A stretch of DNA of 53,498 nt from a bacterium (GTDB taxonomy: Bacteria > Joyebacterota > Joyebacteria > Joyebacterales > Joyebacteraceae), in NCBI GenBank assembly GCA_025774545.1, contig JALGVU010000003.1, forward strand, positions 1 to 53,498, in the 5' to 3' direction. Below are positions 1 through 53,498 of this stretch, piece by piece. A program made the position numbers and the translations under genes. Within the stretch, counting starts at the first letter, position 1. The number at the start of each line of letters is the position of its first letter. Below the pieces are notes generated by a model. It saw only the letters and a list, made by a program, of their open reading frames with translations, had not been told where the DNA came from and searched no databases.

Positions 1-1
1 T

Positions 2-292
2 ATGGCAGAGCAGAAGAAGATCAACATCGAGCTGCGAGACGCGGAGGCTGAGGGCGTCTACGCCAACTTCGCCATGATCACGCACTCCCCAGCCGAGTTC
101 GTCATCGACTTCATCCGCGTCCTGCCGGGCACGAAGAAGAGCCGGGTCCACGCCAGGGTCGTGATGGCCCCGCAGAACGCGAAGGCCCTCCTGGGGGCCC
201 TCAAGGGAAACATCGACAAGTACGAGAGCCGACACGGCGAGATCAAGTCTTCGGGCGACGGGCAGCCCGAGAAGCAGATTGGATTCCAGTAG
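2..292 (+). CDS. DUF3467 family protein
   Basis: This 96-residue protein is small, has no signal peptide and is probably cytoplasmic. It matches the pattern of the DUF3467 family: an early VYANFAMI segment, then SPAEFVIDF, a central P-G-x-K loop, and an ARVVMAP-x-NAK-x-LL helix leading to a KYE motif near residue 75. The family has no established biochemical role. The ATG lies at base 2, so the ribosome binding site and promoter fall outside the window and a longer upstream start cannot be excluded. It is the first of three rightward genes. The next one starts 231 bases later and is probably transcribed separately. Confidence 0.8.
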   Translation: MAEQKKINIELRDAEAEGVYANFAMITHSPAEFVIDFIRVLPGTKKSRVHARVVMAPQNAKALLGALKGNIDKYESRHGEIKSSGDGQPEKQIGFQ

Positions 293-523
293 GAACTGGA
301 CCCTTGACCCAAAGGAGGTAGCGAGAGGTTGCGTGAGGCTCCTGCCGACCCCAGGGCCGGCGGCCTGAGTGAGCCAACCATGGCTTTCTGGGGAAACAGG
401 GGGCGAGAAGGCCCCTGACAACCAGAAGGAGGTGCGTACGAAGAAGAGCCAAACTGGACTTCCGTGAGGAGTTCCGTTGGGTTGTGAGAGTTCTGAAACC
501 GGGCATTTCAAGGAGGCTTAGGA
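293..523 (+). other. 231-base intergenic region with three AAGGAGG motifs
   Basis: No convincing gene is seen here. The heptamer AAGGAGG, a perfect Shine-Dalgarno core, occurs at 312-318, 426-432 and 510-516. Only the last is properly placed, 7 bases before the ATG at 524. The first could serve a 29-codon TTG reading frame at 329-418, and the second lies directly against a GTG that opens an 11-codon frame. I do not call either as a gene. No sigma70-like -35/-10 pair stands out, although a promoter for the 524 gene is expected here. Confidence 0.4.
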
Positions 524-1399
524 ATGAGACGCAGCATTCTCTCGATCACGGCGATCGCTCTCATGTTCGTCTTCGCGACGGGCGCGAGCGCGTTCGACTA
601 TCTGTACACCCGCGACACGGCGATGACGCACGACGCCGGGACCTTCGGCGTCGACGCCGCGTTCGTCTACTTCGGGCACACGAGCGCCTTCGACCACGAG
701 GGCGAGAGCCAGGACTTCGCGGACGACGTCAGCTTCAAGGAGACGGTCATCCCGATCAACATCTTCTACAGCGTCACCGATCAGCTCGAGATCGGCATAC
801 AGCCGAAGTTCGTCATGCCGAAGTACGAGAGCCCGGGCGGCGACGAGGACGGCTCCGGCCTCGGCGACACGTGGATCGACGCCAAGTACATGTTCATGCC
901 CGAGCCGATGGTGACGGCGCGCGTGGCCTTCAAGATCCCGACGGGCGACGACGAGCCCGATGCCGGCGATCTCGGGACAGGCGAGGGCCAGAGCGACATC
1001 GACGGCGCGATCCTGTTTGGCGTGCCTGCCGGACCCGGCATGTTCGATGCGGGGCTCGGCTACCGGTACAGGCTCACGACCAGTGCCGACAGCAGCCGGG
1101 ACGCCGGCGACTTCACGCACGGCAGTGAGATCCACTTCGTGGCCGGCTACACGTACTTCCTGAACGACGCGATGAACCTCAAGCTGGCGGCGGACGGGTA
1201 CTTCGGCGCGGAGGACGACTTAGAGACGGCCCGCGATGCGGTCGAGGATTCGGCGAGGAACGGCGTCTGGATCAGCCCCGCCTTCGAGTACATGATGGAG
1301 AACGGGCTGCTCCTCGGTGCCGACTTCCACTACCCGCTCATGGGCCAGAACATCCCTGGTGGCTGGGGCGTGGACTTCTTCGTCGGTTGGAGCATGTAG
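524..1399 (+). CDS. outer-membrane beta-barrel protein, transporter-like
   Basis: This 291-residue protein begins with a clear signal peptide (MRRSILSITAIALMFVFATGASA, cleavage probably after residue 23). The rest is a run of alternating amphipathic strands rich in Gly, Asp and aromatic residues, such as DAAFVYFGH, WIDAKYMF, GLGYRYRL and HFVAGYTYF. It ends in an aromatic-rich strand, DFFVGWSM. This is typical of a 10-14 stranded outer-membrane barrel and recalls the 'phenol-degradation meta-pathway' outer-membrane family, but the substrate is unknown. AAGGAGG stands 7 bases before the ATG. A strong rho-independent terminator follows at 1429, so the gene is probably monocistronic. Confidence 0.75.
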   Translation: MRRSILSITAIALMFVFATGASAFDYLYTRDTAMTHDAGTFGVDAAFVYFGHTSAFDHEGESQDFADDVSFKETVIPINIFYSVTDQLEIGIQPKFVMPKYESPGGDEDGSGLGDTWIDAKYMFMPEPMVTARVAFKIPTGDDEPDAGDLGTGEGQSDIDGAILFGVPAGPGMFDAGLGYRYRLTTSADSSRDAGDFTHGSEIHFVAGYTYFLNDAMNLKLAADGYFGAEDDLETARDAVEDSARNGVWISPAFEYMMENGLLLGADFHYPLMGQNIPGGWGVDFFVGWSM

Positions 1400-1428
1400 C
1401 ACGCCGTCGTACAGGCGAGTAGCACCAA

Positions 1429-1459
1429 GGGAGCCGCCCTCGTGGCGGCTCCCTTCTTT
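1429..1459 (+). terminator. rho-independent terminator
   Basis: A perfect 10-bp stem (GGGAGCCGCC / GGCGGCTCCC) with a 5-base CTCGT loop is followed by TTCTTT. It lies 30 bases after the stop codon of the beta-barrel gene that ends at 1399, and it fits intrinsic termination of that rightward transcript. Confidence 0.88.
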
Positions 1460-1577
1460 GTGGGGCGCGCGACCTACGGGATCCCAATCCTCGTCTGCTC
1501 GGACGCCCCCGGTGGTCGATCGCCGCGCGGGGGCCGTCGAGGCAGACGCGCCCCAGCGGACGCCCCGCCGTTTCGGC

Positions 1578-1606
1578 TTGACGAACGCTCACCCATGCTG
1601 TAGTGA
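1578..1606 (+). promoter_or_regulatory. candidate sigma70-like promoter
   Basis: TTGACG (1578-1583) and TAGTGA (1601-1606) are separated by 17 bases, upstream of the second rightward beta-barrel gene. The -35 element is good and the -10 element is poor. Its position just after a terminator and just before a signal-peptide gene supports the call, but only weakly. Confidence 0.35.
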
Positions 1607-1640
1607 TGGCGAGTCAGGCGCTCGTCCCGAGCGCACTCAG

Positions 1641-2183
1641 TTGGGACTCGTGTTTCTGCTCCTGGCCCCGGGCGCACTCGCGGGCCCGTTGGACCAGGGA
1701 TCGAAGGAGCTCACGGGCGGCGTCGCGTTCGAGAGCACGTCCTACTCCTATGAGGACTTCGACCTCGGTACCCAGTCCACGCTGACGCTCACGCCGGGCT
1801 TCGGGTACTTCGTCGCGGACAACATGGAACTGCGGGGCGATCTCATCTTCACCCGCATCAGCGCCAGCAATGGCTCGACCGAGAGCTTCACGATCTACGG
1901 CGCCGACGCCAGCTTCATCTGGCACTTCGGGGCCGGCGACGGCTTCGTCCCATTCGTCGGCGGAGGGCTGGGCATGCGGGCCGCGAGCGACTCCGAGGAC
2001 GGGGACTACGACACGACCTTCGTGCTCCCGGTCATCGTAGGCGGCGGGAGGGTCTTCCTGACAGACAGCGCCGCCCTCAATATTTGGGTCTTCTACAACC
2101 ATCAGATGAACGCCCTCTTCGTCGAGGACATCAACGGGAACCAGTTCGGCCTGAACGTGGGGTTCAGCGTCTTCCTGCAGTAG
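1641..2183 (+). CDS. small outer-membrane beta-barrel protein, uncertain start
   Basis: The reading frame encodes about 180 residues. A hydrophobic segment ending APGALA looks like a signal-peptide core and cleavage site. It is followed by strands typical of an OmpX/opacity-like 8-stranded barrel (GFGYFVADNMELRGD, FIWHFGAGDGFVPFVGGG, LNIWVFYNHQ) and a final FGLNVGFSVFLQ strand. The open frame continues upstream but holds no ATG or GTG at a sensible place. I used TTG at 1641, which leaves no positively charged n-region. An ATG at 1606 with a GTG beside it lies in another frame, so a one-base indel in the signal-peptide region is possible. A hairpin follows at 2259. The substrate and role are unknown. 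Confidence 0.6.
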   Translation: MGLVFLLLAPGALAGPLDQGSKELTGGVAFESTSYSYEDFDLGTQSTLTLTPGFGYFVADNMELRGDLIFTRISASNGSTESFTIYGADASFIWHFGAGDGFVPFVGGGLGMRAASDSEDGDYDTTFVLPVIVGGGRVFLTDSAALNIWVFYNHQMNALFVEDINGNQFGLNVGFSVFLQ

Positions 2184-2258
2184 GAGACGCGTGAGTCGGC
2201 CCGCGGCGGCCGCGGCTCAGTCGGCACGCGGAGCCGCGCTCGATCTCCCAACACGCAA

Positions 2259-2290
2259 CCGGGCCGGCGCCCTTGAGGGCGCCGGCCCGG
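2259..2290. terminator. bidirectional hairpin between convergent genes
   Basis: A perfect 14-bp stem, CCGGGCCGGCGCCC / GGGCGCCGGCCCGG, has a TTGA loop. It lies between the rightward barrel gene ending at 2183 and the leftward acyltransferase gene ending at 2341. There is no proper U-tract on either strand (TTCAT rightward), so it may act as a bidirectional terminator or as an RNA-stabilising 3' hairpin. Confidence 0.65.
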
Positions 2291-2340
2291 TTCATCTGGC
2301 GTGACGGTGTCGGCTCGCGCGGTTCCTCGCCGCGTCTCCA

Positions 2341-3243
2341 CTACTCGGGCGGCCTCGTCTTCCACCGCCGATGCATCCAGAAATACTGCTCGGGATACTC
2401 GCGGATGAAGCGCTCGAAGACGCTCGTGTAGCCCTGTGTGTACGCCCGCGCGGCCTCGTCGACGGGGGTCCCCTCCGGAGGCGACGGCACGGGCGGGCAG
2501 ATCACGAGCTCGTGTCTCCCCCGCTCGCGCCGAACCGCCAAGCCCGGCAGGAGCGGCACGCCGGTCCTCGCCGCAATGCGGCCGGGGCCGTAGGGCGTCG
2601 AGGCCTGCTGCCCCAGGAAGTCGACGAAGATGCCGTTCCTCCCCGCGTCCTGATCCGAGAGCATCGCGACGATCCGGCCGTTCCGGAGCGCCCGGAAGAC
2701 GCCCATGAGGCTCCCCGTCAACGGGACGATCTCGACGCCGAAGCGCGCACGCAGCCGGTTCATGAGCCCGTCGACGAGGGTGTTGTGCTGCTCACCCACG
2801 AGGAAGGTGATCGGGTAGCCCTGCGCGGCGAGGGTCGCCGCGAGTTCCCAGTTCCCGAAGTGGCCGGCCACGAGGATGGCGCCCGACCCTTCGCGGACGG
2901 CGGCGTCGAGGTGTTCGCCGCCCGAGAGGCGCACGACCTTCTCGATCTCGCGGGGGCCGAGCCGGGGGAAGCGACCGTACTCGAAGGTCATCCGCCCGAA
3001 GTTGCGGTACGATTCCCGGGCGATCTCCTCGATCTCCCGCTCCGAACGCTCGTCCCCGAAGATCCGGTGCAGGTGCGAGAGCGTGACCTTCCTCCGGATC
3101 CCGAGCGAGAACGCGGCGTCGCCTATGCTCGCCCCGAGCTCGCGCGCGACGCCAGCGGGCAGGGCGCAGACGAGCGCCTGCGCGGTCCTCGCGGCCGCGT
3201 ACTCGAGCCGATGCGTAAATGTGATTCTTCTCTCTCTCGCCAC
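2341..3243 (-). CDS. lpxL: lipid A / lysophospholipid acyltransferase, LpxL/HtrB family
   Basis: This 300-residue protein is close to the usual length of LpxL/LpxM late acyltransferases. They transfer a secondary acyl chain to the Kdo-lipid A precursor at the inner membrane. The catalytic HX4E motif is H128-FGNW-E133. Also visible are the downstream SDQDAGRNGIFVDF block (family 'DQ..g..G.fv.FfG'), the RTGVPLLP segment and the C-terminal PEQYFWMHRRWKTRP signature. The start is GTG, 6 bases after AGGAG. It is the last gene of the leftward series. LpxL and LpxM cannot be told apart, and a role in another surface lipid remains possible. The tandem repeat at 3263-3346 lies just upstream. Confidence 0.85.
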   Translation of the reverse strand: MARERRITFTHRLEYAAARTAQALVCALPAGVARELGASIGDAAFSLGIRRKVTLSHLHRIFGDERSEREIEEIARESYRNFGRMTFEYGRFPRLGPREIEKVVRLSGGEHLDAAVREGSGAILVAGHFGNWELAATLAAQGYPITFLVGEQHNTLVDGLMNRLRARFGVEIVPLTGSLMGVFRALRNGRIVAMLSDQDAGRNGIFVDFLGQQASTPYGPGRIAARTGVPLLPGLAVRRERGRHELVICPPVPSPPEGTPVDEAARAYTQGYTSVFERFIREYPEQYFWMHRRWKTRPPE

Positions 3244-3262
3244 GTTGAACTCCTGGACCCCG

Positions 3263-3346
3263 CCTCGAGAACTGCACCACCTGCTGCGAGAGCCGCACGA
3301 CCCGCTACGAGAACCGCTTCGCCAGCCACGAGAGTCTCACCCGCAC
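3263..3346 (-). repeat. 21-bp tandem repeat, four units, spanning a stop codon
   Basis: Four diverged 21-bp units run from inside the 3' end of the DUF362-ferredoxin gene into the spacer before lpxL (3326-3346, 3305-3325, 3284-3304, 3263-3283, in transcription order). The period is seven codons. Continuing in frame, the units read VRVRLSW, LAKRFS-stop, RVVRLSQ, QVVQFSR. The stop TAG of the second unit occupies the place of CAG or AGG in the later ones. The core CTCTCG or TTCTCG is shared by all units. Confidence 0.75.
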
Positions 3347-4447
3347 GGCCTCGTGCGGACAGATCTCGTGGCAGCAGAGACACTCCACGCACACGTTCTT
3401 CTTCACGACCGGCCGGCCGTCCCGCATCTCGATCGCCTCGACCGGACAGCTCCGAACACAGAGCCCGCACGCATCCCCGCGGCATCCCCACTCCGGCGAC
3501 ATCTCGGGCAGAATCCAGATCCAGGGCCTCAAGGCCCGCACGACGAAGGTCGGGATCAGGTTGAAGGGGCCCGTCCGAGGAAGCTCGAAGTCCGCAAGAT
3601 CGAACGAGGAGGGGTCGTCCCCGACGATGGCGATCTTCGACGGATCCGCCTCCCCGAGGCCCTTCGAGGCGGCGATCCGAACGGTGGGCACCTGCCCGTC
3701 GCGGTAGCCGATCATCCTCGCCGCGACGGCGTCGACCGCGACGGGGTCGGTGCCGGCGAGGATCGCGCCGACGTGCTTCGGGCGACCGCCCGACGGCCCG
3801 TCGCCCTCCATGGCTACGACCGCGTCCATAATATGGAGGGCGGGGCGGACGAGCGAGTAGACGTCGACCACGTGCCTGCTGAACGGCACGGGGCGGGGTG
3901 CCTGGGCGTGGATCCTCGCCTTCCCGAAGCCGGGGATCGCGCCGTACGTGTTCTTCACACACCCCGTGAAGAGCGTCAGGACGTGCGTCTTGAGCTTCGG
4001 CACGTTCACGATCACGTCGGCCTCGACGACCGGGCGGGCGATCATGTAGGACGCGAGCTCGCCCTGCATCGAGACCGCCCCCTCGGCCTCGAAGCTCACG
4101 AGCGGGAGCCCGATGCGTTCGGCGAGTTCGAGCATCCCGGTGTTCCGCCAGACGCGTTCGACGCCGCGGATCGCGCCGCCGGGGCTGTCGCCCGCCGTGG
4201 GCTCACCGCCCGCCTCGCGCACGGCGGCCGCGAGGACCTCGATCAGGGCCGGGTGCGTCGTGATGGCGCGGTCGGGTTCTTTGGCGGAGAGGAGGTTGGG
4301 CTTCAGGAGCACCTTCTGGCCCGGGCGAACGAACGCGGCCATCCCCCCGAACGGCTCGAGCACGGCGCGGACGGCGCGCTCGACCTCGGGGAGCGCGTAG
4401 CTCTCGCAGCGCGCGACGGCGACCGTCGGTCGTACACTGTCAGGCAT
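3305..4447 (-). CDS. DUF362 protein with C-terminal 2[4Fe-4S] ferredoxin domain
   Basis: This 380-residue protein has the conserved DUF362 core (VLLKPNLLS, ITTHP, DSPGG, VPKLKTHVLTLFTGCVKN, DAVVAMEGDGP). It ends in a bicluster ferredoxin with two Cys sets, CX4CX2CX3CP and CX2CX2CX3CP, between roughly residues 310 and 370. It is presumed to be a soluble redox or iron-sulfur protein. The family's reaction is not established. I chose the ATG at 4447, which overlaps the 3' end of dprA by 8 bases and has AAGGGA upstream; the 46 Arg-rich codons before it look non-coding. The 3' end, including the stop codon, belongs to a 21-bp tandem repeat. Confidence 0.85.
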   Translation of the reverse strand: MPDSVRPTVAVARCESYALPEVERAVRAVLEPFGGMAAFVRPGQKVLLKPNLLSAKEPDRAITTHPALIEVLAAAVREAGGEPTAGDSPGGAIRGVERVWRNTGMLELAERIGLPLVSFEAEGAVSMQGELASYMIARPVVEADVIVNVPKLKTHVLTLFTGCVKNTYGAIPGFGKARIHAQAPRPVPFSRHVVDVYSLVRPALHIMDAVVAMEGDGPSGGRPKHVGAILAGTDPVAVDAVAARMIGYRDGQVPTVRIAASKGLGEADPSKIAIVGDDPSSFDLADFELPRTGPFNLIPTFVVRALRPWIWILPEMSPEWGCRGDACGLCVRSCPVEAIEMRDGRPVVKKNVCVECLCCHEICPHEAVRVRLSWLAKRFS

Positions 4448-5657
4448 CGTCGGTTCCCTTCGCTCGCGGCGCGGCCCGTTCGACCGCCCCCGCGCAGGTC
4501 CCCCGCCCTGCGCCCGCCGTCGCGAGCGCCTTCCGATCACCCGCGACGAACCTGCCTCCCGGACACGCCCGGGCGGCGCCCGCAAGCTCGAGCGTCGCGA
4601 GGGCCGCGAGGATCTCGCGAACGGGTGTCCGGAGGTTCGCGGCGAGTTCGTCGGGCGAGACCGGGGTCAGCGTCAGTCGTCCGCGGATGGCCCGAGCCAG
4701 CTCGCCCCCCGCCGCCGGGCCGGACTGGGCCGCCTCGGACGAAGGCTGCTGCTGCTGCGCCCCGCGGGGCCCGAAGGGACCCCAGGCGGCCTCGAGCTCA
4801 TCGAGGACATCGCCGACGTCCTCCACGAGCTTCGCCCCCGCCTTGATGAGCCCGTTCGGTCCTCTCGATTGGGGCTCGTCGATCGGCCCGGGCACGGCGA
4901 AGACCTCCCGTCCCTGCTCGAGCGCGCGGGCCGCCGTGATGAGTGCGCCGCTCCTGGCGGCGGCCTCCACGACGACCACCCCCATCGTAAGCCCTGCGAC
5001 GATCCGGTTTCGCCGGGGGAAGTGGCCCGCGAAGGCCTCCCGCCCCATCGCAAACTCCGACACGACCGCTCCCCCGCTCGCGGCGATCCTGCGCGCGAGC
5101 GGCCCGTTCTCCGGGGGGTACGTCCGATCGAGCCCCGAGCCGAGCACGGCCACCGTGGGCCCGCCGGCCTCGAGGCAGCCCTCGTGCGCCTCCGTGTCGA
5201 TCCCACGCGCCAGTCCGCTCACGACGGTGACACCTGCCCTCGCGAGGTCGGCCGCGAGCTCGAACGCGACGGCGCGGCCCCGCGGGGTCGGCGCCCTCGT
5301 CCCGACGACGGCGAGCATCGGGCCGAGCTTCGCGAGCGAGGCCCCTCTCACGAAGAGCCCGACGGGCGCGTTCGCGATCTCGGTCAGGACCCGCGGGTAC
5401 TCGGGATCGATGTCGATCGTGAACCGCGCCCCGTCCGCGCGTGTCCGTTCGAGCTGTCGCGCCAGGTACGCGCCGCCCGCGCTCTCGGCGATCGCTCGCC
5501 GCACCGCAGGAGGGATCGCGCCACCGCCTTCCGCCTTCCCCGTCGCCGCCGCGACCGCCCGCCGATAGGAACCGAAGTTCTTGACCAGCTTCGCCGCGGT
5601 CGCCGGTCCCACGCCTCGCGCCAGGGCCACCGTCAGAGCCGCCTCGTGTTCGTCCAC
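4440..5657 (-). CDS. dprA: DNA-processing protein DprA/Smf
   Basis: This protein of about 405 residues loads RecA on incoming single-stranded DNA during natural transformation. An N-terminal helix-hairpin-helix-like segment (RGVGPATAAKLVKNFGS) precedes the Rossmann-fold DprA core. The core carries VVGTRAPTPRG, VVSGLARGIDTEAH, VAVLGSGLDRTYPPEN, FPRRNRIVAGL and SGALITA. A C-terminal winged-helix segment (LTPVSPDELAANLRTPVREILAALATLELAG) is present. The start is GTG at 5657, behind a purine-rich GGGAGGGGAGGGG; the upstream in-frame ATG would add only an Arg-rich stretch. It overlaps the DUF362 gene by 8 bases. With comEA at 13.6 kb it suggests competence. Confidence 0.93.
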   Translation of the reverse strand: MDEHEAALTVALARGVGPATAAKLVKNFGSYRRAVAAATGKAEGGGAIPPAVRRAIAESAGGAYLARQLERTRADGARFTIDIDPEYPRVLTEIANAPVGLFVRGASLAKLGPMLAVVGTRAPTPRGRAVAFELAADLARAGVTVVSGLARGIDTEAHEGCLEAGGPTVAVLGSGLDRTYPPENGPLARRIAASGGAVVSEFAMGREAFAGHFPRRNRIVAGLTMGVVVVEAAARSGALITAARALEQGREVFAVPGPIDEPQSRGPNGLIKAGAKLVEDVGDVLDELEAAWGPFGPRGAQQQQPSSEAAQSGPAAGGELARAIRGRLTLTPVSPDELAANLRTPVREILAALATLELAGAARACPGGRFVAGDRKALATAGAGRGTCAGAVERAAPRAKGTDDA

Positions 5658-5752
5658 CCGTCCCCTCCCCTCCCCGCGCGGCCGCCGCGCGCTCGGTCCG
5701 CCCGTCCGCACGACGCGCGTCGCGCGTTCGGCCCGCCCGCTTCACGGCGCGG

Positions 5753-6751
5753 CTATCCCGCGCTCTCCGACTCCTCCGCAAAAACCCTGAGCATCGTCCA
5801 CAGGCGGCGCCGAAGGTCGTCGAGACCCTCGCCCGTCGCCGCCGAGATCTCGACGACGTCCTCTCCGCCGAAGCGGTACGACGGGAGCGGTCGCTCCGTC
5901 ACCGCGTCGATCTTGCTGAGCGCGATGAGCCTCGGTTTCTCGACGAGGCCCTCGCCGTATTTCGAGAGCTCGCCCACGAGCGTTGCGTAGTCGGTCTCCG
6001 GATTCCCGCCGGCGGCGTCCAGGAGAATCACGAGCACGCTCGTCCTCTCGATGTGCTTGAGGAAACGGTGACCGAGGCCGCGCCCCTCGTGCGCGCCCTC
6101 GATCAGGCCGGGAAGATCGGCCATCACGAAGCTGCCCTCGTGACCGAGGCGCACGAGGCCCAGCACGGGCGAGAGCGTGGTGAAGGGGAAGTCGGCGATC
6201 TTGGGACGCGCCGCGGACATCCTCGACAGGAGCGTCGACTTGCCGGCGTTGGGAAGCCCGACGAGCCCCACGTCGGCCAGGAGCTTGAGCTCGAGATCGA
6301 CGATTCTCGACCCCCCGACACCGCCACTCTCGGCCTTCCGGGGAGCCTGCTCGATCGAGGTGGCGAACCGCGCGTTGCCCCGACCGCCTCGCCCGCCCTT
6401 CACCACGACGAGCGTGTCGCCCGACTGATCGAGATCCCCGAGCACGTCCCCCGTCTCGTGGTCACGAACGACCGTGCCGACGGGCACCTCGAGAAGGATG
6501 CTCTCCCCGTTCCTGCCGCGCTTGTTGGAGCCGCCGCCGTGCTGCCCGCGCTCCGCCTTGTAGTGACGACGGTAGTGGAAGTCGAGGAGGGTGCACCGCC
6601 CCTCGGCCGCCTTGAGGACGATGCTCCCGCCGTTCCCTCCGTCACCGCCGTTGGGCCCGCCACGGGGAACGTACTTCTCGCGCCGGAAGCTGATGCATCC
6701 CCTCCCGCCGTCGCCCGCTCTGAGCTCGATCGTCGCGCTGTCTATCAGCAT
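5753..6751 (-). CDS. obg: GTPase Obg/CgtA
   Basis: This is a 332-residue essential ribosome-associated GTPase (50S maturation, stress signalling). The Gly-rich Obg domain occupies residues 1-158 (GGDGGNGGSIV, KAERGQHGGGSNKRGRNGE). The G domain carries G1 GLPNAGKS (165-172), switch TT near 191, G3 DLPG (212-215), and G4 as SKID (279-282) rather than the commoner NKxD. The C-terminal extension found in some lineages is absent. AAGGAG lies 9 bases before the ATG. It sits 12 bases after glcD and 95 bases before dprA, so it is probably cotranscribed with both. Confidence 0.96.
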   Translation of the reverse strand: MLIDSATIELRAGDGGRGCISFRREKYVPRGGPNGGDGGNGGSIVLKAAEGRCTLLDFHYRRHYKAERGQHGGGSNKRGRNGESILLEVPVGTVVRDHETGDVLGDLDQSGDTLVVVKGGRGGRGNARFATSIEQAPRKAESGGVGGSRIVDLELKLLADVGLVGLPNAGKSTLLSRMSAARPKIADFPFTTLSPVLGLVRLGHEGSFVMADLPGLIEGAHEGRGLGHRFLKHIERTSVLVILLDAAGGNPETDYATLVGELSKYGEGLVEKPRLIALSKIDAVTERPLPSYRFGGEDVVEISAATGEGLDDLRRRLWTMLRVFAEESESAG

Positions 6752-6763
6752 CGCTCTCGCTCC

Positions 6764-8221
6764 TTAGGCGGACGCGGAATCCGTGGGGAGATCGCCCCAC
6801 CAGGGATTCGGTCGCGAAGTGAGGATCTTGTCGGGGTTCAGGAGGCCGAGGGGATCGAAGGCCCGCTTCACGCTCGAGGTCGTCTCGAGCGCCGGCGCGT
6901 CGAGCTCCTCCGAGAGGTGTTCGGCCTTCGTGAGGCCGATGCCGTGCTCGCCGCTCAGGGTGCCGCCCATGGCGAGGGCCGTCGCGAAGAGCCGGTGCAC
7001 CGCATCCCGGGCCCGCGCCATTTCGGAGGGTACCGCTCGGTCGACGATGACGTTGACGTGCAGGTTCCCGTCGCCCGCGTGGCCGAACGCGAGGATCGGC
7101 AGCTTCGCCGCGGCCGCGATCCCGTGCATCTCGTGGATGAAGGCGGGGATCGCGCTCCTCGGTACCGCAATGTCCTCGTTGATCTTTCCCGTCGAGAGCC
7201 TCGCTAGGGACGGCGAGATCGAGCGCCGAACGCGCCAGATCTCGTCCCGCTCGTCGTCGCCCTCGGCGCGGCGGACCTCCGTCGCGCCGTGACCGGCCAG
7301 GAGCTCGCCGAGCCTCTCCGCGGCTCCGGCGACGGCCTCGCGGGCACCCTCGACCTCGATGAGGAGCGCTCCCGAGGGCGTCGTCTCGGGCGCCTCGCCC
7401 TTCACGTACTCGAGCGCGCAGGCCAGGGTCTCGCGGTCGAGGATCTCGAGGACGCTCACCGGCACGCCCGCGGCCGTGATCGCCGCGACCGCGCGCGCCG
7501 CGTCCTCGAGCGAGGGGAACTCGGCCCAGTAGGTCTCGACGGCCTCGGGCCGATAGGAGAGCCTGAGTGCGATCTTCGTGACGACGGCCAGTGTTCCCTC
7601 CGAGCCGACGAGGAGCGGCCCCGCGTCCCAGCCGCCGCCGTCGTGCGCCAGGAGCCCGGAGGCGGCGACGCTGCCGTCGGGAAGCACGAACTCGAGCCCG
7701 ACGACGTAGTCGCGCGTCGTCCCGTACAGCACCGTTCTGGGACCGCCCGCCCCCTCCGCCACGTTGCCCCCGATCGTCGACACGAGGAGACTCGCGGGGT
7801 CCGGAGGATAGAAGAGCCCGAGCGTCTCCACCTCGGCGCGGAGGTCGCCGTTGATGACGCCCGCCTCGACGACGGCCACGCGGCTCGAACGATCGATCGA
7901 GAGGACGCGGTTCATCCGTTCGAAGGAGACGACGATGCCGCCCGCGACGGGGACGCTTCCGGCGGTCAGGCCGGTGCCCGCGCCGCGCGGAACGACCGGA
8001 ACGCCGGCGTCGGACGCGGCCAGCACCACGGCCGCGACGTCCGATGTCGAGACGGGCCACACGACGGCGTCGGGAAGCGTCCGCATGTCGGTCGCGTCGA
8101 ACGAGTAGCAGATCCGATCCTCGAGCCTCGTGGAGAACTGGCCCTCGATCGAGCCGGCGAGCTTCCCCGCGAGGCGCCGGTCGAGTCCCCCCTCTCCATC
8201 GCGCACCGCCGTGTCGCGCAC
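6764..8221 (-). CDS. glcD: FAD-linked oxidase, glycolate/D-lactate dehydrogenase subunit GlcD type
   Basis: This protein of about 485 residues belongs to the FAD-binding PCMH / FAD-oxidase C family, which oxidises 2-hydroxyacids such as glycolate or D-lactate. The N-terminal FAD domain shows VVWPVSTSDVAAVV, PRGAGTGLTAGSVP, DPASLLVSTIGGNVAEGAGG and YGTTRDYVVG. The C-terminal domain shows FGHAGDGNLHVNV and the flavin-contact GTLSGEHGIGLTK. The GTG at 8221, with AGGAG about 12 bases upstream, is the best start. The open frame reaches back to 8359 and would overlap the pta stop, but those 46 codons are Arg-rich. No GlcE or GlcF partner is adjacent. The exact substrate cannot be read from sequence. 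Confidence 0.88.
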   Translation of the reverse strand: MRDTAVRDGEGGLDRRLAGKLAGSIEGQFSTRLEDRICYSFDATDMRTLPDAVVWPVSTSDVAAVVLAASDAGVPVVPRGAGTGLTAGSVPVAGGIVVSFERMNRVLSIDRSSRVAVVEAGVINGDLRAEVETLGLFYPPDPASLLVSTIGGNVAEGAGGPRTVLYGTTRDYVVGLEFVLPDGSVAASGLLAHDGGGWDAGPLLVGSEGTLAVVTKIALRLSYRPEAVETYWAEFPSLEDAARAVAAITAAGVPVSVLEILDRETLACALEYVKGEAPETTPSGALLIEVEGAREAVAGAAERLGELLAGHGATEVRRAEGDDERDEIWRVRRSISPSLARLSTGKINEDIAVPRSAIPAFIHEMHGIAAAAKLPILAFGHAGDGNLHVNVIVDRAVPSEMARARDAVHRLFATALAMGGTLSGEHGIGLTKAEHLSEELDAPALETTSSVKRAFDPLGLLNPDKILTSRPNPWWGDLPTDSASA

Positions 8222-8355
8222 GTGCCCCCCCGCTCCTGCCGGGGTCCGAACGCCACGCCTCCTCAGGCGCGCTCGCCGCTCCCCGCTCCTCTCGAGTACC
8301 CGATCGGCCCGCCTCGCGAAGCGCGTTCGCCGCCCCGGTCCCCGGTGGGCGTTCA

Positions 8356-9351
8356 TCACGCGGCCGTCTGCGCCGCCGTGATCGCCGCCAGGTCCACGAT
8401 GTCCTGAACGCTCGCCCCGCGCGACAGGTCGTTCACGGGTCTGGCCAGCCCCTGGAGGATCGGTCCGACCGCCGCCGCCCTTCCGAGGCGCTGGACGAGC
8501 TTGTAGCCGATGTTGCCGGCGTCGAGATCGGGGAAGATCAGCACGTTCGCGCGTCCCGCGACGTCGGAGTCCGGCGCCTTCCTCTCGCCGATCGAGGGAA
8601 TGAGCGCCGCGTCCGCCTGAAGCTCTCCGTCGACGGCGAGCTCAGGGGCGCGCTCGCGCACGATGGCGGTCGCCTCGATGACCTTGTCCGCGTCGCGGTG
8701 CGACGCGCTCCCCTTCGTGGAGAACGAGAGCATCGCGACGATGGGCTCGTCCCCGACGACCGCCCTCCTGGTGCCCGCCGCGGCGATCGCGATGTCCGCG
8801 AGCTGCGCAGGCGTCGGCTGTGGGACGACGGCGCAGTCGGCGAAGAGGAGAACGTGGTTGGGAACGTCGACGTCGTCCGGGACGATCATGAGGAACGAGC
8901 TCGAGACGGTCCGGACCCCGGGCGCGAGCCCGACGCAGTGCAGGGCGGCCCGCAGCACGTCCCTCGTGGCCGTTGCCGCGCCCGCGACGCACCCGCCGGC
9001 CATTCCCCGCCTGAGCATGAGCGCGGCAAAGAACACGGGATTCGCGGCGTACGTCCGCGCCTCCACCTCGGTCGTTCCCTTGTGGGCGCGGAGCCGGTGG
9101 TACTCGCGCGCGAAATCGTCGAGGAGCTCCGAACGCGCGGGATCGAGCGTCTCGATCCCAGAGGCATCATCGCCCTCTGCCGCGGCGAGCGCCGCAACCT
9201 CCTCCCGGCTCCCCAGCACGATCGTCCGAGCCCACCCTTCGCGCTCTACCCTCGCCGCGGCGGCCACGACGCGCGCGTCGCGACCCTCCGGGAAGACGAG
9301 CTTGGCATCGGCACCCCTCGCGCGCGCTCTGATCGTATCCAGTACGCTCAT
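8356..9351 (-). CDS. pta: phosphate acetyltransferase
   Basis: This 331-residue single-domain phosphotransacetylase converts acetyl-CoA and phosphate to acetyl phosphate and CoA. Visible signatures are [13 protein letters not shown] at the N-terminus, [63 protein letters not shown] and [20 protein letters not shown]. Length fits the short form without the N-terminal P-loop regulatory domain. A phosphate butyryltransferase is less likely because of the length and the [13 protein letters not shown] motif. It lies upstream of glcD. No acetate kinase gene is in the window. Confidence 0.93.
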
Positions 9352-9453
9352 CTCTCCCCGCTTTCAGTCCGTTCGGCCCGCGGTGGACGAAGCCGGCCGT
9401 CCTCGCGTCGCCAGCCGACCGTTCGGGCACGTGCTCTCGGTGCGGCGAGCCGG

Positions 9454-9945
9454 CTAGGCCGACTCCCCGCCGCCGCCTCGCTTCATGAGCTCCCGCTCCA
9501 CGGCGGGAGGCACGAGCCCCTCGAGGTTGCCTCCGAGGATCGCGACCTCCTTCACGATCGTCGAGTCGAGGTACGTGTAGCTCTCGCTCGGCATGAGGAA
9601 GACGGTCTCGATCTCGCCGGCCAGTCGCCTGTTCATGAGGGCCATCTGGAACTCGTACTCGAAGTCGGAGACCGCCCGGAGTCCCCTGATGATCGCCGTC
9701 GCGCCGGCCTGTTTCGCCGTGTCGACGAGAAGCCCTCGAAAGGAGATCACGTCGACGCCGTCGAGGTCACGCACGGCGTCGCGAATGAACTCGACCCGCT
9801 CGTCGACCGTGAACATGGGGTCCTTCTCCCGCGCCGTCCCGACGGCGACCGTCAGCCGGTCGAATACCCCGAGCGCGCGCCGGATCAGATCGAGATGCCC
9901 GTTCGTGATGGGATCGAACGTCCCCGGGTAGAGCGCCTTCCTCAC
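9454..9945 (-). CDS. coaD: phosphopantetheine adenylyltransferase
   Basis: This 163-residue enzyme performs the fourth step of coenzyme A synthesis, joining ATP and 4'-phosphopantetheine into dephospho-CoA. The nucleotidyltransferase motif is PGTFDPITNGHLDLI at residues 8-22. Also visible are GLRAVSDFEYEFQMALMNR and the C-terminal MPSESYTYLDSTIVKEVA block, with D-S-T in place of the common I-S-S-T. Length matches the family. The start overlaps the rsmD stop by 4 bases (ATGA), so translation is probably coupled, as in many bacteria where rsmD-coaD is conserved. Confidence 0.96.
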   Translation of the reverse strand: MRKALYPGTFDPITNGHLDLIRRALGVFDRLTVAVGTAREKDPMFTVDERVEFIRDAVRDLDGVDVISFRGLLVDTAKQAGATAIIRGLRAVSDFEYEFQMALMNRRLAGEIETVFLMPSESYTYLDSTIVKEVAILGGNLEGLVPPAVERELMKRGGGGESA

Positions 9946-10520
9946 GCGTTCCCCCTTTCGGCTGTCTTCGTGTCGCGCGTCTCGAAGAACGTGATCTCCG
10001 TGTCGCCGTACCGCTTCGCGCGCCCGCGCGCGAGCCGCCCATACCCGTCCGAGAGCCGGACGCCCGCGGCGTGCTCCACGACAACCAGGACCGACGGGCT
10101 CAGGCTCTCACACGCGCCGAGCTGGTGCAGGGTCCTCTCCGCCAGGCCGCCCGAGTACGGCGGATCGACGAAGACGACGTCGAACGGCGCCCCGGGAAGC
10201 CTCCCGGACAGAAGGCGCAACGCGTCGCCACGCAGGACGCGGCACTCCTCCCCGAGGCCGAGCGCCTCGACGTTCCTCCGAACGAGGTCGATCGCCCGCG
10301 GGTCACGCTCCACGAACGTGGCCGCGGCGGCGCCGCGCGAGATCGACTCGATTCCGAGCGCCCCCGAGCCAGCGAACAGGTCGAGGACCCTCGCGCCGGC
10401 GAGGCGCCCCTCGATGATGCCGAAGACGGACTCCCGAACCCGGTCGGACGTCGGCCGCACCGCGCCCGTCCTCGGCGTCAGCAGCCTGCGTCCCCTGAGA
10501 CGTCCGGCGATGATCCTCAT
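9942..10520 (-). CDS. rsmD: 16S rRNA (guanine-N2)-methyltransferase RsmD
   Basis: This 192-residue SAM-dependent enzyme methylates G966 (E. coli numbering) of 16S rRNA in the assembled 30S subunit. Family signatures are MRIIAGRLRGRRL at the start, VRPTSDRVRESVFGI, the SAM-binding DLFAGSGALGIESISRGA, and the catalytic DPPY in FVDPPYSGG. GGAG lies 11 bases before the ATG. It overlaps coaD by 4 bases. Confidence 0.95.
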   Translation of the reverse strand: MRIIAGRLRGRRLLTPRTGAVRPTSDRVRESVFGIIEGRLAGARVLDLFAGSGALGIESISRGAAAATFVERDPRAIDLVRRNVEALGLGEECRVLRGDALRLLSGRLPGAPFDVVFVDPPYSGGLAERTLHQLGACESLSPSVLVVVEHAAGVRLSDGYGRLARGRAKRYGDTEITFFETRDTKTAERGNA

Positions 10521-10589
10521 CGCTTCAGGATCTCCGGGCGAGCGTCACCGGCGCCCGCGACGTGAGCGGACGACGGGACGCGCGCGTGG

Positions 10590-11966
<1,377 letters not shown>

Positions 11967-12008
11967 GGCTGCTCCTCCCGGGTCGTCCCTGTTCTCGTTC
12001 GCCCTCGA

Positions 12009-13622
12009 CTAGTCCGGCAGGTAGACGACGAATCTCGATCCCCTGCCAGGTTCGCTTGCGATGGAGATGTGTCCCTCGTGTGCCTCGATGATCTTCTCGA
12101 CGATCGCGAGCCCTAAGCCCGTCCCCTCACACTTCGTGGTCCGGAACGGCTGGAAGAACTCGTCGCGCTTGTCCATCGGAATGCCGCAGCCGGTGTCCTC
12201 GACCATCAGCGCCACGCCGAAGCCGGCGCCGCCCTCGAGTCCACGGGAGCCGAACTCACGCCGCTCGACGACGGAGAGACGCACGCGGCCCTCGGCGTCG
12301 ATCGCCTCGAGCGCGTTGATCGTCAGGTTCAGAAGCGCGCGTCTGATCTGCTCGCCGTTCGCGAAGCACTCGACGGGAACCGGCGAGTCGATCTCGAGTT
12401 CGATCCCCCGCGCGTAGCTCGGGTGGGTCCTCGCGATGGTCGCGACCTCCCTCAGGAGCTCGTCGAGGCGAACGCTCGTTCGCTCCGCCGATTCCATTCG
12501 TCCGAACTGCAGGACCTCGTCGAGGAGCTTGTTGAGGCGATCCGCCTCCTTAGAGACGAGCGCCACGAGCTTGGCCTCGTCCCCCTTCGGCTTCCTCATC
12601 TCGCGAAGCAGATCGATCGATCCCTTGATCGCGTTCAGTGGACTCCGGATCTCGTGAGCGAGCCCGGCAGCGAACTGGCCGAGCGCCGCCAGCCGGTCCT
12701 CGTGGCGCGCCCGCTCCTCGAGACGACGCGCGTTCGTCAGGTCCTGGAAGAGCGCGATCACTCCGCGCTCGTCGGTCTCGTCCGATCTCAGGATTGAGGT
12801 CGAAAGCCCCACGGGCATGTTCCCGCCGTGCGGACGTCGGACGTAGAACTCGGCTCGGCTCTCGGCGCGCCCGGCGTCCAGGGCCGACGAGATCCTCTCA
12901 CAGAACGCGGGCACCTCGGCGAAGACGACTCGGTAGTCCCTCGCGTCGGCAGGGGGCTCCTCGACCCCGAGAATCTCGCGTCCGGTTCGGTTGATGGAGA
13001 CGAGCTGGCCCTCCCCGTCCACGAGGACCAGCCCGCTCCCGACACTGTCGATGATGTTCGACAGGCGAAGCTCGGCCGTGCCGAGGTCCGACTGCGCGGA
13101 CGCGAGGTCGCCCTCACTCCGCCGGGCGCGACGAGCGAGCGATCCGACGAGCACCGCGACGAGCCCGAGCGACACGAGGAGGATCGCGGTCTCCGCGATC
13201 GTCCCGGATTCCTGGATCGCCTGCCACGAATTGCGCCGCGCCAGCATGAGGACGAGGTGGCCGCCGACCGAGGCCGCCGCCGTTCCCACGCCCCCCGCGG
13301 CTCCGAGCCGAGCCGAGGCGACGATGACGGGCAGGAAGTACAGGAGTTTGAACGGGCTCGCGAGCCCGCCCGAGAGGTGAGCGAGGACGGTGATGAGGAC
13401 GACGTCGATGCCCAGCTGGACGTAGAGGTGAAGATCCTGGTGTCGATCCAGTCTCGCCCACACGAGGTAGACCGCCGTCAGGACGACGACGATGCCCCCG
13501 AGCACGACGACCGGGACGAGTTCGACCGCAGCGCCCCCGACGAGCGCCGCCACAACGACGACGACCGCGATCACGAGTCGCGCGGCGATGATCCCCCGGG
13601 TGTGCGGGAGGTTCTCAGTCAT
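12009..13622 (-). CDS. membrane PAS histidine kinase, PilS/NtrB-like
   Basis: This 537-residue sensor kinase has about six transmembrane segments (residues 10-175, for example LVIAVVVVVAALVGGAAV and ILLVSLGLVAVLVGSLA). A short coiled stretch leads to a PAS domain (about 195-300, IIDSVGSGLVLVDGEGQLVSIN). The kinase core carries the H-box with H323 in GLAHEIRSPLNAI, an N-box LLNLTINALEAI, G1 DTGCGIP and G2 GTGLGLAIV. Six membrane segments followed by PAS resembles PilS. I chose the ATG at 13622 (GAGGTGGTG upstream) because the longer frame overlaps comEA. The adjacent NtrC-type regulator is its presumed partner. Confidence 0.92.
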   Translation of the reverse strand: MTENLPHTRGIIAARLVIAVVVVVAALVGGAAVELVPVVVLGGIVVVLTAVYLVWARLDRHQDLHLYVQLGIDVVLITVLAHLSGGLASPFKLLYFLPVIVASARLGAAGGVGTAAASVGGHLVLMLARRNSWQAIQESGTIAETAILLVSLGLVAVLVGSLARRARRSEGDLASAQSDLGTAELRLSNIIDSVGSGLVLVDGEGQLVSINRTGREILGVEEPPADARDYRVVFAEVPAFCERISSALDAGRAESRAEFYVRRPHGGNMPVGLSTSILRSDETDERGVIALFQDLTNARRLEERARHEDRLAALGQFAAGLAHEIRSPLNAIKGSIDLLREMRKPKGDEAKLVALVSKEADRLNKLLDEVLQFGRMESAERTSVRLDELLREVATIARTHPSYARGIELEIDSPVPVECFANGEQIRRALLNLTINALEAIDAEGRVRLSVVERREFGSRGLEGGAGFGVALMVEDTGCGIPMDKRDEFFQPFRTTKCEGTGLGLAIVEKIIEAHEGHISIASEPGRGSRFVVYLPD

Positions 13623-13635
13623 GGCCCACACCACC

Positions 13636-14067
13636 TCACGGCTCGCCGGAAGGCTCGACTTCCGGTCGGTCCGAGGCGCCACCGGCGCCGAGCGTCGCGA
13701 GCGGTCTCAGCCGCTCGAGCGTCTTCAAGCCTATGCCCTTCACGTCGGTCAGGTCGTCGAGCGTCTCGAAACGGCCTCGCTCGCGTCTCAAGCGGACGAT
13801 CGCGGCGGCCCGAGCCGGCCCGATCCCGGGCAGGCTCGTGAGTTCGTCGACGCCCGCCCGGTTCACGTCGACCGGGCACGCGCGGGAAGGCGCGGCGCGC
13901 GGCGCGGGCGTCTGCCCCGATGCGAAGGCCGCCTCAGACGCGGGGGGGACGTTCGGCGTGAGCGCCGGGTCGACCCGCCGGGCACCGATCACCAGGGCAC
14001 CGACCAACAAGGATACCGCCAGGAACAGTACGACGGCGCGCTCGTCCTTCGTGAAGATCCCCCTCAT
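13636..14067 (-). CDS. comEA: ComEA-like helix-hairpin-helix DNA-binding protein
   Basis: This 143-residue protein has one N-terminal membrane anchor (about residues 10-29), a Pro/Ala-rich linker, and a tandem helix-hairpin-helix domain (about 64-125: VDVNRAGVDELTSLPGIGPARAAAIVRLR, then LTDVKGIGLKTLERLRP). This is the architecture of ComEA, the periplasmic DNA receptor of natural transformation. A sigma70-like promoter lies 27 bases upstream, and the GGGAGGGG ribosome site is well placed. It is first in a three-gene unit with a histidine kinase and an NtrC-type regulator. Short ComEA proteins of other function are common, so a role in DNA uptake is likely rather than proven. Confidence 0.85.
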   Translation of the reverse strand: MRGIFTKDERAVVLFLAVSLLVGALVIGARRVDPALTPNVPPASEAAFASGQTPAPRAAPSRACPVDVNRAGVDELTSLPGIGPARAAAIVRLRRERGRFETLDDLTDVKGIGLKTLERLRPLATLGAGGASDRPEVEPSGEP

Positions 14068-14094
14068 CCGCCCCTCCCAGTCAAACCCTCACGA

Positions 14095-14122
14095 ATCTAA
14101 CGTATTGCAAAACGCAATGCAA
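14095..14122 (-). promoter_or_regulatory. sigma70-like promoter of comEA-kinase-regulator unit
   Basis: On the leftward strand TTGCAT (14122-14117) and TTAGAT (14100-14095) are separated by 16 bases. The latter is 27 bases upstream of the comEA ATG. The spacer contains the dyad ATTGCG-TTTT-GCAAT, which could be an operator. The stretch is distinctly AT-rich compared with its surroundings. Confidence 0.6.
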
Positions 14123-14182
14123 ACGGTTCTTCGAATCAGCTGGAAACGCTTGTAGAATAAGAGGTTAGGGGCTCAGCCGCCG

Positions 14183-14215
14183 CCCGAGGACGGTCGGTCC
14201 GGTCGGACTCTCGGG
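14183..14215 (-). terminator. candidate 3' hairpin after the TonB-receptor-like gene
   Basis: A 6-bp stem CCCGAG / CTCGGG encloses an internal GTCC-GACC-GGAC mini-hairpin, 17 bases past the stop codon of the barrel gene. No U-tract follows, so termination is only suggested by position before the comEA promoter. Confidence 0.35.
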
Positions 14216-14231
14216 GTGGCCCGCGCCGCGG

Positions 14232-16184
14232 CTAGTTCCAGAAGTCCCAGGAGAACCCCAGCGAGAGCTGCCGCTCGCGGGCCGGGCGTCCGGGGATTCG
14301 ACCGACGTCGGCATCGAAGAGGTCCGCGTACTCCACGTAGACGCGCGCCGCGCCCGCCCGGGCGTCGGCCGACACCTTGACCGACGTCCTCGCGTCCTCG
14401 AGGAGCCCGTACCACCGGCCGTGCGCGAGCCCCGACTCGTGCGTGACGACGCCGCCGAGGCGGGCCTCGACGAAGCCCCCGAAGAGCTCGACGGGCACCC
14501 ACGCCTCCGCGCGCACAGCGAGCCGAGGCACGGGCGCGTTCTCGGAGAGCGCCTCGACCGCGACGAGGTCGACGGTCGCGCGCCCTCCGACGCTCCCCGT
14601 GTCGCCAACGGCGCCCCACAACGCGACCGAGAACCCAGGCTGACCGGGCGCGTTGACCGGCCGCACGACGCGGTCGTCGTCCTCGACGAGGATGATCGGT
14701 GCCATGACGCGAACCACCTCTCCCCGCGCGCCGACCGTGGCGATGCCCGCCTGCCGCTCGTGACCGAGCGACAGGGAGACCGCTCGCTCCGGCTCGAGCG
14801 AGTCGCTTCCCGCCACGAGCGCGCCGTCTCCCTTGACAGACGGCGCCGCGGTCGCGGCCATCCTGCTCTCGAGGATCGTCGGACGACGCCCCGCAAGCTC
14901 GACGCCGACCCAGGTTGCCGCCGGGCCCGAATCGCGCGTCCACACCGCGTGCGCCGTCGGAACCGCGTCCCCACCGAGGGTCGACACGGCGGCCCCGAGC
15001 GCGAGGCGTCCCCCGCGAAGGTCGAGCGAGCGCTCGAGCTCCACGGCGGCCCCGTACGCCTCCTCGCTCCCTGCCAGGAGGCTTCCCCGAGCCGCACGCC
15101 GCTCGACGGTGACGCCGGCCGCGTCGAGCCACGGCCACGGAAGCGGCGTCAGGACCCTCGCCCCGTCGCGCCACGTCCGGACGCTCGAGCGCCCGCCCCC
15201 CGTGCGGGTGTCCCCGAGCCACGATTCGCCGTGGAAGATCTCGACGAGGGAGATCCCGTCGGTCGCGCCGATGGTAAGCGCGCTTGCGACGTACTCACGC
15301 TCCGTCTCGGGAACGGTGGAATCCGCGAACGGGAGCGCGCGTGTGAGACCAGATCGCCTGCCCTCCACGTACGCCTCCCAGCCCGCGCGGAGGTCGACCG
15401 ACACACCGCCGCCCGAGGCGGCGAGTTCGTGAGCCCCGCCCGGCAGCGGCGCCCGCCCCTCCCGGGCGTCGTAGTAGCCCCAGAGGCCGAAACGACCGTC
15501 GCGCGCCCGCCTTCGATGCTCGATGGACACCGTCCGCCGGTCGAGCGAGCCGGTTCCCATGACGAGGCGCGTGTAGGGCGTGGCGGTCTCCGGACGAGGG
15601 GGCCAGACGTCGATCAGGAGCGTCGCTCGCCCCCGCGGACCGTGTGGCGCAGGTGGGCGCGACGCGACGGCCACGGCGCCCGCGGCGGCGAGCGGCCAGA
15701 TCGAGAGGTCGGGTCCCGACGGAGCGAGGAAGACCTCGTCCTCGAGCGCAGACGAAGCCAGAAGGTCGACGCCCCCATCGAGCCAATCGGCGGCGGCCGA
15801 CCCCGAGTACGCGACGCGCGAGAGTGTCGCGGGGAGCGCCCCGCGGGCGACCGAGGCGTGGTGTCCGGCCCAGCCCGAGCCCACGAGCCTGACACCCGGG
15901 AGCCTCGCGGCGTACCGCGCGAGGCCGTCGGCCCGGATCTCACGCGCGCCGCGTGGGAGCGCCCGCACCGACGGACGCGTCGGGAGCCCGTGCGTCCGGG
16001 TCGAGTCAGGCGCGACGACCGAGTCGGGTGCCGCCCGCTCGCGGGCGACGCCCGTCTCCTCCCCCGAGTCGACCGGGAGGTCGGCCCCCGCGCGCGTCTG
16101 CGCGACGGCCGGGGCGTGCGCCGTCACGACGAGGGCCGCGACGACGAACGCCGCGAGGGCGGGAAACGCACGCACGCCGGACAT
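14232..16184 (-). CDS. TonB-dependent-receptor-like outer-membrane protein
   Basis: This protein of about 650 residues has a clean signal peptide (MSGVRAFPALAAFVVAALVV..., cleavage near APAVAQ). A plug-like segment follows (about 65-150: LARYAARLPGVRLVGSG). The remainder is beta-strand-rich to the end (LSLGFSWDFWN). The plug is short and lacks clear plug motifs, so TonB dependence is inference. It starts 68 bases after the ECF S-component gene. An alternative ATG at 16256 overlaps the upstream stop as ATGA and has GGAAGGGG before it, but adds 24 Arg-rich residues; translation may begin there. The neighbour suggests vitamin or cofactor import. The substrate is unknown. Confidence 0.6.
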   Translation of the reverse strand: MSGVRAFPALAAFVVAALVVTAHAPAVAQTRAGADLPVDSGEETGVARERAAPDSVVAPDSTRTHGLPTRPSVRALPRGAREIRADGLARYAARLPGVRLVGSGWAGHHASVARGALPATLSRVAYSGSAAADWLDGGVDLLASSALEDEVFLAPSGPDLSIWPLAAAGAVAVASRPPAPHGPRGRATLLIDVWPPRPETATPYTRLVMGTGSLDRRTVSIEHRRRARDGRFGLWGYYDAREGRAPLPGGAHELAASGGGVSVDLRAGWEAYVEGRRSGLTRALPFADSTVPETEREYVASALTIGATDGISLVEIFHGESWLGDTRTGGGRSSVRTWRDGARVLTPLPWPWLDAAGVTVERRAARGSLLAGSEEAYGAAVELERSLDLRGGRLALGAAVSTLGGDAVPTAHAVWTRDSGPAATWVGVELAGRRPTILESRMAATAAPSVKGDGALVAGSDSLEPERAVSLSLGHERQAGIATVGARGEVVRVMAPIILVEDDDRVVRPVNAPGQPGFSVALWGAVGDTGSVGGRATVDLVAVEALSENAPVPRLAVRAEAWVPVELFGGFVEARLGGVVTHESGLAHGRWYGLLEDARTSVKVSADARAGAARVYVEYADLFDADVGRIPGRPARERQLSLGFSWDFWN

Positions 16185-16252
16185 CGCCGCGCTACGCGGT
16201 CCGCGGCCGCGCTCAAGCGTGGGCGTTCCGGGTCCTCCCCGCCGACACCGTC

Positions 16253-16930
16253 TCATCCGCGCGTTCCCCTTCCGACGAGCCGCGAGAGCCTCGGGATCAC
16301 GATCGGCCCGAGCACCGCGAATACGATCGTGTTCGACACCACGTGGACGGCCGAGAAGAAGGCGTTCGAGGCGATCGCCGCCATCACGCCCGTCCGGAGC
16401 TCGGGGCTCGCGATCGCGAGCCCGAGGATGACGGCGCCCTGGTAGACGACCGTGATCGTCAATCCGAGCGCGGCCGCGAGGGCCACAAGGGCCACGCGGT
16501 GCGCGCGTGGCCTGACGGCGCCCGCCCCCTGGGGTGTCCCGGCGGCGCCCTCCCTCTCGGTTGTCCCAGTGGCGCGGGCGGACGCGACTCGCCAGAGCGG
16601 CGCCGAGACGCCGCCCGCGAACCCGGTGATCGCTCCCGAGACGATCTGCGCGACGAACATCGGTGGGAAACCGAGCCCCGTGCCCATCGGGTTGACCGCG
16701 GAGAAGACGGCCCACGAGAGCGCCCCGACGAGCGCTCCCGCCGAACGCCCGAGCACTGCCCCCGACACGAAGATGGAGAAGGTCAGGAGCTCAACGTTGG
16801 GAACCGACACCAGAAGGAGGCCGAGCGTCACAGAAAGGGCCACGAGGACCGCCTTGACGGCGACCCTCGACGTCCAGAACACGCGTGGAGGCTCCCGCCC
16901 GGAGCTCCTAGTCGAGTCGTTCGCGCTCAT
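16253..16930 (-). CDS. ECF-type transporter S component (substrate-binding membrane protein)
   Basis: This integral membrane protein of about 225 residues has five or six hydrophobic segments (VLVALSVTLGLLLVSVP, FSIFVSGAVLGRSAGALVGALSWAVFS, FVAQIVSGAITGFAGG, LAAALGLTITVVYQGAVILGLAI, NTIVFAVLGPIVIPRL). The opening pattern 'vP-N-vELLTF' followed by 'G..lGR.aGalvGals...fS..NPMGtG.gfPP' is characteristic of ECF S components that capture vitamins or their precursors. No energising EcfA or EcfT gene is in the window, as expected when the module is shared. ATG at 16930 overlaps the lipoprotein gene by 23 bases. The ligand is unknown; the adjacent receptor-like barrel suggests a paired outer- and inner-membrane route. 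Confidence 0.72.
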   Translation of the reverse strand: MSANDSTRSSGREPPRVFWTSRVAVKAVLVALSVTLGLLLVSVPNVELLTFSIFVSGAVLGRSAGALVGALSWAVFSAVNPMGTGLGFPPMFVAQIVSGAITGFAGGVSAPLWRVASARATGTTEREGAAGTPQGAGAVRPRAHRVALVALAAALGLTITVVYQGAVILGLAIASPELRTGVMAAIASNAFFSAVHVVSNTIVFAVLGPIVIPRLSRLVGRGTRG

Positions 16931-17348
16931 GATCAAGCCGGTCGGGGGTCACGTCGTCGAGCTGGGTCTCCGTCCCGTCACCCTCGGTGAGCGGCTCGAT
17001 GTACTGAGATATCTCGGCGCGATGCTCTGGAGTCAGGCGATTCCAGTTCCGCTGCACCTCGATGATGAGGGGAGTACCGCACTTGGCAGGCACGTCGCTC
17101 TGGAACTCGTCCGGAAGGCTCATCGGCTCGAACATCGTGTAGACCTTGTAGAGCACGCCGGTCGAGTAGTCGACCCGTCCCGCCAACATCGCCGTCTCGA
17201 TGAGCGATAGCGAGTCGAGCTCGCGATCCTCGACTCCGAAGCCGGCCGGAGATCCAGCCACGTCCTCGTCAGGAGCGGGCGCCTCCGAGGCGCAGCTCGC
17301 GAGAACAAGGACGAGCGGAAGAACGGCGAGCGTGGTTCCTCTTCTCAT
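16908..17348 (-). CDS. lipoprotein of unknown function
   Basis: This 146-residue protein has a lipoprotein signal, with lipobox LASC at about residues 16-19. A helical, acidic domain follows (SLIETAMLAGRVDYSTGVLYKVYTMFEP..., EHRAEISQYIEPL). The phrase 'LIE.A...G.vd..t.lLYKvy..FeP..LP.e..sd' recalls the N-terminal helical region seen in some large secreted proteins of myxobacteria and FCB phyla, but I cannot assign a function. GGAGGAG precedes the ATG. Its 3' end overlaps the ECF S-component start, so the two are probably cotranscribed. The 41-bp repeat array lies directly upstream. Confidence 0.6.
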   Translation of the reverse strand: MRRGTTLAVLPLVLVLASCASEAPAPDEDVAGSPAGFGVEDRELDSLSLIETAMLAGRVDYSTGVLYKVYTMFEPMSLPDEFQSDVPAKCGTPLIIEVQRNWNRLTPEHRAEISQYIEPLTEGDGTETQLDDVTPDRLDHERERLD

Positions 17349-17370
17349 CGCTCTCTCCTCCCCGGAGATG

Positions 17371-17534
17371 GACGGTCGAACCGCCCGTCGCCCACGGCAC
17401 CTTCCCGAGCGGACGTTCGAACCGCCCGTCGCCTACGACACCTTGCCGAGCGGACGTTCGAACCGCCCGTCGCCTACGACACCTTGCCGAGCGGACGTTC
17501 GAACCGCCCGTCGCCTACGACACCTTCCCGAGCA
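17371..17534 (-). repeat. 41-bp tandem repeat, four copies, beginning in the 3' end of fchA
   Basis: A 41-bp unit recurs exactly every 41 bases: the block CGAACCGCCCGTCGCC (plus strand) starts at 17377, 17418, 17459 and 17500. Read leftward, the unit begins with the last codons of the cyclodeaminase gene (LGKVS-stop). The stop codon TAG at 17517-17515 is therefore repeated in the next units; only the most distal copy lacks it. The middle copies are almost identical, so expansion is recent. Each unit contains the palindrome GTTCGAAC. Confidence 0.9.
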
Positions 17535-18141
17535 CGACCTCGAACACCTCGCCGGCCAGCCGGTCGGCGTCGGTCGCGAGTCCCGCGAGGGCCGTGTTCG
17601 CCTTCTCAACGAACGCCTGATGCTCCGGGGCCCGGATGCCGCCCAGGTTGATGAGGACGTTCAGCCGGGCCGAGTGCGCCCCGGCGCGGCCCATGAGCGC
17701 GGCGACGCCCGCGTCCGACACGGCGTTCCGGTTGCCCTTGTCGGCCGCGATCGCAGCGACCCGGATCACCTCGACGCACTTCTCCATGACCGCGAGAGGT
17801 ACCGTCGCGGCGTCGATAAGCGCCGTCTGCATCGCCTGGCGTCGCGCCGCGACCTCCGCGTCGGTCTCCTTCGGGAGCTTCATGGCGACCATGAACGTGT
17901 CGAACGCCTCGGCGTCCTCGTCGATGAGCTGCGCGAGTTCGAGCCGCAGGCTCTCAGCGCGTGCCAGCACGTCCTTCATGTCGTCCTCGACGTCGGCGTA
18001 CTTCTTCTTCCCGATCGTGAGGTTCGCGACCATCGAGTTCAGGGCGGCGCCGAGTGCGCCCGAGAGGGCGGCGACGCTCCCCCCGCCCGGCGTCGGCGAG
18101 GAGGACGCGAGAGTCCCGAGGAAGTCGTTGATTCCGGTCAT
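17515..18141 (-). CDS. fchA: formimidotetrahydrofolate cyclodeaminase-like protein
   Basis: This 208-residue all-helical protein matches the cyclodeaminase domain (FTCD_C). It converts 5-formimino-tetrahydrofolate to 5,10-methenyl-tetrahydrofolate and ammonia, or acts as the related methenyl-THF cyclohydrolase FchA. Family features are SSSPTPGGGSVAALSGALGAAL near the N-terminus, then D-E-D-A-E-A-F, and the late NAVSDAGVAALMGRAG segment. It overlaps ftcD by 4 bases (ATGA), so the pair does as two chains what fused mammalian FTCD does as one. The final codons form the first unit of the 41-bp repeat array. Confidence 0.88.
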   Translation of the reverse strand: MTGINDFLGTLASSSPTPGGGSVAALSGALGAALNSMVANLTIGKKKYADVEDDMKDVLARAESLRLELAQLIDEDAEAFDTFMVAMKLPKETDAEVAARRQAMQTALIDAATVPLAVMEKCVEVIRVAAIAADKGNRNAVSDAGVAALMGRAGAHSARLNVLINLGGIRAPEHQAFVEKANTALAGLATDADRLAGEVFEVVLGKVS

Positions 18142-19049
18142 TCCGTGTCCTCGCTTTCGTACAGGCGGTTCTCCAGAACCTGATCGGCCTGGAAGTCCTC
18201 GAGCTGGAGATAGAAGTCGGCGCAGGCGACGAGGGCGTCGGCCGGCACGAGCCCCACGACCTCGCTCCCGAGCACGTTGACCCCGTAGCGCGCGGCCTCC
18301 CGCTTCACGGTCTCGAAGACGCGGAAGAGAGGCGACTTCTTGTAGTTCACCATGTTGATCGAGACCTGGACGATCCCCCGGTCCTTGATCTCGAACCCCA
18401 TGGCCTTCACGTATCGGTATCCCCCGCGGGCGTGCCTGATCGTGTTCGCAATCGTCTTCGCGATCTTGAGATCGTCGGTGTCGAGGTTGATGTTGTACGC
18501 GACGAGGAACGGGCGCGCGCCGATCGCGATGGCGCCCGCGGTCGGGTGGATCTTCGAGGGCCCGAAGTCCGGGTCCTTCTCAGGGTTCTTCCCGATCTCC
18601 TCCGAGAGCCCCTCGAACTGCCCCTTCCTGACCTTCGCCAGGTTCTCCCGCTCGGGCCGCGTCGCCGCTGCCTCGTACAGGAAGACCGGGATCGAGAGCT
18701 CCTTCCCCACGCGCTCGCCGAGCCTCGTCGCGAGCTCGACGCAGTCGCCCATCGTGACGCCCTTCACGGGTACGAAGGGGCAGACGTCGGTCGCCCCCAT
18801 CCGCGGATGCTCGCCCGTGTGCTTCGACAGGTCGATCACCTCGCTCGCCCTCGAGATCCCACGGAACGCCCCCTCGAGCACCGCCTCGGGTGGGCCGATG
18901 ATCGTCACGACGGCGCGGTTGTGGTCGGCGTCCATCTCCTTGTCGAGCAGACGCACGCCCTCGACCTCGGTCATGGCGCCGACGACGTCGTCGAGGACCT
19001 TCGGGTCCCTTCCCTCGCTGAAGTTCGGAACGCACTCGACTAGTTTCAT
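18138..19049 (-). CDS. ftcD: glutamate formimidoyltransferase
   Basis: This 303-residue enzyme transfers the formimino group of N-formimino-L-glutamate to tetrahydrofolate at the end of histidine breakdown. Signatures are LVECVPNFSEGRD at the start, DADHNRAVVTIIGPPE (with the catalytic His region), HTGEHPRMGATDVCPFVP, FGPSKIHPTAGAIAIGARPFLVAYNINL, and the substrate loop ARGGYRYVKAMGFEI. Length equals the N-terminal half of FTCD. GAGAGG lies just before the ATG. It is located 32 bases after hutI and overlaps fchA by 4 bases. Confidence 0.94.
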   Translation of the reverse strand: MKLVECVPNFSEGRDPKVLDDVVGAMTEVEGVRLLDKEMDADHNRAVVTIIGPPEAVLEGAFRGISRASEVIDLSKHTGEHPRMGATDVCPFVPVKGVTMGDCVELATRLGERVGKELSIPVFLYEAAATRPERENLAKVRKGQFEGLSEEIGKNPEKDPDFGPSKIHPTAGAIAIGARPFLVAYNINLDTDDLKIAKTIANTIRHARGGYRYVKAMGFEIKDRGIVQVSINMVNYKKSPLFRVFETVKREAARYGVNVLGSEVVGLVPADALVACADFYLQLEDFQADQVLENRLYESEDTE

Positions 19050-19081
19050 TCGGTCCTCTCCCGGATTGCTTCAGGGGCCGG

Positions 19082-20383
19082 TCATCGGCCGTCCGGGCCG
19101 CCGTCGGACTCGCGGTCGACGACGACGCGCCCTCGTTTCACAACAGTCCTCGCGAGATTGACTCCGTAGTGATACGGGATCGCCCGGTGATCGTCAACCT
19201 CCCAGATCACGAGATCACAGAGCTTCCCCGGCGCGATCGAGCCGACCTCGTCCGCCGCGCCCACGGCGACCGCGGCGTTCACGGTCGCGGCCGTGATCGC
19301 CTCGGCCGGTGTCATCCTGAGCATCATCGACGCGAGCGAGATGATGATCTGCATCGACTCGGTCATCGAGCTCCCGGGGTTGCAGTCGGTGGCGAGCGCC
19401 ACGGGCACGCCTAATTCGATCATCGTTCTCGCCGGAGCGAAATCCGTCTTACCGAGCGAAAGCGTGGTGCCCGGGAGAAGAACGGCCGGCACGCCGGCCG
19501 CCGCGAGCGCGCGGATCCCGCGTTCGGAAACACAGACGAGGTGGTCGGCCGACGCGGCCCCGAGCTCGGCGGCGAGCTCAGCCCCGCCGGACGGGTGGAG
19601 CTCGTCGGCGTGGATCTTGGGCGCGAGCCCGCGGGCGCGCCCCGCCTCGAGGACCTTTCGCGACTGTTCGACCGTGAAGACGCCCTCCTCGCAGAAAACG
19701 TCGCAGAACCGAGCCAGCCTGCGCGAGGTCACCGCCGGGATCATCTGGTCGGCCACGTGCGAGACGTAGCCGTCCCGATCGTCGCGCCACTCGTCGGGGA
19801 ACTCGTGCGCACCCAGAAACGTGGGCACGACGTCGATCGCGTGGGACTCGCCGAGCTCGGCGATCACCTTGAGCGTCTTGATCTCGGCGTCGAGTGAGAG
19901 CCCGTAGCCGCTCTTCACCTCGGCCGTCGTGGTGCCGTGGGCCATCATCCGGTCGAGCGTCGCACTCCCGACGTTCAGGAGCTCGTCCTCGGTCGCGGCC
20001 CGAACGTACCTGACGCTCGAGCGGATGCCCCCGCCGGCCTCCGCGATCTCCTCGTAGCTCCTTCCCTCGATTCGCATCGCGAACTCGTCCTCGCGCGTCC
20101 GCGCGAAGACTGCGTGGGTGTGAGGATCGACCAGCCCGGGACTCACGGTCGAGCCGCGGGCGTCCAGGACGACGGCGTCGCGGCCGGCGCGGTGATCCCC
20201 GATCACCTCGCGCTCCGTCCCGACGGCGACGATCCTCCCCTCACGACAGGCGATCGCGCCGCCCCTGATGATCGACAGGTCGCGCGCGGCCTTGCCGACG
20301 CGGCCGCCCGGCGGGCCGTCGAGTGTCAGAAGCTCGCCCACGTTCATCACGATGAGATCGACGGGCTGCCTGCCGTCTCCCAT
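19082..20383 (-). CDS. hutI: imidazolonepropionase
   Basis: This 433-residue amidohydrolase opens the ring of imidazolone propionate to N-formimino-L-glutamate (third step of histidine breakdown). Metal and active-site motifs are VDPHTHAVFA, EAGGGIRSSVRYVR, TTTAEVKSGYGLSLD, VPTFLGAHEFP, IHADELHPSGGAELA, LLPGTTLSLG and ATDCNPGSSMTESM. The ATG at 20383 follows GAGGG; the upstream open frame of 51 Arg-rich codons is excluded. It lies 67 bases after hutU and 32 before ftcD. Confidence 0.96.
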   Translation of the reverse strand: MGDGRQPVDLIVMNVGELLTLDGPPGGRVGKAARDLSIIRGGAIACREGRIVAVGTEREVIGDHRAGRDAVVLDARGSTVSPGLVDPHTHAVFARTREDEFAMRIEGRSYEEIAEAGGGIRSSVRYVRAATEDELLNVGSATLDRMMAHGTTTAEVKSGYGLSLDAEIKTLKVIAELGESHAIDVVPTFLGAHEFPDEWRDDRDGYVSHVADQMIPAVTSRRLARFCDVFCEEGVFTVEQSRKVLEAGRARGLAPKIHADELHPSGGAELAAELGAASADHLVCVSERGIRALAAAGVPAVLLPGTTLSLGKTDFAPARTMIELGVPVALATDCNPGSSMTESMQIIISLASMMLRMTPAEAITAATVNAAVAVGAADEVGSIAPGKLCDLVIWEVDDHRAIPYHYGVNLARTVVKRGRVVVDRESDGGPDGR

Positions 20384-20450
20384 GGTGCCCTCGTTTCCGG
20401 TCCCTCGGGATCGATCGGCCGCGTTCGTCCTGGCGTGCGGCCCTGTCCCG

Positions 20451-22118
20451 TCAGTCCAGCATCGGGATCTTGATTCCGTGCTTCCTCGCCGTCTCCTTCG
20501 CGAGGTCGTACCCCGCGTCGACGTGGCGCGCCACACCCGTGCCCGGATCGGTGGTCAGCACCCGCTCGAGCCGCGCGGCCGCCTCGGGCGTGCCGTCGGC
20601 CACGATCACCATGCCCGCGTGGAGCGACTTCCCGATCCCCACGCCGCCGCCGTGGTGGAACGAGATCCAGCTCGCCCCGCCGACGGCGTTCAGGAGCGCG
20701 TTCAGGATGGGCCAGTCCGCGATCGCGTCGCTCCCGTCGAGCATGCCCTCGGTCTCGCGGTACGGCGAGGCGACAGAGCCGCTGTCGAGGTGGTCCCTGC
20801 CGATCACTACGGGCGCCGAGATCTCCCCGCGCGCCACGAGATCATTGATCGCGAGACCGAAGCGCGCGCGCGCGCCGTAGCCGAGCCAGCAGATCCTCGA
20901 CGGGAGTCCCTGGAAGCGCACCTTCTCACGCGCCATCGCGATCCAGCGCCCGAGGGGCTCGTCGTCCGGGAACTCCGCGAGCACGAGCTCGTCCGTGCGG
21001 TAGATGTCTTCGGGGTCGCCCGAGAGCGCGACCCAGCGGAACGGGCCCTTCCCCTGACAGAAGAGCGGCCGGATGTACGCGGGGACGAAGCCGGGGTAGT
21101 CGAAGGCGTCCTCGACGCCTGCCTCCTTCGCCTGTCCGCGGAGGTTGTTCCCGTAGTCGAACGCGACCGCACCCCTCCGCCTCATCTCGAGGATCGCCCG
21201 CACGTGGTCGGCCATCGACTGCATCGACCGGGCGATGTAGCTGTCGGGGTCGCTCTTCCGGAGCGCGAGCGCCCTCTCGAGCGTCATCCCGCCGGGAACG
21301 TAGCCCGTCAGGGAATCGTGCGCCGACGTCTGGTCGGTCACGACGTCGGGCGTCACGCCGCGTCGAACCAGCTCCGGAAGAACCTCGGCGCAGTTCCCGA
21401 CGAGCCCGACCGAAAGCGGACGACGGCCTCGCACCGCGCCGTCGACCATGCCGAGCGCCGCGTCGACGTCGTCGACCATGCGATCGCAGTATCCGGTGTC
21501 GAGCCGCTTCTGGATCCGCGCGGGGTCGACCTCGACGCAGAGACAGACGCCTTCGTTCATCGTGACGGCGAGCGGCTGCGCGCCGCCCATGCCGCCCATG
21601 CCGCCAGTGAGAACGACCCTCCCCGCGAGGCTCCCCCCGAAGTGCTGTCTCGCGAGCTCGGCGAGCGTCTCGTAGGTCCCCTGGAGGATCCCCTGCGTCC
21701 CAATGTAGATCCAGCTCCCCGCCGTCATCTGGCCGTACATGATGAGACCCTTGCGCTCGAGATCGCGGAAGACCTCCCACGTCGCCCAGTCACCGACGAG
21801 GTTCGAGTTCGCGATGAGCACGCGGGGCGCGTCGAGGTGCGTGCGGAAGACCCCGACCGGCTTCCCCGACTGGACGAGGAGCGTCTCGTCCGCTTCGAGC
21901 GCCCTCAGGGACCTCACGATGGCGTCGAAGGCCTCCCAGTTCCGGGCCGCCTTCCCGCTCCCCCCGTAGACGACCAGCTCGCTCGGGATCTCGGCCACCT
22001 CTGGGTCGAGGTTGTTCATGATCATCCGGAGGGCCGCCTCCTGCAGCCAGCCCTTGCAGGAGATCTCGGTCCCCCGCGGGGCCCGGACGACGCGTGCAGG
22101 CGTGGTCTTCCTCTCCAT
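20451..22118 (-). CDS. hutU: urocanate hydratase
   Basis: This 555-residue NAD-dependent enzyme (second step of histidine degradation) matches the usual length of about 555 residues. Typical stretches are [74 protein letters not shown], DQTSAHDPLxGY-type (here [12 protein letters not shown]), [11 protein letters not shown] and the C-terminal [26 protein letters not shown] precedes the ATG at 22118. It heads the hut gene set; no histidine ammonia-lyase gene (hutH) is in the window. Confidence 0.97.
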
Positions 22119-22212
22119 GGCTCGTCTCCTTCGGTGTGCGCGTCGAGCGGCACGTCCGGCTCCCGCCGCGCGCCTCCGTCGACCGGTCGCACCGCGCTCG
22201 GCGGGGGATCGG

Positions 22213-25071
22213 TCAGGGCGTCGCGTGCGCCGCGTGGATCGTGCCGAGAGCGGACAGCAGCTCCCGCTCCGTCTCCGCGATGATCGCGTTCGTCGGGAGC
22301 TCGGCCAGAAGCCTCTGCCCATACGCGCGCGTCTTGAGCCTGCTGTCCAGGAAGATGACGGCCCCGGTGTCGGTCGTCGACCGGATCAGGCGACCGAACC
22401 CCTGCCTCAGGCGGATCGCCGTCCTCGGGATCATGTACCGGCTGAAGGAGTTCTCGCCGTCGGCCTCGTACCGCTCGCAGTGGGCCGAGACCACGGGATC
22501 GACGGGCACGGGGAAGGGCAGCTTCACGATCACGAGCTGCTCGAGCGAACGACCCGGCACGTCGACGCCCTCCCAGAAGCTGCTCGTCGCGAGCAGGACG
22601 GAGTCGACCTCCCTCGCGAACTGCTCGAGGAGCGCCGACGCGCCCCCGCCGTGGCCCTGCGCCATCACGAGCTTGTCGCGCGCGGTGAGCGGATCCCGGA
22701 CCGCCTTCCACACGGCGTCCAAGGCCGATCGCGCCGTGAAGAGAACGAGCGTGCCGCCGGTCGCGCGCGTCGCCAGCGTGACGACGAGATTCGCGACGAT
22801 CTGGTTGAACCCCGGCGACGACGGCGGGGGCAGGTGTCCCCCGACGACGGCTATCGCCTGTCGGTCGTAGTCGTACGGGCTCCCGACGTTCAGGGTGATC
22901 ACCCTCCAGTCCGGAAGGAGATCGAGCCCGAGCCGCTCCATCATAAACCCGAACGACTCGTCGACCGTGAGCGTGGCGGAGGTCGCGATGAGCGAATCGA
23001 CCTTCGAGTAAAGGAAGTCGCCCATGAGCTCGGCGACGCTCACCGGCGCGCTCCTGAGCTCGCACTCCAGGTTGTCGCGGAACGTGCGGACGTCGAGCCA
23101 GAAGACGCTCGCGTCGTCGGCCGCCTCGGCGAGGTACTGGAGATCGGACGCGAGCTCGCGGGCCCGGCCGGCGTGGAACGTCAGGTTCTGGACCACCGAC
23201 TCGCTCCTCGAGAGGTCGGTGTCGAGCACGAGGTTGGCGAGCGCCTCCGCCCCCTCGGCGACGACCGAGAGCGCGCGCAGGAACTCTGGGAGCTCGGGGG
23301 CGAGAATCGGGCCGACCGGTTCCTCGGAGCCGTACCGGAGCTTCCCGAACTCGACGGCCCTGCCCTGGTTCAGCTCGACGTGCCGCTCCTTGAGCGCGGC
23401 AAAGAGGGCCTCCGTGGCCGTCTGCGCCTCTCCCACGCCGTCGGCAAGCCGTTCGGCGGCGACCCTCGTCGTCGAGAGGATCCCGGCGTCGTCGCCCTTC
23501 CCGAGATCATCGAGAAGCTCCGCCAGGTCTCCGCTCTCGACGCCGTCCTTTCGGTAGAGGTTGTCGAGCATGGCCCTCGACCGCCAGACGCTCGCGCGCT
23601 TGCCCAGATGCTCGGTCGCGACCTGCTCGATGTTGTGCGCCTCATCACAGATGACGTACGAGTAGTCGCCCAGGATCCTGTTCTCGGTCTCGGTGTCGCT
23701 GAAGAGGAGCGAGTGGTTCACCACGACGACGTGCGCCGCCTGCGCCGCCCGGCGCGCCTGCATGAGATAGCACCGGTCGTTCATCGGGCACCGCTGGCCG
23801 AGACACGGCCCGCCCTCGGCGGAGATGCGGTTCCAGAGGTAGCCGCGGCTCCTGAAGGCGGCGTTCTCGCCGATGTCGCCCGAGTTGGTCTCCTGCTCCC
23901 AGACGACCATGGGAAGAAGCTCGGCGCGTTCGGCAGGCGAGAGTCCCTTGTCGATCATCCTGTGCCACCGCTCCAGACAGAGGTAGTTGCTGCGGCCCTT
24001 GAGGAGCGCGGCGCTGAACTCGACGTCGAGCGTCCGCTCGAGGAACGGCACGTCCTTCAGGAAGAGCTGCTCCTGGAGGTTCCTCGTGTTGGTCGAGACG
24101 ATGACCCTCTCGCCGTTCGCGACGGCGAAGGAGATCGAGGGAACGAGGTAGGCGAGCGACTTCCCGACGCCGGTCCCCGCCTCGACGACCAGGTGCACGC
24201 CGGCCGCCAGCGCGTCGCCCACGGCCCTCATCATCGAGAGCTGCTCGCGCCGCTCCTCGTAGTCGGTGAGCCCTCGAGCGATCGGACCGTCCTCGTCGAA
24301 GAGCGACTCGAGCCGGTCGAGGTCGATCCCCACCCTCTCCTCGAGAGGGAACCGTGGCAGATCGATGCGCCTGGCGTTGTCGTACCGAAGGAGGCGTTCC
24401 TCCTTCTCCCCGTGGTGGGGAATCGCGAACGGGTCGAGCCTCCCCTCGGTGCGCTCCCTCGCGGTGTCGATCAGCTTCTTCGTCTCGCCGCGCGCGAGCG
24501 CCGACATTCGACCCAGCACGGCGGAGCCGAGCTGATCGAGGATGTCGACGAGCGCGAGGTAGAGAAGCGCCACCGCGAGCGCGTCGTCGTACGCGCGGTG
24601 CGCCCGCTCGTGGACGATTCCAAAGAACGACACCAGGGTCGCGAGCCGGTGATTCGTGAGCCGAGGCAGGGTGGCGCGCGCGAGCGCCAGGGTGTCGATG
24701 ACGCCGCCACGGCCGACGAGAAGCTCGGGCCGATTCGCGGCGGCCGCCGAGAGGAAGTCCAGCTCGAACGAGGCCTGGTGCGCGACGAACGGATCCTCAC
24801 CCAGGAACTCGATGAGATCGGGGAGCACGTCGTGGACGGCGGGAGCGCCCTTGACGTCTGCGTCGGTGATGCCCGTGAGATACGTCACGTCGGGCGGAAT
24901 CGGACGGCCCGGATCGATGAGGCGCTCGAACCGCTCCACGACCTCGCCGTCGACGACCCGCACGGCCCCGATCTCGATGATGAGATCGGCCGTCGCGTCG
25001 ACGCCGGTCGTCTCGAGGTCGATTCCCACGAATCGGCGCGGGTAGTCCGCCGGGAACGCAGGAGCGGTCAT
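22213..25071 (-). CDS. dinG: DnaQ-like exonuclease fused to DinG-type helicase
   Basis: This 952-residue protein couples an N-terminal DEDD exonuclease domain (about 12-170: [11 protein letters not shown] with the D-x-E pair, then YDDAL) to an XPD/DinG superfamily 2 helicase (about 270-950). The helicase carries Walker [14 protein letters not shown] in [12 protein letters not shown], the [4Fe-4S] cysteine region C-LERWH... [23 protein letters not shown] and motif [12 protein letters not shown]. This matches Firmicutes-type DinG (exonuclease-helicase) rather than E. coli DinG. It acts on DNA in repair or R-loop removal. The ATG overlaps the thiC stop by 4 bases (ATGA). Confidence 0.92.
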
Positions 25072-26357
25072 TCGGATTCCCCCTCGCGGACGGCGGTCAT
25101 CTTCTTGATGGCGCAGAACTCGCCGCACATCGTGCACAGGTTCGCGTCGGAGGGATTCGAGGAGTCCCGGTACGCCTTCGCCTTCTCCTCGTCGAGCGAG
25201 AGGCTGATGACGGTGTCCCAGTCGAGCGCCTTGCGCGCCGCCGAGAGATCGTCGTCCCACTGCCTCGCCCCCGGGACGCCCTTCCCGATGTCGCCCGCGT
25301 GGGCCGCGACGCGCAGCGTGTAGACGCCCTCCCGGACATCGTCGACCGTGGGGAGCCTCAGGTGTTCGGCCGGCGTCACGTAGCAGAGGAAGTCGGCCCC
25401 GGCCATGGCCGCGACGGCGCCGCCGATGGCCGCGGCCACGTGATCGTAGCCGGGCGCCACGTCGGTCACGAGCGGCCCCAGCACGTAGAACGGGGCGCCC
25501 CTGCAGAGCGACTTCTCGAGCTCGACCGACGCCTGCACGAGCTGGAGCGGGACGTGCCCCGGCCCCTCGACGATCGCCTGGACGTTCCGCTCGCGCGCGC
25601 GCTCGACCAGCTCCGCGATGACCGTCAGCTCGGCCACCTGCGCCGCGTCGTTCGCGTCGGCGAGCGCGCCGGGACGAAGGCCGTCGCCCAGCGAGAGCGT
25701 GACGTCGTACTCGCGCGCGATGTCCAGAAGGTCGTCGTAGCGTTCGTAGAGCGGGTTCTCCTTCCCGTTCTTGGACATCCACTCCATGAGGAAGGCGCCC
25801 CCCCGCGAGACGACGTCGGCGAGGCGAGGCGTCTTGCGGCAGTGTCCGGCGACCTCGAGCGTCACCCCGCAGTGCACAGTGACGAAGTCGACCCCGTCGC
25901 GGGCGTGATCCTCCACGGCGCCGAGCATGTCGTCGGGCGTCATGTTGACCATGCCGAGGCCCTCGCCGCGCGCCCGCACGGCGGCCTGGTAGATCGGAAC
26001 CGTCCCGACGACCACGGGCGATCGATCGATGATGGCCCGCCGGATCTCGTCGAGATCGCCTCCGGTCGAAAGATCCATGACGGCGTCGGCGCCGGCCTCG
26101 ACCGCGGCGTCGAGCTTCGTGAGCTCAGTCGGAAGATCCGAGGCGTCGGCCGACGTCCCGATGTTCGCGTTGACCTTGGTCCTGAGACCCTTCCCCAGCC
26201 CCACCGGTCGATGCGAACTCACCCTGTTCTTGAGGACGACGACCGTTCCGTCCGCGACGCGCGGAAGGAGCTCCTCGACGGAGATCCCCTCGTCGCGCGC
26301 GACCTCTCGCAGTTCGTCCGTCACGCGGCCCGCACGGGCCGCCTCCATGAGCAACAT
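25068..26357 (-). CDS. thiC: phosphomethylpyrimidine synthase ThiC
   Basis: This 429-residue radical-SAM enzyme rearranges aminoimidazole ribotide to the thiamine pyrimidine HMP-phosphate. The C-terminal CX2CX4C cluster motif is CTMCGEFC. Other signatures are VNANIGTS, DLSTGGDLDEIRRAII, TVPIYQA, FVTVHCGV, SRGGAFLMEWM, EGPGHVPL and YDHVAAAIGGA. I prefer the ATG at 26357 (AAGGAAGG 7 bases upstream) to the GTG at 26363. No TPP riboswitch fits, because ligA ends 21 bases upstream. The anaerobic B12-ligand enzyme BzaF is a close relative, but ThiC is more common. It overlaps dinG by 4 bases. Confidence 0.92.
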   Translation of the reverse strand: MLLMEAARAGRVTDELREVARDEGISVEELLPRVADGTVVVLKNRVSSHRPVGLGKGLRTKVNANIGTSADASDLPTELTKLDAAVEAGADAVMDLSTGGDLDEIRRAIIDRSPVVVGTVPIYQAAVRARGEGLGMVNMTPDDMLGAVEDHARDGVDFVTVHCGVTLEVAGHCRKTPRLADVVSRGGAFLMEWMSKNGKENPLYERYDDLLDIAREYDVTLSLGDGLRPGALADANDAAQVAELTVIAELVERARERNVQAIVEGPGHVPLQLVQASVELEKSLCRGAPFYVLGPLVTDVAPGYDHVAAAIGGAVAAMAGADFLCYVTPAEHLRLPTVDDVREGVYTLRVAAHAGDIGKGVPGARQWDDDLSAARKALDWDTVISLSLDEEKAKAYRDSSNPSDANLCTMCGEFCAIKKMTAVREGESE

Positions 26358-26378
26358 GATCACCTTCCTTCGCTGCGA

Positions 26379-30285
<3,907 letters not shown>

Positions 30286-30337
30286 GCCGTCATCGCCCCG
30301 GCGCCGCGGCCCCGCGGCGCCTCGAGGCCGTCCTCCC

Positions 30338-33300
30338 TTAGAAGAAGGCGCTCACTCGAACGTCGACCGTGTGGCGCGTTTCGCTCGCGGGCCTCCGCTC
30401 GCCGACGTACGAGAGCGAGCCCGTGAGATAGCGGTTGAACCGATAGTCGCCCGACAGGCGCCAGTCGCCGGACACCCCCGGCTGCCGCCCGTCGCCGAGG
30501 TGCAGCGGAAGAACGGCCTCGGAGGCATCGACGTCGGTCCGGGTGAACGAGGCCGTCACGGCCCCCCGCCCGGCGATGCGGTAGGTCACGCTGGGGGTCA
30601 GGCGCACGAGCGTCACGTCGACGCCGTCGAGGGCCTCTTCCTGCCGCCCGATCGACGCGGTGAACCTCGCGTCGATCCCGCCGCCCTTCCTGAGTCCAGC
30701 CTCCGCGAGAAGGGTCCGCTCGTCGATCTCGTAGCTCCGCCCAGCCTCCGTTGCGTCACGGCCCCGCCGCCCCAGGCTGCCCTCGAGCCGGTACGACACG
30801 CCTCCTGGGCGCGACACCTTCACGTCGACCGTCCCCCTCCGCTCCTCCCTCGTGTCGGCCGCGTTCGCGTAGCTCCGATCGAGGCCGTCGCGCGTCACGA
30901 GGGCGGAACGCACGGAGAGCGCCCCGCCGGGCCTCACGTACCGGAGGACGTGGCGCCCCGTGATGTCGCCCCTGACCGTGTCGTCGCCCTGGATCACGGA
31001 CGGATCGAGCAGGTAGAGCCGCCGCTTGTCGCCGGTGGTCGTGCTCTCCCGGAGCTTGAGGCCGCTCTCGAGCGAGAGGGCCGCGAGAAACCGGCCCACG
31101 GCCGACGGCTCCGGAAGGCCGCCGCCCCGTCGCGAGCCGCGTCCGAACTTGAGGCCCCACTTCATGCTGGCCGAGAGGTCGGTCACGGGAAGGTACCGTC
31201 CGGTGGAGACGATCCTCGTGATCTCGACCCCGTCCTCCTCGTAGACGAACCTCTCCTTCTCCTCGACCTCCGTGGACGTGACGGCGTAGTGGAGCTCGCC
31301 CGAGACGGCGCCCCCGAACGATCGATGGCTCGCCCTCACACTCGCGATGTCGTAGCGCGCGCTCGGCTTCGTGGCGCCCTCCTCGGCCTCGGTCCTCCTC
31401 CGCACCACGCTCCCCGTGAGCGAGAGCGCGTCCGAGCCCGTGAGCCCCAAGCGGAGCTCCTGCGTCGTGGTCGTCGACTCCCGCGCCCAGCTCCCGTCCT
31501 CGGTCCGGTCGGTCAGGCGGTGCGCGTAGGAGATCCCGTACGAGAGAGCGCCCTCATCGGCGCTCTCGAGCGAGCCCTCGTACTCGTCGTAGCGCACCCC
31601 GTCCCCGCCGGCCGTCCTCGAGTCGTGCGTGTAGGAGACACCCGGCCTCACCGCGCCGACGGCCTGCTCGAACCCGGCTCGGTAGAGCGAGCGCTTTCGT
31701 CCCTCGCCCGCGTCCCCGCGGTCGAGGTCGACGAACCGTCCGTCGGCCCACAGCCTTCCGCGCTCGGTCGGCTTCGCCTCGACGGCGAACTCCGTCTTCG
31801 TGGACTCGACGTGGTCGCCGCGCTCGAGCCGCGCGACCGAGAGGTCGACCCGCCCGCCGCCGTCCGAGGCGAGCGTGGTCGTCGCTTCGGCGAGAAGCTC
31901 CTCCTCCGGAAGATCGAGCCCCTCGAGTTCCCACTTCTCGACGTAGCGTACGCCGCGGAACCTGCCGACGCCGTGGAAGTTCCCCCCGACGCGCCTCACC
32001 CGCGCCCCCACCGTGAGCTTCACGTCGGGGAAGGCGGGGACCGAGATCCCGGGAAGCGCCGCCTCGAGGATCTCGGCGTTGCCGAGGTTGTCGCCGTCCC
32101 CAACGTCCGCGAACGTGTTGCGATCGAGACTGGACACGGCGGCCTCGGCCGAAACGAAGCCGCCCCCCGCGAGGTCGAGACGGCCGTCGAAAGCCGCGAG
32201 GACGTGATCGGTCGGGAGCGGCAGGGCCTTGCCCAGCCGGTAGGAGCCCTCCCCCTCCCCCTCCCCCACGTGGACGTAGCGGTCTTCCTCGAAGTCGTAG
32301 TCGTAGTCGCCGTCCTCGTCGCGCTCAAAGTGAAGATCGTAGGCTCCGGAGTCGGGGCCCGCGTACTCGAAGACCCCGTCCTCGACCAAGACGTAGTCGC
32401 CCTCGCCGACGCCGACCGAGTCGACGCCGTCGTCGTGCGCGAGATCGACGTCGTCGCCCGCCGCCTCGAGAATGGCGATGTCCGAGTCGGTGAGGACGAC
32501 CGAGGAACCGGCCCCCCGATCGTCGGTCTCGCGGAAGAAGCTCGCGCCGATCGCGAGCGAGCCGTCGAGGAGGGACGCGTTCGCCCGGCCGCCGTAGATG
32601 TCGCGCTCGTAGTCGCCCGACGCGTACTCGTAGTCGACCGTGATCTCGTCGTCGCTCGTGATGGGACGGCGCTCCGTGAACTCGATCTCACCCGACGTGT
32701 AGCTCACGACGTAGTCGTTGTCCCTGCCCCTCCTGAGCCGGTCGCCGTTCAGCCAGACCCTCTCGCTGCCGGCGACGACCGACACCCCGGCCGCCCCGAA
32801 GCGGTCCGTGAGAAGATACGCGCCCTGCTTGCCGTCGACGCCGCGGAACGTCGCGCTCGAGAACTCGCCCGCCGATCGCGCCCCGGCGAGGAGGAGACCG
32901 CGCTCGGGTCTTCCGATCTCGACGGTCGCGCCCGAGAGCTCCCTCCGGAAGGTCGCGAGGGCGCCGCCATCGATCTCGAGGTCGTAGTCGCCCATCCTGG
33001 CGCTCACACCTTCGCCCTCGATCTCGACGAGCACCTTGTCGAGGGCCCGGAGCTCCTCGGTGTCGCCCTGCGGCACGAGCGGCGTGTTCTGGTCGGTGAG
33101 ATAGGCGTTCACCGACACGTCGCGCGTGACGTTGCCTGCGATGTTGAGGCGGAGCGACTGCTCGAGGCTCGGGTCGCGATTCGATCCCACGCTGATCCCG
33201 AAGGTCTTCGCGCCTCCGACCCGGAGGCCCGAGGATCCCGGTGGTTCGGGCGGAGCGGCCTCGCTGTCCTCGACGAGGCGCGCCCGCTCGTCGAAGCCCG

Positions 33301-33751
33301 GCGGCAGCGCGGCGAGCGACTCCAGCACGGCCCGGCGGTAGACGGCCGAGAGCCCGAGGGGCAGGAAGCGGTAGCTGACGTCGATTCTCGAGGTCTCGGG
33401 GACGGTGCGCTCGAAGGTGAGCCTTCGCGACTCGTGGTCGATGACGTAGTCCAGGTCCCGCTCGATGAGGACGCGATCGACCGTGACGCTGTCGCTTCCG
33501 ACGACGATGAAGACGTCGGGGAGCGTCACGCCGCCCGCCGCCTCGGCGCCCGTGAGGGACAGGACGCGCCGCCCGCCCTCGCGGACGATGGACCCGGCGG
33601 ACGACCGGTCGGCTCCCTGGGACTCGTCCGCCGCGGCGGACGACGGGTCGGCGCCGCGGGGCTCCCCGGCCGCGGCGGCGGCCGTCAGAAGAAAGACGGC
33701 GACGGCAAGCGATACCCCACCCGTGAGGTGGGGCCGCCGCGTCTCGGGCAC
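30338..33751 (-). CDS. large outer-membrane beta-barrel protein, SprA-reminiscent
   Basis: This protein of about 1137 residues has a signal peptide (GGVSLAVAVFLLTAAAAA). Its conserved N-terminal region reads GAKTFGISVGSNRD, LRLNIAGNVTRDVSVNAYLTDQNTPL, LRALDKVLVEIEG, ARMGDYDLE. Acidic turn repeats follow (DYDYDFEEDRYVHVGEGEGEGSY), then hundreds of residues of amphipathic strands ending in VDVRVSAFF. The N-terminal pattern (self-named G-K/S-K-T, 'G.i...v.v.a..tDqn', 'LDKv.v.i', 'a.lGD') resembles the SprA_N motility/secretion domain, but the protein is half the size of Bacteroidota SprA. This link is inference. The start is GTG at 33751 with AGGAG overlapping the upstream stop; an ATG at 33787 is the alternative. 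Confidence 0.65.
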   Translation of the reverse strand: MPETRRPHLTGGVSLAVAVFLLTAAAAAGEPRGADPSSAAADESQGADRSSAGSIVREGGRRVLSLTGAEAAGGVTLPDVFIVVGSDSVTVDRVLIERDLDYVIDHESRRLTFERTVPETSRIDVSYRFLPLGLSAVYRRAVLESLAALPPGFDERARLVEDSEAAPPEPPGSSGLRVGGAKTFGISVGSNRDPSLEQSLRLNIAGNVTRDVSVNAYLTDQNTPLVPQGDTEELRALDKVLVEIEGEGVSARMGDYDLEIDGGALATFRRELSGATVEIGRPERGLLLAGARSAGEFSSATFRGVDGKQGAYLLTDRFGAAGVSVVAGSERVWLNGDRLRRGRDNDYVVSYTSGEIEFTERRPITSDDEITVDYEYASGDYERDIYGGRANASLLDGSLAIGASFFRETDDRGAGSSVVLTDSDIAILEAAGDDVDLAHDDGVDSVGVGEGDYVLVEDGVFEYAGPDSGAYDLHFERDEDGDYDYDFEEDRYVHVGEGEGEGSYRLGKALPLPTDHVLAAFDGRLDLAGGGFVSAEAAVSSLDRNTFADVGDGDNLGNAEILEAALPGISVPAFPDVKLTVGARVRRVGGNFHGVGRFRGVRYVEKWELEGLDLPEEELLAEATTTLASDGGGRVDLSVARLERGDHVESTKTEFAVEAKPTERGRLWADGRFVDLDRGDAGEGRKRSLYRAGFEQAVGAVRPGVSYTHDSRTAGGDGVRYDEYEGSLESADEGALSYGISYAHRLTDRTEDGSWARESTTTTQELRLGLTGSDALSLTGSVVRRRTEAEEGATKPSARYDIASVRASHRSFGGAVSGELHYAVTSTEVEEKERFVYEEDGVEITRIVSTGRYLPVTDLSASMKWGLKFGRGSRRGGGLPEPSAVGRFLAALSLESGLKLRESTTTGDKRRLYLLDPSVIQGDDTVRGDITGRHVLRYVRPGGALSVRSALVTRDGLDRSYANAADTREERRGTVDVKVSRPGGVSYRLEGSLGRRGRDATEAGRSYEIDERTLLAEAGLRKGGGIDARFTASIGRQEEALDGVDVTLVRLTPSVTYRIAGRGAVTASFTRTDVDASEAVLPLHLGDGRQPGVSGDWRLSGDYRFNRYLTGSLSYVGERRPASETRHTVDVRVSAFF
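33596..33652 (-). repeat. 39-bp in-frame duplication after the SprA-like signal peptide
   Basis: The plus-strand block GGCGGACGAC-x-GGTCGGC begins at 33596 and again at 33635, a 39-bp period. It encodes two related peptides, GADPSSAAADES and GADRSSAGS, in the low-complexity linker that follows the signal sequence. Confidence 0.55.
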
Positions 33752-33761
33752 GCGGGCTCGA

Positions 33762-34763
33762 TCACTCCTGACCGCGGCAGTCACCATAGACGATTCCGAG
33801 GACGAGGATGCGCGGCCCCGAGAGATCGAGGACGAAGAGCCGGTCGCCCCCGATCGCGAGGTCGCGTGGGGTCATGCCGTCCGAGGCGCCGTCGAACGAC
33901 GCGCTCGGGGGCCCCCCGCCGGGCGGGAACGCCAGAACGGCGCCCCGGCGGGCGTCCGACACGAGCACCGCGCCCGAGCCGTCGAAGACGACGGCCGTGG
34001 CCGTGAGCGTGTCGGGCGTCGTGAGCGCGTAGAGGTGAGCCCCGAACTGATCGTAGACCTCGACGGCGCCGCGGTCCGCGTCGGCCACCGCGATCTCCCC
34101 CCCGGGCCCGGCCGCGACGCGGCCCGGACGGGCCAGTCCGCCCTCGCCGACGCCGAACTGACCGAACGGATCGAGGATCTCCTCGAACTGCGACACGGCG
34201 CGCACGGTGTGCGAGTCCGCGTCGGTCACCAGGATCTCGCCCGAGCGTCCGATCTCGATGGCGACCGGGCTCCCGCCCTCGTCGCCGAACTCCGTGAGAT
34301 CGAGGAGGTCGCCGTCGTCGTCGAAGCGCTGGATCCTCCGGTTGCCCTCGTCCAGCACGTACACGTAGAAGCCGGGATAGACCGCGACGTCGCTCGGCGT
34401 GTCGAACTGCCCCGGATCCCACCCGTACCCGCCGAACTCCTCGACGACGACGCCCTCCCGGGAGACGATCAGCACGCGGTGGTTTCCGGTGTCGGCGATG
34501 ACCAGGTGACCCCGGTGATCGAGCGCGAGAGCCTCAGGCGACGAGAGCCCCAGATCGGCGACGCCCTCGATCTCCCCCTCGAGCCTCAGCTCGACGACGC
34601 ACTGCGGCCCCCGCGGCCTCGGGCGCGCGTCGGCAGCGCCTCGCGGACGCGCATCGGCGGCGCCCCGCAGATCCGCCGCCGGCGAGCGGCCGGCGAGCGT
34701 CGGCACCACCAGGAGACACGCGAAAGCGATGAGGGCTCGACGTGCCCTCGACGAAGAGCTCAT
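33762..34763 (-). CDS. secreted NHL-repeat beta-propeller protein
   Basis: This protein of about 333 residues has a signal peptide (RRALIAFACLLVVPTLAG) and then five or six NHL-type blades: PEALALDHRGHLVIADTGNHRVLIV, PSDVAVYPGFYVYVLDEGNRRIQRF, PVAIEIGRSGEILVTDADSHTVRAV, PGRVAAGPGGEIAVADADRGAVEVY and more. NHL propellers are scaffolds for binding, not catalysis by themselves, and the partner is unknown. The second ATG (34763), 6 bases after GAGG, is preferred over 34775. A short in-frame duplication (GAADARPR twice) lies just after the signal peptide. The stop is 10 bases before the SprA-like GTG, so the two genes are likely cotranscribed. Confidence 0.78.
   Translation of the reverse strand: MSSSSRARRALIAFACLLVVPTLAGRSPAADLRGAADARPRGAADARPRPRGPQCVVELRLEGEIEGVADLGLSSPEALALDHRGHLVIADTGNHRVLIVSREGVVVEEFGGYGWDPGQFDTPSDVAVYPGFYVYVLDEGNRRIQRFDDDGDLLDLTEFGDEGGSPVAIEIGRSGEILVTDADSHTVRAVSQFEEILDPFGQFGVGEGGLARPGRVAAGPGGEIAVADADRGAVEVYDQFGAHLYALTTPDTLTATAVVFDGSGAVLVSDARRGAVLAFPPGGGPPSASFDGASDGMTPRDLAIGGDRLFVLDLSGPRILVLGIVYGDCRGQE
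34617..34664 (-). repeat. 24-bp in-frame duplication after the NHL protein signal peptide
   Basis: Two adjacent 24-bp units encode GAADARPR twice in the linker between the signal peptide and the first propeller blade. Confidence 0.6.
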
Positions 34764-34848
34764 CTCATACCTCATGGGGGTCGGCTCCGTGAAGCGGGCG
34801 CTTGGGGGGACAGTTTTCGGGCGGCGGGGGGAGTCGAGGGCCCCGGAA

Positions 34849-35688
34849 TCAGAAGGAGAACTCGAGCGTCGCCCTGCTGCCGAGGACGCCGTCTGCGAGA
34901 TCGGGCGTGATCGTGAGACGGGCGCTCGGCCCGCCGCCGGTCCCCTCATTGTGTCTCCTCGCCATCCACGCGGCGTCGATGGCGGAAACGGCGCGGTTCA
35001 GGACGGCGAGACCCGTCATGTAGAACGCGTTCTGGTTGGACGTCGACGCGCCGTGCCTGAGAACGCGGTACTTGTCGAAGCGTTCCTCGCTCTCCCATTC
35101 CCAGGATTGATCGTCGAAGTACCCGTTCTCGAGGAAGTACGTCTCCTGCGCCCCGAGGTCGTCGGGGTAGAGGCTGCGCGCCTCGCTCCTCACGGACTCG
35201 TTGAAGCTGTCGTCCCCCTCGCTTCTGATGTAGTCGGCGATGTCCTGAAGGTAGCCGCTTCCCGCGTCCTCGTCGACGCCGGCGAAGATGGCCGCGTGTT
35301 CGCGGTAGTCGTCCTCGCGCATGTTCCCCTGAACCTCGAACGCGGCGTACCCGACCCAGATGCCCGCCTCGGCCGTCATGAAAGCGCGCGCGGGGGCCGT
35401 GTGCCCCGCGTAGAGCTCGCCCCACCCGGGCAGCACGAGCGACATGAGGACGGCGACCATGGGATTCTTGAAGTCGTTCCCGCCGCCCGCGCCCGTCGCG
35501 GCCAGAGCGATCGGGGGAAGGTCGGCGAGCGATGAGTCGTCCCTGAGCGACAAGTCGCTCGCGACGAGATCGACCTCGCGGTAGCGCACCTCCTCGGCGG
35601 TCTCCCACGGCCCCGCAACAGCGCCGGCGGAGCATCCCACGACGAGCGCCCAGACGACGACCGCGGCCACTTTCGCACAGAATCTCAT
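34849..35688 (-). CDS. DUF5683-like membrane/envelope protein, paralogue 2
   Basis: This 279-residue protein has an N-terminal signal with a possible lipobox (VVGCS, residues 16-20). A hydrophobic MSLVLPGWGELYAGHTAPARAFMTAEAGIWVGYAAFE block follows, then an acidic, aromatic-rich middle, and a second hydrophobic segment FYMTGLAVLNRAVSAIDAAWMARR. The 'SlvlPGwGelYaG' phrase is typical of DUF5683-like proteins. It shares the same layout with the gene directly upstream, so the two are tandem paralogues. They overlap by one base (TGATG), implying coupled translation. The role is unknown; the position inside the surface-protein block suggests envelope function. Confidence 0.65.
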   Translation of the reverse strand: MRFCAKVAAVVVWALVVGCSAGAVAGPWETAEEVRYREVDLVASDLSLRDDSSLADLPPIALAATGAGGGNDFKNPMVAVLMSLVLPGWGELYAGHTAPARAFMTAEAGIWVGYAAFEVQGNMREDDYREHAAIFAGVDEDAGSGYLQDIADYIRSEGDDSFNESVRSEARSLYPDDLGAQETYFLENGYFDDQSWEWESEERFDKYRVLRHGASTSNQNAFYMTGLAVLNRAVSAIDAAWMARRHNEGTGGGPSARLTITPDLADGVLGSRATLEFSF

Positions 35689-36509
35689 CAGTACCTCGCT
35701 ACGAAGCTCACGGTGAGGCCGTCGCCGCCCTCCGCGACGTCGAACTCGACGCCGAGCCCCTCGTTCGAGGAGTGGCTCGGATCGCCTACCCCTCTCGCCG
35801 TCATGAAGGAATCGAAGGCGCTGACCACGTGGTTCAGAAGCACGGCCATCATGAAGTACCGCGCCTGTCTCAGGTGACGGTTGCTCTCGATCCTCAGGTC
35901 CCAGTAGTCGTCCCGGGTGCCCGCGTCGCCCGAGCTGTATTCGTCCCAGACGATGTCGCCCTCGTCCCCGTCGATGTTCCACCATCTCCAGTACGCGGCG
36001 TACTTGCCGATGTCCTCGTAGTACTCCTGCGTGCCGTAGTCGGCCACGGGCCGGCAATCGTACTCGCCGGCGCAGTCATCGCAGTCGACGCAGTTCTCCT
36101 GGTACCAGACGACGTACGCCGCGTGGTCCCAGTTCTCGTCGGCGAACGACTCGTAGTCGTCGCGCCCCTCGAGCCCCTTCTGATCGAGCACGTAGAAGCC
36201 GCCCCAGAGCGCGAGCTCGGCGAGCAAGTACAGGTAGCCCCGCTTCTGGCCCTGAACGACCTGCCCCGCGCCCGGCACGACGAGAGAGAGCAGGCCCATC
36301 GCGCCAGGGCTCTTCTCCGCCTTGGCCCCCGCATCGCCGGCGATGGCGACCGCGAGGAGCTCCTCCCGCGAGTCGAGCGAGGAGACGAGCGCGAGATCGC
36401 CCGCGGCGGCGCGTCCGGGCGCCGAGGAAGGCTCGAACGAAGCAGGCGCAGTCGCTGCGCCCGCAACCAGGAGCCATCCCGTGAGGATCACGACCAGAGC
36501 TCGCTTCAT
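35688..36509 (-). CDS. DUF5683-like membrane/envelope protein, paralogue 1
   Basis: This 273-residue protein has a signal peptide (MKRALVVILTGWLLVAGAATAPAS). The block GLLSLVVPGAGQVVQGQKRGYLYLLAELALWGGFYV follows, then an acidic Tyr/Trp-rich middle containing four clustered cysteines (CVDCDDCAGEYDC, residues about 140-152). A second hydrophobic segment reads ARYFMMAVLLNHVVSAFDSFMTAR. It is a tandem paralogue of the next gene. The Cys cluster is absent from that paralogue and could bind metal or form disulfides. It is located 67 bases after the M6 protease gene. Function is unknown. Confidence 0.65.
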   Translation of the reverse strand: MKRALVVILTGWLLVAGAATAPASFEPSSAPGRAAAGDLALVSSLDSREELLAVAIAGDAGAKAEKSPGAMGLLSLVVPGAGQVVQGQKRGYLYLLAELALWGGFYVLDQKGLEGRDDYESFADENWDHAAYVVWYQENCVDCDDCAGEYDCRPVADYGTQEYYEDIGKYAAYWRWWNIDGDEGDIVWDEYSSGDAGTRDDYWDLRIESNRHLRQARYFMMAVLLNHVVSAFDSFMTARGVGDPSHSSNEGLGVEFDVAEGGDGLTVSFVARY

Positions 36510-36576
36510 CCGCTCGTCGTCCCCCCCCGTGGCGGCGCCGGGCCGCCCCGGTGAATGCGACCGCCGGTCCCGGCGA

Positions 36577-39500
36577 CTACCGGACGACCGCGACCTTCAT
36601 GATCTGCACCTCGGAGCGTCGCTCCGGCAGCCCCGAGAGCGACGTGGTCCCGAGCGCCACGCTCGCCTCGACGCGCACGATGTAGAGACCGCTCGCGATG
36701 TCGTCCGTGTCCCAGACGATCTCGTTGACCGTCGGGTCGCCGCTCACCTCGAAGCTGTCGACGATCTGCCCAGTGACGTCGAAGATCTTGACCTCGACGT
36801 CGGCGCGCTCCTCGAGATAGACGCGCACCGTGAGATCGGAACCCTTGGCCGGGTTCGGATAGCAGTAGGTCCTCTCCGCCGCGAGGAGGCCGGGCGACTC
36901 CTCGAAGGGATCCGGCAGGAGCGCATCCGGGTAGCATCCCGTCCCGGCCGGCGTGCCGGCCTCGGTCGACCACACGATGTTCCCCGGCGCATGGTCGTAC
37001 GGCATGCGATAGAAGAGCACGCGGTTCCCGCCCCCCGCGACGAGGACGTCGATCTCACCGTCCGCCTCGACGTCGCCGATCCACGGTGAGCCGAGAGAGG
37101 CGTCGGACGAAAGCGGCCAGCCGGGAACGAGATCGCCGGAGACTCCTCCCCAAGCGAAGACGTTGCCGCCGATGCCCGCCGCGAGGACGTCGACCTCGCC
37201 GTCGTCGTCGAAGTCGCCGATCAAGGGCGAGCTCTTCGCCGCGGCCACGCTGTCGCCCGGGTCGACCGCGAGCGGCCAGTTCTCGACGAGGGTCCCGTTC
37301 GCCCGAATGCCCACGACGCGAGACCGCCCCGCCGGCACGATGATCTCGAGCGACCCGTCGCCGTCGAGGTCGCCGAGCGCGGCCCGCGCCGTCACCTCGG
37401 ACTCGAGATCGACGGGAAAGCCCGGAAGCTCGTCACCGCGGCGGTCCCACGCGTGAACCTCGCCGGTCGAGCCGACGGCCACGACCTCCGGCCGGCGGTC
37501 GGCCGCGCGGTCGAGGTCCCCGAGGACGATTCCGGCCGTGCCTTCGGTCCACGACGGGACCGTCACCGGCCAACCGGGGAGCGACGTGCCGTCGGCGTTC
37601 AACGCCGCGACCCATCCCCGGTTGGTCGTCGACGTCACGATCTCGTCCAAGCCGTCGCCGTCGAGATCACCGGCCGCGAGCGTCACCTCATTGAGCACGA
37701 GGTGCCCGAACGAGTAGGGCGAAGCGCCGACGTGCAGACCCTCGGCGTCGACGATCGTGATGAATCCTCCGACCGAGGCGACCGCGACCTCGAGCCCCGG
37801 TCGGGGATCGAGATCGGCCGCGAGCGGCGAGGAACTTGCGGGTCCGCCGATCGCGACGGGGAAGCCGGCCGCGACCGGGTCCGCGAGGCCGTCGAGGTCG
37901 ACGTCCTCGTGGTCCCAGACGTAGAGGGAGCCGCAGTCGGCCGCGACGATGACCTCACGGTCGCCGTCTCCGTCGATGTCGGCGACGGCCGGCGTGCGCG
38001 AGATCCCGCCCGGAACCTGCGCGAAGTGGCCCCAGGCTCCGCAGAGCGGCACGACGGGCGACCCGTCGGCGTGCCACGCGTAGACGTTCCCGCCCGCGGT
38101 GGCCACGACGACCTCGCCCTCACCGTCGCCGTCCAGATCGGCGACGCGTGGCGCGGCCCGGCCGATCGGCTCGTCGAGATCGACCGGCCAGCCGTCCTTC
38201 CAGCGATCGAAGCTCACGTCCATCGTCATGATCGAGTCCGGAGCCGACGAGATGTTGGTGATCGAGAGATAGGTCTTGCCCCCGAGGTTCGTGTCGGTCG
38301 AGGGGTAGGTGTCCCACGAGAACGTGTCGTTGTTCTGCGCGTAGAACGGATCCCAGGCGCTGCCCGTCCAGTAGAAGCTCCCGATGTCGCCGAGGTCCAT
38401 GATGCCGTCGGCCTCCTCGATCGCGACGCCCCGCCGGTGTCGGTCGTAGTTCACGGTGTTCCACGGAAGGAGGCCCGGGATGGCCCGTGTGTCGTCGATG
38501 TGCCAGATCATCATGCCCGGCCCGGGCAGGAGGAAATCGTACTCGTGGTTCACGGGACAGATCTCCTCCGTGCACCCGGGGTCGACCGGCCCGAGCACGA
38601 CGCCGCGCTCCTGCTCGATGACCACGATCGGGCCGAGGGTGTCCTGGACGGGGTGGTAGATGTCGTCGAGACGGTTCTCGATCAGGAAGTACTCGTCTGA
38701 CGTCACGGGGATCTTGTAGAGGCGGTACCCGTCGCCGCGCAGGACCGAGCCCTTCACCTCGACGTCCTCCGCGTCGTCGAGGAGCACGACGGGATCGAGC
38801 CATCCCATGAGTTCCTTCTGCCACGCGCAGGGCGCCGCCGGAAGGAGGCCGTAGGCGTAGCCCCACGCGGTGTTCATCCCGATGCGCCCGCCCGAGTCCA
38901 TGATGTCCCAGTAGCCCACGGCCGGGAAGAAGTTGAACGTGTTGTAGAGATCCGGGAGACCCAGGATGTGACCCACCTCATGCGCGAGCGTGCCATTCAG
39001 GGCGATCGTGATGCCGTCCTGACTGGAGGTCTCCGGCATGATCGCCGACTCCCACACGGCCCACGCCCCGTCGTTCACGGAGATCGAGTCGCCGAGCGAG
39101 ATGTGCGCCGACGGAAGATCGAACGGCGAGTTGAGCAGGATGTCGCTCTGCCAATCGGCGCCCGCGTGGAAAACGATGTAGCCGTCGTACTGCGAGAAGT
39201 CGATCGTGTCGGTCGTGTCGGCGGCGGCGAACGCGTCGCGGATGAACGTCTCGACCTGGCTCACGTACCAGACCTGCTGCTCGGAGTAGTCGTGGTAGTA
39301 GCCCATGTCGTGCGGCAGCTCGTACCCGGCCTCCGCCTCATCGGGCATCACGTCGTACTCGACTGTGAGGCGGCCGTACGACACGGACTCGTAGTAGTTC
39401 TTGAGCGCCGTCATGTGGAGGTCGAAGTACTCTCTGTCGTGCGGGGGCGCGTCGAAGATCCCCTCGACGTACTCGGAGTAGTCGAACGTGCCGTCCCCGG

Positions 39501-39789
39501 TGCTCCGCGAGTCGGTGTCGGGCTGGAACTGGACGCGCAGGGCCAGGAGCCGGACGGTCGTTCGTCCGGCCCGCTCGCGGCCCCTCGCCCGGGCGCGCTC
39601 GATGGCAGTCACACGGGGAAGATCGTCCTCGAAGATCTTCTTCACGACCGCGGCCGACTCGGCGGTCGGCGCATCGGACTTCCGACAGACGAGACGCGTT
39701 CCGCCCCACGCGGCGCACGATGCGAGCACGATGAGGAAAACGACCGGGGCCACGAAGACCTTGAGGCCCCGGAGGGGAGTCCTTGTCAT
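36577..39789 (-). CDS. secreted M6-type metalloprotease with FG-GAP propeller and sorting-domain-like C-terminus
   Basis: This protein of about 1070 residues has a signal peptide (residues 8-30, FVAPVVFLIVLASCAAWG). An M6 (immune-inhibitor-A-like) peptidase domain carries the zinc motif H270-E271-VG-H274 with third ligand candidate D280 (LPDLYN). A beta-propeller holds six or more Asp-rich calcium-type loops (DLDGDGEGEVVVA, DIDGDGDREVIVA, DLDGDGLDEIV, DFDDDGEVDVLAA). A C-terminal FlgD-like/T9SS-type domain (YCYPNPAKGSDLTVRVYL ... VKIFDVTGQIVDSF) ends in KVAVVR. PorU and PorV are encoded just upstream, so it is a probable type IX cargo. AGAGAGG precedes the ATG; upstream in-frame codons are translated repeat DNA. 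Confidence 0.88.
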   Translation of the reverse strand: MTRTPLRGLKVFVAPVVFLIVLASCAAWGGTRLVCRKSDAPTAESAAVVKKIFEDDLPRVTAIERARARGRERAGRTTVRLLALRVQFQPDTDSRSTGDGTFDYSEYVEGIFDAPPHDREYFDLHMTALKNYYESVSYGRLTVEYDVMPDEAEAGYELPHDMGYYHDYSEQQVWYVSQVETFIRDAFAAADTTDTIDFSQYDGYIVFHAGADWQSDILLNSPFDLPSAHISLGDSISVNDGAWAVWESAIMPETSSQDGITIALNGTLAHEVGHILGLPDLYNTFNFFPAVGYWDIMDSGGRIGMNTAWGYAYGLLPAAPCAWQKELMGWLDPVVLLDDAEDVEVKGSVLRGDGYRLYKIPVTSDEYFLIENRLDDIYHPVQDTLGPIVVIEQERGVVLGPVDPGCTEEICPVNHEYDFLLPGPGMMIWHIDDTRAIPGLLPWNTVNYDRHRRGVAIEEADGIMDLGDIGSFYWTGSAWDPFYAQNNDTFSWDTYPSTDTNLGGKTYLSITNISSAPDSIMTMDVSFDRWKDGWPVDLDEPIGRAAPRVADLDGDGEGEVVVATAGGNVYAWHADGSPVVPLCGAWGHFAQVPGGISRTPAVADIDGDGDREVIVAADCGSLYVWDHEDVDLDGLADPVAAGFPVAIGGPASSSPLAADLDPRPGLEVAVASVGGFITIVDAEGLHVGASPYSFGHLVLNEVTLAAGDLDGDGLDEIVTSTTNRGWVAALNADGTSLPGWPVTVPSWTEGTAGIVLGDLDRAADRRPEVVAVGSTGEVHAWDRRGDELPGFPVDLESEVTARAALGDLDGDGSLEIIVPAGRSRVVGIRANGTLVENWPLAVDPGDSVAAAKSSPLIGDFDDDGEVDVLAAGIGGNVFAWGGVSGDLVPGWPLSSDASLGSPWIGDVEADGEIDVLVAGGGNRVLFYRMPYDHAPGNIVWSTEAGTPAGTGCYPDALLPDPFEESPGLLAAERTYCYPNPAKGSDLTVRVYLEERADVEVKIFDVTGQIVDSFEVSGDPTVNEIVWDTDDIASGLYIVRVEASVALGTTSLSGLPERRSEVQIMKVAVVR

Positions 39790-39838
39790 GGCAGGAGCAC
39801 CTCTCTGAATCGGCCCGCCCACGTCACCGAGAACCCCA

Positions 39839-40025
39839 CCCTGAAGGGTCGCAGTCAGGGAGAAACCGTGAACCGCGCCCTGGAGGGCCGCGGTCAGGGT
39901 GAAGCCGCGCACGCACGCCCTGGAAGGTCGCGGCCAGGGAGAAACCGTGAACCGCGCCCTGGAAGGCCGCGGCCATGGTGAAACCGCACACGTGCTCCCT
40001 AGAAGGTCGCGGTCAGGGAGAACCG
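39839..40025 (-). repeat. 39/40-bp tandem repeat, five units, beginning in the 3' end of porV
   Basis: Units start (plus strand) at 39839, 39878, 39918, 39957 and 39997, alternating 39 and 40 bp. Odd and even units resemble one another more closely, so the array is built of 79-bp dimers. The unit at 39997 contains the porV 3' end (FSLTATF-stop). In the other units the TAG is CAG. Units with CCCTGG and CCAGGG ends can fold a 6-bp hairpin with a 10-base loop. The array fills most of the 209-base gap between porV and the M6 protease gene. Confidence 0.88.
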
Positions 40026-40985
40026 GAACGGCCGCTTGAGCCCCTCGGCCTGCGGCACGTTGGCCACGTCGAGCGCCCAGTTCCTGATCTTGAATCCCAT
40101 GCCGAACGCGAAGTCCTTGACCTCGCCGTCCTCGTCGTAGACGTACCCCCCGCGAAGCGCGAAGAGGTCGTAGTAGCGGTACTCGGCACCGACGTCGAGG
40201 ATCACGCCGATCGTCGGATCGCCGATGTCCTCCACGATGACCATCGACTTGTTGTACTCGACGCAGACGAGGAGGTGGTTCATCTCGTTCTCGAGGACCC
40301 TGTACGCGACGCCGAGCTTGAGGTTCCTCGGAAGCGGGTCCGACTGCTCCTCGTCGATGTAGGCGATCTTCGGACCGACGTGCTGTATGGTGGCGCCCAC
40401 GCGGAGCCTGTCTCCCATCATGCGGTAGAGGACGCCGAAATCGGCGGCGAACGTGGAGCCCGCGCCCTTCTGCTGATCCTGTGTGAACTGCGCCGGCGCG
40501 AGGTCGACGTAGACGAACTTGAGATTGAGCCCCACGGCCAGGTTCTCGCCGATCGTGGTTCCGTAGGCCACGGACGGAATCACCTCGTACGAGCTGAACT
40601 CGCCAATCGGGTCGGGGCTGTCCGGGTTTGTGGCGACCTGCTTCCCGTAGGTCAGGTAGATGACCGACGCGCCGATCGTGCCGAGCCCCTCCACGCGCTG
40701 GGCGTAGGCCGCGTACTCGTAGTACACGTCGTCCCAGTCCGGTACGAGCTGCGTGTGCATCAGCGTGAGGTTGTACTGGGCCTCGAGGAAACCGAGTCCC
40801 GCGGGGTTCCAGGAGACCGCGCTCGCGTCCTCGGCCACGGCGACGTAGCAGTCGCCCATGCCCGCGGGCCTGGCGCCCGGCTGGATGTAGAGCGACTGCG
40901 CCCCGCCGATCGAAACCTGAGCTCCGGCCGCCCCCGCCAGCGCGACAACGAGGAGCATCGTGATCGCAACTCTCGCCTTCAGCAT
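39999..40985 (-). CDS. porV: PorV/LptO-like outer-membrane protein (type IX secretion)
   Basis: This 328-residue protein has a signal peptide (ARVAITMLLVVALAGAAGAQ) and the characteristic opening of the PorV/PorQ/UPF0164 family: LYIQPGARPAGMGDCYVAVAEDASAVSWNPAGLG. Barrel strands to the C-terminal FRFSLTATF follow. In Bacteroidota PorV is the 14-stranded shuttle that takes cargo from the SprA translocon to the PorU attachment complex. It lies 38 bases downstream of the PorU-like gene, which supports the assignment. The start at 40985 has AAAGGAG 12 bases upstream. PorQ-like or general UPF0164 function is the alternative. Confidence 0.8.
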   Translation of the reverse strand: MLKARVAITMLLVVALAGAAGAQVSIGGAQSLYIQPGARPAGMGDCYVAVAEDASAVSWNPAGLGFLEAQYNLTLMHTQLVPDWDDVYYEYAAYAQRVEGLGTIGASVIYLTYGKQVATNPDSPDPIGEFSSYEVIPSVAYGTTIGENLAVGLNLKFVYVDLAPAQFTQDQQKGAGSTFAADFGVLYRMMGDRLRVGATIQHVGPKIAYIDEEQSDPLPRNLKLGVAYRVLENEMNHLLVCVEYNKSMVIVEDIGDPTIGVILDVGAEYRYYDLFALRGGYVYDEDGEVKDFAFGMGFKIRNWALDVANVPQAEGLKRPFRFSLTATF

Positions 40986-41023
40986 CTCTCGTGCTTCTCC
41001 TTTCGGGTCTCTCACCAGAGAAG

Positions 41024-44000
41024 CTACCTCATGACGACCGCTCGACCGATGGCCTCGGCCCTGTCGCCGCGGTACGTCAACGAGGTCGCTTGTATCCTAT
41101 AGAGGTAGACGCCGTTCGCCAGCTCGTCGTTCTGCTGGTCGCGGCCGTCCCAGTACACTTGGTTCGCCCCCGGCGACGCGACGATGTCGTCGATCGTCCG
41201 GATGAGCCGCCCTCCGACCGTGAACACGTCGATCCTGACCTCAGCGGCGACCGGCAATTGGAAAAGGATGGTCGTCCCCTCGTCCCCGCCGTCGGGGAAC
41301 GGGTTCGGGCTCGAGGCGACGCTCCTGATCTTGAAGTCGGCCGACGAGACGACCTCGATCCACAAGTTCCGGGTCGTTCGATTCCCGATGTTGTCGGTCG
41401 CACCGACCGACAGCGTGTAGCCCCGGAAATCGAGCGCCGGCAGGGCGTACGTGATGATGCCGCTCTCGTGACTGCCGATGTCGTACAGGAACTCGTCCGT
41501 GATCACCGTCGTGTCGGGCTCGCCCTCGATCGTCAGAACGATGCCGTCGGCCGCGCGGCGGTCGACGAGATTGACGCCGTTGGGATCGTGGATCGTCACA
41601 GTGAATTCGCTCCCCGGAAGCACCGACGTGCTGCCGCCGTCGAATGAGATGTCGATCGACGGCCCCGTGGCATCGGTGACGTCGACGCTGTCGGCGATCG
41701 TGACGTTCTCGAGCGAGAACGCCCCGTCAACGTTCCCGTCGTAGAAGTAGCCCCGGATCCGGCCGTGACGACCCTCGCGCGCGAGAGTTGAGACGACGAA
41801 CTGCCCCGAGAATTCGCCGCCCGCGACCGAAACCGGCCCCACGAAGATCGTTTCGCCCGGAAGGTCGTAGTCGACGTGCGCGGGCGCGTGCTGCGGCCAT
41901 TCCTGGTCGTAGCCGCTCGTGTCGGCGCTGTCTGTGACCCAGAGGATTGCCACTCCTCCGAGCCCCTCCGTCTCGCCGGTGTTCTCTCCCGCGATCTCGA
42001 CGGTGTCCCGTCGCTTGAGGGGCAGAAGCCCATCGTCATCGATCTCACCCCCGCCCCGCGGGGCCGCCAGGGTGACCGCGGGATCGCCGACGAGGATGAA
42101 CCGCGTGTTGTTGAGCCAGTCGGAGTGATCGATGGCCGTCGTGATGAACCCGTTCTGGAACGCCTGTCCGATGTCGAGGACGGCCGCGGGGTCGACCTGC
42201 TGATGGCCGAACACGTACTTGAGGAACGAGCGGTTCAGCTCGGAGTTCTGACCCGCGCCGGAGTCCCTCGTGCTTCCGATCGAGGCGATCGTTCCTCCGA
42301 TCGGCGACTTCGCCAGGGCCTCCCCCAGCGAGTCTCCGGTCCGCTGGTCGAACTTGTTCAGGCGGCACGACGCCGCGAAGAAGAGAGGCAGCCGGTCGAT
42401 GTTGTGGAGACGGGGAATGTCGTCGAAGAGGAAGACGTTCTCGTGCGCCATCAGAAGCTCGTTGCCGTGCCCCGTGTAGTTCATGACGAGGGCGCCGTCG
42501 TTCCAGGCCTCGACGATGTCGGCGCGGGCGCCCGCCTTGTTGCCGACGGCGTCGTGGTCGTATTCCATCAGGAAGATCTTCCTGCGGTCGATCGGCCACG
42601 GGAGAACCAGATCGTCGATCATCTCGGCCTGGACGGTGTGATAGTACTCTGGGTTGCCGATCGGCTGGCCGTCGCCGTCGAGCCCCTTGAACTCGTCGTC
42701 GGCGACCAGCATGACGGTGTTCTTCCAGAGGCCCGGCTCGAGCTCGGTGTCGTAGTGTTCGATCTTGTCGATCATCGTCGCCGCTTCGCCCGCGGTCGTG
42801 ACGGGCAGCCGTCCGAGCGCCATGGCCGGATCGTACTCGTAGTCCTCGAACCCAACGAACCAGAGGTCGGTCGGCCAGTGCAGGGCGCCCGTGTAGTACG
42901 TCGGAACGAGACACGGTGAGCTCGTCGCCTGATACTGGCGGTAGTCGGACGACGCGTCGCCCAGGAGCAGAACGTGCGTCGGAGGAACGTCCCAGCTGTC
43001 CCAGACGTGCATCAGGTAGTTCCGGATCGCCGTCGGGTCGACGACCCCCCACGAGAACTCGTCGTAGACGTCGGACAGACGAACGAGCTGGACGGAGAAG
43101 CCGCCGCCAGAGGACGACTGGCGGTGGCTCTTCAGGCGGGCGCCGGCGTCGTGGAAGTCGTCGTGGGCGATGATCATGTAATCCGCGCTCCCGGGAGGGC
43201 GAAGATCACCGAAGTCGTCGACCTCGATCGTCGGACGCATGTGCCCGACGTCGGAAACGACCACGTAGGCGGCCGTGTCCGCGACCTCGTCCTGGAAGGT
43301 GAGCCGGCCGTCCGTGAGCGTGACGCCGGGGACGGTGCGAAGCGTGAACTTGTCGATCACCTTGTACGCGGCGCCTGCCGTGCCGTCGAAGCCGTCGACC
43401 GAGTAGTCGACGATCCCCGTCCGTCCCGAGCTCCCGAAGCGCAGCTGAGCGTCGACGGCGGAGAGCTCCCGCCAGTACTCGAGCTCGTACCAGTCGATGA
43501 GAATGTGGTCGCGCTCGGTGAGCGGATCGGCGCGGGGAACGTGGATCTCGAGCGTGTTGTACTGAGGCTCGGTCCGCATGGGAAGCCCGTCTTCCTCGAA
43601 GACGTAGCGGCTGTAGCCGTCCCACTCCGCGACGTGCGCCAGCGTGCCGTTCAGGGTGAACTCCGTGCGGTGGTCCGGGTGGCCGCCCTCACTCGAGTTA
43701 CCGTCGACGCGGACCCTCAGGAGTCCCGTGGAGTCGGTCACGATGTGGCTGAAGTGCCCGTGAACGAACTCCCCGAAGTCGGCGACGATCTGCTCCGCGT
43801 GGAAGTAGTCGCTCTCGGGGATCCGGTCGCTCTGCATCTGTAGCCAGTACCAGCTGTCGCCGCGGCCCTCGAACTCGAAGACGTTGCCCTCGAGGTGCGC
43901 CCTCGCGCGGTAGTCGGCGGCGGGGATGGGGGTCGGCGAGGACTGGAGATCGTCCTCGGCCATCCTCCTCGGCGGATCGGTGAATCCCGACGGAGTCCCC

Positions 44001-45079
44001 TCGTTCTCCCAGGTGAGCCAGTAGACGTTGTCGTTCGCGTAGCTGTTCTCGTGAAACGGCTCGTTGGCGCCCTCGATCCCGAGCTCGTCGACCCAGCCGT
44101 CGACGTCCAGGCCGTAGAAGACCACGCCGTCGCCGGGATCGAACGTGCCGTCGCCGTCACCCTCGACGTCCACGGCGCACTCCTCCATCCAGGTCGGCCT
44201 CGGGTCGCCCACCAGGGCCGGCAGCGAGATGCCGCCTCCGGAGAACACGCGAACGGTCCCAGGGTCGATCAGATCAGCGTCGACTCCGACGGCCGCGAGG
44301 TCGCCGTGGTCGACCCGGTAGAGACCGGTCTCTTCGAGCGTCAGCTTGACCCAATTGGAGGACGTCGTGAAGTAGTCGTCGCGTCCTGGAACGCGCCGCT
44401 CGACCCGCCCGCGCCGCCACGCCCGCCCGCTCTCGTAGTTCGCGAGAAGCGACTCGAGCATGCGCTCGCGCCGCGGCAGGTCCGAGGAACGCGGCGACTG
44501 CCTCTTGATGCCCTGGAACGTCAGGGCGACCTCGATCGATCGGTGGCTCAGGAGGAGTTCCTCCTGTGGATTCGTCTGGCAGGGGTAGATCGCGACCGCG
44601 ACCGTCCGCTGCGTCGTCGTCCAGCGCGGACCGGACATGGTCGCCGCCTCGCGGGGCCAGAGGCCCTCCTCGCGATACGGCCCACCCTCGACATACACGT
44701 ACTCCGAGAGCCCTCCCCCCTCGACCGACAGAACGGACGGCGACGGTACGACGCGGACCCCCGACTCGGTCACGGTGCCATCGACCGAGACTCGGAAGTT
44801 GACGCGCTCGCAGTCAGGGATCGCGACCCTCACCCGCACGACCGGCAGCGCGGGCGCCCCCGGCACGCTCGCGACGTCGGCCCCGTCGATCGTCACCCCG
44901 GTGTACTCGCGATCACCGATGCGAAGGACGCGCGTCGAGAGCCGGCCGGACTCGTATCTCAGGATCACTCCGTCCTCGCTCGAGGACACGAGCTCGACCG
45001 CTCTCTCCTCCCTGGCCTCCGTGGGGGGAACCGCGGCGATGAAGAGAACCGCGATGATGAGGAAGGCCGCGCGTGTCAT
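41024..45079 (-). CDS. porU: PorU-like type IX secretion C25 sortase
   Basis: This 1351-residue protein has a signal peptide (AAFLIIAVLFIAAVPPTEA). A long N-terminal beta region (30-620) precedes a caspase-like C25 (gingipain family) domain with catalytic H871 in MNYTGHGNE and C905 in FFAASC. The 34-residue spacing is close to the 33 of gingipain RgpB. An Ig-like region follows. The C-terminal FlgD-like/T9SS domain (SSPNPFPDGGDEGTTI ... VYLYRIQA) ends in RAVVMR. In Bacteroidota PorU removes the cargo's C-terminal signal and attaches cargo to surface lipid, and it also keeps its own such domain. A C25 cargo protease is the alternative, but adjacency to porV favours PorU. Confidence 0.85.
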   Translation of the reverse strand: MTRAAFLIIAVLFIAAVPPTEAREERAVELVSSSEDGVILRYESGRLSTRVLRIGDREYTGVTIDGADVASVPGAPALPVVRVRVAIPDCERVNFRVSVDGTVTESGVRVVPSPSVLSVEGGGLSEYVYVEGGPYREEGLWPREAATMSGPRWTTTQRTVAVAIYPCQTNPQEELLLSHRSIEVALTFQGIKRQSPRSSDLPRRERMLESLLANYESGRAWRRGRVERRVPGRDDYFTTSSNWVKLTLEETGLYRVDHGDLAAVGVDADLIDPGTVRVFSGGGISLPALVGDPRPTWMEECAVDVEGDGDGTFDPGDGVVFYGLDVDGWVDELGIEGANEPFHENSYANDNVYWLTWENEGTPSGFTDPPRRMAEDDLQSSPTPIPAADYRARAHLEGNVFEFEGRGDSWYWLQMQSDRIPESDYFHAEQIVADFGEFVHGHFSHIVTDSTGLLRVRVDGNSSEGGHPDHRTEFTLNGTLAHVAEWDGYSRYVFEEDGLPMRTEPQYNTLEIHVPRADPLTERDHILIDWYELEYWRELSAVDAQLRFGSSGRTGIVDYSVDGFDGTAGAAYKVIDKFTLRTVPGVTLTDGRLTFQDEVADTAAYVVVSDVGHMRPTIEVDDFGDLRPPGSADYMIIAHDDFHDAGARLKSHRQSSSGGGFSVQLVRLSDVYDEFSWGVVDPTAIRNYLMHVWDSWDVPPTHVLLLGDASSDYRQYQATSSPCLVPTYYTGALHWPTDLWFVGFEDYEYDPAMALGRLPVTTAGEAATMIDKIEHYDTELEPGLWKNTVMLVADDEFKGLDGDGQPIGNPEYYHTVQAEMIDDLVLPWPIDRRKIFLMEYDHDAVGNKAGARADIVEAWNDGALVMNYTGHGNELLMAHENVFLFDDIPRLHNIDRLPLFFAASCRLNKFDQRTGDSLGEALAKSPIGGTIASIGSTRDSGAGQNSELNRSFLKYVFGHQQVDPAAVLDIGQAFQNGFITTAIDHSDWLNNTRFILVGDPAVTLAAPRGGGEIDDDGLLPLKRRDTVEIAGENTGETEGLGGVAILWVTDSADTSGYDQEWPQHAPAHVDYDLPGETIFVGPVSVAGGEFSGQFVVSTLAREGRHGRIRGYFYDGNVDGAFSLENVTIADSVDVTDATGPSIDISFDGGSTSVLPGSEFTVTIHDPNGVNLVDRRAADGIVLTIEGEPDTTVITDEFLYDIGSHESGIITYALPALDFRGYTLSVGATDNIGNRTTRNLWIEVVSSADFKIRSVASSPNPFPDGGDEGTTILFQLPVAAEVRIDVFTVGGRLIRTIDDIVASPGANQVYWDGRDQQNDELANGVYLYRIQATSLTYRGDRAEAIGRAVVMR

Positions 45080-45088
45080 CCGTCCTCC

Positions 45089-45544
45089 TTAGGCAGTTGC
45101 CCCAGTGAAGGCGCAGCTGATGTCGCTTCTGTTCATGATCCCGACGAGCCTGCCCTCACCGTCGACCACGGGTATGAGCACGAGCTTACGATTCAGCATG
45201 AGCGCGGCGACCTTCATGATCGACGTCTCCGGTCCGACGACCACGGGATCGGCGACCATCACGTCCTCGGCCAGAAACAGCGACGGCTCGATCTCGGCCA
45301 TCGTCTGAGCCTCGATCGCGCCGAGATCGTCGAGGAAGGCGAGCTCATCGAACATCGAGAGGTAGTGAGGGATGAAGATGTTGATGAGCTCCTCATGCGT
45401 GACGACGCCCAGGAGGCGCCGCTCGTCGTCCACAACGGGGACGCCGGTTATGCGGTGTCTCTTCATGGTTGACGCGATCTCCGCCACGTTCGCGGCCCGT
45501 CCCACCGTGATTACGTCGGTCGTCATGTAGTTGCGGGCCTTCAT
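45089..45544 (-). CDS. CBS-domain-pair protein
   Basis: This 151-residue protein consists of two CBS domains: MTTDVITVGRAANVAEIASTMKRHRITGVPVVD (4-55) and MVADPVVVGPETSIMKVAALMLNRKLVLIPVVDGEGRLVGIMNRSDI (about 95-145). Paired CBS modules bind adenosine nucleotides and act as energy-state sensors. As a free-standing protein its partner is unknown. Linked CBS and PTS-EIIA genes, as here (100 bases from the EIIA-like gene), suggest regulatory use. It ends 9 bases before porU, whose AAGGAGG site overlaps its stop codon. Confidence 0.88.
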   Translation of the reverse strand: MKARNYMTTDVITVGRAANVAEIASTMKRHRITGVPVVDDERRLLGVVTHEELINIFIPHYLSMFDELAFLDDLGAIEAQTMAEIEPSLFLAEDVMVADPVVVGPETSIMKVAALMLNRKLVLIPVVDGEGRLVGIMNRSDISCAFTGATA

Positions 45545-45585
45545 GCTCCCCCCGCGTTCGGAGGCGGCCGGGAACCGGACCCCCG

Positions 45586-45643
45586 CGCCCCTCGGCGGAC
45601 GTGACTCCGCCCCTCGGCGGACGCGATCCTGAGCCCTCGGACG
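45586..45643 (-). repeat. 22-bp tandem repeat after the EIIA-like gene
   Basis: The 16-mer CGCCCCTCGGCGGACG occurs at 45586-45601 and 45608-45623 (22-bp period). A shortened third copy (GCCCTCGGACG, 45633-45643) touches the stop codon of the EIIA-like gene at 45645. Confidence 0.65.
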
Positions 45644-45644
45644 A

Positions 45645-46103
45645 TCAACCGACCGAGTCCAGAAGCGCGAGAACCTCAGCGACCGACTCCGTCTTCAGGA
45701 GAGACTCCCGATTCGCCTGGTCCTTCATGAGAAACGAGAGCCTGGCCATCAGGTTCAGATAGACCCGCGAGGGCTCCAGCTCACGAGGGGCCCCAATGAG
45801 AAATATGAGCCTCACGGGTTCGCTGTCAAGGGCACCGAAATCGACGTCCCCGGCCGCCCTGCCGAAGGCGAACACGACGCTCGAGACCGCCTCGCTCTTG
45901 GCGTGCGGGAACGCGACGCCGTAGCCGACGCCCGTCGTCACGAGTTCCTCCCTCGCGAGAACGTCGCGAAGGAGCGCGTCGCGGTCGGAGACGATCGGCG
46001 AAAGGCCCAGGAGCCCCGCCATCGATGCGATGACCTCTTCCTTGGTGCCGGGCGCGACCGCGAGGTCGATCAGCTTCGCGCCGGTGAATGAGGAGAGCTT
46101 CAA
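45645..46103 (-). CDS. PTS EIIA type-2-like regulatory protein (PtsN/FruA-EIIA domain)
   Basis: This 152-residue protein corresponds to the PTS EIIA-2 fold, with the phosphorylatable H67 in GVGYGVAFPHAKSE. Other family features are the REELVTTGVG strand before it, VRLIFLIGAPRE, and YLNLMARLSFLMKD near the end. Stand-alone EIIA proteins of this class act in regulation (nitrogen/potassium-type PTS) rather than sugar uptake. The start is TTG with AGGAG 10 bases upstream. It lies 26 bases after the membrane protein gene. No EI or HPr gene is nearby. Confidence 0.88.
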   Translation of the reverse strand: MKLSSFTGAKLIDLAVAPGTKEEVIASMAGLLGLSPIVSDRDALLRDVLAREELVTTGVGYGVAFPHAKSEAVSSVVFAFGRAAGDVDFGALDSEPVRLIFLIGAPRELEPSRVYLNLMARLSFLMKDQANRESLLKTESVAEVLALLDSVG

Positions 46104-46129
46104 GGGTCACGAACTCCTGTCTCTTGGGC

Positions 46130-46552
46130 TCAGGCGACCAGGTTCCGGGCCGCCACGAGGAGCGCGACGGCGACGATGCCGACCTGCCACCAAGCGTGCC
46201 GCGCGGGAAGCGTCCTCCCGTGCGGAACGAATCTGCGGAGCCACGGGGCGTGCCCCGGGAACATCTTCCGTCTCGCCGGGAGCAGGCCCATCCGCCAGAA
46301 GAGGTTCTCGACGTCGGGCACCGCTCCACCGACGGCGCCCCAGAACGCGGTCGTGTGGCCCATACCTGCGACGAGCATGGCACCGAAGGCCACGGCGACG
46401 ACCGTCACCTCGAGCCACGTCTTCTCGTACTCGGAGTGGGGGATCACGTCGAGCGGAATGTGGCTCAGGAGACCGAGCGTGAACGCTGCTCCCCTCCCCC
46501 CCACGAACGACCCGACGGCCGCGCCGACCGCCATGTGGACGAGGACGGTCAC
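46130..46552 (-). CDS. small integral membrane protein, YdjM/DUF457-like
   Basis: This 140-residue protein has three hydrophobic segments (about 4-30, 48-68, 118-139). It carries paired metal-ligand-like motifs GLLSHIPLDVIPH (His29 region) and GGAVPDVENLFW. This resembles membrane-bound 'metal-dependent hydrolase' proteins of the YdjM/DUF457 type, whose activity is unproven. The start is GTG. The ribosome site AAGGAGGTC overlaps the end of accA, which stops 4 bases upstream, so translation is coupled to accA. Confidence 0.65.
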   Translation of the reverse strand: MTVLVHMAVGAAVGSFVGGRGAAFTLGLLSHIPLDVIPHSEYEKTWLEVTVVAVAFGAMLVAGMGHTTAFWGAVGGAVPDVENLFWRMGLLPARRKMFPGHAPWLRRFVPHGRTLPARHAWWQVGIVAVALLVAARNLVA

Positions 46553-46556
46553 CGCG

Positions 46557-47513
46557 TCAGACCTCCTTGAACTCCCCCATGGCCATCAGCCTCGCGAGCC
46601 GCTTCCGCACGAGCTCCTCGGGACTCATCGCCTCGAGATCCGAGAGATGCCGGGCGATCGCCTCGCCCACGGCGCGAGCCGCGCGCTCCGGATCCCGGTG
46701 CGCGCCGCCGGCCGGTTCGGGGACGATCTCGTCGATGACCCCGAGTCCCATCAGGTCGTTCGCGGTGATCTTCATCGCCTCGGCGGCCTGCTGGGCGCGG
46801 GCCGCGTCCCTGAAGAGGATCGAGGCGCACCCCTCGGGAGAGATCACCGAGTAGATCGCGTACTCGAGCATCAGGACGCGGTCGCCGACCCCGATGCCCA
46901 GGGCGCCGCCGCTCCCGCCCTCGCCGATCACGACGACGACGATCGGAACGGGCAGCCGGGACATCTCGTGGAGGTTGTACGCGATCGCCTCCGCCTGGCC
47001 GCGTTCCTCGGCCCCGATGCCGGGATACGCGCCGGGCGTGTCGACGAACGTGATGATCGGCCGGCCGAACTTCCCCGCCAGCGACATGAGCCTCAGAGCC
47101 TTCCGGTAGCCCTCCGGGTGAGCCATCCCGAAGTTCCGCCGGATGTTCTCCTTCGTGTCACGCCCCTTCTGGTGCCCGACGATGACCACCTTGCGATCGC
47201 CGAAGAAGCCCAAGCCCCCCACCATGGCCTCGTCGTCTCCGAACCGCCTGTCGCCGTGCAGCTCGGTGAAGTCGACTCCGAGCATCCGGATGTAGTCGGC
47301 CGTGTACGGCCGCCGCGGGTGCCGCGCGATCTGCGTCACCTGCCAGCGCGTCAGCTTGCCGTAGATCTGCCGGCGGAGGTCCTCCGCCTTGGCCTCGAGC
47401 CGGTGGAGCTCCTTCGCCACGTCGATGTTCTGGCTGTCGGCGAAGCTCCTCAGCTCGTCGATCCTCTGCTCCAGCTCGAGAAGCGGCTTCTCGAACTCCA
47501 GCCACCCGGCCAT
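46557..47513 (-). CDS. accA: acetyl-CoA carboxylase carboxyltransferase subunit alpha
   Basis: This 318-residue subunit transfers carboxyl from biotin to acetyl-CoA, with AccD, in fatty acid synthesis. Signatures are the N-terminal helical [18 protein letters not shown], then [59 protein letters not shown], and the carboxyl-binding [15 protein letters not shown] with [16 protein letters not shown]. Length matches the family. GGAG lies 7 bases before the ATG. accD is not in the window. Confidence 0.97.
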
Positions 47514-47596
47514 GTCGTTCTCCGTTCGTTTGGCGGGAGCGCCGCCGGCCGCCGCGCACAGAGGCGAAGGCACGACGCGGCGTCGCGCCGACCCCG

Positions 47597-48340
47597 TCAG
47601 AAGATGTCGTAGAACGTGAAGGCGATCGATCTGCTCGCGAGCCCCGGCGAATCGCGGGGCCCGACCAGGTTCCTGAACATGAAATCGAGCTGCAGCTGAT
47701 CCATGAAGACCCAGCGGAGCCCGGCGTTCAGGAAGCCCGTCTTGCTGCCCGAGTCGTCGTCCGTCCTGTCGGTGCCGACGTGGTACTCGGCGAGGATCGA
47801 GAACTCCTGCGAGAAACGGGCGCTCACCCCGGCGAAGAAATCCGGCTTCGCCTTCGGAAGCTCGAGCGTCCTCGCCACGCCGGCGTGGGCCTGCCAGTAC
47901 TCCGAGAAGGGCAGCGTCTTCGTGCCCACGACGTAGAACCCGAGCGAGGCCTTCTCGTAGCCTCCCCCCTCGAGCTCCCGACCGTGGCCTCTCGAGTCGA
48001 ACCCGAAGGCCAGGCCGGGGATCGCGGGCTGCTCCTCGGCGAACCTGAGCTTCACCTCGATCTCGACCGAGTCGTCCCACTCGGGGTCGCCCGTGCCGAT
48101 GATGCTCGTCGCGCCGTACGAGAGGCCCACATGAAGATAGGGCGCGACGCCGATCCTGATACTCCCGACGACGCCCCCCGCAGGCTCCACGGCGAGCCCC
48201 AGGGAGTAGCTCCCGCGGCCCAGCGTGTGCGCCGACGGCAGGTCGACCAGGGTGGCGAAGCGCTCGTCACCCGAGCACACGCCGCACGCTGCCACGAGAA
48301 GCACACACACGAGGACGCCTCGCGCCCGAGAAGACCCCAT
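47597..48340 (-). CDS. outer-membrane beta-barrel protein, YjbH-like
   Basis: This protein of about 247 residues has a signal peptide ([19 protein letters not shown]). Its opening motif [22 protein letters not shown] and following strands ([64 protein letters not shown]) resemble the YjbH-type barrel found in exopolysaccharide export loci. The final strand is [10 protein letters not shown]. The ATG at 48340 is preferred because the GAGGGG ribosome site is 8 bases away; an ATG at 48346 nearly touches it. A near-consensus promoter at 48389-48417 drives it, and accA follows 83 bases later. The function is unknown. Confidence 0.7.
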
Positions 48341-48388
48341 GACCATCCCCCCTCGACTTCCCGGAAGACCGCCAGAATGTTGCAGCAG

Positions 48389-48417
48389 AATATAGCAACT
48401 CCGCATCAGGCTGTCAA
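48389..48417 (-). promoter_or_regulatory. near-consensus sigma70 promoter
   Basis: On the leftward strand TTGACA (48417-48412) and TATATT (48394-48389) are separated by exactly 17 bases, 49 bases upstream of the ATG at 48340. This is the best housekeeping-type promoter in the window. It starts the beta-barrel/accA transcript. Confidence 0.85.
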
Positions 48418-48437
48418 TTAGAAACGCGCGCGGGAGC

Positions 48438-48499
48438 CTCGGTCCTGCCCTGGGCCGCGTCAGAATCCTGGATTGGGGGCCCGCGCACCGAGGACCGAG
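48438..48499 (-). repeat. inverted repeat flanking the dnaE stop codon
   Basis: Arms CTCGGTCCT (48438-48446) and AGGACCGAG (48491-48499) are exact complements and enclose the dnaE stop (48460-48462) in a 44-base loop. It could be a 3'-end hairpin before the next promoter. No U-tract follows. Confidence 0.4.
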
Positions 48500-51400
48500 C
48501 CCTCGAGCTCGACGTTGGCCTCGCCGACCATCCCCTCGAGCCCCTCGAGGAGATCGCGCGACGTCTCGACCTTGAGTCCGCTCGCGCTGATCGTGACCTC
48601 GCCGCCCGTGGCCGGCTGCACGATGAGGTCGACCGGACACCGCCCGGGATGCGCTGCGAGGAGGTTCCTCAGGTCCTCGAGCGGAGGGTTCTCGAGCCCG
48701 GCGCTCGTGATCCTGATCACGACGCGCTCGACGAACCGCTGGTACGCCGACGGGAGCGGAACGACGTCGTTCGCGATCACCTTCGGCACCTCGTCCTCCC
48801 GCGTCGAGATCCTCCCCTCGATGATGACGGCCGCGTCGCGCCGGATCTCGGCGGATCGCTTCGCGTAGCAGCTCGAGAAGACGAGGAGCTCGATCCGCCC
48901 GGTGAAGTCCTCGAGCGTCACGAACGCCATCCGGTCGCCCTTCCGGTCGGTCGTCGTCTTGATCTGCGAGATGATGCCGCCGAGCCGCACGGCCTCGCCG
49001 TCCTCCATCTCCGGGAGGTCGTTGATCGACGCCGTCGCGAACGCCTTGAGCTCCCGCTCGTACCGCGCGAGGGGATGACCCGTCACGTAGAGGCCGAGAA
49101 TCTCCTTCTCCTTCGCGAGGGCGAAGCTGTCGCTCCACGCCTCTGCCTCCGGAAGCCTCCTCGGCCTCTTCTGGGCGCCCTCCGTCTCGTCGAGCGCGCC
49201 CATGAGCGACAGCTGTCCCGACGCGCGCTCCTCGTGGATCCGAGCACCGAAGTCGAGGGCCGAGGCAACGGATTTCATCTGTTGGGCGCGGTGCCCATGC
49301 AGGCCGTCCATGGCACCCGCGGCCACGAGGCTCTCGAGCACCCGGCGGTTCACGAGCCTCAGATCGACGCGGCTCGTCAGATCGAAGATGTCCTCGAACG
49401 TCCCGTGCTCGCGACGGGCGCCGATGATCGACCTGATCGCCGCGCGGCCGACGTTCTTGATCGCGCCGAGGCCGAACTGGATGTCGCCACGCGGCGTGGC
49501 GCGGAACTCGACGTGTCCCTCGTTGACCTCCGGCGGGAGGACGCGGATGCCGCTCCTGCGACACTCGTGGATGAGCGCCACGATGCGATCCGAGTTGTCC
49601 ATCTCGCTCGTCATCGTCGCGGCCATGAACTCGGCCGGGTAGTGCGTCTTGAGATACGCCGTCCGCACCGCGAGGATCGCGTAGCAGGCCGAGTGGGCCT
49701 TGTTGAAGCCGTAGCCCGAGAAGTGCTCCATGTGGTCGAAGATCTCACCGGCCTTCTTCTCGGAAACGCCCCGCTCGACCGCCCCCTTGACGAAGTCGGT
49801 GCGCTGAAGCGCCATCTGCTCGACGACCTTCTTCCGCATCGCGTTCAGGAGGTGGTCGGCCTGGCCCATCGAGAAGCCGGCGAGCGTGCTCGCGACCTGC
49901 ATCACCTGCTCCTGGTACGCGATGACGCCGTAGGTCTCGGCGAGCACGGGCTCGAGCCCCTTGTGGAGATACCTGACCTTCTGCTTGCCCTGCTTCCTCT
50001 TGACGTAGTCGTCGACCATTCCCGATCTGAGGGGACCCGGACGGTAGAGCGCGTTCACGGCGATCATGTCCTCGAACCGCTCGGGCTTCATCTTCCGGAG
50101 GAGGTCGCGCATGCCCGACGACTCGACCTGGAAGACGCCGACCGTGTTCCCGGTGCTCAGAAGCTCGAAGGTCTCGGGATCGTCGAGCGGGATCTCGTCT
50201 GGAGACAGATCGACGCCCCGGTTCTCGCGGATCATCGCCAGAGCGTCGTGGATGACCGTGAGGGTCCGGAGTCCCAGGAAGTCGAACTTCAATAGCCCGA
50301 TCTGCGCGAGCGAGCGCATGTGGTACTGCGTGACGATCTCGTCACGGTTGGTCTTGTAGAGCGGCGCCCACTCGTCGATCCTGCCGGGCGCGATGATGAC
50401 GCCCGCCGCGTGCACCGACGCGTGCCGCGAGAGCCCCTCGAGGTTCTTCGCGTACTCGATGAGACGGGCGTAGCGCTCGTCGGAGTCCCTGAGCTCTTTG
50501 AGCTCCGGGACCTTCTCGAGGGCCTCGTCGAGCGTGATGTTGAGCTCGCGAGGGATCATCTTGGCGATCTTGTCGACCTCGGAGTACGGGAACTTGAGCA
50601 CGCGTCCGACGTCCCTGACGGCCGCCCGGGCCATCATGGTGCCGAACGTGATCACCTGGGCCACCGACTCCCGCCCATACTTCTGGGTCACGTAGTCGAT
50701 GACCTCGTCCCGGCGCTCGTAGCAGAAATCGATGTCGAAGTCCGGCATCGCCTTGCGCGCGGGGTTCAGGAAACGCTCGAAGACGAGCCCGAACCTGAGG
50801 GGATCGAGTTCCGTGATCCCGAGCGCGTAGCTCACGATGCTCGCCGCCGCCGACCCGCGCCCGGGCCCGACCGGAATGCCCCGCCGCTTCGCCTCGTGGA
50901 TGAAGTCGTGCACGATCAGGAAGTAGCCGGCGAAGCCCATCTCGTCGATGAGCCGAAGCTCCTTCGCCGCACGCTCCTCGATCTCGGGCGTGACTTCGTC
51001 GTAGCGTCTCGCGAGCCCGTCGTCGGTGAGCGCCCTCAGGTGCTCAGACGGAGCCGAGTACCCGGCGGGCAGAAGGAAGCGCGGCATGTGGACCTTGCCG
51101 AACTCGAGCGAGAGGCTGCACTTCTCGGCGATCTCGATCGTGTTCTCGTAGGCCCCGGGCATGTCGCGGAAGAGCTCCCTCATCTCGTCCGGCGACTTCA
51201 TGTAGAACTCGTCGTTCGGCATCCGCATCCGGTTGGGGTCGTCGATCTCCTTGCCGGTCTGGATACAGAGCAGGACGTCGTGGGCCGGCGCGGCCTCCCT
51301 GGTGAGATAGTGGCAGTCGTTGGCCGCCACGAGCGGAATCCCGAGTTCGCGGCCGAGCCGGGCGTAGCCCGACCTCACGACCTCCTCCTCCGGCAGGCCG

Positions 51401-51942
51401 TGGTTGTGGACCTCGAGATAGAGGTCACCCTCGCCGAAGATCTCCACGAGCTCGATCACGGACTCGCGAGCGGCGTCCTCGTTGCCGGACAGAAGCTGCT
51501 TCGCGGGCGCGCCGCGGAGGCAGGCCGTCGTCGCGATGAGACCGTCCTGGTGCTCCCGCAGAAGCTCCAGATCGATCCGTGGACGGTAGTAGAAACCCTC
51601 GAGGTAGCCCTTGGTGGAGAGCTGCATCAGGTTCTGGTAACCGGTGAGGTTCTTCGCGAGCAGCAGGATGTGGGAGTAGCCCTCCCACATCTTCCCCTCA
51701 GGACGCGACGTGTGCCCGCGGGGATCGAGGTAGGCCTCCATGCCGATGATCGGCTTGAGCCCCGCCTGCGACGCCTTCGAGTAGAACTCGATGGCGCCGA
51801 ACATGTTGCCGTGATCCGTGATGGCGAGCGCGGGCATCCTGAGCTCGTGCGCCCGCTCGATCATCAGATCGACACGAGAGGCGCCGTCCAGGAGGCTGTA
51901 CTCGGAGTGGTTGTGGATGTGGACGAAGTCTGCGTGCTTCAT
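48460..51942 (-). CDS. dnaE: DNA polymerase III subunit alpha
   Basis: This 1160-residue replicative polymerase has: an N-terminal PHP domain (HIHNHSEYSLLDGA; TDHGNMFG); the catalytic palm with GPGRGSAAASIV and PDFDIDFCYERRDEVI (the DxD aspartates); the finger region (VFQVESSGMRDLLR, YRPGPL, AYQEQVMQVA, FNKAHSACYA); tandem helix-hairpin-helix; an OB fold (VRLGGIISQIKTTTDRKGDRMAFVTLEDFTG); and a C-terminal tail. Length and order fit DnaE1. The ATG overlaps the upstream lipoprotein stop by 4 bases (ATGA), with a weak ribosome site, so translation is probably coupled. Confidence 0.97.
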   Translation of the reverse strand: MKHADFVHIHNHSEYSLLDGASRVDLMIERAHELRMPALAITDHGNMFGAIEFYSKASQAGLKPIIGMEAYLDPRGHTSRPEGKMWEGYSHILLLAKNLTGYQNLMQLSTKGYLEGFYYRPRIDLELLREHQDGLIATTACLRGAPAKQLLSGNEDAARESVIELVEIFGEGDLYLEVHNHGLPEEEVVRSGYARLGRELGIPLVAANDCHYLTREAAPAHDVLLCIQTGKEIDDPNRMRMPNDEFYMKSPDEMRELFRDMPGAYENTIEIAEKCSLSLEFGKVHMPRFLLPAGYSAPSEHLRALTDDGLARRYDEVTPEIEERAAKELRLIDEMGFAGYFLIVHDFIHEAKRRGIPVGPGRGSAAASIVSYALGITELDPLRFGLVFERFLNPARKAMPDFDIDFCYERRDEVIDYVTQKYGRESVAQVITFGTMMARAAVRDVGRVLKFPYSEVDKIAKMIPRELNITLDEALEKVPELKELRDSDERYARLIEYAKNLEGLSRHASVHAAGVIIAPGRIDEWAPLYKTNRDEIVTQYHMRSLAQIGLLKFDFLGLRTLTVIHDALAMIRENRGVDLSPDEIPLDDPETFELLSTGNTVGVFQVESSGMRDLLRKMKPERFEDMIAVNALYRPGPLRSGMVDDYVKRKQGKQKVRYLHKGLEPVLAETYGVIAYQEQVMQVASTLAGFSMGQADHLLNAMRKKVVEQMALQRTDFVKGAVERGVSEKKAGEIFDHMEHFSGYGFNKAHSACYAILAVRTAYLKTHYPAEFMAATMTSEMDNSDRIVALIHECRRSGIRVLPPEVNEGHVEFRATPRGDIQFGLGAIKNVGRAAIRSIIGARREHGTFEDIFDLTSRVDLRLVNRRVLESLVAAGAMDGLHGHRAQQMKSVASALDFGARIHEERASGQLSLMGALDETEGAQKRPRRLPEAEAWSDSFALAKEKEILGLYVTGHPLARYERELKAFATASINDLPEMEDGEAVRLGGIISQIKTTTDRKGDRMAFVTLEDFTGRIELLVFSSCYAKRSAEIRRDAAVIIEGRISTREDEVPKVIANDVVPLPSAYQRFVERVVIRITSAGLENPPLEDLRNLLAAHPGRCPVDLIVQPATGGEVTISASGLKVETSRDLLEGLEGMVGEANVELEGSVLGARAPNPGF

Positions 51943-52571
51943 CGTCGCTCGTGCCCGTCGCGTTCGGGCGGCCCTTCCACGTGATACCGCAGCATCGCCT
52001 CCGCCATCTCGGCGAGGCCGGACTGCTCGGCGCCGCGCAGGTAGTCGTGGGACTCCGTCAGGACCTCCGCGAGAATGCGGTGCCGGTCTACGGCGCTCAC
52101 GCTCACGAGCACGTAGAGCTGACACACGGGACCACCGCCACCGCCCGGGCCGCACGGCCGGTGGTAGACGCTGTCCTGACACGCCACCGCCACGAGGCGG
52201 TCACCGTACTCCCCTTGGATCTCCACCCGGAACGACGTGCGCTCGGTCGACGAAACGGTCGAGCGCACGCGCGCGGTCGCCGGGGCGTAGAGCTCGTTGA
52301 TCCCGAGATCCGCCTCCCGCCTGATCTGTCTGAGGGCGTCCTCGAACGCCTCCGCGATCCCGCCCTCGACGTCGCTCGCAACGGACACACCCCCGACGTA
52401 GAAGGCCCGCTCAGCCGTGTGCGCCGGGACGATCCGGACCCACCGAGGAAGCTCAGACGGCGCGGTCTCCCCCGCACCCGACGTCGTCGACGGAGCCGCG
52501 CAGCCCAGACACAGGGCCGTCGCCACCCCCATGATGAGAACTGCGACACTCACGGGCCGGTCGCGGAGCAT
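51939..52571 (-). CDS. LPP20-like lipoprotein of unknown function
   Basis: This protein of about 210 residues has a lipoprotein signal with lipobox LGCA (MLRDRPVSVAVLIMG...). A domain follows that starts PRWVRIVPAHTAERAFYVGGVSVASDVEGGIAEAFEDALRQI, the pattern of LPP20/'DUF4384-neighbour' envelope lipoproteins. A Cys/Gly-rich loop (ACQDSVYHRPCGPGGGGGPVC) lies in the middle. The ATG at 52571 has AAGGAGG 7 bases upstream; the longer frame adds only an Arg-rich stretch. It is cotranscribed with dnaE (4-base overlap). The pairing with dnaE looks fortuitous functionally. Confidence 0.72.
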   Translation of the reverse strand: MLRDRPVSVAVLIMGVATALCLGCAAPSTTSGAGETAPSELPRWVRIVPAHTAERAFYVGGVSVASDVEGGIAEAFEDALRQIRREADLGINELYAPATARVRSTVSSTERTSFRVEIQGEYGDRLVAVACQDSVYHRPCGPGGGGGPVCQLYVLVSVSAVDRHRILAEVLTESHDYLRGAEQSGLAEMAEAMLRYHVEGPPERDGHERR

Positions 52572-52672
52572 GGGGTCCCTCCTTCGCTCGTCTCTCGTTG
52601 GGGGAGCGCCGCCGCGCGCGGTCCCTCGATCGCGCACGCGCCGTCCCGGCACACGCGAGCCACACCTGAAAG

Positions 52673-52700
52673 GGTATCAAGAGGAGGAGCCGATCGTCAA
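52673..52700 (-). promoter_or_regulatory. candidate promoter of the lipoprotein-dnaE unit
   Basis: Leftward TTGACG (52700-52695) lies in the proximal copy of a 20-bp tandem repeat. It is followed after 15-16 bases by TGATAC/GATACC (52679-52673), about 100 bases before the lipoprotein ATG. The -35 is good and the -10 is imperfect. The location just downstream of the rRNA terminator supports a new start site. Confidence 0.4.
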
Positions 52701-52730
52701 CCCGGAGTGCCGATCGTCAACCCGGAGTGC
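52691..52730 (-). repeat. perfect 20-bp tandem duplication
   Basis: The 20-mer CGATCGTCAACCCGGAGTGC occurs at 52691-52710 and again, identically, at 52711-52730. Each copy carries TTGACG on the leftward strand. The pair sits between the rRNA terminator and the lipoprotein-dnaE genes. Confidence 0.9.
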
Positions 52731-52767
52731 CGAAACCACCGAGCGCCGGGCGCGTGCCGCGGCCAAG

Positions 52768-52806
52768 AAAAAAGCAGACCCCTCTCGCCTCTCGGCGAAA
52801 GGGGTC
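52768..52806 (-). terminator. rRNA operon rho-independent terminator
   Basis: On the leftward strand a 13-bp stem (GACCCCTTTCGCC / GGCGAGAGGGGTC, one G-U pair) with a GAGA loop is followed by TGC and six Ts. It begins only a few bases after the 3' end of 5S rRNA and closes the rRNA transcript. Confidence 0.93.
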
Positions 52807-52811
52807 CGTAC

Positions 52812-52930
52812 GTTCCGGCAGCGTCCTACTCTCCCACAAGGTGTCCCAAGCAGTACCATCGGCGCTGGAGGGCTTAACTACTGTGTTCGAAATGGTAACA
52901 GGTGTGACCCCTCCGCCATTGCCACCGAAA
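52812..52930 (-). rRNA. rrf: 5S ribosomal RNA
   Basis: Read leftward, this stretch of about 119 bases starts TTTCGGTGGC. It contains the conserved GAACACAGTAGTTAAGC (loop A/B), CCGATGGTACTG and GAGAGTAGGACGCTGCCGG. The ends pair as helix I. Length and order are those of bacterial 5S rRNA. The exact termini are uncertain by a few bases. Confidence 0.95.
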
Positions 52931-53110
52931 CACTCTCGGGCCAGGCGCTCGGCCTGCCCCTCGTTTTTGCACCTGGCATGAGGTCAGGCGCAAGCCCAGC
53001 CCCCCGTCAGTCAAACGCGATCGCATCGCAGACTACACAAGCCAGGTGCATGTCCACAGCGACATCTCAATAGGATCGGACGGGTAGACGCGTCTTCGCT
53101 GGTTCATTAT
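52931..53110 (-). other. 23S-5S spacer without tRNA; contains a long-range inverted repeat
   Basis: No tRNA is seen. Exact complementary arms TGCACCTGGC (52968-52977) and GCCAGGTGCA (53041-53050) can close a stem over 63 bases. This is probably a processing structure for the precursor rRNA. Confidence 0.6.

Positions 53111-53498
<388 letters not shown>

Follow-up and report, generated by a model that had tools for sequence, protein, structure and literature searches.

A widespread predicted giant outer-membrane barrel related to SprA and found almost only in T9SS bacteria

One of the genes in the window (the whole stretch of 53,498 nucleotides analyzed here) encodes a predicted giant outer-membrane barrel which, by profile comparison, belongs to a widespread branch of the SprA superfamily that has no name as yet and is paralogous to SprA. 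The distribution of this barrel family is strongly nested inside that of the T9SS. Because the barrel is found almost only in T9SS bacteria, it may be an overlooked partner of the secretion machine. The explanation that we favor, and to which we would give about an even chance of being right, is that of a T9SS-associated giant outer-membrane beta-barrel, an ancient paralog of SprA, that serves as a second conduit or as a carrier-docking barrel. SprA has so far been regarded as the T9SS's sole giant barrel, and the open-access literature yielded neither a SprA paralog nor this barrel family.

Results and Discussion

The barrel gene and its protein

Conservation far beyond chance, both in the genomes of the source organism's family and in many phyla, confirms that the open reading frame is real. 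It is free of stop codons in 18 of 19 other genomes of that family, several of them holding fragments at contig ends, and the homologs there are mostly 49 to 63% identical. The frame had been described as 1,137 residues long, which is the length obtained from an internal GTG at 33751, while the ATG at 33787 adds 12 residues; this ATG overlaps the stop of the upstream NHL gene by 26 nucleotides, so that both codons are possible starts (Table 1). The C terminus, ...RVSAFF, ends in phenylalanine as previously noted. The Pfam scan gave nothing above cutoff, and the sole NCBIfam match was a weak one to SprA (29.6 bits against a cutoff of 200, residues 334 to 418), lying at the second DY module. The barrel is therefore covered by no Pfam or NCBIfam model. 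As suggested in the preliminary description, this is an uncharacterized family deserving its own name.

TABLE 1 Features of the barrel gene and its surroundings in the window
Feature	Positions	Strand	Details
PorU sortase	41024-45079	minus	NCBIfam T9SS_sortase, 510 bits
PorV-family protein	39999-41015	minus	NCBIfam PorV_fam, 235 bits
M6-like metalloprotease with T9SS type A sorting domain	36577-39912	minus	Pfam/NCBIfam
u273, conserved 273-aa protein, cluster member	35688-36509	minus	Between M6 protein and NHL gene
Secreted NHL-repeat propeller, trio member	33762-34949	minus	Directly upstream of barrel gene
SprA-related giant barrel gene	30338-33787	minus	1,149 aa from ATG 33787
Putative Sec signal peptide region, ending ...SLAVAVFLLTAAAAAG	33665-33787	minus	Residues ~1-41; predicted from sequence
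First small DY module	33356-33562	minus	Residues ~76-144; akin to SprA ~612-682, hhalign E = 3.7e-9
Predicted strands 1-8	32843-33229	minus	Residues 187-315; homologous to SprA ~155-340
Second DY module, VWLNGDRLRRGRDNDYVVSYTSGEIEF	32648-32842	minus	Residues 316-380; homologous to SprA ~628-690, hhalign 8.8e-12
Predicted strands 9-11	32507-32647	minus	AlphaFold models
Inserted domain, predicted extracellular	32210-32506	minus	~100 residues; AlphaFold models, topology predicted
Predicted strands 12-40	30344-32209	minus	First part (EAAVSSLDRNTF) aligns to SprA ~760-895
Omp85, three POTRA plus barrel	28480-30285	minus	601 aa; directly downstream of barrel gene

Genomic neighborhood

On the minus strand the genes run in the order PorU, PorV, M6-like protein, the 273-residue protein, NHL, barrel, and Omp85, followed by ligA, thiC, and a helicase, so that porU and porV do lie near the barrel gene, upstream on the same strand, as the preliminary description had stated. 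The M6-like protein scores 400 bits against the "inactivated" T9SS M6 family (cutoff, 600) and is probably a T9SS cargo encoded beside PorV. The 273-residue protein, which had no Pfam match above cutoff, belongs to a family that is often tandemly duplicated in relatives. The neighboring Omp85 is a third Omp85 besides BamA and is distinct from it. Elsewhere in the window, an open frame of 827 residues at 14232-16715 had no Pfam match and may be spurious, the sequence being GC rich. The gene order of the window is kept across the source organism's family; the linkage there extends to ligA, thiC, and the DinG-like helicase, some of the synteny being merely inherited, and linkage alone is therefore not taken as evidence of function.

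A wider set of 80 loci was drawn from Eisenbacteria, Zixibacteria, KSB1, Calditrichota, Gemmatimonadota, Krumholzibacteriota, TA06, Ignavibacteria, and others. Of the 70 loci with room for it, at least 56 have an NHL gene directly upstream of the barrel gene, and at least 41 of 61 have an Omp85 gene directly downstream, both counts being minima since overlapping long open reading frames hide a few more of each. The trio of NHL propeller, barrel, and three-POTRA Omp85 thus recurs in many phyla, often beside porU-porV. Of the 48 loci with 8 kb or more of upstream sequence, 17 or 18 encode PorU or PorV no farther than ~10 kb away (the porU match at locus L122, which may reflect sorting-domain similarity alone, was not counted as linkage). 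The barrel is linked to porU, porV, and M6 genes in Eisenbacteria, Zixibacteria, TA06, and Krumholzibacteriota and to porU and porV in a Gemmatimonadetes MAG. In Ignavibacteria, Balneolales, and Flavobacteriaceae-like genomes the gene stands by itself, with neither T9SS genes nor NHL and Omp85 genes adjoining.

Distribution and co-occurrence with the T9SS

The barrel family, with members of ~1,100 to 1,250 residues, spans the FCB superphylum. It was detected (E < 1e-25) in 71 of 290 genomes of a domain-wide set, and all 71 encode a PorV-family protein, a co-occurrence on which the preliminary description had made its reading depend. SprA was found at the same threshold in 64 of the 71, and a weaker SprA, in a frame of 1,766 to 2,221 residues, in 3 more, giving 67; of the last 4, two are incomplete genomes and two are unexplained. 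Among 297 Bacteroidota genomes the barrel was present in 175, of which 174 have SprA, and it was absent from 67 of the 68 genomes that are SprA negative. The sole case of the 175 without SprA (E < 1e-60) is a one-contig, Bacteroidota-type genome (G554). The nesting may be due in part to shared ancestry, and, because related genomes are not independent, Fisher P values for it are indicative only. Conversely, the barrel was present in 174 (about three quarters) of 229 SprA-positive Bacteroidota genomes; its absence from the other 55 shows that it is not needed for the T9SS. A paralog that is this common would either be a missing component of the T9SS or represent a novel kind of giant channel in the outer membrane. 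A gliding-specific role is not supported, as among the SprA-positive genomes the presence of the barrel gene does not follow that of GldB, a marker of gliding (counts of 52, 122, 18, and 37; P = 0.74).

Several observations concern other members of the superfamily. In the source genome, the DY-module region of the family profile is also matched (E = 5.5e-14) by an incomplete frame of 1,420 residues on one contig (C426; locus L184, 2-4261), possibly a third SprA-like paralog; a similar frame of 1,000 residues is present in a second genome (G013, contig C268). Two genomes, G107 and G247, encode shortened members of 951 to 965 residues (L182, 6905-9799, and L183, 6180-9032), each followed by a short Omp85 of 467 to 474 residues, and have SprA proteins scoring over 1,100 bits; neighboring lipoproteins ending in SVRCL.D suggest that both are Fibrobacter. 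Many T9SS-bearing genomes outside the Bacteroidota have at least seven PorV-family paralogs and a single SprA. Homologs of the barrel also occur in complete genomes with a Flavobacteriaceae-type SprA, and laboratory genetics should therefore be feasible.

The main rival to a T9SS-associated role is that the barrel is a giant porin or export channel independent of the T9SS, serving bulk diffusion or polysaccharide, lipid, or vesicle traffic, and co-inherited with the T9SS only because both are old traits of the FCB superphylum. The solitary gene in Bacteroidota fits this idea, as do the 55 of 229 SprA-positive genomes in which the T9SS works without the barrel and the identity of the partners, which are a dedicated Omp85 and an NHL protein and not T9SS subunits. 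Against it stand the occurrence of the barrel without SprA in just 1 of 175 genomes, although 68 of 297 Bacteroidota genomes have no SprA, and its homology to the T9SS channel itself. We consider this explanation unlikely on balance, while giving it more weight than any of the other alternatives.

Predicted structure

AlphaFold2 models were obtained for the mature barrel protein (pLDDT, 88.4; pTM, 0.74) and for a Gemmatimonadota homolog that is 29% identical to it (L102; pLDDT, 85.9; pTM, 0.75). Each contains 40 long strands as counted from DSSP (strands of at least 7 residues, starting from the first barrel strand and, in the homolog, leaving out one short hairpin at 741-759), and the order is the same in both: 8 strands, DY module, 3 strands, insert, and 29 strands. 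The insert is just ~40 residues long in the Gemmatimonadota protein. Since a few of the short strands could be located outside the membrane, 36 to 40 is the safe range for the predicted strand number. With a periplasmic C terminus and alternating strands, both DY modules would be periplasmic and the insert extracellular. A single-chain barrel of ~40 strands would, to our knowledge, be the largest known. The barrel of SprA has 36 strands (PMC10994853). The pore is thus not predicted to be smaller than that of SprA, contrary to the much smaller pore expected at first from the length of the chain. Predicted barrel size is in this way separated from chain length: a chain half as long as SprA is predicted to supply no fewer strands than SprA has, which suggests that the extra SprA sequence makes up its cap and docking parts. 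With either model as query (3.8e-9 and 1.1e-11), the top Foldseek hits by E value were SprA entries, but the TM scores to SprA were only 0.24 to 0.31 and other large barrels scored too, so that no global superposition on SprA is claimed.

The size of the predicted barrel also bears on a further possibility, in which the protein does not conduct cargo but plays an accessory part in the T9SS outer-membrane complex or helps to assemble it (as a holdase, a scaffold for docking of PorV and PorU, or a partner in SprA assembly). The adjoining Omp85 and propeller are reminiscent of a BamA/BamB-like pair, and the nesting of the distribution in that of the T9SS fits this role, but 40 strands would make an extravagant scaffold, and we regard this role as improbable.

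Relation to SprA

A profile of 75 barrel-family sequences was compared by hhalign with 18 SprA sequences from the examined genomes (SprA is numbered as in locus L055, and mature barrel numbering starts at residue 60). Two colinear matches were obtained, of mature barrel residues 83 to 334 with SprA 155 to 457 (E = 1e-11) and of residues 261 to 598 with SprA 628 to 895 (E = 1.9e-12), while the controls in all hhalign comparisons (reversed SprA, column-shuffled SprA, Omp85, and NHL profiles) gave 0.0024 or worse. These alignments show that the N-terminal half is truly related to, and colinear with, SprA residues ~155 to 457 and ~628 to 895, and the kinship with SprA proposed in the preliminary description is upheld. 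The C-terminal half gave 5e-4 against SprA, which is not distinguishable from controls (2.4e-3 for Omp85), and as its hhalign probabilities of 24 to 36% were also near those of the controls, homology is not claimed for it; within strands 12 to 40, hhalign likewise found no demonstrable SprA homology beyond the EAAVSSLDRNTF part. Residues ahead of the barrel did not match SprA 1 to 420 (E = 0.13), matching the SprA DY module instead; the conserved N-terminal tail of SprA docks SkpA/SprE (PMC10994853).

The N-terminal motifs, GAKTFGISVGSNRD at residue ~192, LRLNIAGNVTRDVSVNAYLTDQ at ~212, LDKVLVEIEG at ~249, and ARMGDYDLE at ~263, had been read as the layout of SprA_N. All four are present, and it is the true N-terminal part of SprA that the protein resembles, but the Pfam model SprA_N (PF14349) maps to residues ~1018 to 1427 of the control SprAs, a region that the Pfam scan found to be absent from the barrel protein, and that label was rejected. 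The SprA equivalog model TIGR04189 matched 30 of 42 family members weakly (best E = 7.9e-11) and did not match five Bacteroidota members. Searches of PDB sequences with phmmer and hmmsearch gave no match for the family.

Since the DY motif also matches phage tail models (DUF2460), the resemblance to SprA could in principle lie in this beta-motif alone, the barrel being otherwise unrelated, but this is very improbable, given that removal of the DY module still left E values against SprA of 1.1e-8 for the N-terminal region and 3.5e-5 for the middle, the controls being clean, and that the matches are colinear. Least credible of all is that a minimal SprA replaces the large translocon in the source lineage, as in the earlier proposal of a new size class of T9SS translocon: the chain is indeed about half as long as SprA and combines SprA homology with a porU/porV neighborhood, but a full-length SprA of 2,284 residues (522 bits) is encoded on another contig (C185) of the same genome and SprA in nearly all other carriers, making the barrel a paralog and not a replacement, and the protein falls far short of the SprA cutoff (29.6 against 200 bits) and lacks the PF14349 region.

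Proposed working

Ancestry shared with SprA and near-exclusive occurrence with the T9SS make a side conduit or docking barrel our best guess. As an ancient paralog, the protein would retain the N-terminal barrel part and the DY modules of SprA while lacking the N-terminal SkpA/SprE-docking tail and a middle region of ~1,000 residues. It would be exported by Sec and then folded and inserted into the outer membrane with the aid of the neighboring Omp85, where there is one. The giant channel so formed would carry small modules in the periplasm and have little to cover it outside the cell. The NHL propeller may dock on one face of this barrel, and the whole could serve a subset of T9SS traffic, either PorV-family carriers or cargo, beside the main SprA translocon. 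In the broadest form of this proposal, which we hold to be doubtful, most T9SS bacteria would possess a second, overlooked giant conduit, a barrel of ~40 strands sharing an ancestor with SprA and having its own class of T9SS carrier or cargo.

Comparison with known systems

The nearest known system is SprA/Sov, the outer-membrane translocon of the T9SS (TIGR04189; PDB 6H3I, 6H3J, 8GL6, and 8GL8), with which the barrel shares the N-terminal barrel part and DY modules, a very large single-chain barrel (by prediction), and occurrence in T9SS genomes. Unlike SprA, it is half as long, is without the SkpA/SprE-docking tail, the PF14349 region, and the ~1,000-residue middle, has 40 predicted strands instead of 36, and coexists with SprA. 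The TamA/BamA type of Omp85 with partner barrels offers a second parallel, as the barrel gene likewise adjoins a dedicated three-POTRA Omp85 in many phyla; the protein itself, however, is not an Omp85 with POTRA domains and an Omp85 barrel (hhalign, 0.0045). SlpA of Deinococcus, LptD, SusC, and TonB receptors show weak Foldseek similarity to the models as large barrels, and no sequence homology to them was found; they have 22 to 30 strands, fewer than predicted for the barrel described here, in whose predicted secondary structure neither a plug nor a jelly-roll domain is evident. The PorV/PorQ family co-occurs with the barrel and is often encoded next to it, but its members are small barrels, and PorV models detect no sequence similarity between the two.
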